DNA from: Sergeia podlipaevii
Lineage: Eukaryota; Euglenozoa; Kinetoplastea; Trypanosomatida; Trypanosomatidae
Assembly: GCA_030849805.1 (NCBI GenBank)
Contig: JASANZ010002133.1
Span: 1-51,858 of the forward strand
Length of the DNA: 51,858 nucleotides
Reading direction: 5' to 3'
A program made the position numbers and the translations under genes. This document shows, piece after piece, positions 1-51,858 of the stretch (positions within the stretch are counted from its first letter, which is position 1; each line of letters starts with the position of its first letter). The notes beneath the pieces are model-generated. The model made no database searches, had not been told where the DNA came from, and saw nothing but the letters and a program-made list of their open reading frames with translations.

Positions 1-230
1 TGCCAGAGTGTATCTACTATTTTGAAACTTGTTTATTTTTTTGAACCACATAGAGAAAAAAAAATGAAATTAAAGCAGATTGACGAAGTTGTACGTGGAT
101 TAGAAGATAAAGAAAGTAAAAGAAAAATACTTTTTAAGAATAGAGTGTGTGCATGCGCGAGAATGAGAAAGAAAAAATACGTGAGTCTTTCTTTATGAAT
201 ATCATTCTATGTTTTCACTTTCTTTCACCT

Positions 231-231
231 T

Positions 232-262
<31 letters not shown>

Positions 263-263
263 T
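231..263 (+). repeat. (TTTA)n tetranucleotide tract, AU-rich-element-like
   Basis: About eight TTTA units in a row, which in RNA would give tandem AUUUA pentamers. It may lie in the 3' UTR of an upstream gene. AUUUA tracts are a known class of mRNA stability element, but function here is inference only. Confidence 0.6.
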
Positions 264-1073
264 ATCCCATTATTGGCAGCCTGGATGACATTCGATACTT
301 AGTTATCAACTACTACTACTACTACTGCAGCGATGCTGTTCCCTCAATATACACTTTTCTTTTTTTTTTTCTTTGTTCCTGCGCGTTGACAGCCCAGTAT
401 AGATCTTTATTATTATTATTATTATTATTGCCATTACCAATAATATATGAAGAAAAAGAAAAATGAAGGCGCAAGAGAGCTGTTGAACTCTTATTGTTGT
501 TGTTGTGCGCCACTTTGTTTTGAAAGCCCTCGTTTATCTCTGTGTGTTTTCGTGTAGTATGATAAGAGGTACCCTAGAGAGGTGAAGATTCTCTTTTTTT
601 TTTAAGCTTAGCTTTGTTTGTTTTCTGTAATACAAAACAATAGGAACCATAGTGGTTTGCATATGAGTTGCATTTTTACAGATTGGGGGAGGGGGAGCCA
701 TGGCCTTCTTTCTACAGTTTTTTTTTGGGGGCTGTCATGCCGCCTTGACGATCATGCTTAGCTGCATGCGCGTATCTTCCAAGCTGTGAAATTATAAGGC
801 ATCAGATCTTGAAATAGGTGCTTATTTTATATTTATTTTCAATTGCAAACATCGCTTAGTCTAATTTTTTCTTTCCTGTTCTCTTCTTGCTTTTCATCTT
901 CTTTTTTTTTTTGTCCCTTTATGTTATGAACATGTGTGCTGATGTGCATGCATGAAAATATTAACATAGTGTCACTCCAAAAGAAAAAAGGAAAGGAAAA
1001 CTGAGAAAAGCAATTTTTTTTTATATAAAGAAATAGGAGTAGGTTCATTAACGCTATAGTGTGATATATATAT

Positions 1074-1088
1074 ATTTTTCTCTTGTAG
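1074..1088 (+). promoter_or_regulatory. Candidate spliced-leader acceptor for gene at 1229
   Basis: A short pyrimidine run ends in TTGTAG with AG at 1087-1088, about 140 bases before the ATG. The tract is modest and other AGs lie downstream, so the exact site is uncertain. Confidence 0.4.
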
Positions 1089-1228
1089 GGAGAGAGCCAA
1101 ACAAAACAAGAGAAAATCAATCAGTTGGATAGAATAGCGGTGACGGACACACAAAGATATTGTACTCATCTTAATAAGAAAAAAAAAAGCGCTTAGAATA
1201 TTTGTTGAACATAGCAATCAGGTCAAAT

Positions 1229-4200
1229 ATGTACTCGTTTAAGAAGTCAACGACTGCTGCAACCGCCACCACTGCGTCCACCGGCGCCTACATTACGCTT
1301 CCTGAGCAACAGCAGCACCAGCAGCAGGGAGAGGAAGACTTTCCGGAAGACTATGGCCAACAACAACAACCGCCGCCTCACTACGTGGGGGACGATGCTT
1401 TTGCGGGGGCCACTATCGACCATAGTACTAGCTTTCAGCAGCAGCCGCAGCAGCAGCAGCAGCAGTACGAGGAGGAGCAGGACGAGGTAGAAAATGAGCA
1501 AAGTAACAATAACTACCCCATGGGTGCTGACCCTACAGCGGCAGAGGCAGCAGAAGCGACGGCAGAAGCAACTGGAGTAGGGGCAGCAAGTGGGAAAGCA
1601 GCAGCACTCCGCCCCCGCGAGCTGCGCGCAGCAGAAATTAGGGCCGACTTTGTGGAACCTGGACCCGATGCATCTGTTGAGGGGACCCTTCTCGCCTTTC
1701 GTGGCATCATCGAACGCAATCAAGTGGTGCCCCCACGCCCGTGGCGTCAGATTCGCTTTGACTTACCTTCTAGTGTCCCAGAACTCCACCTCTACCCACC
1801 GGTTCCCGAGGAGGTCCAGTACAAAGAGCCAGTAAAGCCTTCTCCTTGCATTGTACTTCTGCTGGAGGGGATGCTGCCGGAGGGGATGACACCGGATGAG
1901 TACAGCGCGCAGCTCGTGCAGTACCTGATGGATCTGCTCAAGTATCAAAAGGCGCTGAGCGCTATTACTACCCTGCGATTTGTTAAGAAGGGCTCAGACC
2001 TTTCTCAGCTTGTCGTCACGTTCGGCCGTGACACACGCCTCGCCACGCGTGTGTTGGCGCAGCTGCAAGAGTCCGGCATGCCTGCCGGATATGGGCAACC
2101 AATCGAGGACTACGACGCAAATGCGACCTTCCAGATCGCTGATTACAGGCGCACGATGCACGCAGGGGAAGAAGGAAGAAAACAGCATGGTGGTACGGGT
2201 GATGGCATCACCTGCGCAGAGGTAGCGATGCTGCTCACGCCCTTTCGATTGAGTGGTAAGACGGAAGATATTGTTGTATTGGAAGGCTATGAACCCGGTG
2301 TTTTCTACGCTCCAGTGAAGCGGCCAGAGACGGTGTACTCTTTCTTGTTCAACCCGTATTGCTCGTTTCTGTTTCAGAGCTCACTCTACGACCGGTTCGG
2401 GGTGCTCGTCACAATGGCGCTGTGCCCGCATGAATTTTTAGAGAAACACGTCCCCTATCACATTCAAATGAAGGAACTGGAGGCGCGCAAGAAGGCCGAA
2501 GAGCTGCGTCAGCAATACGGCGAGGACGATCCGGACGACGCGGAGAATGACAATGGTGAGGACGGGGACGAGGACGGGGAGGACGATGGCACTAGTGGCC
2601 TCGGACCACAAGAGGATGAGCGACTGCTCAAAGGGGTGGACACGACATGGATGATACGTGCCGTGCACGAAATTGATATTTTTGGCTTTGATAGCATACC
2701 GAAGACGAAGCCGTCTTCTGGAGAAACGCAGAGCAAAGACGACGAGGAGGAGGGGAAGAAGAAACAGAAGAGCCGCACTACTACTGGTTTACTTTTCGCG
2801 GATGATGACACAGACGAGCTGTTGGCCGAGCTGCTTGCAGAGAAGAAGCCATCCTCTTTAGCACCTAAGGACAGAAGCGCTCCACCTCCGCCCTTCCCGG
2901 GCTCCATGGGGGATCTCCCCCCTCCACCACCGCCACCGCCGTTTGATGCCAGCGGTAGGGGTGTGCCACCTTACTCGGCCTATCCCGCCCCACCTGTGCC
3001 AGCGTCATCATCATCTTCATTCCCAGGTGTGCCACCACCGCTACCACCTCCACCCGGCCCTTATGCACAGCAGGGACCAGCGTATGCTCTCATGTACGAT
3101 GCCGCTTATGGCGGTGGTAACGGGTATGCATATCCGGAGTATGGTGGCGGCCCATTAGACGAACAGCAGCAGCAGGGAGACAACGGACTGGTGATAACGA
3201 TGCAGCAGGACCCGAACGGAGGAGCACCACTATATGCAGGTGATGAAGGTGAAGGATACCTCTACGGCGCTGCTCCTCCTCCCCCTCCTGCTTCCGCTTT
3301 TGACGATGGTGGTGTTGCTGGTGTGGAGGGTACTGCGTATTACTATCAGGGCAGTCCCATGGAAGCAGGGTGCGACCCTAATGCCGAGTGCGGCTACATG
3401 ATGCCGCCAGAGGGACCACAGGGTGGCGGCTACTATGGCTACCCAGATGCGCCAATGCCTCCACCGCCAGGGGGAATGATGATGATGACGATGACGGGGA
3501 TGGAGGGAGGTGAAGGCTACGGGGATGGCAACCACCAGTACTGCTACGGCGAGCAGCAGCCTCCTTATGGATACAACGGGGGATACTATCCCCCCGTCAT
3601 GGGAAGCGCTCTGAATGTTTCCTTTCCACTGGATCACCAGCAACATCAGGCACTGCAACCATACGGACCCCCGATGACGATGGATGGCCCGCCGCCACCA
3701 CAGGGCAACTTCTACGCAGTTCCAATGAGCTTTGAGCAGCCACCGTACCTGCAGCAAGGGCTACCTCAGCAGCAGCAAGAGCAATCACAACAGCCGCTGC
3801 CAATGTCACCCCAGGAAGCCATTCGCCTTGCCTCGCACATTGCGGAGTGTGCGCGCACTGCGTTCAGTGCCGTCATTGCGGAATGTGAGAGAGATAAGAA
3901 AATGCGCGCAGTCATGGCGACAGCAGCAGCGGCGGCGGCGGCGGTTGAGGACAATGATGAGGAGGAAGAGGACGACCAAGATGAGGTAGAGGAGTGCATG
4001 TGTGTGCACGTAGATGCCACTAGCGCGTGTCTGCCGAGCAGAATCGACGCCGCCCCCGACACGCGAGGGGAGACCGAGGATATTGCCGCTCTCATAGAGG
4101 AAATCGTCGCTGAGCGAAGCCGTCTCCGGGCCTTGCTGGAGTGTGAAGCCACTGAGCTGCAGGAAGCACGTGAAATGATAGTGTCCGCGCTGCTGATTGG

Positions 4201-6787
4201 GCTGCCTGCAGGCGAGGAGGCGCGAGACTGGGTACCGCTCCGCGAGACGGATGTGGCTGACGGCGAAGATGCAGACGTTGCTGGTGGAGATATCAGCAGC
4301 AGCGGAGCAGTAGCAACGAAGGATCGCGTCAAGCGCTTCTTTCTGCCAGCGCTGTTACCCTACCTGCTGGATACTTCTCTCGTGTTTTCATCCTGTGACG
4401 CCTCTGCGACGTCCATTCTTGGCGTGTCCGGGGGTAGTGGTGGTGCTGGTGCTGCTACTCAGACTGGTAGGAGCAACCGCAACACACACCGCAATAGCGA
4501 CGGAAATGATGATGGTGGAGTTGTAGAGCTCTATGCCGCTCTCGCTACACACATGCCAGCGCGTCTCGCTCCTCTGCTTGCGCGATACAGCCCGCCGCTG
4601 CTTCTTGATTGCCACGTGGTCCGCTCTGTGTGTTGCCCCGCCGTGGCGAACTACGTCCCCGCACGCAACCCGCTAGTGGCTCGTCTGCTGAAACACTGGG
4701 CAACACTAACACCGTGGCTGGAGACGTATGTGAAGGCGGAGTCCACGCGTGAGGCGAAGAAGCAGCTGCGACTTGAGAGCACTGAGGGGGACGTAGCGAC
4801 GCAGGAGGAGCTGGAAGCTGCGCGGGTCACCTGCGAGAAGCGCATTATTTCTCAAATTGGCAACTCCGTCGATCACTTACTGTCGTGCATCACCGGTGTA
4901 CAGCGCGTGGCGTGTCGTGTGTATAGCGACTCCCAGAACCTCATCTCTAGCCTTCTGCTTGCGGATTCCAGCAAGATTATGGAGGAGGAGGAGGAGGATG
5001 AAGAAGAGCGGAACAGCGAGGCCGATGGCGTTGCGGCGACGGCGATGTGGGGTCCAGCAGGTGCTTTGCGGCGTACACTGCTGCGTCTCTTTCTCAACGC
5101 GGACCTCATTGACGGCGTGAGTTTGGCGGATGCGTTGATCTATACGTGCTCAAGTGCCTGCGCTGCTTCGTCGTCAGCAGCAGCAGTGGCGGCCGCTACA
5201 GAAGGTGTTCATGATGGTGCGGTCAAGGAGAAGCAAGTGAAGGTCGTCACAAGGGACTTGCTCCGCTTCGCTGTCGTGGCGACAGCACGCAGTATGGCCA
5301 GCGCTGTGCTGAGTGAGGAGACCGCTGCCTTCTGTGGATCCATCCTGCGCCATGTAGAGCTCTGTCAAAATGCTGGTGGTAATAGTGCGACTACCGGGCT
5401 TTCCCAAGGGGCATCGCCGGATGAGGTGTCTGTTCTCGCAGACGAGAAGGATGCCATGCATTTGCTGGATACCGCGATGAAGGCAATGGCAACCGAGGAG
5501 GCTTACAGTCGTCTACGCAGTGCGTACAGAGCGGAGCCGGCACCGGCTAAGCGCTTTGCCAAGGCATTCGAGATACTCGCTCCACTGAAGGCGTCACTAG
5601 TGAACATGAGAGGCGGCTGTGGTGGCTTCTACAGCGACTATGGGCACCACCACCGGCAGCAGCAGCAGCAGCAGCAGCAGCAGGGGGGTTACCATCAGCG
5701 AAATCCCGCCGTAGGGGCGGCAAGTGCAAGAGCCACCACAGCCCCAGTGAACCCTCGCGTTGCCGTCGAAGGAAACCAGAAGGAAGCCGCCACAGACGGC
5801 TGGAAACAGGAATGGAGCAACGCACTACGCCACTATCCCGCAGTCGGGGAGCCCTTTACGCCTCTTCCAACTGGCTGGACCGCATCACTGAGCCGCACCT
5901 ACGGTCACTACTACTTTAAGCCACCACAGAAGGCGAAGGCGAGTCCGACGTACCGACACCCGACAGACGCGTCGGAGTTTATGGCGACCCCACAGGCGTT
6001 CTTGAAGGAGCGCGGGGTGAGGGTGACGCTTGCGCAGGTGTTGCAGGAGGCAAATGTGAATCACAAACAACAGCAGCAGCAGTCCATTGCTAGCGCAATC
6101 ACAATGAACGAGGCTCAAGGGTGGTTTAAAGATCAACGAGTGCGCAACGCGTGCTTGGACCTCGCCACCATGAAGCTGCTTGGTATCGTGTACCGCATCA
6201 ACGATTCGCGTAAGCGTGGTCGCTCGGGGAGTGCGGGGGCACACGAGCGCAAGGCGCCTGCAACAGGAGAAGTAAAGAAGGAAGCGCGAGAGGCGGAGAT
6301 TTCAAGGGAAGATCTGACGAAACGTTTTAGCGTCTTTCGCTCCTACCCGCCACGCGGCTACCCTTTCCCTGAGTTTTTTCGTGGCTGGTCGGTGAATATG
6401 AGCGGCACCAATGGCTTGTACTCATTTCGGCCTCCGCGGGGCGACCCCACCTTCCGCCACCCAAAGACACGTCGCTTCTATCGTGTCTCCCCACAAGCCT
6501 TTGCAGTGCAGCGTGAGCTCGTTCATGCCGATATCGCAACAGAAGCAAAGCGATCAGAAATTGAGGTGGAGGCCTGGGCGGCGGACCAGCGGGTGCGCAA
6601 CCCTGATATTGACGCCGCGGTCGTACGCATGGCGTCGCTGAGGTATCCTCACAATGTGGAGCTAGATGACAGCCACAGTGGGAGTGGTAACGCAGCAGGT
6701 GCTGGCGGCGGACATCGTGGCGGAGGTCGAGAGAGATCGAGGGATCGCGACCGGCACTCGCACCGTCACGGCGATCGAAGGTACTGA
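1229..6787 (+). CDS. Large Q/P-rich putative RNA-associated protein with duplicated C-terminal domain
   Basis: Not recognised as a named family. I start at the ATG at 1229 (1,852 residues); the frame stays open to a TTG at 1202, which is unlikely to be used. In order: a Gln/Thr/Ala-rich N-terminus; an RRM-like segment around residues 200-300 (strand CIVLLLEG, helix, strand LSQLVVTF); an acidic stretch near 430-470; a very long Pro/Gly/Tyr/Gln-rich region (about 550-870) with polyproline blocks; a helical middle region broken by polyacidic runs. Near the end are two related units of about 115 residues (about 1525-1650 and 1697-1808) sharing GW...Y.F.PP, T.RHP, PQAF and DQRVRN. The tail is RS/RD/H-rich, resembling splicing-associated proteins. 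A role in RNA metabolism is inference from composition and the RRM-like segment. No signal peptide or membrane segment is seen. Confidence 0.85.
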   Translation: MYSFKKSTTAATATTASTGAYITLPEQQQHQQQGEEDFPEDYGQQQQPPPHYVGDDAFAGATIDHSTSFQQQPQQQQQQYEEEQDEVENEQSNNNYPMGADPTAAEAAEATAEATGVGAASGKAAALRPRELRAAEIRADFVEPGPDASVEGTLLAFRGIIERNQVVPPRPWRQIRFDLPSSVPELHLYPPVPEEVQYKEPVKPSPCIVLLLEGMLPEGMTPDEYSAQLVQYLMDLLKYQKALSAITTLRFVKKGSDLSQLVVTFGRDTRLATRVLAQLQESGMPAGYGQPIEDYDANATFQIADYRRTMHAGEEGRKQHGGTGDGITCAEVAMLLTPFRLSGKTEDIVVLEGYEPGVFYAPVKRPETVYSFLFNPYCSFLFQSSLYDRFGVLVTMALCPHEFLEKHVPYHIQMKELEARKKAEELRQQYGEDDPDDAENDNGEDGDEDGEDDGTSGLGPQEDERLLKGVDTTWMIRAVHEIDIFGFDSIPKTKPSSGETQSKDDEEEGKKKQKSRTTTGLLFADDDTDELLAELLAEKKPSSLAPKDRSAPPPPFPGSMGDLPPPPPPPPFDASGRGVPPYSAYPAPPVPASSSSSFPGVPPPLPPPPGPYAQQGPAYALMYDAAYGGGNGYAYPEYGGGPLDEQQQQGDNGLVITMQQDPNGGAPLYAGDEGEGYLYGAAPPPPPASAFDDGGVAGVEGTAYYYQGSPMEAGCDPNAECGYMMPPEGPQGGGYYGYPDAPMPPPPGGMMMMTMTGMEGGEGYGDGNHQYCYGEQQPPYGYNGGYYPPVMGSALNVSFPLDHQQHQALQPYGPPMTMDGPPPPQGNFYAVPMSFEQPPYLQQGLPQQQQEQSQQPLPMSPQEAIRLASHIAECARTAFSAVIAECERDKKMRAVMATAAAAAAAVEDNDEEEEDDQDEVEECMCVHVDATSACLPSRIDAAPDTRGETEDIAALIEEIVAERSRLRALLECEATELQEAREMIVSALLIGLPAGEEARDWVPLRETDVADGEDADVAGGDISSSGAVATKDRVKRFFLPALLPYLLDTSLVFSSCDASATSILGVSGGSGGAGAATQTGRSNRNTHRNSDGNDDGGVVELYAALATHMPARLAPLLARYSPPLLLDCHVVRSVCCPAVANYVPARNPLVARLLKHWATLTPWLETYVKAESTREAKKQLRLESTEGDVATQEELEAARVTCEKRIISQIGNSVDHLLSCITGVQRVACRVYSDSQNLISSLLLADSSKIMEEEEEDEEERNSEADGVAATAMWGPAGALRRTLLRLFLNADLIDGVSLADALIYTCSSACAASSSAAAVAAATEGVHDGAVKEKQVKVVTRDLLRFAVVATARSMASAVLSEETAAFCGSILRHVELCQNAGGNSATTGLSQGASPDEVSVLADEKDAMHLLDTAMKAMATEEAYSRLRSAYRAEPAPAKRFAKAFEILAPLKASLVNMRGGCGGFYSDYGHHHRQQQQQQQQQGGYHQRNPAVGAASARATTAPVNPRVAVEGNQKEAATDGWKQEWSNALRHYPAVGEPFTPLPTGWTASLSRTYGHYYFKPPQKAKASPTYRHPTDASEFMATPQAFLKERGVRVTLAQVLQEANVNHKQQQQQSIASAITMNEAQGWFKDQRVRNACLDLATMKLLGIVYRINDSRKRGRSGSAGAHERKAPATGEVKKEAREAEISREDLTKRFSVFRSYPPRGYPFPEFFRGWSVNMSGTNGLYSFRPPRGDPTFRHPKTRRFYRVSPQAFAVQRELVHADIATEAKRSEIEVEAWAADQRVRNPDIDAAVVRMASLRYPHNVELDDSHSGSGNAAGAGGGHRGGGRERSRDRDRHSHRHGDRRY
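5650..5685 (+). repeat. CAG (Gln) codon run inside CDS
   Basis: A run of about nine CAG codons encodes polyglutamine between the helical middle region and the duplicated C-terminal units. Similar short CAG/GCA/GCT runs recur through the large genes of this window. Confidence 0.8.
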
Positions 6788-7688
6788 TGATGATGATGAT
6801 GATACCAGAGGCTACCCTTGCACGTGTGCTGTGTGCTCACCTGACTCACAGTTCATTTGCAAAAGTGGGAAGAAGAACAAAGGAAGGAAAGCACTTTTAT
6901 TATGTGTTCTATTCTAAATCTCATTCTTTTTTTCTTTAAGAAAAGAGAGGAGATAATAGTAATATATTTTTTTTTTTTTAAAAAAAAGAAATTCCTTACA
7001 TAAATGTATGTATGTGTCGTGTTGGTGCTGAATTATTGCGCAAGCAGAACTAGTTGATGTTGTTGTTATTTTTGTTGTTTAGTGGGATGAACATCCACAC
7101 CTTTTTTTTTACTATTGGCATTGCACTTGCATCTTATTTCCTTTTTTTTTTTTTACAAGCGCTTCTTCTTTACGTATTTCTTACCTTTTTTTTTTATTCT
7201 ATTTTTTTTAGTACTTTTTAAAAGTGTTTGTTGTTTTTTGTTGTCGTTGCGATTTAGTAATTTTGTAGGAGTACATATTATCATTATTATTATTATTATT
7301 TTGGTTTTGTCACTGTCTTTCTAGTATTTCAAAAAGATTGTTTTTTCTTTCTAAAAAAAAGGAAGGAAACAGATTTGGAGAGACTAGAGAGAGACATAAG
7401 GAGAGAGAGGCAACCACGGGTGATCACAAGCCCAACATCTTCTCTGCATACAGATCTTAACAATTTATAAAAATTGGAGTATTATACATAAAAGGTGTGT
7501 ACAAGTCTCTTTTTTTTTTCATAATCTAGCGCACCTCTCCGTCCCTATACGCATTTTTGTTGTTGTTGTTGTTGTTGTTTTCTTTTCTGTTGATAGAGGA
7601 AAGGGAAAAGTAGCTATCAGAAAAAAAAAATTATAGCAGAGAAGGACCAGTTTTGCAAAAAGAAAAAAAAGGGGGGAATAAGCAGAGA
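6788..7688. other. Intergenic spacer
   Basis: AT-rich spacer with a (GAT)n run just after the stop, a T14A8 block near 6967-6988, (TTA)n near 7280-7300 and (GTT)n near 7557-7580. No gene seen. The Phe/Leu-rich frame at 7115-7324 comes from poly-T. Confidence 0.65.
7507..7596 (+). promoter_or_regulatory. Candidate spliced-leader acceptor region for gene at 7689
   Basis: Two pyrimidine-tract/AG pairs are present: a T11 tract with AG at 7528-7529, and (GTT)n plus TTTTCTTTTCTG with AG at 7595-7596. No ATG occurs between the second AG and 7689, so 7689 would be the first start codon of the mature mRNA. Confidence 0.5.
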
Positions 7689-10640
7689 ATGGCTTCAGAA
7701 CCCCAAAACATTCTGCGCTGGGTGTGCTACGGCGGCGCGTACTTCGCAGGTCTTCTTATAGCCCCCAATCAGGTTCCGACTGGGGTTGAGGTGCCTGAAG
7801 GATCGTCCTTCGTGCTCTTCTTAGATGATGAAAGCGGTGCTGTAGTGCCGAACACTGATATTGAACCCTTCAGCCTAGACATTCCAGATCGCGTCAACAA
7901 CCCAGACGCGGCGGTTGGCGTGGCACGTGCTCGCGGCATTATTTATGGCCCTGTTGTCAATGAAGCAGACACCGACGAGCTAGAGGGCGATGCCGAAGCT
8001 GCCAACATGTTCGGAAGTCTCCATGCTGCAGCTCCGACAGAGGATGACGGAAAGGCCGCTAAGAAAGCGGCTAAGAAGGCCGAGAAGGAACGCAAGAAGG
8101 CTGAGAAGGAACTGAGGAGGGCAGAGAAGAGGCAGGAAAAGAATAAGAAAAAGCACCTCGATGATGACGACGAGGATAATGACGATGACGATGACGAGGA
8201 TGACGAGCTCGTGGCAGCGCTGGGGCTTGATAAGGAGGAGGTCAAGAAAGAGAAGAGGACGCCTAGCAAGCACAAGCGGCACAGAGATGAGGACGAAGAG
8301 GACGAAGCCGCGTCTTCTCCTGGCAAGGACCACGACGACGACGATCACTGGAAGGATTTTAATGATGAGTATGAGATGGATGACGCCGGTAAAGACGTGT
8401 CTGCCGGGCCTCTTGCCTCGGGACGTCGTCGTGTCGCTGCTCTGCACGGTCGTGGTGGAAGCAGCAATGTGAACGGAGCCGGTGGTATGTCGGGTGCCCT
8501 CGCTGCTCTTGCCGCTCGCGGCTCTGCCGTCTCGCCGTACTTGCCCGAGATTCGCTACTGGTATCAACAACTATGGGATGAGGCTGGTGCCACCGGTGCG
8601 CTACTCTCTGGCAGCGAGTACGACGTGGTACGCGCGGTGGAGCAGAGGCTGCGGACTGAGGCGGCCAAGCGTGCGCTGATTGAGGATTCTCTGGCCAATC
8701 TTCGCAACAGCGGAGAGAATTTCATGTCTCACGCAGGTAAGACCTCTTCTTCTTCTTCTGCTAAACTGAGCGAGAAGGAGATTCATGAGAAGGCAGAGCA
8801 GCTCTCCACTGCGCTAGACGCGCTTAGCAAGCCCATTGAGGTGGAGAGACTTGTGCGGGAGCTCGTGGTGCTCACTCCAGTGCCAAATCGTGAGGCACTC
8901 GCTGCAATGCGTAAGCAGCGCAACAACGCCACCGCGGCTGCATTCACAGATCCAAGCATCGCCTACCTTGTGAAGCGTGCCACCGATGTCGCGCAGCCCC
9001 GCGAGCTTACACAGGATATGGTGCAGACCTATCGTGAGCAGCGCATTCAGCGGGAGCGGCTCCTTGCGGCGCGCCGTGGCTTGGGCAAGATGGGTCTTCG
9101 TGGCACTGCTCCGCTGCGCGTGATGGAGCAGTGGCGTCGCGCGCGTGAGCTTATGGTGCTCTCTGCACCTGTGGAGACTCAAGCAGTGCTGCCCACCGGT
9201 TTTATATCTCGCAAGTACTCCGAGGCAGTGGGGAAGGTGCGCAACAGCGCAGTGCGACGTCTTAAAGACATTCTTCAAACCAGCGGTGCCGACCTGTCTC
9301 AAGGCAACGGGACTCACGGGTTTTCTGGTGGATCCTTCATGGGGACGCAGGACAGCTTTACCAGCTCCGCAGCGGACTTGCTGTCATCTTATCAACAAAA
9401 CGGAGGGGCGGCAGGTGCAGGCGGTCGTTCGTCGCGTCAAGCAATCCCAGTTTATTATAATTTTAACAGCCTGCGTGGGCCGGCGACGGGGAGAACAGCT
9501 TCGTCATCTACGTTTCCAACTGCTGGTGGTGTCACGAACCTCTCAGCCGCCATGATGCTCCACAACGGAACTGGTGGTGGTGGTGGGGGAGCAGTGGCTG
9601 GCACACAGGGCATGCTGCCCTCTCCCTCAGGTATCCTCATGTCGCCACTCGGTGGCGAGGACCCAATGATGTTAATGTCGATGATATCTCCCGCCATGTT
9701 AGGTGTTGGTAGCGAGCTTGTCGATGGTGGCGCCACCCAACAGCAGCAGCAGCACGATGGCGGCATGCACCTCATTACTCCTCTTAACATCCCAGCAGAG
9801 CAGCGTGAGGCTTTCGTACTCCGCCCAGAAGAGCTTGCACGGGAGCTGCAGGCAGCAAACAACAGCAGACTTGGACTGCGTAGTGAGCAATATTCTGCTA
9901 GCATCCGCCTACCCTCTCAGGAAAGCCACTGGTACAGCGAGGCGTACTCTCATGCGGGCGGCGGTGACAACGGTGGCGGTCGTGAGCGATCCAACAGCCG
10001 CGCTGGGAGTACCTCTCGAGCTAGCTCGGTGGCGTCGTCTACGGCGCATAGCGAAACGTCTAGGAGGCGTCACAGAAAGCGAGATGACGACTCCTCAGCT
10101 GCCGTGGAGGGTGGCGCTGCTGCTGCTGCGGTGCACGCAGACTGGCGGAAGGCTGCCAAGACGGCAATTCTCGAGCAACTTACGTTGTACTATCGTGGTC
10201 TGCGTGGACGTCCCGCTGTGCTCTCGAAGGATGACTTTAAGAACGTGGCGCAGAAGCTGCTGGAGCGGGCTGTGCAAGCAGAAGCGGCGCGGACTGGACG
10301 ATCCATGGTGTTGCAGGTCAACAACAGCGCGGTAACGTTCACGAAGGAGGTGGAGGCGGCGCTGAAGAGGTCTGTGGATAGCTACGTTTACAGACGCTTC
10401 ATTGCACCGCCTTCTCAGGAAGCCAACAGCGCTGCAGTGGGTGCTGCGGCTGCTAGGTCGGCGGCAGTGGCAGCAGCGAAGCTACATAGAACGGATGAGG
10501 AAGAGGCCTACCAGCGCGCGCAGGCCGCGGCGCGTCACGAGGACGTGGAGCCGACGGTTCTGCAATCTATGGACGTTGGTGGTGTTGTCGGCGAAGACGG
10601 TGTTGCTGCGGACTCCCCCGTGTACGAAACGTTTCAGTAG
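7689..10640 (+). CDS. PWWP-like and SRI-like domain protein, probable transcription/chromatin factor
   Basis: I start at ATG 7689 (983 residues) because it is the first ATG after the likely acceptor; the frame is open to a TTG at 7653. Residues about 8-60 read like a PWWP fold: an aromatic strand (LRWVCYGGAYFAG), then SFVLFLDDESGAVV, then TDIEPF. A charged Lys/Glu and Asp/Glu region follows (about 120-240). Residues about 280-530 are helical and may hold a TFIIS N-terminal (LW/TND)-like bundle (ELVVLTPVPNREALAAMRK), which is weaker. A Gly/Ser-rich linker leads to residues about 818-904, which match the SRI pattern well: aromatic-rich first helix, then DDFKNVAQKLLERAV, then a last helix ending SVDSYVYRRF. 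SRI domains bind the phosphorylated RNA polymerase II tail, and PWWP domains bind methylated histone and DNA. The combined role in elongation or chromatin is inferred. Probably nuclear. Confidence 0.85.
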   Translation: MASEPQNILRWVCYGGAYFAGLLIAPNQVPTGVEVPEGSSFVLFLDDESGAVVPNTDIEPFSLDIPDRVNNPDAAVGVARARGIIYGPVVNEADTDELEGDAEAANMFGSLHAAAPTEDDGKAAKKAAKKAEKERKKAEKELRRAEKRQEKNKKKHLDDDDEDNDDDDDEDDELVAALGLDKEEVKKEKRTPSKHKRHRDEDEEDEAASSPGKDHDDDDHWKDFNDEYEMDDAGKDVSAGPLASGRRRVAALHGRGGSSNVNGAGGMSGALAALAARGSAVSPYLPEIRYWYQQLWDEAGATGALLSGSEYDVVRAVEQRLRTEAAKRALIEDSLANLRNSGENFMSHAGKTSSSSSAKLSEKEIHEKAEQLSTALDALSKPIEVERLVRELVVLTPVPNREALAAMRKQRNNATAAAFTDPSIAYLVKRATDVAQPRELTQDMVQTYREQRIQRERLLAARRGLGKMGLRGTAPLRVMEQWRRARELMVLSAPVETQAVLPTGFISRKYSEAVGKVRNSAVRRLKDILQTSGADLSQGNGTHGFSGGSFMGTQDSFTSSAADLLSSYQQNGGAAGAGGRSSRQAIPVYYNFNSLRGPATGRTASSSTFPTAGGVTNLSAAMMLHNGTGGGGGGAVAGTQGMLPSPSGILMSPLGGEDPMMLMSMISPAMLGVGSELVDGGATQQQQQHDGGMHLITPLNIPAEQREAFVLRPEELARELQAANNSRLGLRSEQYSASIRLPSQESHWYSEAYSHAGGGDNGGGRERSNSRAGSTSRASSVASSTAHSETSRRRHRKRDDDSSAAVEGGAAAAAVHADWRKAAKTAILEQLTLYYRGLRGRPAVLSKDDFKNVAQKLLERAVQAEAARTGRSMVLQVNNSAVTFTKEVEAALKRSVDSYVYRRFIAPPSQEANSAAVGAAAARSAAVAAAKLHRTDEEEAYQRAQAAARHEDVEPTVLQSMDVGGVVGEDGVAADSPVYETFQ

Positions 10641-10900
10641 CCTTCCTTTTATATCTACCTTTCCCTTTTTTTTCTCTTTTTTTTTTTTTGGATGCTCCTC
10701 ATCGCTGCTGTTTTTTTTTGTTAGTGTTGCTATTCGTATTGTAGTGACTGCCCGATGAAACGGAGAATGCAACGTATCTTTTTTATCATCATTTGCAATA
10801 GCCCGCAGGCAGTACCAACGGCAAACTGGAAAAAAAAGAAAAGAACAGCAAAAAAAAAAAAAAAAAAGATGGCAATGCTGCAGTTATAGTGGAATGTATC

Positions 10901-10907
10901 AGAGAGA

Positions 10908-10943
<36 letters not shown>
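10901..10943 (+). repeat. (GA)n microsatellite
   Basis: About 20 GA dinucleotides with one GGA interruption, in the spacer downstream of the SRI-like gene. Confidence 0.9.
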
Positions 10944-10946
<3 letters not shown>

Positions 10947-11910
10947 TCATCAGATGTTGTTTGTATAAACAGTATTTTATATACAATTACTCTTATCCTC
11001 TCTCTCTCGGTCATTGGATCCCTTTACTTGTTATTATTTTTTTGCGTGTGGTGCCTCCTTTTTTGTTGTTGTTGTTGTTGAAAGGAGAGGAGGAAGAGGA
11101 GGAGGTTGTGAGGGGAACGTTTCTGCGAAGCTATTTTTGTTACTATTAATAATAATAATAATATTATCATTATTGTCTACAAGCTTCTACGCGCCGCCCC
11201 ATTTTTTTTTTGTAATTACCTTTTCTTTTTCTATAATGTTATTCTTTATTTTTATGTTGTTGTTGTTGTTGTTCTTGTTTTGTACGACTCTTGGTGGTTC
11301 ATTCCTAAATGAATCTGGGTGAAGGATTCAAAATGCATAATAGGAAAACGGCCCATGAAAAATTTTCTCACTTGTATTTAATCATTGCCTTTCCTCTCCA
11401 CGGGAATAGCGATGACTATAGTGATGGGCACTTCGATGTTCTCATCGAGGTCTTCTACAATTACTACTGTTTGCTTGTTTGTATATCTTCATAATGAATT
11501 GCCTGCATACTGAACGTAGAGTAAGGAGAGATTCAAAAGAAAAAATGCAATTACGATCTCTCTCTCATTTCTTTTTTTCTTTTTTTTTTAATCTAAGCAC
11601 ACATAGTCAAAAAAAAAAATAGTAGAGGGACTAGAGTAATACGGAAGGAAGTATACACACACACATACACACATACACGCACACCTTCTATCTAAGGTTT
11701 TATCCATCTTTAGGTGTGAAAGTACTTCTTCTTGGCGATTAGTATAGCCTACCAAAGCGCCTCTCTCATTTTTTTTTTGCTGTTGTTGTTGTCATTTCGG
11801 GTAACTTGAACCAATATTTTCCCTTTTTTTTACATAAGCGCACGTACAAGGACTGCCACTACCCCTACTGCGTAAAATCAGAGAGTCAACGTGTAAATCG
11901 ATTAAAACCA

Positions 11911-11952
11911 CTTTTTGTTGTTGTTGCTTTGTTATTTGTTTCTTTTTTATAG
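11911..11952 (+). promoter_or_regulatory. Candidate spliced-leader acceptor for gene at 12228
   Basis: A long T-rich tract with GTT units runs into TTTCTTTTTTATAG, with AG at 11951-11952. No ATG lies between it and 12228, which supports 12228 as the start codon. Confidence 0.55.
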
Positions 11953-12227
11953 CGTGAAGGAGAGAGAGAGAGAGCGAAGAAAGAACGCTTTAAAAATCAT
12001 AAAATAAATATTTTTTAAAAAGTAAAGGCAAACGAAGTAGTTTGAAAAGCAAACAACAGGGAGTATCCATTGGGAATACATTGCTCGTTACAATCTCACT
12101 CACACACGCACACACACACTGCGTTAAGGCGAATAAAGCAAAGGAGGAACAAACAAACAAACAAACAAAGAAAAAGGCAAAATATACCAAGGAAGAGAAA
12201 AGGCAAAAAGGAAAAAGAAAAAGACCA

Positions 12228-15200
12228 ATGCTTGCGTGTGCTGCGATCCAGAAGCTTGAGCGCTACGGCCAACTTGGATGGAAGAGAAGCTCCTCTGAGG
12301 ATTTTGTTCTTTCCTCTTTGAAGGACTCTAAGCGCACAAACATTTACGCCCTCACGCACTTTGAAACTTGGAGGGAGTGCTTGGCAGCCTTTCAGCCCAA
12401 GCTCGCTCTCACTGCTACTGGTGGGGCTGGCGCAACCACCACTACAACTACTTCTAGCAGTAGCAAGCTGGGTAAAGGCAAGAGCCAGTCAGCAGCAAGT
12501 AATGTCAACCAAGATGATGAAACTGCTACAAGTGCCGCTACTTATGTGTCTGCACCGCCACGCGCTAGCCAAGTCACAGTTTCTGACTCTCTCGTGTACG
12601 CGATGAGCTTCAGCACCGCTCTCATTACTCACCACGTGCATGCCTATCTACAGGAAGTCGCATTTGATAAACAGCAGCAGCAGCAGCAGCAAGCACACAG
12701 AGAAACTGGAGAACGCGATGCATTGAGCGGCACCCCCCGCGCCTCTGCTGCGGCAGCTGCCGTTTTTGAGCGAGGCGCGGCCGGGATCACCGCAGCGGCA
12801 GAGCTGCTGACGCTACTTGGTGATATCGCCGTGGTGATGGTGAAGGACACTCGCTGCTGTCGTCACAGTTACTCCAATCAGTTTACCCAAGCCATCGCGC
12901 ACCTGCTTTCCAATGTGACGAGCCTCTCTTTGTTCATGAACTCCCTCGTGATGGTTGTAAACCACAAGAGTAGCCAGAAGCGGCACGACGGAGAGAAGAA
13001 GAGAGAAGAGGACCTATACAGGCAGTCTGAGGTCGCTATCGCCTCCATGTCTATGAGCGTGCTATCCTTGGAGAATGCAACGGTGCGCCAGTTAAGGCGG
13101 GCGATGGCGCAATATCCGGTGGAGATGCTTCTGCACTCACGCACCTGTACGGCGCAGATCAAGCAGCAGATCAACAACACGAAAAAGCAAACAAACGCGA
13201 ATGCAGGTGCAGGTGCAGCTACGATGGCAATCAAGAAGGACGAAGAAAAAGACAGGCTTCTTGCTGAGATGCATCTGGATGTTGCTGCGCCGCTCGCTGC
13301 GGTGCTGCTCGACTGCGCGCTTGGCGGCAGCTTTACCGCCTTCGATAGTGGCCTCTCGCTGTTTCAAAAGATGAGCCTTTTGTTTGCAATTCTCAGCAAC
13401 CCTGTTGTTGCTGCTGCTGCTGCTGCCACCGCCACTGGGGACGATGAGAAGGCAGTGGGAAGCGGGCAAGGCGCGAGGAAGACTTTTTTTCAGAATGACC
13501 ACGAAAAGCATCTGCGAGGGGAGCTGTTGAATTCGCTCTGTGAAGTGCTGAGCCCTATTGCGTGCTCCCGCTCGACTCGTTACGTGGTCTACTACCGCGG
13601 TGATGACTTGAAGTTGATGCAGTGCAATGTCAAGCAGGCCTCAGAGTACGCGTTGCACACGTACGTCACATCGCCCCCGCTCGAAGGTGCTCTCTACGAT
13701 GCACTTCTCACTATCACTCAACAACAGCCTCGTGGCGATGCCGACAAGCATAATAGTTGTAGCGCATTGAGGCGCTGTGTGCTGCTCTTGGCGCAGTGGA
13801 TCGTCAGTCTGCCCTACTTTTTTCAGAGTTTCTGCACAGACTTGAGCTGGACCTCGTTTGCTCAGGAACAGCGCCGCGCCGCCCTCATGCGTCAGGCCAA
13901 GGACCGTCGCACGCAGCGCGACGCCAGAAAGAAAGGCAAGGAGGAGAAGAAGGTGGCCGCTGCTACTACACTCACGATGAACAGTCTTGCTGGCTCGATA
14001 CAAGAAAGAAGAAGAAGCAGCAGCAGCAACGCGGATAGCGTGAGGTCCGAGGCGTCGTCGAGTAATGTCAGTACAACAGACTCCGTCACGAGTCGCCTCA
14101 GTGATGCGTCGACGGCGGGTCGCGGCGACTGTGGCGTAGAGGGCGATCAGCGCTCCGTCATTACCCAAAACTCCCTGGCTCACAGTATGCTTTCGCTGGA
14201 GAGCCGCGCCTCTCTCTTATCTACGCTTTCAAAGCGCTCCGCTGCGTCCTACCTCTCTTTCTTGTCAGTGTTGAAGCCCGAAGGAGGTGCCGCGGAAGGC
14301 GAGGAGGAGGCTGAGCCCAAGCTGCACGAGTCTGCGGATGGTAATACAAATCTACCTCTCATCCTGCTGGAGGATATCGTTCTAGGCTTGCATCGCTTCA
14401 TGGAGATCGTGCCAGACACGCTTCTCGATGACTGGGGCCTGCGCACGCTCTGCTGGCAAACAATGGGACAGCTCTTCTCGTATGTGGAGTCGACCATTAG
14501 TGTGTCTCATGTCTATGCAGCAGCAGCAGCAGCAGCGGGAGTGACGAGTGGTAGCAGTGAGAAGACCAGAGCGATAGCGGCTACGCGCCTCACGCCGCTT
14601 TTTAATTTGGGTCAAGACCTTCGCTATAACCATGGCCTGGGATATGAATCTTTGGGCATTCTGTTTGCCAAGGTGATTGCCCCTGAGCTTGAGAAGGGCA
14701 CCATCGCTGAAGAGGGGAGGGCGAAGTTGAGCGAAGAGGCTCACAGTGCTGCTGCTGCTGCTACTGCTGCACTGACGATGGTTGGTCACAAGAAACAAGG
14801 CACCGTTACCGAATCTCCAGCTTCCGCACACGGCAACGGGGTTGATCACACGGGCGATGCGAGGAACAAGCGTGTCTACGCGGAAGTTGCGCTTTCCAGG
14901 TGTCTCTCTGCCTATGAAACTGTGGCGCCGCAGGTGGTAGATATGAACCTGACGATCATTTTGCGTATTGCCTCACGTGCTGCTAGCGAGGGCTGCGGGA
15001 CCAATAACAACACCAACAACAACAACAACAACAGTAATAACAGTAGTAACAGCGACAGCGGTGCAGTGTTGTTTAATTTTTTAGCGAACGTGGTGGAGCG
15101 CCTTGGCAAGAGCAACCAGGTTGGTATGCTGCTGGATGCCCTAGTCGCCCAGAAAGACTCTTCTTCTTCTTCCTCTCCTGTTTCTCTTTCTACTGCACCC

Positions 15201-18200
15201 GCCGCAGCGACAGTCGAGGACACTCGTGAGGATGTGGCGGCGCTGCAGGTGACCTTCAGCCACCCTCGTGTGCGCGCCGCGCTTGTAGAGGCGTGTGCAG
15301 CTTCCATGGACCCCGAGAACCTTCTCGCGCACCTGATCAAGTATATCAGTGCATGGACGGATCCTGAGGGAAAAGAAGAATGTGTTGACGAGGAGGAAAG
15401 AGATGACCGTCGTCATGATCCACTAGATGTGCTCTTTGTTTTACAGCTTGTGGCGACTGTGCTGGAGGGTATTGCGCCTACATCGGTCACTTCGAGCGCT
15501 GTGCTGGAGCGCTCCACTGAGCTTGAGCTGCTCTTGTCTTCGTTTTTTGTGGATTACCTGTATTCCCCATTCAATGGCAATTCGAAGGCTGGAGAGGAGG
15601 AATATAAAAACGATGATGAGGAAGAAAGCCAGAAGCAAAAGAAAAAGATGAGCGAATTTTTCAAGGGTGGGGTGCCCCGTGCGCGTCGCCTGCGCCGACT
15701 TCTCCTTCAAGCGTTGGATGCTATTTATCGCTGCCGAGGTGTGACCGAGCACTGCCTGCATGACCTTGGACTGCAGAACGTGGAGGCGTATCTTGGCATG
15801 CTCGAGGAGACGCTGTGGCAGGTGCAGTCACAGGTGGGGCAGCTCGTGGTCCATCTTTCGATTGATGAACTTCACGAAGCCGCTGCTTCGCCTTTCCTTT
15901 CTACAGGGGAAAAGTACAGAAGGAAAGAGCTCATGTCTCACCTTGATGCCCGCGTGCTGCTCCCGAGTCTGGCCCTACAGCGCCTCTCTCTTGCCCGCTC
16001 GGTTTCCGTGATCCTTGGTGTGAGTGTCGGACCTGCTGATGAGACACGTAGCCTTGTGCACTATGTACTCACCGCTCTCTCTGGTGGTGAGGGCGAGGAG
16101 GTGGAGGTGGAAGGAGAAGGCTGCTCTGCAGACAGAATCAGCAACGCCAACTACGCCGCACTTGTCTTTGCGAACAGCATCACTGAGGAAGGCTGGGCGA
16201 GTATTATGCAGTTTGCTAAAGTGAAGCGGATGCGTGCGGCGCTAGTGCGTTTGCTTCATGCTACGTTTGAATTTTCTTCCACTGTTGCTTCGGACGAAGC
16301 GTCTCCCTTGCCCCCTCCTGTGTGGCTATCGAGGTGCTTGCGCTGTGCCTCAGGCACCGTCATGCGCGCTCTCACAGATGTGTTTGTTTCCATCTCCAGT
16401 GATGATGTCATCGAGTACGTGAAGTATGTTCAGAAAAGCAGCAAGAACTCTAGCAAGAAGCACAACTCTGCTGCTGGAGAGGGTAGTAACGCGCTTCCTG
16501 TCCTTCTCGATGCCTTTGGGTATGTCTACACGATAACTGGGCATATCCCGTACTGGCCCATGCTGTTGGACGTGACCGTTCAGTGGCTGCTAGCACTACA
16601 CACCGTCTTTGCTGCTGCGTCGAGTAATGGCGCTAACGCCGCCGCCGACGATGTGGCGAGGCGCCTGCTTGGCTTTGTGCGTCTTGGCATTACGACGGAG
16701 AGTCGCTGCGAGGATGTACTCCGGCGTGCGCTCATCACCCTCGGGAACACATCTCACCAGCAGCAGTCTGAGAGGAAGTCTATTGGTGGTGGTAGCTCAA
16801 AGGGTCTCAGCCGTCAGTATGTAGAAGCGATTGGAGTTCCTCTAACGCTGCTCGCTGACCTTCAATGCTGCGACGCCAGAAAAAAGAAGCAAGGCAATGC
16901 TACGGAAGCTGGTAGTGGTGAGGATGAAGAGGAGCGTGGTGAGAGTACCTCTGCGGTAGTGGTGAATGAAATGTGTTTTGAGGATGAGATTCAATCTCTT
17001 ACTTGTGCGCTTTTTTCTGATGAATTTCTCAGTGTTCTATGGGCGAGTAGTAGTAGTAGTAGTACAATGACGATGGAGGCAGCAGCAGAGGGAGGAGCAG
17101 CATCCACTGCAGCGCTACCATCGTCTGAAGACACGGCAATGAGCATTGCCGCTGATCTTTACACGACCTGCCTCTCCGCGATACAGCTGCAGTGGCGTTC
17201 AGACGCTGCGGCGAGAGCAGATCCGCTTTCTCTCCGGGAGCGATCCCCTGCTTTTTGCTTCGTTCAGCGAGTCGCGGCTCACTTTCGCAAAGTTTCTGCA
17301 ATAGAAATGAGCACTCGCAGGGGTTCCTCTCAACCCTTGGTGGCTTTCGTTCGTGGGATGGACAAGTCGCCACTCACGTTGCCACTCAGCGCTCCATCTA
17401 GTGCTGTCACGACCAGTACAGAACTGTTTGACCTAGTAGAAGCTGAGTGGGTGGCGGTGTTTGGGCATCTTCTTCACCGCACTCTGCACGCAATGCATCT
17501 CAGCGGAAGCAACAGCATGAGCAAGGGCAACCATGCAACACCAAAAGTAGCAGCAGACATCGTTGCTGATTTGGATTCTCTTAACGGCCTCCACGTCTCG
17601 TTGCTCGCGAGCTTCGCTAAGAAGTCTCAGAATAGAAGGGCTAGTGAGCACCGCCAGAACAACAGCAGTAGGAAGCGAGGCCGGGATGTTGTCGGTACTG
17701 TTGCTGCGGTTGCCAAGGAGGAGGGAGAGGAGAAGGCAGAGGAAGACGAAACGGCGACGGAGGAGCATCACTCAGCCATGAAAGCGGGCAAGGTTGAGGG
17801 AGGAAGTGACACGGCGGCGACGATGACAGATCTCAAATCACAACATGAGCATCTCGAGAAGGTGAAGAGGCCTCTTGCTGCACATGTGGGCCTCATGGCA
17901 GCGCTTCTGCAGACATCTTCCTTGAGCAGCGTTATCGAAGAAATTATTGGCCAACTCAAGATACTTGTGGCTCCACTTTCAACTAACGGCGTCGCGGACG
18001 TAAATGCAGCTAACAGTATGGAGAAGAATTCAAGGAAGAACATCCCCAATAGCAAGAAGCAGCAACAGCAGCAGCACAAGACTTCATCCACTACTGAAGG
18101 AGCAGAGCAAGGCAGCAGCGTACACACAGTGGCGGCGGTGGTGAGACTGCTGGCATTAGGCGAGGATGCGGGTGTGACGGCGGCGTGGACGCTGCTGAGC

Positions 18201-20093
18201 CTTGCGGAGGATCTTCACCTCAGCACTAGCGCTAGTAGAGGCGACAACTTTTCAACGAACGGAGGTGTTATTGCTGACGGGGTCGTAGCAGACATCAATG
18301 CCATTACCGTGACGCTTTCAAGATTTGACCCTCTTTCCTTCACAAACGACGCACTTGTTGCTGCACGTGATGTTCTTTCCTCCCCATGTGCCAAGGCCTC
18401 GAACGACGACACCTCCACTCCCATCAAGAGACGGCAGCAGCAACAGCCACCCTCTGTGTTTCACGCTTCGCTTCTTCCTGGGAGTAGGCTTCGCCCGTGC
18501 GCGGCCACAGCTCCCTTCACCTTCCTCTTGAATGCACTCAAGGCGCTGCCGCAGATCATGTCAGCTCACCTGCTTCACGGAGGCGGCGATGGTAGCGCGG
18601 ATACTCACTCGGGCAAGAGCACTGTAAGAGCTGCAGCGTCTTCTGGCATTGCTGCTTCCACACGTGGAGTCTTGCCCTTTGCCTTCATGCATGCTACTCT
18701 CGCCGAAGCCATTCCTCCTCCACATGTCTTCCATGAATGGATGACCATGAACTATGCCAAGGATGCCACGACACAAGACGCCACTGTTGAGAAGGACACG
18801 GATGCATCTTTCACTGCTGCCGCTGTCTCTGTGGATGGCAGTCTTACGCGCTTAGAGCGCGGCGAGGCGCTTCTTCGCTGCGCCGCTGTTACGCTGCAGC
18901 AGCTGGTGGCGATTCCTGGCTTCCGTTTCGGTGTCCTGCGCCATCACCTGCGACGTCTTGTGTGTGTAAGTGGGCTTCCATGCTTGCGTCGTCTTCGACA
19001 GCTTCAGCAGTCTCACCAGCACGCGAGGGTTATAGCAGGCAGCAGCAGCGGTAGTCGTCTTCTTGGCCAAGGGCCCGCTGAAGATGGCAAGAACACATTG
19101 TGGTGCCGAGTGCTGGCACTGTGCGGCGCTTCATCCGCCACGCTACTCGACGACGACGCCTTTGTGGATTCCGTGTGGATGTTTTTGACCACTGTTACGG
19201 CTCCGAGTCACTCCACGGCGTCGGTGGTGATGATGGGAACTTCCTCTGCCGCCGCCATGTCCAACGCAAGCGTCAACGTTGCCTCTTCCAGCCCCGCTGT
19301 AGAGGAGAGCGAAGGAGGAGAACACTCACAACTGCCGCTGCTTACCCAATGTGAGGTATCCAGCGTGATTAATCTTCTCTCCCGCACCTGGCTTGGCGCT
19401 GCTGCTGCCGCCACGACTTCGTCTAGTAGTACGCGCAACCCATCTGGGCCCCAGGAAGTGCTGTGGCGCCGTCCCGCTCTGGTTGCGCCGACTATCAGCG
19501 CTCTCTTCGCGTGTATCCTGCGTGGAGTTCGCTGCAACGTGTATGACAGCAGCGTGTTAAATCAAATGTCATCGTTCTTTTATCAACTCGTGAAGAACGT
19601 GGAAGGAGGACGCGCATCATCCACTGCAGCTCCTACAGAGCAGCGACAGGGAGCAGAGGAGGACGAGGGGAAGATGGCCACCTCGCATGCTAGTAGCAGC
19701 AGTACTAGCAAGTTGTTGAAATATCTTTGCCTCGCTGCTATCACGACAAATATCTTTGAGCTAGCTCAACACTACGTGAGCGTCTTCACCCTTCATAGCA
19801 ACGACCTGGACTACATCGCACTCGACTTTCTCAAGACCTTGAGCCGTCATCATCTCCCCCGCTCCACAGCACCACCCATTGCACACCACAAGGGGACGAA
19901 GATCTTTAGTCTTGGCATGTCTGACAACACGCTTTCTGATCTTACCTTCACCTGTGTTGCAAGCGCCGATGGAAAGGCGCTTCTGAAGCAGGCTGCCCTC
20001 CGCATTGAAGAGGAAGAGGGGAGTGGCAACACTGGGGATCAGGATGGCGGTAGCGGTGCTCTGGAGCGTCGCCGTATCTTCTGCGTTGACTGA
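12228..20093 (+). CDS. Giant helical protein, tentatively Urb2/Npa2-like
   Basis: 2,621 residues from the first ATG after the likely acceptor. The frame is open 62 codons further upstream, but only to a TTG and through a Lys-rich unlikely peptide. The protein is mostly Leu/Ala-rich helical segments, as in HEAT/ARM-type scaffolds, separated by Ser-, Asn-, Gln- and Glu-rich linkers, with basic patches such as KKRTQRDARKKGKEEKK-type stretches near 560-580 and SRKRGRD near 1820 that could be nuclear localisation signals. No catalytic motif, signal peptide or transmembrane segment stands out. The last 200 residues (helical pairs, then KIFSLGMSDNT, then ADGKALLKQAALRI) are vaguely like the C-terminal region of Urb2/Npa2, a pre-60S ribosome assembly factor, but this is only a low-confidence suggestion. 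It could equally be a kinetoplastid-specific scaffold. Confidence 0.85.
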   Translation: MLACAAIQKLERYGQLGWKRSSSEDFVLSSLKDSKRTNIYALTHFETWRECLAAFQPKLALTATGGAGATTTTTTSSSSKLGKGKSQSAASNVNQDDETATSAATYVSAPPRASQVTVSDSLVYAMSFSTALITHHVHAYLQEVAFDKQQQQQQQAHRETGERDALSGTPRASAAAAAVFERGAAGITAAAELLTLLGDIAVVMVKDTRCCRHSYSNQFTQAIAHLLSNVTSLSLFMNSLVMVVNHKSSQKRHDGEKKREEDLYRQSEVAIASMSMSVLSLENATVRQLRRAMAQYPVEMLLHSRTCTAQIKQQINNTKKQTNANAGAGAATMAIKKDEEKDRLLAEMHLDVAAPLAAVLLDCALGGSFTAFDSGLSLFQKMSLLFAILSNPVVAAAAAATATGDDEKAVGSGQGARKTFFQNDHEKHLRGELLNSLCEVLSPIACSRSTRYVVYYRGDDLKLMQCNVKQASEYALHTYVTSPPLEGALYDALLTITQQQPRGDADKHNSCSALRRCVLLLAQWIVSLPYFFQSFCTDLSWTSFAQEQRRAALMRQAKDRRTQRDARKKGKEEKKVAAATTLTMNSLAGSIQERRRSSSSNADSVRSEASSSNVSTTDSVTSRLSDASTAGRGDCGVEGDQRSVITQNSLAHSMLSLESRASLLSTLSKRSAASYLSFLSVLKPEGGAAEGEEEAEPKLHESADGNTNLPLILLEDIVLGLHRFMEIVPDTLLDDWGLRTLCWQTMGQLFSYVESTISVSHVYAAAAAAAGVTSGSSEKTRAIAATRLTPLFNLGQDLRYNHGLGYESLGILFAKVIAPELEKGTIAEEGRAKLSEEAHSAAAAATAALTMVGHKKQGTVTESPASAHGNGVDHTGDARNKRVYAEVALSRCLSAYETVAPQVVDMNLTIILRIASRAASEGCGTNNNTNNNNNNSNNSSNSDSGAVLFNFLANVVERLGKSNQVGMLLDALVAQKDSSSSSSPVSLSTAPAAATVEDTREDVAALQVTFSHPRVRAALVEACAASMDPENLLAHLIKYISAWTDPEGKEECVDEEERDDRRHDPLDVLFVLQLVATVLEGIAPTSVTSSAVLERSTELELLLSSFFVDYLYSPFNGNSKAGEEEYKNDDEEESQKQKKKMSEFFKGGVPRARRLRRLLLQALDAIYRCRGVTEHCLHDLGLQNVEAYLGMLEETLWQVQSQVGQLVVHLSIDELHEAAASPFLSTGEKYRRKELMSHLDARVLLPSLALQRLSLARSVSVILGVSVGPADETRSLVHYVLTALSGGEGEEVEVEGEGCSADRISNANYAALVFANSITEEGWASIMQFAKVKRMRAALVRLLHATFEFSSTVASDEASPLPPPVWLSRCLRCASGTVMRALTDVFVSISSDDVIEYVKYVQKSSKNSSKKHNSAAGEGSNALPVLLDAFGYVYTITGHIPYWPMLLDVTVQWLLALHTVFAAASSNGANAAADDVARRLLGFVRLGITTESRCEDVLRRALITLGNTSHQQQSERKSIGGGSSKGLSRQYVEAIGVPLTLLADLQCCDARKKKQGNATEAGSGEDEEERGESTSAVVVNEMCFEDEIQSLTCALFSDEFLSVLWASSSSSSTMTMEAAAEGGAASTAALPSSEDTAMSIAADLYTTCLSAIQLQWRSDAAARADPLSLRERSPAFCFVQRVAAHFRKVSAIEMSTRRGSSQPLVAFVRGMDKSPLTLPLSAPSSAVTTSTELFDLVEAEWVAVFGHLLHRTLHAMHLSGSNSMSKGNHATPKVAADIVADLDSLNGLHVSLLASFAKKSQNRRASEHRQNNSSRKRGRDVVGTVAAVAKEEGEEKAEEDETATEEHHSAMKAGKVEGGSDTAATMTDLKSQHEHLEKVKRPLAAHVGLMAALLQTSSLSSVIEEIIGQLKILVAPLSTNGVADVNAANSMEKNSRKNIPNSKKQQQQQHKTSSTTEGAEQGSSVHTVAAVVRLLALGEDAGVTAAWTLLSLAEDLHLSTSASRGDNFSTNGGVIADGVVADINAITVTLSRFDPLSFTNDALVAARDVLSSPCAKASNDDTSTPIKRRQQQQPPSVFHASLLPGSRLRPCAATAPFTFLLNALKALPQIMSAHLLHGGGDGSADTHSGKSTVRAAASSGIAASTRGVLPFAFMHATLAEAIPPPHVFHEWMTMNYAKDATTQDATVEKDTDASFTAAAVSVDGSLTRLERGEALLRCAAVTLQQLVAIPGFRFGVLRHHLRRLVCVSGLPCLRRLRQLQQSHQHARVIAGSSSGSRLLGQGPAEDGKNTLWCRVLALCGASSATLLDDDAFVDSVWMFLTTVTAPSHSTASVVMMGTSSAAAMSNASVNVASSSPAVEESEGGEHSQLPLLTQCEVSSVINLLSRTWLGAAAAATTSSSSTRNPSGPQEVLWRRPALVAPTISALFACILRGVRCNVYDSSVLNQMSSFFYQLVKNVEGGRASSTAAPTEQRQGAEEDEGKMATSHASSSSTSKLLKYLCLAAITTNIFELAQHYVSVFTLHSNDLDYIALDFLKTLSRHHLPRSTAPPIAHHKGTKIFSLGMSDNTLSDLTFTCVASADGKALLKQAALRIEEEEGSGNTGDQDGGSGALERRRIFCVD

Positions 20094-20394
20094 GAGTGAG
20101 AGAGCTTCTTGAAATAGTTTCTGTCATGCTGTGTGGGGACTTTTTTTTCATGCTGAATGAATATGTTTTTTTTTTTGTTGTTGTTGTTGTTTGATGTGTG
20201 TATGTGCATGTGTATGTGCGTGTGTTGTTGGGTTGGCTTTGCATGAGTGTGAGCATGATTATTATTTATAATTGGTGCGCGTGTATGTTTGAGAGAGATA
20301 TCGAACGATATACACTACAAAGCGGATATGAAGTCTCCTCCTTTTCTTTTCTTTTTTTTTCTGAAGACGGGAGCGCAGAGCGACAGAAGGAAAG

Positions 20395-20422
20395 GTGTGT
20401 GTGTGTGTGTGTGTGTGTGTGT
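20395..20422 (+). repeat. (GT)n microsatellite
   Basis: About 14 uninterrupted GT units. Confidence 0.9.
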
Positions 20423-20832
20423 AGGTGGGGAGAGGAGAGTGGAATGATTGATGTTACGCACCGACAGATAAAAATAGCTTCGAATAACTTTTTTATTTGG
20501 TCAATAAATTACTTAAATGAATATTGTAAAAGGATAACATTACTCGCAAGTGTGTATAAACTAACAAGTATGAAATCAATTTCAGAACAATTTCTTCCAA
20601 AGAAAAGTGTATGTTATCACCTTTTTTTTGGCTTTTACTTTTGCGCTTTTTTTTTTTGACTTCTTTCAATATGTTATCATTATTAATTATATCATGCTTT
20701 TTTTTTCTTTTTTCTTTATTGTTATTATTGTTATCTATTCATTTATAAAAGGTTCATCACAGCTGTAGCTCTCTACCACTACTCATATATATAGGTCTGG
20801 AGTACGGTGTACAGGGCAGTGTTGGAAGGAGA

Positions 20833-20856
20833 ATATATATATATATATATATATAT
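20833..20856. repeat. (AT)n microsatellite
   Basis: Twelve AT units, self-complementary. Confidence 0.9.
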
Positions 20857-21039
20857 CGATTAGTACGTTGCACGTTCTACTTGTCATTTCTCGTGACACG
20901 CTTCTTGTGAGTTTCAACACGCACATCTCGCGTACATAAGAGAAGGGAGTGAGAAGAGGAAAAAAAAAGAAAAAGAAACGGAGATACAACTTCTTTAGAA
21001 AAGAGAAGAGGGGGGAAGGAAAGGTACAACGAAATATCT

Positions 21040-21042
<3 letters not shown>

Positions 21043-21075
<33 letters not shown>

Positions 21076-21098
21076 TTATTTATATATATTTATATATA
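21043..21098. repeat. (AT)n / TTTA microsatellite
   Basis: An (AT)n run of about 14 units followed by TTTA and TATA units, in the spacer just upstream of SEC11. Confidence 0.85.
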
Positions 21099-21154
21099 GT
21101 CTACAGTTTTATCGCCTTAAGTCCGCACAGGCACACACAAACACAAGAAAAGAA

Positions 21155-21172
21155 GTTTTTTTCAATTTACAG
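21155..21172 (+). promoter_or_regulatory. Candidate spliced-leader acceptor for SEC11
   Basis: A T7 tract followed by CAATTTACAG, with AG at 21171-21172. The first ATG after it is 21213, giving a leader of about 40 bases. Confidence 0.6.
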
Positions 21173-21212
21173 GGGGGAAAAGAGTGAGTGAGTGTGTGTG
21201 TGTGTCTATAAG

Positions 21213-21761
21213 ATGAGAGATCTTATCAACGACATCGGCTCCATCCGTCGACGCGATGTACCCAAACTTTTACATCAAGGCGGCATCTTCATCGCTCTTG
21301 TCGTCATTCTTCTCCAAGTGATTGCCTTTATCTCGGCGAGTGATGCCACGTTGGTGGCAGTTTTGAGCGGTAGCATGGAGCCTGGGTACTACCGCGGTGA
21401 TATATTACTGCTTCATCATCTCCAAAAGTACCCCGTCACTGTTGGCGATATAATTGTATTTGACCTGGAGGGGCGGGATATTCCGATTGTCCATCGTGTG
21501 CACCGCACGCACACGCGCACCGCTGATGGCGTGCGTCTGCTACGCACAAAGGGTGATAACAACTTTGGAGATGATAAGGTGCTTTATCCGATGCAGAGGG
21601 ACTGGATCGAGGACAAGCACATTCGCGGCAAAACATTTGCCTACGTGCCAGGCGTCGGGCACCTGTCGTTGATGATGAGCGAGTGGCGGATAGTGAAAGT
21701 GTTCACGCTGGTTGTCATAGCGCTTTTTCTTATTCAAACGATTTTGGACGAGGATGGGTAG
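21213..21761 (+). CDS. SEC11: Signal peptidase complex catalytic subunit SEC11
   Basis: 182 residues, the usual size for eukaryotic Sec11 (type I signal peptidase, family S26B). The enzyme cleaves signal peptides from proteins entering the endoplasmic reticulum. An N-terminal hydrophobic segment (about residues 25-42) anchors the protein, with the catalytic part on the lumenal side. The nucleophile is Ser54 in SGSMEP, the catalytic His is His94 in IVHRV, and the Asp-rich box GDNN/FGDD lies at about 114-121, as in Ser/His/Asp-type ER signal peptidases. A second hydrophobic segment closes the protein (about 164-178). I start at 21213, the first ATG after the likely acceptor; the frame runs on upstream only through a GT repeat. 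The next gene encodes a protein with a signal peptide, but no functional link is implied. Confidence 0.95.
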   Translation: MRDLINDIGSIRRRDVPKLLHQGGIFIALVVILLQVIAFISASDATLVAVLSGSMEPGYYRGDILLLHHLQKYPVTVGDIIVFDLEGRDIPIVHRVHRTHTRTADGVRLLRTKGDNNFGDDKVLYPMQRDWIEDKHIRGKTFAYVPGVGHLSLMMSEWRIVKVFTLVVIALFLIQTILDEDG

Positions 21762-22625
21762 GAGAGGGGAGAGAGAAGAAAGAACAGGAAAACGAAAAAA
21801 GGAAATGGCGAAGGAGGAAAGAGAGAGAGAGAGAGAGATCAATGGAACATCTGGGAATGTGAATAGAGGGAGAAAGACGAGGAGTAGCTACAATAGAAAA
21901 GGATGATATATCATCGAGGGACACCTTTTTTTTTTCTTTTTTTTTTCGCTTTTACTCTCCTCTGTTTGCTTGCCTTTTTTTCCTTTTTTTTCACATATGG
22001 TTGTGATTTGATATGCTTTTTTTTTTGGTCTTATTGTTGACGACGGTGATGACGAGATGTCATTGCATACTCCTTTGCTTTCTGTTTGTTAATTTTGTTT
22101 GCGAGAACATTTTTTTTTTTTTAGATAAAAGAAAGGGAGGGAAACAAGGGTGGCGTGAGCGACTCTTCTCCATTATAAGCAATGAATGAGCAATGATTGA
22201 AGAGCATATCTATGGATTCTGAAACTGTGCTAAACGTAAACCCCTCTGTGAAGTGTTTATGTTATATTCATCGTTGCAGTTATGTTTTTTTTTTCTCTTT
22301 TTTTGATCACTTCCTTTTCTTTTCTCCCCTTTCCGATATTTCTGGATTTTTTTTATACATGATTATCTTAAGGATAGTAGTATCCTCACTCCCTTTTATT
22401 TTCATTAAGTGTTTACACACAAATACACTCACTCACTTGCGCGCATACACACACACACTCACATACATATATATATATATATATAAGGGAGCCTCAGCAC
22501 TTACAAAGAAAAAAAAATTGGCACTGTTTGTTTTCGTTTTTTTTTCTTCTTTTAGTGGCCCCTTCTGTTTTTATTGGCACTCAAGTAAAGGCAAAAAAAA
22601 GAAAAGAAAAAAAAAAGAGGACATT
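21762..22625. other. Intergenic spacer and 5' leader
   Basis: A poly-T and (GA)n-rich spacer. From 22197 the frame of the next gene is open without stops, including in-frame ATGs, but that stretch is Phe/Ser/Tyr low-complexity and contains a strong acceptor at 22555, so it is treated as untranslated. Confidence 0.65.
22526..22555 (+). promoter_or_regulatory. Candidate spliced-leader acceptor for membrane protein gene at 22626
   Basis: A strong pyrimidine tract ends CTTCTTTTAG, with AG at 22554-22555. It excludes the upstream in-frame ATGs and makes 22626 the first ATG of the mRNA. Confidence 0.65.
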
Positions 22626-23579
22626 ATGGCTTTAAAGAAGGCTAAAGTCAGCAGCGACTCCGCCGCTGTGGTCCTTGTGCTCTTCTTAGCCTCTCTACTC
22701 CTAGCCTTCACAACCAATGCCGATGCCGTCGACGCCACTACTGCGCCCCCTGAGACAATCAGCCCTGCGCAATGTAAGATTGTAAATCCAGACCCCTTTG
22801 TTACTCTGCCGCCTGCCCCGGGCAATAACATTCTCGCCGCGCTGCCATACAACGACTTTGGCTATGAAACTTGTGTGCAGCAGCGCTGCGAGTGCGCAGA
22901 TGACGAGCTCTACACTCCTGGCAGCGGCATCTACTGCAGCGGCTCTGCGTTTTCAACAAATGGTGCCATCACGTGTAATAAGATGACGGAGTGCTTCAAG
23001 TTCTTCTGGGAGTGCGTGACAGAGAACCTCGTGTCTCGCTACGCCAAGCTGGGCAATGGTGTGGACCCGTCGGAGCTGGCAGCGGTGACGGCAATGCAGG
23101 TCGATGGGCAAACACCTGGTCAACCTTTTGAAGATACCGTCACCTACGAGTCCTGCTCGTATATTCAATGGCAGGCCGCTGATGCACGCGAGCCTTGTGG
23201 TCTTGGCACCTGCATCCCCAACAACACGCAGTGCGTTCAATACCTCATACCCCCACCGCTTCCTTACAACCATCAACTCTGCACTCAGGGCTGCGTCGCG
23301 GTGTTGATGCTTATGGCGCTGACTATTATGGTTTTCTTCTCCGCTATCTGCTGTTGTGTACTGTGCCCAGCACAGGTTGTGGTGATCGAGCCTCTCATTC
23401 AGGCTGATGCCTTGGAGGATGATCGCTCAAGGAAGACAGGAAGTCGCAAGGCGGGCAGTCGCAAGACGCATCAGAGCAACACCAGTACCGAACGCCCTCG
23501 GGGTGGTTCAGAGCAGCAGTCGTACGAGCCTGCTCAGGAAGACCACGACAATGATTCTCTCAAAGCGAAAAATAATTAA
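22626..23579 (+). CDS. Cys-rich type I membrane protein of unknown function
   Basis: 317 residues with the layout of a surface or secretory-pathway protein; I do not recognise the family. A basic N-terminus and hydrophobic core (about residues 14-32, VVLVLFLASLLLAF) form a clear signal peptide. The ectodomain (about 35-215) has many Cys residues in a spaced pattern (CVQQRCEC, CNKMTECFKFFWEC, CGLGTC, CVQY), suggesting several disulphides, plus an NNT glycosylation site. One transmembrane helix (about 223-247) ends in a Cys cluster (AICCCVLC) that could be palmitoylated. The cytoplasmic tail is hydrophilic with a repeated basic unit (RKTGSRKAGSRKT) and an acidic end. The start at 22626 is chosen because the acceptor at 22555 removes earlier ATGs and because it places the signal peptide at the N-terminus. 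Confidence 0.88.
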   Translation: MALKKAKVSSDSAAVVLVLFLASLLLAFTTNADAVDATTAPPETISPAQCKIVNPDPFVTLPPAPGNNILAALPYNDFGYETCVQQRCECADDELYTPGSGIYCSGSAFSTNGAITCNKMTECFKFFWECVTENLVSRYAKLGNGVDPSELAAVTAMQVDGQTPGQPFEDTVTYESCSYIQWQAADAREPCGLGTCIPNNTQCVQYLIPPPLPYNHQLCTQGCVAVLMLMALTIMVFFSAICCCVLCPAQVVVIEPLIQADALEDDRSRKTGSRKAGSRKTHQSNTSTERPRGGSEQQSYEPAQEDHDNDSLKAKNN

Positions 23580-24786
23580 AGAAGAAAAAATAGTGAGGTG
23601 TTTCGATTTCATTTTTTTTTTTCTCTATCCCTCTTGCATTTATGCTATAGTATCAGCAACACTATACACATAGCGCGAGAGGGAGATGGTAAGGGAAAAG
23701 ATGAGCATAAAAGAAATGCCGCGAGTGATGGAGGATTGCTACTAAGCAGAAAGAATGTATGTTCTTCCCCAACCTCTTGTGTCATACATAGCTTTAAGTG
23801 CCCTTTTTTTTGTGCTTGTAATGCTTTTTTTTTAAGTGATTTTTTTCAGCATTTTTGTTTTGTTTTTGTTCCATCTGATGATATGGATTGTAGTGTTCTC
23901 TCAAGAATGAGAGGAGAGGGGAAAGGAAAAAAAAATGGTGATATGATAGAGAGTGTGTGGTAGGAGAAGGAACCATACGTGAGCGCTGTACACGAAGAAA
24001 GAACGCTCCTTGTATGTGAGGCACACGCATATCTTGGTGCTTCCTTTTCATCTAGTTGTGGCTGTTGCTTTGTCAATTGCTAATATGTGTGCGTACGTGT
24101 ATATATATATATGTTGGTTTGTTTGTTTGTTGTGGTTCTCTGATTTTTTTTTTCTTATGGAGGATCAGAGAAAACACAACGTACTGGAGGGAGAAACGAA
24201 GAAAAACATTTTTTTTCTTCTATTTCTAAAAAGTACCTTTGGAAGGTGTATAGCTCCGTTTCAATGAGAAGAAGAAAAAGAGGGGGAATGCAAGTGGTCA
24301 TATATCACATCACATATATACGCGACGGGTAGGTCGGAAATATATATGTGTATATATAAATTAGGATATTAGCCAGTTGCTGCAGACGTTCAACCATCAT
24401 TCGAGTTAGCGTATGACTGTAAAAGCATTTATTTATTTATTTTTGCGGTTTATTTAGGGTTTACATTTATATGTACTTGTGTTTGTGTAGCGGTAGTTAT
24501 GTTTGTTTGTTTTTGCTACATTTTTTTTTTTTTTGGAGAAGTGAAGAATGGTGTATTTACTTCCTCCTATACAATTAAAGAATGCATTAAAAAAAAAAAT
24601 AGATATACACATTGCACCAGTCACTGGTATCGTTGTGTATCTACGTTTTGTATATATATAAAAAAAACACTTTTGCAGGGCAGCTTCCTAGTCTATTGAT
24701 AAGATTGTGCAAAGAGCTTGCCAAGGACTCGTGAATTTATCTCCCTTCACAAGATACCATTATGAAAAATGCAATGAGCTGTGTAC

Positions 24787-24817
<31 letters not shown>

Positions 24818-24825
24818 CCTCTCTC
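24787..24825 (+). repeat. (ATCTCT)n / (CT)n pyrimidine-rich repeat
   Basis: Three ATCTCT units followed by CT dinucleotides. A pyrimidine-rich strand in the spacer upstream of SUMO. Confidence 0.8.
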
Positions 24826-25013
24826 ACCTTTGTTTATTCGCTCCTTTCGGTTAATCATTTTTTTTTTTTGAAAATAGCCCATTACTAACTTATCCACACA
24901 TACTTGTTTAAGGTTACAGTGCATTTTGCATAGGCCTATTGGTGTGGCGTCACTTTTTAAAATTATTATTTATCTATAGAGTTATCAACAGAGCTACAGT
25001 GTAGTATCATCTT

Positions 25014-25061
25014 ACTTCTTTTCTTTTTTTTTTTCTCTCTCTCTCTCTGTGCGTTTGGCAG
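25014..25061 (+). promoter_or_regulatory. Strong spliced-leader acceptor for SUMO
   Basis: A long T/CT tract followed by TGTGCGTTTGGCAG, with AG at 25060-25061, 27 bases before the ATG. This is the clearest acceptor in the window. Confidence 0.75.
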
Positions 25062-25088
25062 ATACATCAACCATAACCATTACCAATT

Positions 25089-25427
25089 ATGGAAAATCAG
25101 GATAACAATCACCACAACGGCGAGGGCGACGCGCCGGCACCAGCCGCTGCAGCTGCGGTGAAGGCTGAGGGGGCCCCAGTGCAGCAGGTATCGTTGAAGG
25201 TGGTGAACGCCGATGGCGCAGAAATGTTCTTCAAGATCAAGCGTGGCACTCAGCTGAAGAAACTCATCGATGCCTATTGCAAGAAGCAAGGTATCACCCG
25301 TGGCAGCGTTCGTTTTCTGTTTGATGGTTCCCCGATTGATGAAGGCAAGACTCCTGAGGACCTTGGCATGGAGGATGACGATGTGATAGACGCGATGGTA
25401 GAGCAGACTGGTGGCTGTGGATATTAA
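25089..25427 (+). CDS. SUMO: SUMO precursor
   Basis: 112 residues, normal for a trypanosomatid SUMO. A flexible Ala/Pro-rich N-terminus (1-32) precedes a ubiquitin-fold core: VSLKVVNADGAEMFFKIK, the helix LKKLIDAYCKKQG, VRFLFDG and DLGMEDDDVIDAMVEQTGG. The Gly-Gly at 108-109 is followed by a three-residue tail (CGY) that a SENP/Ulp protease would remove before conjugation to target lysines. The N-terminus contains VKAE (24-27), a sumoylation consensus (hydrophobic-K-x-E), so the protein could build poly-SUMO chains through Lys25. The conjugation pathway follows from the family; chain formation is inference. The start is the first ATG after a strong acceptor. Confidence 0.97.
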   Translation: MENQDNNHHNGEGDAPAPAAAAAVKAEGAPVQQVSLKVVNADGAEMFFKIKRGTQLKKLIDAYCKKQGITRGSVRFLFDGSPIDEGKTPEDLGMEDDDVIDAMVEQTGGCGY

Positions 25428-26537
25428 AAAGAAAAAAAAAGAAGAAGACAAAAGAAGAGATGCATTTACTTTTTTGTAATCTCTCTCTTTTTCCTTTTTT
25501 CTTTTTTTTTTTTCATTTTTTTTTCTCTCTCTCTGTCCCTCCGTCATATTTATATTTATTGTGAAGGAAGCATCTACCTGTCCTCCTCTTTTTTTTTCGT
25601 TTGTTTGTTTGTTTGTTTTTCTTACCGATTCACTCATGTTTTTTTTTATTATTACTATTGCTTCATTTTAGCTACGCCCCGTTTTTCTTTTTTGTTTGTT
25701 TGTTTTCTCTCTGTTCTGACAGTGTCATATATATTTCTTCTTCTTCTTCCCCGCGGATATTTGTGATTGCACACGAAGACAATAGAAGACTACAGAAGAA
25801 GGTCTTACAAAGTATGTATATATATTTAAGAGAACAGAGGGAACGTTTTTCTGAAGAAATAAAAAGAAGAAGCAGCAGTGCAATACAAGAAAGAAAACCA
25901 AAACGTGGATGAAAAAAAAAAAGAGAGAGCGCGCGAGGACAGCAACATTTAAAAAATTACCACCGGGAAAGATAAAAGAGGAAGGAAGCATTTCTTTTCT
26001 TCTTTTTGTTCTTCCTATATAGATTTTTTTTTTGATTTCCTATTTTTTTATATTGTTTTTTTTGTTGTTGTGGTGGTCGTCCTTGTTCAGTAACGCGTTC
26101 ATTTTTTTTTTTTTGCCTTTTACGAGGAAAAGAGAAAAAAAAATTGAAAGGAAGACTATGGTATTTGCTGGAATAGAAAGAAAGAACGAATGTCCCTTCA
26201 CATCTTTAATATTAATATTTAATCTTGTACATGAAAAGAAAAGAGAGAGAGAAAAAAAAAAGAAAAAAAAAAGAAACACGCCCAAATTGCTTTACCTGTG
26301 AAAAGGCGTCTTATCGATACCCTTCTTTCATTTCCCTTTGAAGATAATCCACTTTTGTTTCTTTGAATATATTTAATACCTTTCTTTTATCATCATCATG
26401 TTTTCATTCATATAAATTTTTCCTTGTCTGTTTGTATCATTGCAGAACTATAGTATATATATAAATATATACCCCTTTATACGATTGCACAGTCATTACT
26501 GCTTTTGGGGGGAAAAAAAAAATACAGAGAAAAAAAA
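25428..26537. other. Intergenic spacer
   Basis: 1.1 kb of poly-T, poly-A and purine-rich runs with no credible gene. The frames at 25601-25912 and 26032-26301 are Phe- and Lys-rich artefacts of homopolymers. Confidence 0.65.
26416..26445 (+). promoter_or_regulatory. Candidate spliced-leader acceptor for His-rich protein gene
   Basis: A pyrimidine-rich tract (TTTTTCCTTGTCTGTTTG) runs into TATCATTGCAG, with AG at 26444-26445. No ATG lies between it and 26538. Confidence 0.55.
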
Positions 26538-27338
26538 ATGGCCGCACGCACGTACACACGCGAGGAGATGCACTCCTTTGCTAAAGCGCTCATCACTGAG
26601 ATGAACTCAGCTGACTTTATGCCGAGGCTCAAGGAGGCTGCCGCACGCGACCCGATACCGTGCAACGACGAGGAGCTGATTGTGCGTTACGAGGAAGAAC
26701 AGATGGACTTTATCAATACTCGCTATGTGCCTGCTGCGGACGGTACGACGACGAGCTCGGCTGCGCAGAAGCGTACAGATGGTAAGGAGGTTCTTGCTCA
26801 GATGCGTCTTGCGGTCAAGACATATCCTGACAAAGAAACGGAGAAGTTGATTTCAGAGATGTGCGTGCTTGAGGAGACCCAGCTGATGACACTAATAGCG
26901 TCTGTGCCAGAGCTTGCTCCACTTTCTAACCTCGGCACAAGCACTCAAGCAGGATCTCATGGACACTCACACAACGGTGTGCCCTGCGACGGCAGTGCAC
27001 ACGGTCATAGCCACAACCACAACCACAGCCATGGGGGTGCCCACGGTCACTCACACAACGGCGTCCCATGTGATGGTAGCGCACACGGCCATAGCCATAG
27101 TGGTCATGGCGGTATGGACGCGGAAAGGATGGCCATGATGAACATGGCGATGCAAACGTTAAATCCTCAGCAGCAGGCGACGCTGCAGCGAGTACAGAAT
27201 ACGGTTAACAGCGGGTCTGCACCATCTGCGGACGATATGCGTGAAATGTTTGGCATTCAGCAGCATATTATGGCGGTCATGCAGACCATGCAGCAGTTTA
27301 GCGCTCCACAAAACACTGGCGCAGGCAAGAAGAAATGA
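26538..27338 (+). CDS. His-rich, probably metal-binding cytosolic protein
   Basis: 266 residues from the first ATG after the likely acceptor; the frame is open to a TTG at 26505. I do not recognise a named family. The N-terminal half (about 1-130) is a charged helical domain. In the middle a 19-residue unit, HGHSHNGVPCDGSAHGHSH, occurs twice with identical sequence (141-159 and 169-187), joined by a His/Asn/Gly linker. Clusters of His with a Cys in each unit are typical of zinc, nickel or copper binding. The C-terminal part (about 190-250) is Met/Gln-rich and helical (LNPQQQATLQRVQNTV, then MFGIQQHIMAVMQTMQQF), slightly like STI1-type helices. No signal peptide or transmembrane segment is seen, so it is probably not a ZIP transporter. 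Metal storage or a metallochaperone role is inference. Confidence 0.88.
   Translation: MAARTYTREEMHSFAKALITEMNSADFMPRLKEAAARDPIPCNDEELIVRYEEEQMDFINTRYVPAADGTTTSSAAQKRTDGKEVLAQMRLAVKTYPDKETEKLISEMCVLEETQLMTLIASVPELAPLSNLGTSTQAGSHGHSHNGVPCDGSAHGHSHNHNHSHGGAHGHSHNGVPCDGSAHGHSHSGHGGMDAERMAMMNMAMQTLNPQQQATLQRVQNTVNSGSAPSADDMREMFGIQQHIMAVMQTMQQFSAPQNTGAGKKK
26958..27098 (+). repeat. Two-copy coding repeat (57 bp units, 84 bp period)
   Basis: Units at 26958-27014 and 27042-27098 encode the same 19 residues but differ at 11 codons, all silent. See the findings. Confidence 0.9.
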
Positions 27339-27396
27339 AACAAAATGAAAATAGAAAAAAGGCAGATAAAAGGAACGTAAATATGCGGAAACACGT

Positions 27397-27433
27397 AGAA
27401 AGAAAGAAGAAAGAAAGAAAGAAAGAAAGAAAA
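27397..27433 (+). repeat. (GAAA)n tetranucleotide repeat
   Basis: GAAA/AGAA units just downstream of the His-rich protein gene. Confidence 0.85.
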
Positions 27434-27530
27434 GATAACATTGGCACAAAGATCAGGAAAAGAAAAGCGTTATATATGTATAATTGAGAAGGGGAACGAA
27501 AAAAAAGAGAGACGGTGTTGTGCATTTTGA

Positions 27531-27566
27531 TAGAGAGAGAGAGGGAGAGAGAGAGAGAGAGAGANA
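27531..27566 (+). repeat. (GA)n microsatellite with an ambiguous base
   Basis: A GA repeat with a GGGA interruption. Base 27565 is N, the only ambiguous base I saw in the window, so repeat length may be uncertain here. Confidence 0.9.
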
Positions 27567-28256
27567 TGTTTTCCCTTTCCCTTCCCTTCCCCCCCCCCCT
27601 CTATTGATTTAACTTGTTGATATATATATTACTCCCTTTCTGTTTCCTCCACGTTATGCTTTTCCTTTTTTATTATTATTTATATTATATTATATTCCTT
27701 TCCTCTCTTTTTCCCTTTTGTAAAGCAGTCTCTACATTACTATTATACTCGTGAAGATAATGCACGGTGAAATGAAGCGGACACAAGACTATCACAAAAA
27801 AAAAAAAGTTTTAAAAAAAACGGTGATCAACGATATTAGCAACAACATCAGGAAGAAACAAATACACAAACGAACGAAAAGAAGAAGCAGTACTAAACTC
27901 TATCGTTGGAGTGTGGAGAGTGTTCGAGCGCAAAGGACCCACTACCTTTTCATGCGTTTGACAAAGGGACTTCTTTTTGCTCTTTTCTTTATATATATAT
28001 ATATATATTGTTGTTGCCCCGGATCTTGAACAAATGCGTAATTACTGATATTATAGTCAGCGGAATTTTTTTTGTTTTTTTTTTTGGAATATGGAGTTAA
28101 ACTTCACGTCTTTCATATTTTTTTTTTTTTTTTTTTGCTAAACACCATGTTCTCTTGTCCTTTTTGTTTTCATCTCCCCTTCTCCCCTCCTTCTCCTTCA
28201 TTATTGTTATTCTTTCATAAAAATAGAATTGCTCGCCTGAAAAAAAAAAAAACATA

Positions 28257-28293
28257 TTCTTCGTTGTTCTTTTCGGTTTGTTTCTCTATTTAG
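28257..28293 (+). promoter_or_regulatory. Candidate spliced-leader acceptor for gene at 28444
   Basis: A pyrimidine-rich tract ends TTTCTCTATTTAG, with AG at 28292-28293. No ATG lies between it and 28444. Confidence 0.55.
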
Positions 28294-28346
28294 CATTGAG
28301 AGAAGGTTCTCAGGGTTCCGCTGGAAGCTGGGTTTTCTATCGTTAG

Positions 28347-28391
<45 letters not shown>
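28347..28391. repeat. (CA)n(TA)n compound microsatellite
   Basis: About 8 CA units followed by about 15 AT units, in the probable 5' leader of the gene at 28444. Confidence 0.9.
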
Positions 28392-28393
<2 letters not shown>

Positions 28394-28443
28394 GTTGGCT
28401 AGCCGCGAAAAAAAAGTAGAAGAAAAGAAAAGAAAAGAAAAAC

Positions 28444-30279
28444 ATGCCTCCGAAAAATTCTCGTGGCGACGGTGCCAAGAAGAAGAATGACAGCAAGGCG
28501 AAGAAGCAGGCGAGGCCAAAGAAGGGTACACCACCAGCTGCTGCCGCTGTCGTTTCTCCTCGTGCCAGTGCCAAGGTGAAGGCTACTGCGAAGAAGGTGA
28601 TGCGCGTGAGTGATGGCTCCAACAAGCGTAGCATCGACGTCATCAACATGTATAATAACAACAATAGTGATACTAATCATAGCACTAGCAGCGGTCTGAA
28701 CGAAGGCAAGAAGAGTGGCGGCTTTAGTTACTTGCAGCCAAAGGAAAGCGGATTCAGTTACCTACAGCAGCAGCCGTTGCAAGCACAAGTACCAGCAGCA
28801 ATGACGGCATCACTACTCAGGCAACTGCCTCACCGTCGAATTGAAGAAGAAACACGCCTGTCTGCTTTTTGGGGGGACCGCAGCAGTACGAGCAGCACCA
28901 GCAACGATAGCGAGGATGAATCCACGCTGGTGGTACCTTCCAACCGGGCAAGCGCGCTGCTCAGCAGTGGTGGACTCGTCGTGAAGGGCGATGCCGAAGA
29001 AAGCCACAGAAGTGCAGCTCCGGCGAGAGGCAGTTATAGCGATCGTCAGTATGGCGGCGAACATCCACCCATGGATGTGAGCACCAGCAACAACAGTGTA
29101 CGAAAGCGAGGACGCAGTGCTAGTGGCGGCGATGGCGTAGCAGCCAACATGAGTCGTCTCCCTAGTGGAACAACATCTGCCAGCGCGAAGAGATTCAATC
29201 TCTCTCTCTCTCTTGAAGAGAAGGACGACGAGACGAATGCGCAGCTCGATGAAACGTACACGTTTTCAGGAGGAGGGACTTCTCTCAGAAGCAGCGGTAG
29301 CGACCTTGGAGGGAAAGGAAAGACTGCCACGGCCGCTAGCACTCGCACGACGATGGAGGGAATGCACGGCGGCGTTCATCATCATCATCACAGCTTCAGC
29401 GCTGACAGGAGCTTCCAGCACGAAGAGAGTGGTGGCCCGCGCACACGCTGGGCTCCCAAGGGGTTTGCTGCGCGAAGTGCGGAAGCTGACGCACCATTCT
29501 TTCATCATTTGGAGTCCATGACGCCTCTACGCGTCCGCATTGGCGTCGTGCCGCTGCCCACAACGAGGACCTTGAAGGGAGCGTGGATGACGACGTCGGC
29601 CACACCACCGCCGTCTTCACCAGGACAGACTGCTTTGCCAAGGAGCACGAAGCACCACACTGTACATGGAACCACGGCAACAACAAGGGCGTTTTCGCCT
29701 TCACTTTCTCCTCCTCCTCTGTCTCCATTAGGCATTTTTTCAGATGGCGCGATCGCGGTGGCGGCTGCCTCTGCTACCGATGTGAGTTCACTACTGTGCC
29801 CAGTGAACTTTGGCGGTAATGAGGAGAGAGACGGCAAGAACAAGGCCAGTCATTGTCAGGATCGCGACACCTCTGCTTCTTCGGAGAGAAGAGACAAGGT
29901 CGATGAGTCAGTTGGCAACGGCGTGGATTCCCCGAGGAAGTCGTGGATTCCAGGCTTCTCATTCGTGGATCGCTTTCTCAATCCTAAGAAATTCTTTCAG
30001 CTCCCAGCGAGCTCGCGACGGGCGGGCGAGCGCGAGGAAGCGGCTGATGTGGTTGGATGGGCTGGTGTCTACTCCGAGCTTCCTGTTTGTTTACCAGGGG
30101 CAACCAGCGCAGATGCTTCCACTACTGCGACTAGTGCGAGTAGCAGTGCCAGCAAGAGCCTTCTCAGTCGCTCCATCAAGGGACTAGTAGGCGCGAGAGG
30201 AGGCACGAGTGCTCACCAAGGAGATAGCGAACCTCCTTACATTGGTGCTGCCTCCATCAGTTGCATTCTCGCTCCTTGA
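28444..30279 (+). CDS. Unrecognised Ser-rich protein with Lys-rich N-terminus
   Basis: 611 residues from the first ATG after the likely acceptor. No family recognised. Residues 1-65 are Lys/Ala/Pro-rich (AKKKNDSKAKKQARPKKG), like a nuclear targeting or nucleic-acid-binding tail. A short motif FSYLQ occurs twice (about 97-110), in GFSYLQPKESGFSYLQQQ. The middle is Ser/Thr/Gly-rich and looks disordered, with basic (RKRGRSAS) and His-rich (HHHHH) patches. A more ordered block near 500-525 has aromatic residues (SWIPGFSFVDRFLNPKKFF). The extreme C-terminus ends in a hydrophobic stretch (YIGAASISCILAP) after Ser/Ala-rich sequence. No signal peptide or clear transmembrane helix. Codon composition, length and position between trans-splicing signals support a real gene. 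Function unknown. Confidence 0.8.
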   Translation: MPPKNSRGDGAKKKNDSKAKKQARPKKGTPPAAAAVVSPRASAKVKATAKKVMRVSDGSNKRSIDVINMYNNNNSDTNHSTSSGLNEGKKSGGFSYLQPKESGFSYLQQQPLQAQVPAAMTASLLRQLPHRRIEEETRLSAFWGDRSSTSSTSNDSEDESTLVVPSNRASALLSSGGLVVKGDAEESHRSAAPARGSYSDRQYGGEHPPMDVSTSNNSVRKRGRSASGGDGVAANMSRLPSGTTSASAKRFNLSLSLEEKDDETNAQLDETYTFSGGGTSLRSSGSDLGGKGKTATAASTRTTMEGMHGGVHHHHHSFSADRSFQHEESGGPRTRWAPKGFAARSAEADAPFFHHLESMTPLRVRIGVVPLPTTRTLKGAWMTTSATPPPSSPGQTALPRSTKHHTVHGTTATTRAFSPSLSPPPLSPLGIFSDGAIAVAAASATDVSSLLCPVNFGGNEERDGKNKASHCQDRDTSASSERRDKVDESVGNGVDSPRKSWIPGFSFVDRFLNPKKFFQLPASSRRAGEREEAADVVGWAGVYSELPVCLPGATSADASTTATSASSSASKSLLSRSIKGLVGARGGTSAHQGDSEPPYIGAASISCILAP

Positions 30280-30679
30280 ATGAAAAAAAAAGAAAGATGC
30301 AAGTGTGTGTCTGTGGGTGGGTGGATGCGTGGGATGTTCAAGAATAGAAGTATGAACTAAAGAAAGCTAGTGGACGTACCTAATATAATGAACTGAATCG
30401 AAAAAAAAAAATGTGAAAAGGATGAACGTAGGAGATGACGTATTGATCAATATATCAATGTACTGTCATATATATATATATATATAATTGTTTTGTGAGA
30501 TGTATGCTCGTCTATCTATTTATCAAATTTTTTATCTTTGCTTGTTGGTCATGCGATCCAGATTGCATCACGTGGGCAAAAGCATTTTAAAAAAAATTAA
30601 TAAGGAGAGCATACAAGGATAAGGGTCACTATAAAGCGAGGTTCAAATATAGCAACAACAACGAAAAAAAAAAAATATT
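30280..30679. other. Intergenic spacer
   Basis: 400 bases, AT-rich, with an (AT)n run near 30469-30486 and the acceptor region of the next gene. Nothing else seen. Confidence 0.65.
30526..30561 (+). promoter_or_regulatory. Possible spliced-leader acceptor for gene at 30680
   Basis: A modest T-rich tract is followed by CATGCGATCCAG, with AG at 30560-30561. No ATG lies between it and 30680. It is weaker than the others. Confidence 0.35.
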
Positions 30680-31798
30680 ATGACCAAGAAGGCTCCAAAA
30701 GCAAAATCTAAGAAGAGGACGCACTCTATCTCTTCCAAAGATTTGACAGGGAACAGAACAGTGGGAACTGGGCCCGCTCATACAACAACGCCATCCACAG
30801 CGATCACACCCAATTTGAAAGAGATTAAGAAGAGGATATTGGTGGGCAGTGCACTCAAAGAGGCACAGCCAGACACGAAGCCGCCTGCCACATCAGAAAC
30901 ATTACCAACAGAGCAAACCGTGGCGAAACCCAAGAAAGCACCTAAAACAAACACAGCCACAGCCACTACTACTACTCGTACTACTACTAGCAGTGGAAAG
31001 GCGAAGAGATCAGCAAAGTGTAACAGAAAAAAAGCCGCTTATACCACCGCGGCTGCTCGCTTGGAACATCAGTTTTATGAAATTGCTCGACGAAAGGCGA
31101 AAGCGGCGGTAGCACTGCTGGCGAGAGCTCATGCGTCTGCGTCGCGCTGCGGTGGTAGTGGTGAGGAAGGTACTGCCACGGGCTCTGACACCCCTCGTGC
31201 TTTCGCTTTTGCTGTAACTACAGAGGCATCACGAGCTCGCAGAACTAGCAAGGCAGCCAGTCGAGCCACCACGACGGCAGCGGCGACGGACACGGCAAGC
31301 GTCTTGGATCGCAAGAAGTCAGAGGAGCATCCGCTGTCCTTTCTTCAGCTGTGGCGGCACTGTATGCCCTGTGCAACCGAAGCCTCCACCCCGCCGCCAC
31401 CACCACCATTGCAGCAGCAGCAGCACATATTGCGAAGATCACAGAGGACTTCCGGTCAGCCTTCTTCATGGCCTGCCACCCTCCGTGAAATGAATTGTCG
31501 CCTACGACGTGTTTTTCTTTCCACGTATCGAGACGGCAGCAGTACGTACGCGCGGAGGGCTCTTTGTGGTAACGACGTGACTGCAAATGGCGTTGCTGCT
31601 GCTGCTGCTGCTGGGGTTGTTTTCAGTGAAGAGATGAACGATTTTTTATCTAACAGCACAGCATTCGCATCCAGCAACGATGAATATGATGATATCATCA
31701 CTCAAGACCAGCATGGTGGTGGTGTCACAGCAGCAGCAGCAGCAGCAGCAGCACGGATGCTCCTATCACCGTCATGTATATTTGATTTTCTTCCGTAG
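30680..31798 (+). CDS. Unrecognised basic protein
   Basis: 372 residues from the first ATG after the candidate acceptor. No family recognised. The N-terminal 150 residues are strongly basic, with Lys/Arg clusters (KKAPKAKSKKRTH; AKRSAKCNRKKAAY) and Thr/Ala-rich linkers. A predicted helix follows (ARLEHQFYEIARRKAKAAVALLARAHA). The middle holds a Pro run and Gln run (PPPPPPLQQQQHI). The C-terminal third has two polyalanine tracts. No signal peptide, membrane segment or catalytic motif. The basic character suggests a nuclear, nucleolar or RNA-associated protein, which is inference. The preceding gene also begins with a Lys-rich tail, but the two are otherwise unlike. Confidence 0.72.
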   Translation: MTKKAPKAKSKKRTHSISSKDLTGNRTVGTGPAHTTTPSTAITPNLKEIKKRILVGSALKEAQPDTKPPATSETLPTEQTVAKPKKAPKTNTATATTTTRTTTSSGKAKRSAKCNRKKAAYTTAAARLEHQFYEIARRKAKAAVALLARAHASASRCGGSGEEGTATGSDTPRAFAFAVTTEASRARRTSKAASRATTTAAATDTASVLDRKKSEEHPLSFLQLWRHCMPCATEASTPPPPPPLQQQQHILRRSQRTSGQPSSWPATLREMNCRLRRVFLSTYRDGSSTYARRALCGNDVTANGVAAAAAAGVVFSEEMNDFLSNSTAFASSNDEYDDIITQDQHGGGVTAAAAAAAARMLLSPSCIFDFLP

Positions 31799-32690
31799 GA
31801 TTTAACGCTGGGGTCTCTCATAAAATGGCATTCACCCATTCTTTCTTTCTTTTCTTTATAATAAAAAATCACAAGATGACAAATTATTATTATTATTATT
31901 GTTATTTTATCTTTTTTCATTGGCAAACAGCAGATTTATTTTTTGTTGTGTGTTTGTTTTATTACTTTAATTTCATCCAGAAGAATTTCTACGAGCATTT
32001 TTTTCTTTTTTTTCAGAAACGTAGAGTACAGCACCTTTTTGATGCTACTGCGGCGCATAAGATCACAGATTGCATTTATTTTTTTTCTATCACCTTTTTC
32101 TATTTTAACACGAGATGAAAATTACTGTAGTGAATGGTTGCTGGGCATAAAAAAAAAACGATATTTTGTGTTGGCACTCAATGAAAAAAAAAAAAGAAAT
32201 GAAAAAAATCACCGTAGTGCTACTTGAGAGCACGGCGCCATCACCTCTCTTACTTTTTTAAAAAAAGATATCTCATTTTTATATTCGTGTGTCCCTCTTC
32301 TTCTTCTTTTTCTTCTTCTTTTTCATTTAAGCAGTCAAAGCCGCTGCTTTGCATATTATTATTATTTTTTCTATTTCTCTCCTCTTGTTGTTAGTTGGTG
32401 TGTTTTCTTATTGCCTGGAACTCTTGCAGGCACATACGCATATACACACACTCGCATATATATCAAACTCATATATACACGCACATCAGGCGAGAAGAAT
32501 AAAAAGCGGAAGTGAGCTCTCACAATTACCGACATATCCACATTTAATAGTAAGCTAGGGATTTTGCAAATACGCAAGTATCACACAACTTTGAAAGAAA
32601 CTAGCAAAACATATATATCAAAGGCTACTCAATAGCTGTTTGTTTTAAAAAGGAAAAGAAAGAAGGATTATTAATTCTCTCTCTTCAAAG
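31799..32690. other. Intergenic spacer and 5' leader
   Basis: T-rich spacer with (TTA)n near 31886-31905, poly-T and poly-A runs, then two pyrimidine tracts belonging to the next gene. Frames at 31825-32227 are Phe/Tyr-rich artefacts. Confidence 0.65.
32290..32394 (+). promoter_or_regulatory. Spliced-leader acceptor region for SPX-PRS-like gene
   Basis: A long CTTCTT-type tract (32292-32324) is followed by AGs at 32330-32331 and 32333-32334; a second tract (TTTTTTCTATTTCTCTCCTC) ends at AG 32393-32394. No ATG occurs between these and 32691. A third small tract ends with AG at 32689-32690, right against the start codon. Confidence 0.6.
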
Positions 32691-34985
32691 ATGCTCAAAA
32701 CTGGAAAAGAAGTCTCTGAGGGTCAGGCGTTCCACCGCCGCCTGCTCAGTGAGTACAACACGGAGTTTACCTTGGACAACTACGTTAGCTACTTCACCTT
32801 GAAGCCGATTGCCAAGAAAATAGAGAAGCTACGTAAGGAGATTGAGGAGCGCAGCAAGGAACTGCTCAACAAGCCCCAGAAGGCGCCGCTACCACCTCTG
32901 TTTAGTCCCAACAGCATCGCAAGCACTGCGGTGTTTCGTGACCCGATGTCCCCTGTCATTCCGCCGAATGAGCCGCTGCTCCTCAAGGATGAGAAGCTCG
33001 CCGCGCTGTGGGATGAACGGCATGTCGCACAGCGTGACTTCTTCGCAGAAATAGGCAAGTCCTATCACAAGGTGCAAGACTACTTGATTAAACTAGAGAA
33101 GGAGATGGTGGCTTTCATGGATCAGCTGCACAAACAGACCGATAAGGACATCCGCAAGATGAACCCGGACTACATTCCTTTTCTCTATCTGAAGCTAGAG
33201 TCCATCCACAAGTACCGCGTACTGAACCTTGTCGCGTTTCGCAAGATTCTAAAGAAATTCCTTGAGCGATGTGCAACAGACAGCCTAGAACTGCAAAAGC
33301 GCGTGTTTCAGATGGACTCGGTCATCACGAAGAGCAACATCTCCATCCCTTCACTCAACTTTCGTGGTGTCGCGATGGAGCTCATTGCAATCTACGGCAC
33401 CGTGTACCGCTACTCCTACGAGGAAGCCCTGACTCGCCTTCGTCAATACGAGTACCGCAGCGGCATTAACGCTCAGCGCATCCTCCCAAACAGCAACACA
33501 TTTTTCTTTGGCAACACCTTTCCACCACATGAACGTCCAGGCAACTTTGCTATTCGCGTGCTTGCTGGCTCATGCAGTCTGTTCTGTGAGAAGATGATCA
33601 CTGAGATGTGGCAGTGCGCGCGGTATCCTGGTACCTGCTGCAGTCAGTTTGCCAACGGTGAGACCAGTGTCAGCCTACACGCTCCGCTGCGCGGTGATGA
33701 TGTCTTCATTGTGCAATCCATGGTAGCATCGGAGAAGCATAACATCAGCAACAGTGGAGCTTTCATGGAACTCGCACTGATGATTCACTCTGCTCAACTT
33801 GCTGCGGCGAGTCGCATCACAGCTGTGATCCCGTATCTTGCGTACACCCGCAACACCGCGTCGATATCGGCAATTTCGGAGATTATTCAAACTATGGGAT
33901 GCCATCATGTGATCACGGTGGACATGCACAGTGACCAGGTGGAGGGCATGTTTACAATTCCAATGGAGTGCATCTCTGCAAAGTACGAGTTTGTGCGCTT
34001 TTTGACGAATCAGCTCAAGAATGAAGGGAATGACTTCACTAACATCACGATTGTCGCAACGAATGGCGAGTTTCTTGGTAAGGCTAAGGACTTTGCAGAT
34101 GCCATGATGCGCTATGGCGAGCTGGACAGCGAGAAGCAGTTCGTCTCGGTGTGCACGGCAGTAAAGCGAGTGAAACCGCAGCGCGAGAAGGTGCATTCGG
34201 CGGTGGCGAGACCCGGCTTAGTCGAGAGCCCTGTGACTGCCTTTGGGGCGACGCTGGTCACGCCGACAACGAGCGAGTCTTCTTGGCCGATTCCGGTGAA
34301 GCAAGCGTGGCGCGCCAACCCCACGTTTACGGCGTCCCCGTCTCCAGAGGCGACTGGTACATCTTCGCATGAGATATCCAGCCCTGTCTCCCCTGGTGAC
34401 CCGCAGATGAACGATTTTGCTACGGTGGCCTCTGTGATCTCCGAGGCAGGCTGCAGTGCCACTGGAGAAACCAACAGTAACGTGAATGCGAGCGGCAGTG
34501 GCGCTTTTAAGAGGGGTCTCCCCGCGCTCCCACGCACGGGCAGCACGCTGGGCATTGAGCAAGCGCTACGGCTTCAGGAGGAAGGTCGCAGGGCTGTTGT
34601 GACGCACCAGATCGAGGTCCGCAACGAATACGAGAACTTTGCCCTGGTGGGTGATGTCAGTGGGCGTCTCTGTGTTATTCTGGATACGGTGATTGACGAG
34701 GCGGTGAACATTTGCCAAGTCGCACGCAGTCTTCACGCCAACGGCGCGGAGCGCATCATTCTTGCCTCCACGCACGCAGTCTTCGCTGGTAAGGCGATTG
34801 AGAGACTGAGGGAGTCACCTATAGATCTCATCGTGGTGACGGATAGCGTGAACCAGGATGATGTTATGACGGATCCAGTCCTGGCCCGTAAAATGCGAGT
34901 TGTGCCGATCGCGCCTCTGCTTGCTCGAGCCATCGAAAAGATTCACACAGAGAACACGTTGTCGACCCTTTTTGAAAAGAGTTAA
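32691..34985 (+). CDS. SPX domain fused to degenerate PRPP-synthetase-like domain
   Basis: 764 residues. The N-terminal part (about 1-230) has SPX features: an early helix pair (LDNYVSYFTLKPIAKKIEKL), a middle helix (RDFFAEIGKSYHKVQDYL), then YRVLNLVAFRKILKKF at 175-190 with the basic cluster Lys185/188/189. SPX domains bind inositol pyrophosphates and report phosphate status. From about 265 comes a phosphoribosylpyrophosphate synthetase fold: FANGETSVSL, RGDDVFIVQSM, ITAVIPYLAYTR (from 377), VITVDMHSDQVEGMFTIP, FALVGDVSGRLCVILDTVID, IILASTHAVF. A Ser/Pro-rich insert sits at about 500-630. Key catalytic parts look altered: the RQD-type ATP-binding segment after PY..Y is shortened to TRNTAS, and the PRPP loop reads DTVIDEAVN (665-673) instead of DDxxDTxGT. 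It may be a regulatory subunit rather than an active enzyme. No PTS1 at the C-terminus. Confidence 0.93.
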   Translation: MLKTGKEVSEGQAFHRRLLSEYNTEFTLDNYVSYFTLKPIAKKIEKLRKEIEERSKELLNKPQKAPLPPLFSPNSIASTAVFRDPMSPVIPPNEPLLLKDEKLAALWDERHVAQRDFFAEIGKSYHKVQDYLIKLEKEMVAFMDQLHKQTDKDIRKMNPDYIPFLYLKLESIHKYRVLNLVAFRKILKKFLERCATDSLELQKRVFQMDSVITKSNISIPSLNFRGVAMELIAIYGTVYRYSYEEALTRLRQYEYRSGINAQRILPNSNTFFFGNTFPPHERPGNFAIRVLAGSCSLFCEKMITEMWQCARYPGTCCSQFANGETSVSLHAPLRGDDVFIVQSMVASEKHNISNSGAFMELALMIHSAQLAAASRITAVIPYLAYTRNTASISAISEIIQTMGCHHVITVDMHSDQVEGMFTIPMECISAKYEFVRFLTNQLKNEGNDFTNITIVATNGEFLGKAKDFADAMMRYGELDSEKQFVSVCTAVKRVKPQREKVHSAVARPGLVESPVTAFGATLVTPTTSESSWPIPVKQAWRANPTFTASPSPEATGTSSHEISSPVSPGDPQMNDFATVASVISEAGCSATGETNSNVNASGSGAFKRGLPALPRTGSTLGIEQALRLQEEGRRAVVTHQIEVRNEYENFALVGDVSGRLCVILDTVIDEAVNICQVARSLHANGAERIILASTHAVFAGKAIERLRESPIDLIVVTDSVNQDDVMTDPVLARKMRVVPIAPLLARAIEKIHTENTLSTLFEKS

Positions 34986-35491
34986 TATATATATGTATAT
35001 ATTCAGAGAATGCAAAAGAGGTGAAAAGGGGAGGCAAGGCAGATGGGGCGTACATCGCTACCTACACATATGCTTGCATTCGTGTGTAAATATATGGTGA
35101 ATGCTAAGGTTACTCGTGGATGTAAGCAAACCCGCTCTGCGATGCTAAGATTACCTCTCGTGAGTAGAGAAGTGAAGAAAGATAGAGAGAGGAGCAAGTG
35201 CGCGCCTGGGAATACCGAATATATATACAAACATATACATGAAAGTTGACACATGCTGGTATTCAGGAAATTTTTTCCCATTTTTTTTTTATCTCTACAG
35301 ATTCCGTCTCTCCTTGCGTTTCATTTTTTTCATTTTTCTGGATGTGTGTGTGTGTGTGTGATGAATACGGAGTTGTTGACCAAGATGTGCCATCTGGGAT
35401 TGTGTATTATCATTTTTTTTTTTAATTTAAATAAGATTTTTTTTTCCTATCTGAAACACGAGTAATGATATATAACTGTCAAGGACATCTC

Positions 35492-35493
<2 letters not shown>

Positions 35494-35522
<29 letters not shown>
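35494..35522 (+). repeat. (TTA)n trinucleotide repeat
   Basis: About nine TTA/ATT units downstream of the SPX-PRS-like gene. Confidence 0.85.
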
Positions 35523-35523
<1 letters not shown>

Positions 35524-35551
35524 GTTGAACGGTGGGGACGAATGTTGTAAT

Positions 35552-35573
35552 ACACTTATATATATATAAGTGT
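35552..35573. repeat. 22-base perfect AT-rich palindrome
   Basis: ACACTTATATA followed directly by its reverse complement TATATAAGTGT. Largely a TA run, so it could arise by chance. Confidence 0.7.
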
Positions 35574-36083
35574 GTGTGCACATGCAACTTGCTATGGTAA
35601 TAGTAGTTGTAGTGGCTCATGATCCTATTCTACGCTGGTTTCTCCTGTGATGACGGCAGAAGTATCTTTTTTTTTTCTCCAGCTTTTTTATCCTGCTGCT
35701 CTTTGAGCCATAGCCCCCTCTTCTTCTTTGGTTGTTATCTTTCCATGCTCAGAGTCACAGAGCTGTCTCTTGGCATGCTATACTTCAGGAAAAGAAAAGA
35801 AAAGGATATCTGTTTAGGTTTAGGTAGGGAAAGTAGAGAAGTGGGGGAGGAGAAGAGAGGAAAGATTGCATCATCGAATGTGCTAGACGGACGCTATTGA
35901 GTGGGCTGCACGTTCTGATTTGTCTTTCATTTTCTTTATTATTATCTAATTCGGGGTATTCTTCCTTAATCACTTTGATTATTCTTTCTGAGCAGTTGAA
36001 GCGTGTTAGCTAAGAAGTTGAGTTTAAAAAAATAGGAAGAAAAACGATAAATCACTTCGTGTTTCTTCTTTTCCAGCTTCCTG

Positions 36084-36105
36084 TTGTTGTTGTTGTTGTT
36101 GTTGT
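36084..36105 (+). repeat. (GTT)n trinucleotide repeat
   Basis: Seven consecutive GTT units, the longest of the many GTT runs found in the spacers of this window. Confidence 0.85.
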
Positions 36106-36426
36106 GATTGGTGTTGGCTGCGGTTACTGTTAGTGAAAGTGTTGATATTGCGTATCATTGTTGCTTTCCTGTGTGTTTGTTTGTTGCCACTGCCCCCGTA
36201 GTAGTTTTCATTTCTTTTTTTATTTTTAAATCTTTTTTATTTTATTTTATTTTTTCATGTTTTGTACTGTTGAGACTTATATTCTTTTGAGGAGACGGAG
36301 CTTCACGCGCGTTCATTTTTTTTTCTTTTTATATGCCGTGAACGCGATGATGAAAGTGCGGATGGGTAAGAGCAAGGCAGGTCACTATCCTTCACCTTTC
36401 TCCTCTCTTGTTAATATTGATAACTT

Positions 36427-36445
36427 AAAAAAAAAAAAAAAAAAA
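36427..36445 (+). repeat. Poly(A) run of about 19 bases
   Basis: The longest A homopolymer in the window, on the + strand within a spacer. Confidence 0.85.
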
Positions 36446-36966
36446 GAAGGAAGAACAACGCGTGTACAGTTCCGCGTGATCACTCAACCCAGTAGGTGGC
36501 TCAGTTGTTGTTGTTGTTGCTATTTTTTGCTAGTCAGCTATGACAAAAGCTTTGTTATATGGAAAAATATTGCTTTTTGGGGGCTTTTTCGTCAGACAGG
36601 ATGGCACTTCTCCTCTCTCTATATGCGTTCTCTCTTTTCGTTTTTCTTCTTTCTTTTTCTATCCTCTTTTATGTTGTTTTATTCAGTAGTACTTGTACCT
36701 TTCATTGATATCTTTTCCCCCACATCTCTTTCTTAGTAGAGTTGTTTTTCGGTCTTTCATAACCACTTCAATACTTTTATTTTATCTTGTTTTTTTTTTA
36801 TTTATTTTGTTGTTGTTGTTGTTTTTTAGGTGTTTCAACCGTGCGCAGGAAAGTCAGTAACACCTGCGTCTTGACTCATTATTACTATCTGCGTGAAGCA
36901 AGGCGCGTGTCTTTGTATATATACCTGCGTCAATACATATTCGCATATCTGTATTCTCAGGACACC

Positions 36967-37003
36967 TTTTTTTTTTTGTATCTTGCCGTTGTACTACATT
37001 CAG
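36967..37003 (+). promoter_or_regulatory. Candidate spliced-leader acceptor for Kelch-TM kinase
   Basis: T11 followed by GTATCTTGCCGTTGTACTACATTCAG, whose AG lies at 37002-37003, 67 bases before the ATG. A later AG at 37056-37057 is possible. Confidence 0.5.
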
Positions 37004-37032
37004 TTGCATTTTGCAATATTGTATATATTTAT

Positions 37033-37083
37033 ATGTATTTGCTTATGCGAGAGTTAGCAATATGGAAATATGCTCCTAGATAA
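37033..37083 (+). other. Upstream ORF overlapping the Kelch-TM kinase start
   Basis: ATG at 37033 opens a 16-codon frame whose stop (37081-37083) lies beyond the main ATG at 37070 in another frame. A second mini-ORF (37062-37079) also overlaps the start. They would be in the leader if the acceptor at 37003 is used and could repress translation. Confidence 0.5.
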
Positions 37084-40000
37084 ACTTAGTGCCTGCCGTC
37101 ATCATGATCGGCTAGTATATCATAACATCATTTCAAGAGGAGTCCTGTTGTTCTTTGTTGTGACTGCTTTTTGTCTTAGTGTGTGTCTGACTTCAACCAT
37201 ATCAGCAGATGCAGCCGAAGTGAACACTCAAGAGCCGCCTCAAGCACTCCGTAATGTGTCTCATCTGTCTTCTGTAGGCAATGCATATCGTGTTGCAGAA
37301 CCTTTCCTTAAAGGCTGGACACTGCTAGATGCGAAACTGCAGGGCATCGGCTACTCTCCCGCTGCACCGCAACTAGGCCGCTACGTTTTTATCATGGGAG
37401 GAATCATCGGCATCAGCAAAGACAAGAAAAGAAGAGATGTCAGCATGGCTGTGTTTGTGCGCAACTATACGAGCCGACGTGTGAACGCGTTTGAAATGGC
37501 AAGCAGCACTATGAAAGCTGTGGCATGGGAGCTCAAAACGAATGTTGTGGACCCCCGTGAAGAGATGAAGAAGAACCGCACCCGCGCAGTATATACTGCC
37601 TTAAAGAGCACGTGTTCTTCACATATTTATTCACAATCGCATCATCGCACTTCAGCGACGACGACGACCCAAACTGGTCAAAGCAACTTTGGAAAGAGCG
37701 CTGATCCAGATGAATTGGTCGAAAGAATGATGAGGAATACTTCGATGCACAGCGAAAACACCGATGGTGGTGGTGCGCTACCATTACCTTTTCCTGTTGT
37801 TGGCGCCAACAGTGCGGTGCGTCTTGCATCCAGTGTGTATGTTATTGGATTTTGCAATGTACTTCCCCCCTGGGTGCACGTGGGATCTCCTCCTAGAACA
37901 AGAAGCGTAAATGCCCAGAAACAGATGCCATCTCGTGGCATACATAGCACGGTTGACGATGTGAACGACGACGATGACAACCGAAGCATTACGCGCGATT
38001 ACCTCCTCTCAGTTCAGCGTATACGACTGCTGCAACGCGACTTTCCAGAGGTGGACGAGATAGCCATTGAAGTAGTCAACTGGACGCTTCCCTTGAGCGC
38101 TGTCCTGAGGTACAACGCCAGCTGTGTGCCAGCCGCAGATCTGATATACATCATTGGCGGTGTGAACGCAGAAACAGGCGAGGAGCTGCGCACGGTGGCA
38201 CAATACAATGTCACCAGCGGTGTCTTTGTGGATGCGGTGTGGTCTTTTGAAAAGGAGCTTGTTACTCCTGCTGTGGCGGCACACAGCCAACTCCTCTATG
38301 TAGCGGGTGGGTTTTCAACTGTGCATGGCGTATTTTTCCCCTCTCTGGAAACGAGCGAGGCGGTCGCGGTGCTCGACACGGCTCATACCGTGCTGGCATC
38401 TCACGTAGGAGACTACGCGGAGGACAGTCTTGGTTGGTTCTCACCACAGATGTTCGTTCATGGAAAGTCAGCTCTCCTGTCTGGCGGAGCGTACGACACT
38501 TTGGCGCTGTGGCAAGACATGACCGAATCCACGTCTATCTTCACCACCACCGGGGCCTCTGCTACTTCGGGCTTGTTTTCCAATTTTTCTATCCCTCGGA
38601 GACACAAGAGAGGGACTCGCTCTCTGTGCACTCTGCTAGAGGCCGGGTTTGAACCTCAACGGCAACACGCGGTGCTTGCCGTGACACCTTTCTCCCGTGC
38701 TCACTTCTCCTTCTCTTCTCGCGCGGTGTCCAGCAGCGTGATGAGTGCGGGCGACGCTAAAGTCGGTGAGGATGATGGCTATACCATGTATCTCTTTGGC
38801 GGCAACGTGCCACCGCCGTCTGGCAGCGACACCAGCGAGGCCGCCCCAGATATATTTATAGCGACAGTTCATTATTCTTCTCCCTCTTATGCGGTGCCCT
38901 CTAATAGTTCATTTACGATCGGCAAGGAAAAAAAGAGAGGGCATGAGGGTGCGGGTGGGCACGTTACAGAGGTGACGATGACTGCTGCGGCTATGGCTGC
39001 TTCCACGCCAGAACTTATTGGCTTTACATATCAAACGGTCCTCCTTGGGTCCTCATGGTCACGAGCAACAACAACAACAACGATGCCTGCGGCACAACCC
39101 AATAAAGGAGAGATGCCACCATCACCGCTTATCGTCCAAAACGCGGAAGTGCCCAACCAAGAGGGCAATATTACGATTTACGTGAACGGATATGTGCCGC
39201 TGTGGTACAACGTCTCCTTCCGGGTTTTGCTCTTGCACGATGTTGTCTCCATGTGTCCCGGTATTGTTACCCCAACGCCACTATCGTCATCACCTTCCAT
39301 TTCTCATCTAAGCAACAACCGTGACAAGGGTGAGGAGCATGACGGCGGTGGTGGTGAGAGCGAGGAGACACACTCACAGTGCGAGCTCGCGCTGTCCTTG
39401 ACTCCGCAGTGCGACACTATTCTAGCTCGTGTCAAGCGCCTTGGGTCACGAAACACGTGGGAGAGATTTATACCAGTGCTAGACGACGCGGGAAATGTGA
39501 CGGGAACTCAGATGGTGATGTCGGTAGGTGAGGTGATGATAATCGGATCTCGCGAGGCGGGCATCCTGCACGTCCTCTTCGCCGAGGAGGAAGAAGGAAG
39601 TTACAAGGGCGAGAAGGCGCCACTACTTTCAGCAGCATCAGCGGCTTCTCTGGAAAGAAGAAACAGTATTGCCAAGAGGCTACCGCTATGGCAACAGAGG
39701 CAAAATACCCATAGTAGTACTACGATTGATAAAGGAGAAAGAGAGAAGACGGACTACGGTGGCGGTGGCGGTGGCGGCGGCGACAAAGACGGCAGCCATA
39801 TCGATGATGATACAGACAAGATTAACCTTCAACCACAGGTGTTCGTGTATGTCTGCTTCTCTACCGCCTCCTCATCGGTTGCCAAGTGTCAGGAGAAGAA
39901 AAATTCGCGGAGCTACACGGCGGCGGGAAGTGACGTGACAACCACCGACAAGGGCAAGGAACGTGGAAGCGCATCTTTCCTTTACGATGGCACAGACCAG

Positions 40001-42622
40001 GCATGTGCCTCTTCTTTTTATCAAGTTCTTAACGCGCAGACGCCTCTTGTGTTGTCTCCTGTAACGACCTGGAAGCCTGATACACCAACGCCACCTCCAA
40101 CCCCTCCTCCGCCGACCCCAACGCCGCCTCACAGAGATGATATAAGGGCTTTCGCATTTGGAGTCACGGGGATGCTGACGGTGGCTGCTGTGATGCTGTT
40201 ATGGGCAGGAAGTGGAAGAGACGATTGGATTAGAGGCGGCAGCGCTGCTGGTGAGGACTACAGCGATAGCGATGAAGAGAACGAAGAAGGTGGTGAAGGA
40301 GTGAACAGTGTAGGCGGGCGACGCGCGGCAGCAGAGGGCGCTGGAATTCGTCGTAGCCTGTTTCCCTCCGCTACTACGTGGTTCTCGCGTGAGCAGGGCC
40401 GTCGCTACCGTCGTCGCTCTCATCACCGTCAATATCGCCGCCAAGGAGATGACGCTGGCGACACTGGCAATCACGGCAATGATGACGACAGTGCGTCTCA
40501 GCACTATGAAGGTGAAGTCTCGGATCCAGAGAGAGGTCGTCAAGGCCACAAACGCAGGGGACAAGATCGAAATACACACGGTGCAGCAGCAGCAGCAACT
40601 AACGCACAGCACAACAACGCTCTGTTAGAAGGCAAATATCGCGTAGTCAGGCGCCTTGGCAGGGGGAGCTTCTCCATCGTCTATCTCGTAGAGCGGGTGC
40701 AGGACAGGCGCTTGTTTGCGCTCAAGTACGTGCAGTGCTCCGATGACACGGATCGACACGCCGCGATGAAGGAGTGCGAGGTGGCCTACGCACTTCAAGA
40801 TCACCCAAATGTGATTCAACTTGTGGATATGTTTCTCTCCTATCGATTTGACAACTATATTGCCAGTGAGAGAAGCAACCCTCCGAAGGCCGGCACGTCG
40901 ATCCCTGCCGCCACCGCCGGGGCAGCAACAGCGGTACCGAAGCCGACTAACGGTGGCAAGAGTACTGGGCCTATTCTGGAGGGCTCTCCCACAGGCGCAG
41001 TGGCTCTCACAACCAGTGAGGCTCCGGCACCAGAACAGCGCCAAACAGAAAGACAGCTCTTTCCCTTACCGTCACCATCCGCAATGGATTCGTCTCCTTC
41101 TCCATCACCACCTCCTGGCTCCGTTATGGTCCGCATCGACACCACCGTCGGCGATGAGACCACGGCGTGCTTGCCCCCGCAGCAGCGTTACCAGCAATAT
41201 TACTCATACCGGGATGAAATGCGTGGAATGGAGGGTGGCCGAATGTCATCTGGTGGTGCAGTATATGGCGCACACAACACCCGTGCATCACGAAGAGACT
41301 ATTACAATCATCGACCACATCATCAGCAGCAGCAGCAGGAGGGGCCTAGTCATGGCGAGCGGTATCTCTCTCTTGTGATGGCGTATCAGGAACTCGGTGA
41401 CTTGGGGCAGTGGGTGCGGCGCCAAAAAGCATCTGCGCAACTTCGTGTTCCCGAGGCAACGGTGGCTAGTATCGCCTATCAGGTCCTCTCGGTGCTGAGA
41501 TACATGCATAGCCGTACGCCACCTATTGTTCATCGAGACTTGAAGCCGGAGAACATTCTTCTCACCTCTACTGTCAAGTATGAAGGCGTGAGTGCGGACT
41601 TTCTGCCTGTCCTCGTGACCGACTTTGGTCTCGCGCGTGTGATGGATGCAACGTTTTGTGAAACCGGTGTCGGTTCCTTACCCTACGTCGCGCCAGAGTG
41701 CTGGCAGCGCCGCTACTCTACCAAGGTCGACCTATGGGCACTGGGGTGCATTCTTTATGCAGTGTGCGCCAAGCGCGTAGAGAGTGATAATGTACGAGTG
41801 ATGTTCAGTGAAAGTGTGAGACCTGACTTTGCTTCCAGGAATCTGACTGAGCTCACGCAGGTGTGGGGATACAGTACGCATCTCGCGCAGCTCATCGTTT
41901 CACTTTTGGAAGTAGACGTGGGCCGGCGGCCTAGTGCAACGGACGCGCTCAAGATGCTATGCGAACGGCCCCTGCCCTTTATGCTGTCTCCTGCCGCCAG
42001 TGCTAGCGCTGCTTCACCTGGATTTATCTCTCGAAGTGTACCGACGGCGCAGCAGCGTGGAGGTGGAGGCGGTGGTGGTGAGACACTTGGCAATGCTGGC
42101 ACATCTGCTTCTGTGGACGGTAGCGGTGGCATGCTGGAGAGACTCTCCACGGCATCTACCGTGAAACCGAGTGATGGCCTAGTAGGAGCAGCAGCGGCAG
42201 GCGCCTCGAGCCAAGAACAGCAGCCTTTTTGGGGTCACGCAGAGCAGGGAGAGGCAGGCATCACCGCTAGTGCTGCTCTCCCTCGTCATCTTCAGCCTTC
42301 ACAAGTGGTCGTCGCCATTCCACGTGATCCTTCAGGCGGTATTCCATCCTCCTCCTCTCAGGGGGCATTGACGTCAGCGGCCAGAGCCACCGTTCATTCA
42401 GGACCTTTACCCAATAACACCGAAAATGCAGGGGAGATGCCTACTGCACGCCCGCTGTCGCGCGGCGGCGACAATGGTGGTGGTAGTGGCGAGCCTTCCT
42501 ACTCTATCATGTCTTCCTATTCTACCTCGACGACGCGCATCGACACAAGTGTGTCTGGTGCGGCATCAGGTGTGTCATCACATGAAGTGATTCCTTGCCA
42601 TTCATCTCAGCAGGAGTTGTAA
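37070..42622 (+). CDS. Receptor-like transmembrane protein kinase with Kelch-like ectodomain
   Basis: 1,850 residues. A hydrophobic segment at about 24-41 forms a signal peptide, and no other Met precedes it, supporting this start. The ectodomain (about 60-1000) has Kelch-type strands with double Gly (YVFIMGGI near 105, LIYIIGGVN near 357, LLYVAGGFS near 408, MYLFGGN near 571) and several N-x-S/T sites, consistent with a beta-propeller. A Pro/Thr stalk leads to one transmembrane helix (about 1026-1045). The cytoplasmic kinase starts at about 1190: Gly loop GRGSFSIV, Lys1219, alpha-C Glu1237, HRD at 1488-1490 with DLKPEN, DFG at 1518, and APECW. All catalytic residues are present. About 165 low-complexity residues interrupt it between strands 4 and 5. 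The motifs TPPIVHRDLK and DLWALGCILY resemble NAK/NEK kinases. The last 200 residues are a disordered Ser/Gly tail. The next gene is a paralogue. Confidence 0.93.
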   Translation: MLLDKLSACRHHDRLVYHNIISRGVLLFFVVTAFCLSVCLTSTISADAAEVNTQEPPQALRNVSHLSSVGNAYRVAEPFLKGWTLLDAKLQGIGYSPAAPQLGRYVFIMGGIIGISKDKKRRDVSMAVFVRNYTSRRVNAFEMASSTMKAVAWELKTNVVDPREEMKKNRTRAVYTALKSTCSSHIYSQSHHRTSATTTTQTGQSNFGKSADPDELVERMMRNTSMHSENTDGGGALPLPFPVVGANSAVRLASSVYVIGFCNVLPPWVHVGSPPRTRSVNAQKQMPSRGIHSTVDDVNDDDDNRSITRDYLLSVQRIRLLQRDFPEVDEIAIEVVNWTLPLSAVLRYNASCVPAADLIYIIGGVNAETGEELRTVAQYNVTSGVFVDAVWSFEKELVTPAVAAHSQLLYVAGGFSTVHGVFFPSLETSEAVAVLDTAHTVLASHVGDYAEDSLGWFSPQMFVHGKSALLSGGAYDTLALWQDMTESTSIFTTTGASATSGLFSNFSIPRRHKRGTRSLCTLLEAGFEPQRQHAVLAVTPFSRAHFSFSSRAVSSSVMSAGDAKVGEDDGYTMYLFGGNVPPPSGSDTSEAAPDIFIATVHYSSPSYAVPSNSSFTIGKEKKRGHEGAGGHVTEVTMTAAAMAASTPELIGFTYQTVLLGSSWSRATTTTTMPAAQPNKGEMPPSPLIVQNAEVPNQEGNITIYVNGYVPLWYNVSFRVLLLHDVVSMCPGIVTPTPLSSSPSISHLSNNRDKGEEHDGGGGESEETHSQCELALSLTPQCDTILARVKRLGSRNTWERFIPVLDDAGNVTGTQMVMSVGEVMIIGSREAGILHVLFAEEEEGSYKGEKAPLLSAASAASLERRNSIAKRLPLWQQRQNTHSSTTIDKGEREKTDYGGGGGGGGDKDGSHIDDDTDKINLQPQVFVYVCFSTASSSVAKCQEKKNSRSYTAAGSDVTTTDKGKERGSASFLYDGTDQACASSFYQVLNAQTPLVLSPVTTWKPDTPTPPPTPPPPTPTPPHRDDIRAFAFGVTGMLTVAAVMLLWAGSGRDDWIRGGSAAGEDYSDSDEENEEGGEGVNSVGGRRAAAEGAGIRRSLFPSATTWFSREQGRRYRRRSHHRQYRRQGDDAGDTGNHGNDDDSASQHYEGEVSDPERGRQGHKRRGQDRNTHGAAAAATNAQHNNALLEGKYRVVRRLGRGSFSIVYLVERVQDRRLFALKYVQCSDDTDRHAAMKECEVAYALQDHPNVIQLVDMFLSYRFDNYIASERSNPPKAGTSIPAATAGAATAVPKPTNGGKSTGPILEGSPTGAVALTTSEAPAPEQRQTERQLFPLPSPSAMDSSPSPSPPPGSVMVRIDTTVGDETTACLPPQQRYQQYYSYRDEMRGMEGGRMSSGGAVYGAHNTRASRRDYYNHRPHHQQQQQEGPSHGERYLSLVMAYQELGDLGQWVRRQKASAQLRVPEATVASIAYQVLSVLRYMHSRTPPIVHRDLKPENILLTSTVKYEGVSADFLPVLVTDFGLARVMDATFCETGVGSLPYVAPECWQRRYSTKVDLWALGCILYAVCAKRVESDNVRVMFSESVRPDFASRNLTELTQVWGYSTHLAQLIVSLLEVDVGRRPSATDALKMLCERPLPFMLSPAASASAASPGFISRSVPTAQQRGGGGGGGETLGNAGTSASVDGSGGMLERLSTASTVKPSDGLVGAAAAGASSQEQQPFWGHAEQGEAGITASAALPRHLQPSQVVVAIPRDPSGGIPSSSSQGALTSAARATVHSGPLPNNTENAGEMPTARPLSRGGDNGGGSGEPSYSIMSSYSTSTTRIDTSVSGAASGVSSHEVIPCHSSQQEL

Positions 42623-42663
42623 GTTGTGATGGTCGCAAAATAGTATCCCCCCCTCCCCTCCAA

Positions 42664-42700
42664 TGAAGACTTCTATATGCGGAGCATACAGAAGTCTTCA
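42664..42700 (+). repeat. Strong inverted repeat (17-bp stem, GGA loop)
   Basis: Arm TGAAGACTTCTATATGC (42664-42680) pairs with GCATACAGAAGTCTTCA (42684-42700) at 16 of 17 positions around a three-base GGA loop. It begins 42 bases after the stop codon, in the presumed 3' UTR of the Kelch-TM kinase. Confidence 0.9.
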
Positions 42701-43385
42701 TTTCCTTTCTTTTATTGTGTATGATGCGTAAATATAGATTGATATATATATACTCATATATAGCTATTTTTAATTTATTATTATTATTATTTATTACTTT
42801 GTGTGCTTACTTGCGCTTTTTTTTTCTTGCTTTTAAATCAATGTCTCTGCTCAATTCTTAAAAGAAAAAAATATTGTTGTTGTTGCTTTGAAGCTCTCTA
42901 TTTTTTTTTATGTCTGTCTGCTTTCTTTTTTTTCTCTTTTTTTTTTGTATGTGAGGTGATTATTAGCTTCACAACTCTATAGAGGGCGAGTAGCATTATT
43001 GCAATATGCGGACTCCACATATTTTTTTTAAGTATTTGGTTTCTATAATCACTCTCTCTCTCTTCTCTCTCCCTTCTCTCTCTCTGTCTTTGCACATATA
43101 TTATCATTTTTTTTGTTTGTTTCTGCCAGAAAGTGAACTCAAGTACTCACCAACAGTAGTAAAAAGTGTTTGTCGATATATGGTACTGTCTTCATACATT
43201 GACACACACACACACACTTCTGTTTTCCTTCCTTTTCAATTTTTTCTCGAGTTGTTTCTTCTTGCTTAAGTGTCGACGTTAATATTTTCTCTGGTGTTTT
43301 TTTCGTTTCTCTTCTTTAACATATACATATATATATTTATATAGTTATTTATAAGTTACCCTAGTGATATATAGCCGGGAAGGAC

Positions 43386-43415
43386 TTCTTTTATTCTTTC
43401 CTGTTAAACTGAAAG
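43386..43415 (+). promoter_or_regulatory. Possible spliced-leader acceptor for second TM kinase
   Basis: TTCTTTTATTCTTTCCTG is followed by TTAAACTGAAAG, with AG at 43414-43415. An earlier tract near 43295-43318 with AG at 43343-43344 is an alternative. Confidence 0.35.
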
Positions 43416-43465
43416 AAGGGAGGGAAGAAGACACACGCACAAGCAAAGACTATTTCTTTTTCCTT

Positions 43466-43489
43466 ATGTGTTTGCCGTGTATACTGTAA
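43466..43489 (+). other. Seven-codon upstream ORF ending one base before the second kinase start
   Basis: ATG at 43466 encodes MCLPCIL and stops at 43487-43489; the main ATG is at 43491. It would lie in the leader if the acceptor is upstream of 43466. Confidence 0.5.
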
Positions 43490-43490
43490 T

Positions 43491-46400
43491 ATGGCTTGTG
43501 TCAGGTTTCCAGTAGGCACGTCTCGACGAGGCGGAACAGCAGCTGCTTCTGTGTCCCGCTCTTCCTTTCCTTCATTATGTCGAACCTTTTTCGTTATGGC
43601 AAGGGCACTAGCCACTCTGGTTGTGCTTCTCGTTATATTTGCTTCTACACCCTCTTCAGCGGCCTCTATCAACGATGTAGAGATCAACAACAAACCTTCC
43701 CACAGCAGCAGTAGTGGTATCTCTAGAGTAGGGGATGCGGCAGCTAGCGCCGCCGTCGCTACTGTATCGCTCGACACTGCACTTTTGTTGGTAATGGCGG
43801 TCGTGGCTGCCACGGTTCTTGTTACATGCATCGCAGCAGGCGTGGTGTCATACTTTGTGGTTGCTCGCGTCCTGCATACTCAGACGGCATCTTCATCATT
43901 TCACAGTTTCAGAAATGAGCAGTGCAGAACTAACAACGTGGCTAGCGTTGTGGAGAGCGATGTGCACAGTGAGGCGACGATGCGGATGCTGTATCGAGCC
44001 CTTGCGCAATACGCTTTTTCTTCCTCTGCACACGCCAGGCGCGAGGAGGAGGTAGAAGACGACACCACTGGAGACGCGGCTCGAATGCCACTGCTGGTTC
44101 AGGTAGGTGCCGCAACAGAGGAGGGGAAGTCTAGTAGAGGCGGCTATGGGGCCACAGAAGGTGGGCGATCAGCTGGGCACAATGAACGCGAAGAAGCTTT
44201 AGTGAATTTGATGAGGATGATGATGATGAAGGCCGATGATGCTAGCACTGATGAACCGTTTGAGACTCGAAATGATGGATGTAAGGTGAACCGCCGGTTC
44301 TCTGAGCAGCATCATCAACAAGATGTAGTACGCGGGGCAATGAACCCCTGCGTCAGCTCGGCAAACGGAGTAGCAGACAAGGAGGAAGGAGAGGAAGGAG
44401 ACGGCGCGGGGGCAGCGTCGCTTCCGGTGTTCACACCAACCGACGAGAAAGATAAAGGCGTTATGCAAAACGTTCACAGCTCTCGTTATCGACTACTGCG
44501 TCGCATTGGGGATGGCGCCTTCTCGTCTGTCTACCTTGTACAACGCAAGCAAGATAGGAAGTGTTTTGCGATGAAGTACGTGGTCTGCTCGGATGATCGT
44601 GAGCGCACGGCGGCGGTGCACGAGTGTGAAATTATCAACTCCGTGCAGGGGCATCCTAACGTGATCAAGATTGTCGATATGTTTATGAACTACAATTTTA
44701 ATGCGAGTGCAAAGAAGCAAGGAGAAAGGGGAAAGGAAAAGTTGTGGCGCGAGGAGAGAGGAGGGCCAGTAGAAAATTCTATTCCAAGACCTGTGGAAAA
44801 GCTAGTTACCGCTGCTGCTGGTGGTGCTGGTGGTGCTGGTGGTGCTGTGAACATTGTCAGCACAACCGTGGCACTTGGACACGCTGCTCACCTCCAGCAG
44901 CAGGTCGTGTCGCCATGCCTTGGTGAAGAGCGCGCTGTGACCGCAATGGTCATGGAGAGGATCACACAGGGTCCTGATGAAGGCGAAGTCCCGTTGTTCT
45001 TGAGTGAGGCTGACACAGAGCAGCTGATGATGGAGGCTCGACGCAAGCGCCATGAACGAATGCGACCACCACCACCCCATCATCATTCTACTACAACTCA
45101 TGCGCTGAAGGAAAAGAACAGCAACAGTCATGCACTCAGCGCTGGGAGCGGAGGCGGCAGCAGCAGTGCCAACGGCCCCGGAACTCAGCAGCAGCAGCAA
45201 AGACCAGCTCAGATTGTGGAGCTGCTACAGCACACGGTATCCTTTTCGAAAACTCCGCCGTTTTCCAATCGACACGACAGCACGCTACCGCCGACACCGC
45301 AGATAGTGCCTCAGTTGGTACAGCTCGGGGCAGTCGCGCCATCTGCGACCTCGTCCTCATCTTTGCTCTTCTCCTCCTCTGCCTCACGGACTGCGACGGT
45401 CGCCGCCACCGCCGCAGCAGCAACGACTGCGCACTCGGCGACTTCGGTAAATGGCCTGAGGACGATCAGTAGCAGTGGGCACTCGAGCGCTATGCATCAT
45501 CCACCCCGTGGCACTCAACAGGAAAAGGCGCAGACGCAGCAGGTCGCGACTGTCCACGTGTCTGATATGACGTCTCCAGGCGGAATCCGTGGTAGTGGTG
45601 GTGTCTCTAGCAGTGTAGGTGGGTGGGTGCACAGCCATGAGGCAGCCAGTAGTACGTGTGTTCCTGTGACCACTGCACCACGGTCATCCACTTTTATGTC
45701 AAGTAGTAACAACGGAGACGCAGAACTAGGGGATGAGGAAGAAGACGAAAGCTACGTGGAGCCATTACAACCCATTCAGCGCGTGTCTGTGGCCCCACAG
45801 CCACCCGCGTTCAATGGAACTTCTGTGGCTGCGGGGGATCACTATCTACCTCCCATCTCGCCGCCCGCAGTCTTTCCTAAGAGTACCTCTGCGATTGGTG
45901 CTTCGGCGGTGTCGTTGGCCGCGCAGACGTATAATGAACGCGTCCAATTTCGTGCTGTGAGCAAGCCTGCGTCGGGCCTTGTAGCAGATGTGCGTTACAA
46001 CGATGAAGGACCTCACCTTCAACGATCACTGGCTACAGCCGCGGAAACTGTATACGCTGCCTCTTCGCACGTGAAGCTTCATCCAGCACCGATCAAAAAT
46101 GAGCATGGCTCCTTCTCTCAACATAGCTCACAACGGGAACCAGAGGAATCACCACAACCCGCGCCTCTCATTCAGCGACAAGCGCCACTAGTATACCGCA
46201 GAAACTGCTTCACAAACAATCAGTCTACTGTCGATCATGATGGCCCTTCTCACACCGGCGGAGGTACTCACACCATGATGGGTCCTGTCAGCAACACGCA
46301 TAGCCACTACCACAATTATCACAGCAATAGCAACCGCGTGTATGACCAAAGCACTACTCAAGGGGGTATTCATTGTGGCTCCTATCACCAGCATGCGATG

Positions 46401-48419
46401 CGCTGTAACGAGGAGGACGACGAGGACGACGAAGACGTCATCGAAGTAGAGGAAGAAGAAGAAGAAGCGGGGGCGTACTATCGTAACTTCGTGCCTCAGG
46501 CCTACGCTGCTGGTGCCGCATTACCTAGGGCAGGTGCAACGTCGGTGCATGGCGCTGCTGTGCTTGCTGGTGGCTACTCACCCTATAGCACGTGCGCTCC
46601 CTCTCAGCAGCAACCCCTGAGATTAGCTACGACCCAGCACGCTCCATCACCGCCGGCTCTCGCGGAAGCACAGAACGGTAGTGCAACTAGTAGTGGTGGT
46701 GCTGGTGCTGCCATCACGACAGCTGCGGCGAGCTATCAGCCAAGGGTCTCCTACGCACCTGGAGGAGGAATGGGGATGGGACATATCAACAGCACAGGTG
46801 CGCTGAGATACAACAACATGGGCATTCAACTTGCTGCAGCATCCATGGCGGCGCAAGTAGCGACAGCAGCAGCAGCAGCAGCAGCCACGACGACGAGCAC
46901 CGCGCTGAGCACAAACAAGCAAACGACTGTTCACAACACCAGCAATGTGAGTAAAGCCAGTTCTGCGACGATCACTACTGTTACTGGTAAAGGAGATGAG
47001 ATAGATCAGCAAGCAACGAGCTCAAAGCAGGTCGTTCTCGCCGCTTCTTCCTACGCTCCCAAGAAGTCAATTCTATCTACTGCACCCACAACCACGACAA
47101 CGACGACGACAACCACAGCAACGCTCACTTCAGCGGCAAGTGGAGGACAACAGCGTGGCTTGAGTGGTGGTGGCGGTGCAGCACCACCACCACCACTGCC
47201 AGCACAACTACCACAGAGAGCAGGAGGGGAGAGTGCAGGCGGCGCTACACAGGCTGCAGACAACATCAATCAAAGCTCCAGCAGCTCTTCAGACATGTTG
47301 CACACCGGGTTTGTCTGTCTTGTTATGGAGTATCATGAAATGGGGGACTTGTGCCGATACACATTGCGGTGCAAAGCAGCCCTAGAGCAGCAGCAAATGA
47401 CTGAAGGAGTAGAGGGGCGACGAGGAGGAGGAACAACAACAACAGTAGGACGATCAGCAGATGGCGAGAGGAAAGAGAATCCACTAACAGAACCACAGTT
47501 GCTCTCTATTGCGTATCAAATTGCCTCTGTACTGCTACACTTGCACTCGCAGTCGCCCCCGGTGGTCCATCGAGACATGAAGCCAGAAAATGTGCTGATC
47601 AAAGGCACAGCAAAGACGCTTCTCCGACGCCGGGAAAGCAATTCTATTGTAAATAACAAAGTGTGTAGTAACGAGGATCTCTGCAGCAACATGGAAACAG
47701 GCACGCATAACGTCCCTGCTGCTGCGCCTTCAGAAAGGCATGTGAGCGGTGCTGCAACCAGGTCGAACTCTTCGGCCACCAATGCCATTACCACCGCGGT
47801 ACGATCTGCTGCAGCAGCTGGAAGCTTCGCGAGTGCCAAGGAGGCGGTCTCGCGATCGTTTACGTCGAACCCGTCCGCGGTGGCGTCGGCATCAGCAACC
47901 ATTTCAGTGGCAAGTGGGGGAGGAGGAAGGTGTCTAGACGATGCGCGTATCTCACGCAAGGTGATCCCTATTGTGGTGACGGACTTTGGACTCGCCATCA
48001 CGCAGGGGGATCGGCGCCGCCAAAGGGGCAAAGGTGGGGGCACGCGGCCCTACATCGCCCCGGAGTGCTGGCAAGGGCTCACCTGTACCGCCAGTGATGT
48101 ATGGAGTTTGGGATGTGTTATGTACGCGTTGGCCACCACGCAGCTGTCTTCACGAAACGTGCGTATCATGTCGGAGGACGCGCGTCGCGCGCGGTTTGCG
48201 TCTGTGATTCTGAATGACCTTCTTGGTTGTGGTTACTCACTGGCTTTTGCCAGTTTTGTTGTCTCGCTGCTTGTGGTGGACCCGGCGAAGAGGCCGACAG
48301 CAGCGATGGTAGTGCAATGCTTTGAAGTAACACGCGATGACAACGGGGAGGAAGGGGAGCTAGAGGAGGTCCGGTTTGATGAGAAGTCTCCATTTTTTAG
48401 CAACGTCCTCGACCTTTAA
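43491..48419 (+). CDS. Transmembrane protein kinase with very large intra-kinase insert
   Basis: 1,642 residues; paralogue of the preceding gene. The N-terminus has a hydrophobic signal-like segment (about 38-52) just after an internal Met36 that could be the true start, a short Ser/Asn-rich lumenal part without Kelch repeats, and a strong transmembrane helix (about 97-122). The kinase begins at 333: GDGAFSSV, Lys362, alpha-C Glu380, HPNVIKIVDMF. About 870 low-complexity residues (Ser, Ala, Gln, His, Thr and Pro runs) then separate strand 4 from strand 5 (FVCLVMEYHEMGDL, hinge near 1279). The C-lobe has HRD at 1360-1362 with DMKPEN, a second insert of about 120 residues, DFG at 1498-1500, and APECW. 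All catalytic residues remain. The first 72 kinase residues are about 60% identical by eye to the neighbour. As there, SPPVVHRDMK is NAK-like. Probably a membrane-bound signalling kinase; ligand and substrate unknown. Confidence 0.92.
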   Translation: MACVRFPVGTSRRGGTAAASVSRSSFPSLCRTFFVMARALATLVVLLVIFASTPSSAASINDVEINNKPSHSSSSGISRVGDAAASAAVATVSLDTALLLVMAVVAATVLVTCIAAGVVSYFVVARVLHTQTASSSFHSFRNEQCRTNNVASVVESDVHSEATMRMLYRALAQYAFSSSAHARREEEVEDDTTGDAARMPLLVQVGAATEEGKSSRGGYGATEGGRSAGHNEREEALVNLMRMMMMKADDASTDEPFETRNDGCKVNRRFSEQHHQQDVVRGAMNPCVSSANGVADKEEGEEGDGAGAASLPVFTPTDEKDKGVMQNVHSSRYRLLRRIGDGAFSSVYLVQRKQDRKCFAMKYVVCSDDRERTAAVHECEIINSVQGHPNVIKIVDMFMNYNFNASAKKQGERGKEKLWREERGGPVENSIPRPVEKLVTAAAGGAGGAGGAVNIVSTTVALGHAAHLQQQVVSPCLGEERAVTAMVMERITQGPDEGEVPLFLSEADTEQLMMEARRKRHERMRPPPPHHHSTTTHALKEKNSNSHALSAGSGGGSSSANGPGTQQQQQRPAQIVELLQHTVSFSKTPPFSNRHDSTLPPTPQIVPQLVQLGAVAPSATSSSSLLFSSSASRTATVAATAAAATTAHSATSVNGLRTISSSGHSSAMHHPPRGTQQEKAQTQQVATVHVSDMTSPGGIRGSGGVSSSVGGWVHSHEAASSTCVPVTTAPRSSTFMSSSNNGDAELGDEEEDESYVEPLQPIQRVSVAPQPPAFNGTSVAAGDHYLPPISPPAVFPKSTSAIGASAVSLAAQTYNERVQFRAVSKPASGLVADVRYNDEGPHLQRSLATAAETVYAASSHVKLHPAPIKNEHGSFSQHSSQREPEESPQPAPLIQRQAPLVYRRNCFTNNQSTVDHDGPSHTGGGTHTMMGPVSNTHSHYHNYHSNSNRVYDQSTTQGGIHCGSYHQHAMRCNEEDDEDDEDVIEVEEEEEEAGAYYRNFVPQAYAAGAALPRAGATSVHGAAVLAGGYSPYSTCAPSQQQPLRLATTQHAPSPPALAEAQNGSATSSGGAGAAITTAAASYQPRVSYAPGGGMGMGHINSTGALRYNNMGIQLAAASMAAQVATAAAAAAATTTSTALSTNKQTTVHNTSNVSKASSATITTVTGKGDEIDQQATSSKQVVLAASSYAPKKSILSTAPTTTTTTTTTTATLTSAASGGQQRGLSGGGGAAPPPPLPAQLPQRAGGESAGGATQAADNINQSSSSSSDMLHTGFVCLVMEYHEMGDLCRYTLRCKAALEQQQMTEGVEGRRGGGTTTTVGRSADGERKENPLTEPQLLSIAYQIASVLLHLHSQSPPVVHRDMKPENVLIKGTAKTLLRRRESNSIVNNKVCSNEDLCSNMETGTHNVPAAAPSERHVSGAATRSNSSATNAITTAVRSAAAAGSFASAKEAVSRSFTSNPSAVASASATISVASGGGGRCLDDARISRKVIPIVVTDFGLAITQGDRRRQRGKGGGTRPYIAPECWQGLTCTASDVWSLGCVMYALATTQLSSRNVRIMSEDARRARFASVILNDLLGCGYSLAFASFVVSLLVVDPAKRPTAAMVVQCFEVTRDDNGEEGELEEVRFDEKSPFFSNVLDL

Positions 48420-48909
48420 ACGTCTTTTCTTTTTTTTTTCTTGTTGTTGTTGTTGTTGCTGTTTTTTCCTCTCTCTCTCTCTCTTTATTTATATTCTTTG
48501 CGTTCGCACATAATACTTGAAAATCAAAAGTATTTTTTTTTTCTATGTTTTCTCTCCTCCCTTCTGACTTTTTTTTTTTTTATTGTCTCTGCTTTAGAGC
48601 AAATAGTACTTTTACTTGGCAGTCGTGGATATATATTTTTTTTTGTTTTTTTGTTATCGCCACTGTTTCTTTTTTCTTGTGGTGTTGTTACTTCTTTTTT
48701 TTTTTCTTGCCTTTCTCCTTTTTTTTTTAACATGACAAATAAAATAAAATAACAATAATAATGATAACTTGTATGCTATATATGTATTCATAGCGTACAT
48801 GTGTTGAACGCAATTGTGATATATATAAAAAAAGGGATAGAGGTATTCGCATTTACAATCATACATACACACACAAACAGGGTTCAAAAAAGAGAGCTAG
48901 GAAGAAATA
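48420..48909. other. Intergenic spacer and 5' leader
   Basis: 490 bases with a (GTT)n run immediately after the kinase stop (near 48441), CT-rich and poly-T tracts, and an imperfect 9-bp stem (48771-48779 with 48790-48798). No gene seen. Confidence 0.65.
48694..48880 (+). promoter_or_regulatory. Candidate spliced-leader acceptor region for LYR gene
   Basis: A long pyrimidine tract (48694-48728) is followed by the AG at 48792-48793; a later CAG ends at 48880. If the first is used, a three-codon mini-ORF (48799-48807) would precede the start. Confidence 0.35.
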
Positions 48910-49884
48910 ATGATGCAAAGGTGCGGTGTCATGGCCCGCTCTTCTCCTCTGCTAGCGTGGTCACTATGGGGCAGCAAAGGTAGTTCTGCAGCCTCCGCAC
49001 GTGCTCTCATGAACGACACCGCGGATGGCCTTGGCCAAAGCGACGCAGGTCAGAACTATAGCAACATCGGTGCTCAAAATGGTGTTAGTGGTGGTGGTGC
49101 TGGCCGCTTGCCCTCTCGCGGGAGCTTCTATCCTGGCACCGCAGAGTCACCCGGTACATCCGTTCCAACAGACGAGATCGATGAGATCTTGATCAAGCGG
49201 GCTCCGCATTTGTATGGATCACGTCGTATGCCGGTGTCGTATGACATCGAGGTGCAACACGCCGCCCGAAAGCGCGAAGAGCAGCTGAAAGAGGAAAAGG
49301 CCGAGTTTGACGCGGCGTACGATGAGTGGAACATGCCGCGTCACCCCGAGGACCCCAATCGCAAGCTCGCGTCGTGGGAATTTCGGCCTACTCAGGAGCA
49401 TAAATCGCTCGTCCTCTTACTCTATCGAAACGTTTTGAAAAGCTTGATGGATTACAAGAGCATCCGCAAGCGCAGCATGATCGCGTACACTCGTATGTGC
49501 TTCCGCCGTCGCGCGCACATCACAGAAAAGCTGCTCGTGGATGAGTGCATCGAGGAGTGCCGTCGTGCTCTTTATGTGCTTGGCAAGCATCACGCCTTCA
49601 CTACGACCCGCAACTACGAATTTGAAAACATGTCGATCCCCAAAGACACTGGGCAAGACGTAAAGACTTACATGGAGGAGGTGTACGACCCGGAGATATC
49701 GCGTATGCAGTTTCAAAACTTTACTGATGTACAACCGGGCAAGGAGCACCTTCATCAGCAGAAGTTGAGCCCCACATCTGGCGAACATCACTGGAAAGGT
49801 CAAGCTAATTCGACGTCGTATAAGGTAGAGATACGCGAGGAGGATAAGGTGCTTCGCCCTCCACCGCCGCCTGATATGTCGTAA
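48910..49884 (+). CDS. Mitochondrial LYR-motif (Complex1_LYR-like) protein
   Basis: 324 residues from the first of two adjacent ATGs. The N-terminus (MMQRCGVMARSSPLLAWSLW) is Arg/Ser/Leu-rich without acids, like a mitochondrial presequence, followed by a Gly/Ser-rich linker to about residue 75. From about 160 comes an LYR fold: LLLYRNVLKSL with Leu171-Tyr172-Arg173, then a basic helix (YTRMCFRRRAHITEK) and a third helix (LLVDECIEECRRALYVLG). LYR proteins bind mitochondrial acyl carrier protein and serve in iron-sulphur delivery, respiratory complex assembly or mitoribosome biogenesis. The charged region before the domain and about 100 residues after it are longer than in small LYRM proteins. 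It could be the complex I subunit B22 (NDUFB9) equivalent or a mitoribosome assembly factor; the sequence alone does not decide. Confidence 0.85.
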   Translation: MMQRCGVMARSSPLLAWSLWGSKGSSAASARALMNDTADGLGQSDAGQNYSNIGAQNGVSGGGAGRLPSRGSFYPGTAESPGTSVPTDEIDEILIKRAPHLYGSRRMPVSYDIEVQHAARKREEQLKEEKAEFDAAYDEWNMPRHPEDPNRKLASWEFRPTQEHKSLVLLLYRNVLKSLMDYKSIRKRSMIAYTRMCFRRRAHITEKLLVDECIEECRRALYVLGKHHAFTTTRNYEFENMSIPKDTGQDVKTYMEEVYDPEISRMQFQNFTDVQPGKEHLHQQKLSPTSGEHHWKGQANSTSYKVEIREEDKVLRPPPPPDMS

Positions 49885-51858
49885 GCTTGCAAATCTTTTT
49901 TTCTTTTCTCTTTCGCAATTAAATATATATATATATTGCCGCGTGACCGAGAGAAGGGGTGGGTAAAGGGGGGGGGGCGAACCACCTGAAGAGAAATATA
50001 TAGCTATATATTGCGTTAAAAAGCGATGTTATCGCATCAGCGTGGGCCATCGAGAGAGAGAGGGGGGGCGAGGGGAAGACATGAACGAATAGGATGCCTC
50101 AAACAAAAACAGAAGGGCATTAAATACAACGACTCATGGGATAGGATGCGTTACATATATATATAGTACGATTTGCTGAAGGACGCACAACACACACAAA
50201 CGCAGACATACACACATACACACATACTGTGAACGCTCATTCATATTGATTGATAGTAGTCATGCTTTGAGGGGGGGGGAGAAATCATGAAAGGAAAATT
50301 GGGAGGAGTGAGTGAGAGAAGACAAGAGAGAGAGAGAGAGAGGGGGAGAGAAGCGTTTGCGAAAAAAAAAAAGCGGTCGTTTTTCTTTCTCTCCCTTTTC
50401 TTTCTCTCCTTTTTGTCGCAAATCGCTTTAATGTTATCATAGTTGTTTGAGTTTTTTTCAAAAAAAAAATGAAAAAATGAAAAATAAAAAAAAAGTAATG
50501 TGATGTTATTAATATCAATAATGAAAGTTTTTTCTTATGTGGAAAAGAAGCCATGCTTGTATGCGTGCCTTTTTTTCTTTTTTCATTATGTTTGAGCGTT
50601 TTTTTTTTTTTTTTGTCTCTCCCAGTCATTACTTCTTGAGGAGCTATTTTACGATGCATTTGCTTATCTCTCTCTTATTGTTCTTAATATTGATTTTTCC
50701 TCTCCCCGTATAACCTTTTTTAATTTTTTCATTTATTGGTTGATGATGTTGTTTAATTGCTACCGCGATGTTGTTGTTGTTTTCTTGCTTTTTTTTTTTT
50801 CCTTGCTGTCGTTTGTATCGTTATTTACAAGCAACTACAAGTAATCAATAACTATAATAATAATATAGATACTTCCTAGACATATATATGTTTGTCATTG
50901 ACGATAACTACTAGCACGACTATTTCTGTTTTTATTGTTTATTTTTTATCATTTTTTTTACTAGTAACTTTTTTATATTACGTAAGTTTAAAACGATACG
51001 CACATCCACACATACGCCATAATTTTTCATAGGCATATCTCCCTAAGGTATTTCTTTTGCTACTGTCGTTGTTGCTGCTCCGCGGTGTAGCAAGGGCGCG
51101 AGAAAAAAAAAAAAGCGAGATAGATACATAGGAGTTGGTTGATATCAGCCGTTGATCGCCCTTTGTAGAGAGAGTAGGAATTCTTTGTAAGCGTGCCCTC
51201 TTTTTTTTTGTAATTTTGTTTTCTCACTGTTGTGTTCATTCGTGTTCAATCATCCTTCTTCTTTCTTTCTTTTTTTTGAAGTAGTGTGTTCACTCTTGTT
51301 TGACTTATTGCTTTCTTTTTGTGTGTGTGTGAGTGTGTGACGTAGGGTTTTTTCCTTTCTTTGTTGTTGTGTTGCGGTAATTTTGTTATTACTACTATTA
51401 TTGATTGTTTCATATCACCATTAGCATTTATATATTCCCAAAGAGGCCAAACAGACATATACAGCAACTGCAATATCAGCTGTTATAGTTATCAATATTA
51501 TTGTTGTTTAACTTTTTGAAGGCTCCGCATTTTAGCAGGCATATCGAAGGTATCACTCCTTTTTTTTCTTTATTGTTTACACTGCTATCACCGCTAGCGG
51601 TGATTTTCCTTTTGGTGTGTACGTGTGTGTGTTTGTGTTTTTTTTCTAGTTGTTGCTTTTTGCCGCTGTTTTTATTTGTTGATCTTCTTGTGACTCCAGC
51701 GTGACCCGGGGTAAGTGCCTTTGTTTTTCTTTTAATCTTTTCCCAAACCCACCCACCCCTCCAATTTTAATTTTAATTTTTTTTTTAAAAAAAGTACTCT
51801 GTTGAAACGGCTTTTTTTTTTTTTTTAAGCTTCTTAGTGTCCCAATCTTTTTTTTTCC
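49885..51858. other. Long terminal stretch without a gene
   Basis: 2 kb of AT-rich DNA with poly-T, (GA)n (50318-50342), a G-run near 49966-49978, (AT)n near 49923-49937, CA-rich runs near 50190-50226 and GT-rich runs. Near 51587-51604 is an 18-base GC-containing palindrome. No ORF is credible on either strand. The next gene of the unit probably starts beyond the right edge. Confidence 0.6.
51587..51604. repeat. 18-base perfect palindrome
   Basis: ATCACCGCTAGCGGTGAT equals its own reverse complement. It stands out as GC-containing in an AT-rich spacer. Confidence 0.85.

What the first reader, a model, noticed from the sequence alone, without database searches (positions are those of the whole stretch)
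37070..48419. Tandem pair of receptor-like transmembrane kinases, one with a Kelch-like ectodomain
Seen: two adjacent + strand genes each encode a signal-like segment, one transmembrane helix and an intact kinase (Lys, alpha-C Glu, HRD, DFG, APE). The first has a large ectodomain with double-Gly Kelch-type strands and a Pro/Thr stalk. The kinase N-lobes are about 60% identical by eye. Known: trypanosomatids have few kinases with transmembrane helices and no classical receptor tyrosine kinases. Inference: a local duplication produced a sensor kinase and a partner lacking the propeller; they may heterodimerise or form a relay. I am not aware of a described Kelch-TM-kinase of this form.
Basis: partly seen in the sequence, partly recalled or inferred. 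Interest (0 to 1): 0.8.

Follow-up and report, generated by a model that had tools for sequence, protein, structure and literature searches.

The report
Kelch membrane kinase and sensorless twin
Two neighbouring genes of a trypanosome-like protist encode membrane-spanning protein kinases, one with a Kelch-type sensor outside the membrane; that design was already reported in the sleeping-sickness parasite, but the neighbour that seems to have lost its sensor is a less familiar twist.

Summary
Gene 1 (37070-42622, 1850 aa) has a signal-like segment, a Kelch-type ectodomain, one helix and a Ser/Thr kinase. Gene 2 (43491-48419, 1642 aa) is a membrane kinase without ectodomain. Their N-lobes are 59% identical over 73 aa. 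Both keep the catalytic motifs but are split by long inserts (about 170 aa; about 870 plus 110 aa). The architecture is not new: T. brucei Tb927.5.3150 was described in 2021 (PMC8519429), and ten relatives found here (seven Trypanosoma, three unnamed) carry an ectodomain on a gene 2-like kinase. It is not a recent local duplication: gene 1 and gene 2 as sisters is rejected with and without outgroup. Gene 1 groups with Novymonas and one unnamed protein (type A), gene 2 with the Trypanosoma proteins (type B). So gene 2 most likely lost its ectodomain, as did one unnamed relative. Kelch fold is supported for about two to three blades; both predictions were low in confidence. Most likely A is an endomembrane or surface sensor kinase and B a kinase freed from that sensor; whether they pair is untested. 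Modest interest: a new variant of a known kind.

The parts
37070..42622 (+). gene 1 (type A): Kelch-ectodomain membrane Ser/Thr kinase, 1850 aa
37121..37210 (+). gene 1 aa 18-47: N-terminal hydrophobic segment, signal peptide-like
   Evidence: hydropathy only; no signal-peptide program was available
37364..38854 (+). gene 1 aa ~99-595: Kelch-type strands (double Gly near aa 110, 363, 413, 577; related strand near aa 260)
   Evidence: Pfam Kelch_1 at aa 347-384; Foldseek and VIA matches to Kelch propellers; alignment. Closed ring not shown
38108..38221 (+). gene 1 aa 347-384: best Kelch_1 match
39164..39874 (+). gene 1 aa 699-935: membrane-proximal region with strands in the (low-confidence) model and a conserved Cys (VYVCFS)
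   Evidence: fold unknown
40089..40130 (+). short repeat coding the Pro/Thr stalk just before the helix
   Evidence: translation
40148..40204 (+). gene 1 aa 1027-1045: transmembrane helix
   Evidence: hydropathy
40634..40852 (+). gene 1 kinase N-lobe (aa 1189-1261)
40853..41362 (+). gene 1 insert inside the kinase (aa 1262-1431)
41363..41959 (+). gene 1 kinase C-lobe with HRD (D1490), DFG (D1518), APE (E1543)
42623..43490 (.). intergenic spacer, 868 bases, 32% GC, with pyrimidine tracts; a six-frame search with P0119 listed no ectodomain match here
43491..48419 (+). gene 2 (type B): membrane Ser/Thr kinase without ectodomain, 1642 aa (alternative start 43596)
43779..43835 (+). gene 2 aa 97-115: transmembrane helix (hydrophobic stretch aa 83-129)
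   Evidence: hydropathy
44484..44702 (+). gene 2 kinase N-lobe (aa 332-404)
44703..47306 (+). gene 2 very long insert inside the kinase (aa 405-1272)
47307..47615 (+). gene 2 C-lobe, first part with HRD (D1362)
47616..47951 (+). gene 2 second insert, before DFG (aa 1376-1487)
47952..48416 (+). gene 2 C-lobe, second part with DFG (D1498), APE (E1525) and a C-terminus (SPFFSNV.. L) shared with Trypanosoma type B

Best explanation
Gene 1 and gene 2 are an old paralogous pair of one kinetoplastid family of single-pass membrane Ser/Thr kinases, the family of T. brucei Tb927.5.3150. Ancestrally the family most likely had a signal peptide, a Kelch-type propeller plus a membrane-proximal region on the lumenal/outer side, one helix, and a kinase with an insert in the N-lobe. 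Type A (gene 1) kept all of it. Type B (gene 2) is, by its kinase, the counterpart of the Trypanosoma proteins but has lost the ectodomain and keeps helix and kinase (shown: anatomy, relationships; inferred: direction of change). Likely working: the propeller of A binds a protein or glycan ligand in the endomembrane lumen or at the flagellar pocket; binding changes clustering, and the cytosolic kinases phosphorylate each other and downstream targets; B, without sensor, is clustered through other contacts (its helix or long insert), perhaps with A (all inferred; the site is inferred from the ER localisation of Tb927.5.3150).
Against: Both AlphaFold models are poor (mean pLDDT 35.7 and 45.8), so a closed propeller is not shown. 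A Kelch HMM made from the genome's own Kelch proteins found only one weak blade in gene 1 (4.2 bits; 1 of 200 shuffles did as well) and none in 7 of the 15 ectodomains tested: P0003, P0112, P0116, P0118, P0114 (cut short), P0004, P0005. In the N-lobe alone gene 2 is hardly nearer to Trypanosoma (61-64%) than to gene 1 (57%). Gene 2 with P0111 is not a firm group (80/87 with, 58/69 without outgroup), and P0111's start is a source's prediction whose upstream DNA I did not see. The sequon contrast is weak in P0117 and P0113 and reversed in P0004. That P0119 is the counterpart of Tb927.5.3150 is inferred from the single Kelch ePK of T. brucei (PMC1266030), not from an identifier. No ligand, substrate or activity data for this family were found.
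Confidence: 0.68

Rival explanations
1. One reading: a local duplication in this lineage made a sensor kinase and a sensorless partner that heterodimerise or form a relay.
For: Tandem position and 59% identical N-lobes; hydrophobic N-terminus and one helix before the kinase in both.
Against: Gene 1 + gene 2 as sisters costs 147 and 138 log units. Type A is also in Novymonas and P0001, type B in Trypanosoma and P0111. No interaction evidence of any kind.
Confidence: 0.08
2. The A/B duplication happened after Trypanosoma branched off, in the line leading to this organism and Novymonas; A then evolved fast and looks older than it is. Trypanosoma never had A.
For: Without the outgroup, A + the two ectodomain-less B as one group is not rejected (p-AU 0.379). 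No type A from Trypanosoma came up in three protein searches, which were not built to find one. T. brucei has a single Kelch ePK (PMC1266030).
Against: With the outgroup the same grouping is rejected at p-AU 0.0116, but that outgroup branch is very long (3.03). Type B marks (GGGTRPY, C-terminus) are shared by gene 2, P0111 and Trypanosoma.
Confidence: 0.35
3. Surface or flagellar-pocket receptor kinase that reads the environment, not an endomembrane sensor.
For: Signal-like segment, sequon-bearing ectodomain and Pro-rich stalk suit a surface receptor; the authors of PMC8519429 could not exclude that some ER-stained kinases reach the plasma membrane, and Tb927.5.3150 also stained posterior places outside BiP.
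Against: C-terminally tagged Tb927.5.3150 co-localised mainly with BiP in bloodstream forms, and TrypTag reports a reticulated pattern with puncta.
Confidence: 0.3
4. PERK-like eIF2-alpha kinase: lumenal beta domain, helix, and a kinase with a long insert between beta-4 and beta-5.
For: The layout is that of PERK (recalled); Tb927.5.3150 is in the ER.
Against: Among the 60 best PDB sequences shown of 318 for the family profile, CDPK, GAK, NEK, PDK1 and STK16 lead; the one row naming PKR (6npy_B) also bears a second kinase name and sits with NEK7, and no PERK or GCN2 is shown. PMC8519429 says none of the tested kinases is classed as orthologous to PERK or IRE1.
Confidence: 0.06
5. Artefact: the gene 1 ORF joins two genes, or gene 2 lost its 5' part in assembly.
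For: Draft assembly of 576 contigs; one N in the window.
Against: Twelve relatives of types A and B, and P0004 and P0005, have ectodomain, helix and kinase on one chain; a second ectodomain-less B, P0111; no ectodomain match near gene 2. Third-position GC is 0.35-0.67 over the segments of gene 1 and 0.45-0.63 over gene 2, weak evidence either way.
Confidence: 0.03

Closest known systems
Tb927.5.3150 of T. brucei and the Trypanosoma proteins found here (T. b. gambiense, T. cruzi, T. c. marinkellei, T. rangeli, T. grayi, T. conorhini)
   Same: Signal-like segment, Kelch-type ectodomain, one helix, interrupted Ser/Thr kinase at the C-terminus; of the two genes here gene 2 has the nearer kinase, by its C-lobe.
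   Different: Here the propeller sits on the type A paralogue and the type B paralogue has none; gene 1 has 1026 aa before the helix, against 587-611 in six of the Trypanosoma proteins and 504 in P0118.
Type A proteins: Novymonas esmeraldas P0002 and unnamed P0001
   Same: Kelch-type ectodomain, helix, kinase; N-lobe 77% and 72% identical to gene 1.
   Different: Shorter before the helix (872 and 831 aa); whether a type B lies next to them could not be read with these tools.
P0111 (unnamed source)
   Same: Type B kinase with helix and no ectodomain, like gene 2; N-lobe 68% identical.
   Different: No separate signal-like segment before the helix; shorter inserts.
PERK / PEK family
   Same: Works-like resemblance: lumenal beta domain, helix, N-lobe insert (recalled).
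   Different: No sequence affinity seen in the rows shown.
Kelch propellers (KLHL proteins, KEAP1)
   Same: Double-Gly strands and local fold of about two to three blades.
   Different: Fused to a membrane kinase; complete ring not shown.

Membership tests
Kelch-ectodomain membrane kinase family of Tb927.5.3150 | Kelch motifs before the membrane helix | tested here: met
   Gene 1: Kelch_1 over cut-off, profile match to the Trypanosoma ectodomains E 7.5e-13 over 80 columns. Gene 2 has none, so gene 2 fails this feature and is filed only as a paralogue by its kinase.
Kelch-ectodomain membrane kinase family of Tb927.5.3150 | One helix followed by a C-terminal Ser/Thr kinase of this sequence family | tested here: met
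   Both genes.
Kelch-ectodomain membrane kinase family of Tb927.5.3150 | ER or endomembrane localisation | not testable with these tools
   Known to me for the T. brucei protein only (PMC8519429).
Kelch beta-propeller fold | Blades with the Kelch fold | tested here: met
   Kelch_1 over cut-off; Foldseek and VIA matches over about two to three blades of a low-confidence model.
Kelch beta-propeller fold | Closed ring of blades | tested here: inconclusive
   Model mean pLDDT 35.7; blade HMM finds one weak blade in gene 1, three in P0117, none in 7 of 15 ectodomains.
Receptor tyrosine kinase | Tyrosine-kinase catalytic loop rather than HRDxKPEN | tested here: not met
   HRDLKPEN in gene 1, HRDMKPEN in gene 2; the meaning of the loop is recalled.
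PEK (PERK-like) eIF2-alpha kinases | Insert between beta-4 and beta-5 of the N-lobe | tested here: met
   Insert after the HPN...YRF / YNF block and before YLSLVM / FVCLVM; strands placed by motif, not by a structure.
PEK (PERK-like) eIF2-alpha kinases | Closest sequence affinity to PERK, PKR or GCN2 | tested here: inconclusive
   Other families lead among the 60 of 318 PDB sequences shown.
Active protein kinase | P-loop, Lys, alpha-C Glu, HRD, DFG, APE present | tested here: met
   activity itself not testable

The most novel reading that the evidence does not exclude
The pair is a split lumenal-sensor system: the Kelch kinase A and the sensorless kinase B, both descended from one ancestral sensor kinase, form a mixed complex in the endomembrane and do in these protists the work that PERK and IRE1 do elsewhere, B being the signalling arm set free from ligand control.
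Probability: 0.1. Interest if true: 0.75.

Novelty: new variant of a known kind. Interest (0 to 1): 0.4.

Why it matters
Trypanosomatids have few membrane kinases, and how they sense lumenal or outside cues is open. The Kelch membrane kinase is one of two T. brucei kinases with both a helix and a predicted signal peptide (PMC8519429). A natural pair in which one paralogue keeps the sensor and the other has dropped it offers a ready comparison: it suggests that the kinase is useful without the propeller, and lets sensor and kinase roles be tested apart. If the two act together it would be a simple receptor system in a group thought to have almost none.

Tried and rejected
Recent tandem duplication: rejected. 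Assembly join: unlikely. PERK-like membership: no support in the rows shown. Third Kelch kinase or a Kelch-bearing B elsewhere in this genome: not found with gene 1 or with P0119 as query (only the best candidates are scored). Ectodomain match before gene 2: none listed. Outgroup pair P0004/P0005: their ectodomains gave no profile match to A, B or the unnamed set (hhalign probabilities 0.9, 6.8 and 2.6%) and no blade, so I do not count them as Kelch kinases or as evidence for the ancestral propeller. Structure prediction of gene 1's ectodomain and of whole P0117: low confidence; Foldseek with P0117 gave only kinases in the 50 rows shown. Search for the kinetoplastid spliced leader in the genome: two patterns, no match, so the organism's group rests on its protein relatives and one-strand gene order. 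Leishmania: no Leishmania-named relative among the rows that I used; one search scored only the 7981 best-sharing candidates, so this is no proof of absence. PMC7902614 (passages) says that five Leishmania kinases have a predicted helix and names one; I could not tell whether any is of this family. Of the 110 proteins I used five (P0001-P0005); the other 105 score far lower and were not examined. P0121 (a plant kinase) was dropped. P0118 was left out of the trees as a near copy of P0120, so the trees hold 14 of the 15 relatives.

Full report
WHAT IS THERE. All 11 ORFs of 250 aa or more in the window are on the + strand, as expected of a kinetoplastid transcription unit (recalled). The window is contig C434 of a 23.4 Mb assembly in 576 contigs. 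The spacer between the genes is 868 bases, 32% GC, with pyrimidine tracts, fitting separate trans-spliced mRNAs (inference).

GENE 1. Pfam finds a kinase (148.4 bits) and one Kelch motif over its cut-off (25.6 against 20.1 bits, aa 347-384). Hydropathy gives an N-terminal hydrophobic stretch (aa 18-47) and one helix (aa 1025-1048). Ahead of the helix are 1026 residues with 13 N-glycosylation sequons (1.27 per 100) against 0.25 per 100 after it, which fits a lumenal or outer position; the same contrast holds in P0001, P0002 and the Trypanosoma proteins, is weak in P0117 and P0113 and is reversed in P0004. The kinase has P-loop, Lys, HRD, DFG and APE and the alpha-C Glu (read by eye), but about 170 residues are inserted between aa 1261 and 1432.

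GENE 2. A kinase (119.9 bits) and no Kelch motif. Two hydrophobic stretches lie near the N-terminus (aa 28-61, 83-129), leaving at most a stub of some tens of residues between them. A second in-frame ATG (43596; read) would give a more ordinary signal peptide. The kinase is whole in motifs but split by inserts of about 870 and about 110 residues.

RELATIVES. Three protein searches gave 15 relatives that I used: P0001-P0005 and P0111-P0120. Type A, like gene 1: P0001 (unnamed) and P0002 (Novymonas esmeraldas). Type B, like gene 2, with ectodomain: T. cruzi marinkellei P0003, T. cruzi P0116, T. grayi P0112, T. conorhini P0115, T. b. gambiense P0119, T. rangeli P0120 and P0118. Type B without ectodomain: P0111 (unnamed). 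Three unnamed proteins (P0113, P0114, P0117; the first two look cut at their N-terminus) have ectodomain, helix and a type B-like kinase. P0004 and P0005 are distant (N-lobe 21-29% identical without gaps, so understated).

HISTORY. By the C-lobe, gene 2's kinase is nearer to the T. b. gambiense protein (59% over 157 aa, 78% over 45) than to gene 1 (42% over 127, 34% over 102); the N-lobe hardly tells them apart (57% to gene 1, 61-64% to the six Trypanosoma rows, 68% to P0111). In a tree of 16 rows and 274 columns type A is one group (97/92) and type B with the three unnamed proteins another (99/97). Holding gene 1 and gene 2 together is rejected with outgroup (147 log units, p-AU 1.76e-60) and without (138 log units, p-AU 1.24e-07). 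So the duplication is older than this species' split from Novymonas. Whether it is older than the split from Trypanosoma is open: A with the two ectodomain-less B is rejected with the very distant outgroup (p-AU 0.0116) but not without it (p-AU 0.379). Since the three type A proteins, the seven Trypanosoma type B proteins and the three unnamed ones have an ectodomain, its absence in gene 2 and P0111 is best read as a loss; the two group together with 80/87 or 58/69, so one or two losses are possible. A six-frame search of the genome with P0119 listed no ectodomain match except in gene 1.

PRIOR WORK. PMC8519429 (I saw the abstract, sections 12, 18 and 21, and passages) describes ten T. brucei membrane kinases; Tb927.5.3150 has a signal peptide, a helix and two Kelch/Kelch-like domains, and its tagged form co-localises with BiP with extra posterior staining. 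It also notes a doubtful extra helix inside the kinase domain; gene 2, P0003 and P0112 have a hydrophobic stretch in the C-lobe, which may be the same thing. PMC1266030 (passages) lists one Kelch ePK, of 'unique' class, in T. brucei. Searches for a described Kelch kinase pair or propeller-less partner (2 of 2 papers listed; 1 of 1; 20 of 42; 20 of 22; 10 of 52) showed no other paper that looked to the point by title and abstract start; subscription papers are mostly not held.

HOW IT MAY WORK. Inference from anatomy: the propeller of A binds a protein or glycan ligand on the lumenal or outer side, clustering changes, and the cytosolic kinases become active by trans-phosphorylation. B has lost ligand control and is either constitutive, gathered by its helix or long insert, or recruited to A. 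The T. brucei localisation makes the endomembrane the likelier site, but the authors leave the surface open. No step of this was tested.

VERDICT. Interest is modest.

Noticed in passing
window 32691-34985 (+): PRPP synthetase-like protein (764 aa; Pribosyl_synth E 8.7e-21, Pribosyltran_N E 2.9e-19) with an N-terminal extension of about 290 aa holding a sub-threshold SPX match (25.8 bits, cut-off 27.8).
   Followed up: no
window 48910-49884 (+): LYR-family (Complex1_LYR) protein just over the Pfam cut-off (24.9 against 24.8 bits), 324 aa.
   Followed up: no
window 12228-20093 and 1229-6787 (+): ORFs of 2621 and 1852 aa without any Pfam match at E 0.1.
   Followed up: no
window 20094-28443: Long A+T-rich stretch (37-44% GC in 2-kb windows) with only two ORFs of 250 aa or more.
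   Followed up: no
P0004, P0005 (unnamed sources): Another architecture of signal-like segment, Cys-rich ectodomain, helix and kinase with a long insert in the kinase, ectodomain fold unknown.
   Followed up: partly
genome G000: No match to two kinetoplastid spliced-leader patterns in the assembly; the array may be missing or the leader divergent.
   Followed up: partly
gene 2 insert, window 44816-44847: Nine-base tandem repeat (TGCTGGTGG) coding Ala/Gly inside the kinase insert.
   Followed up: no
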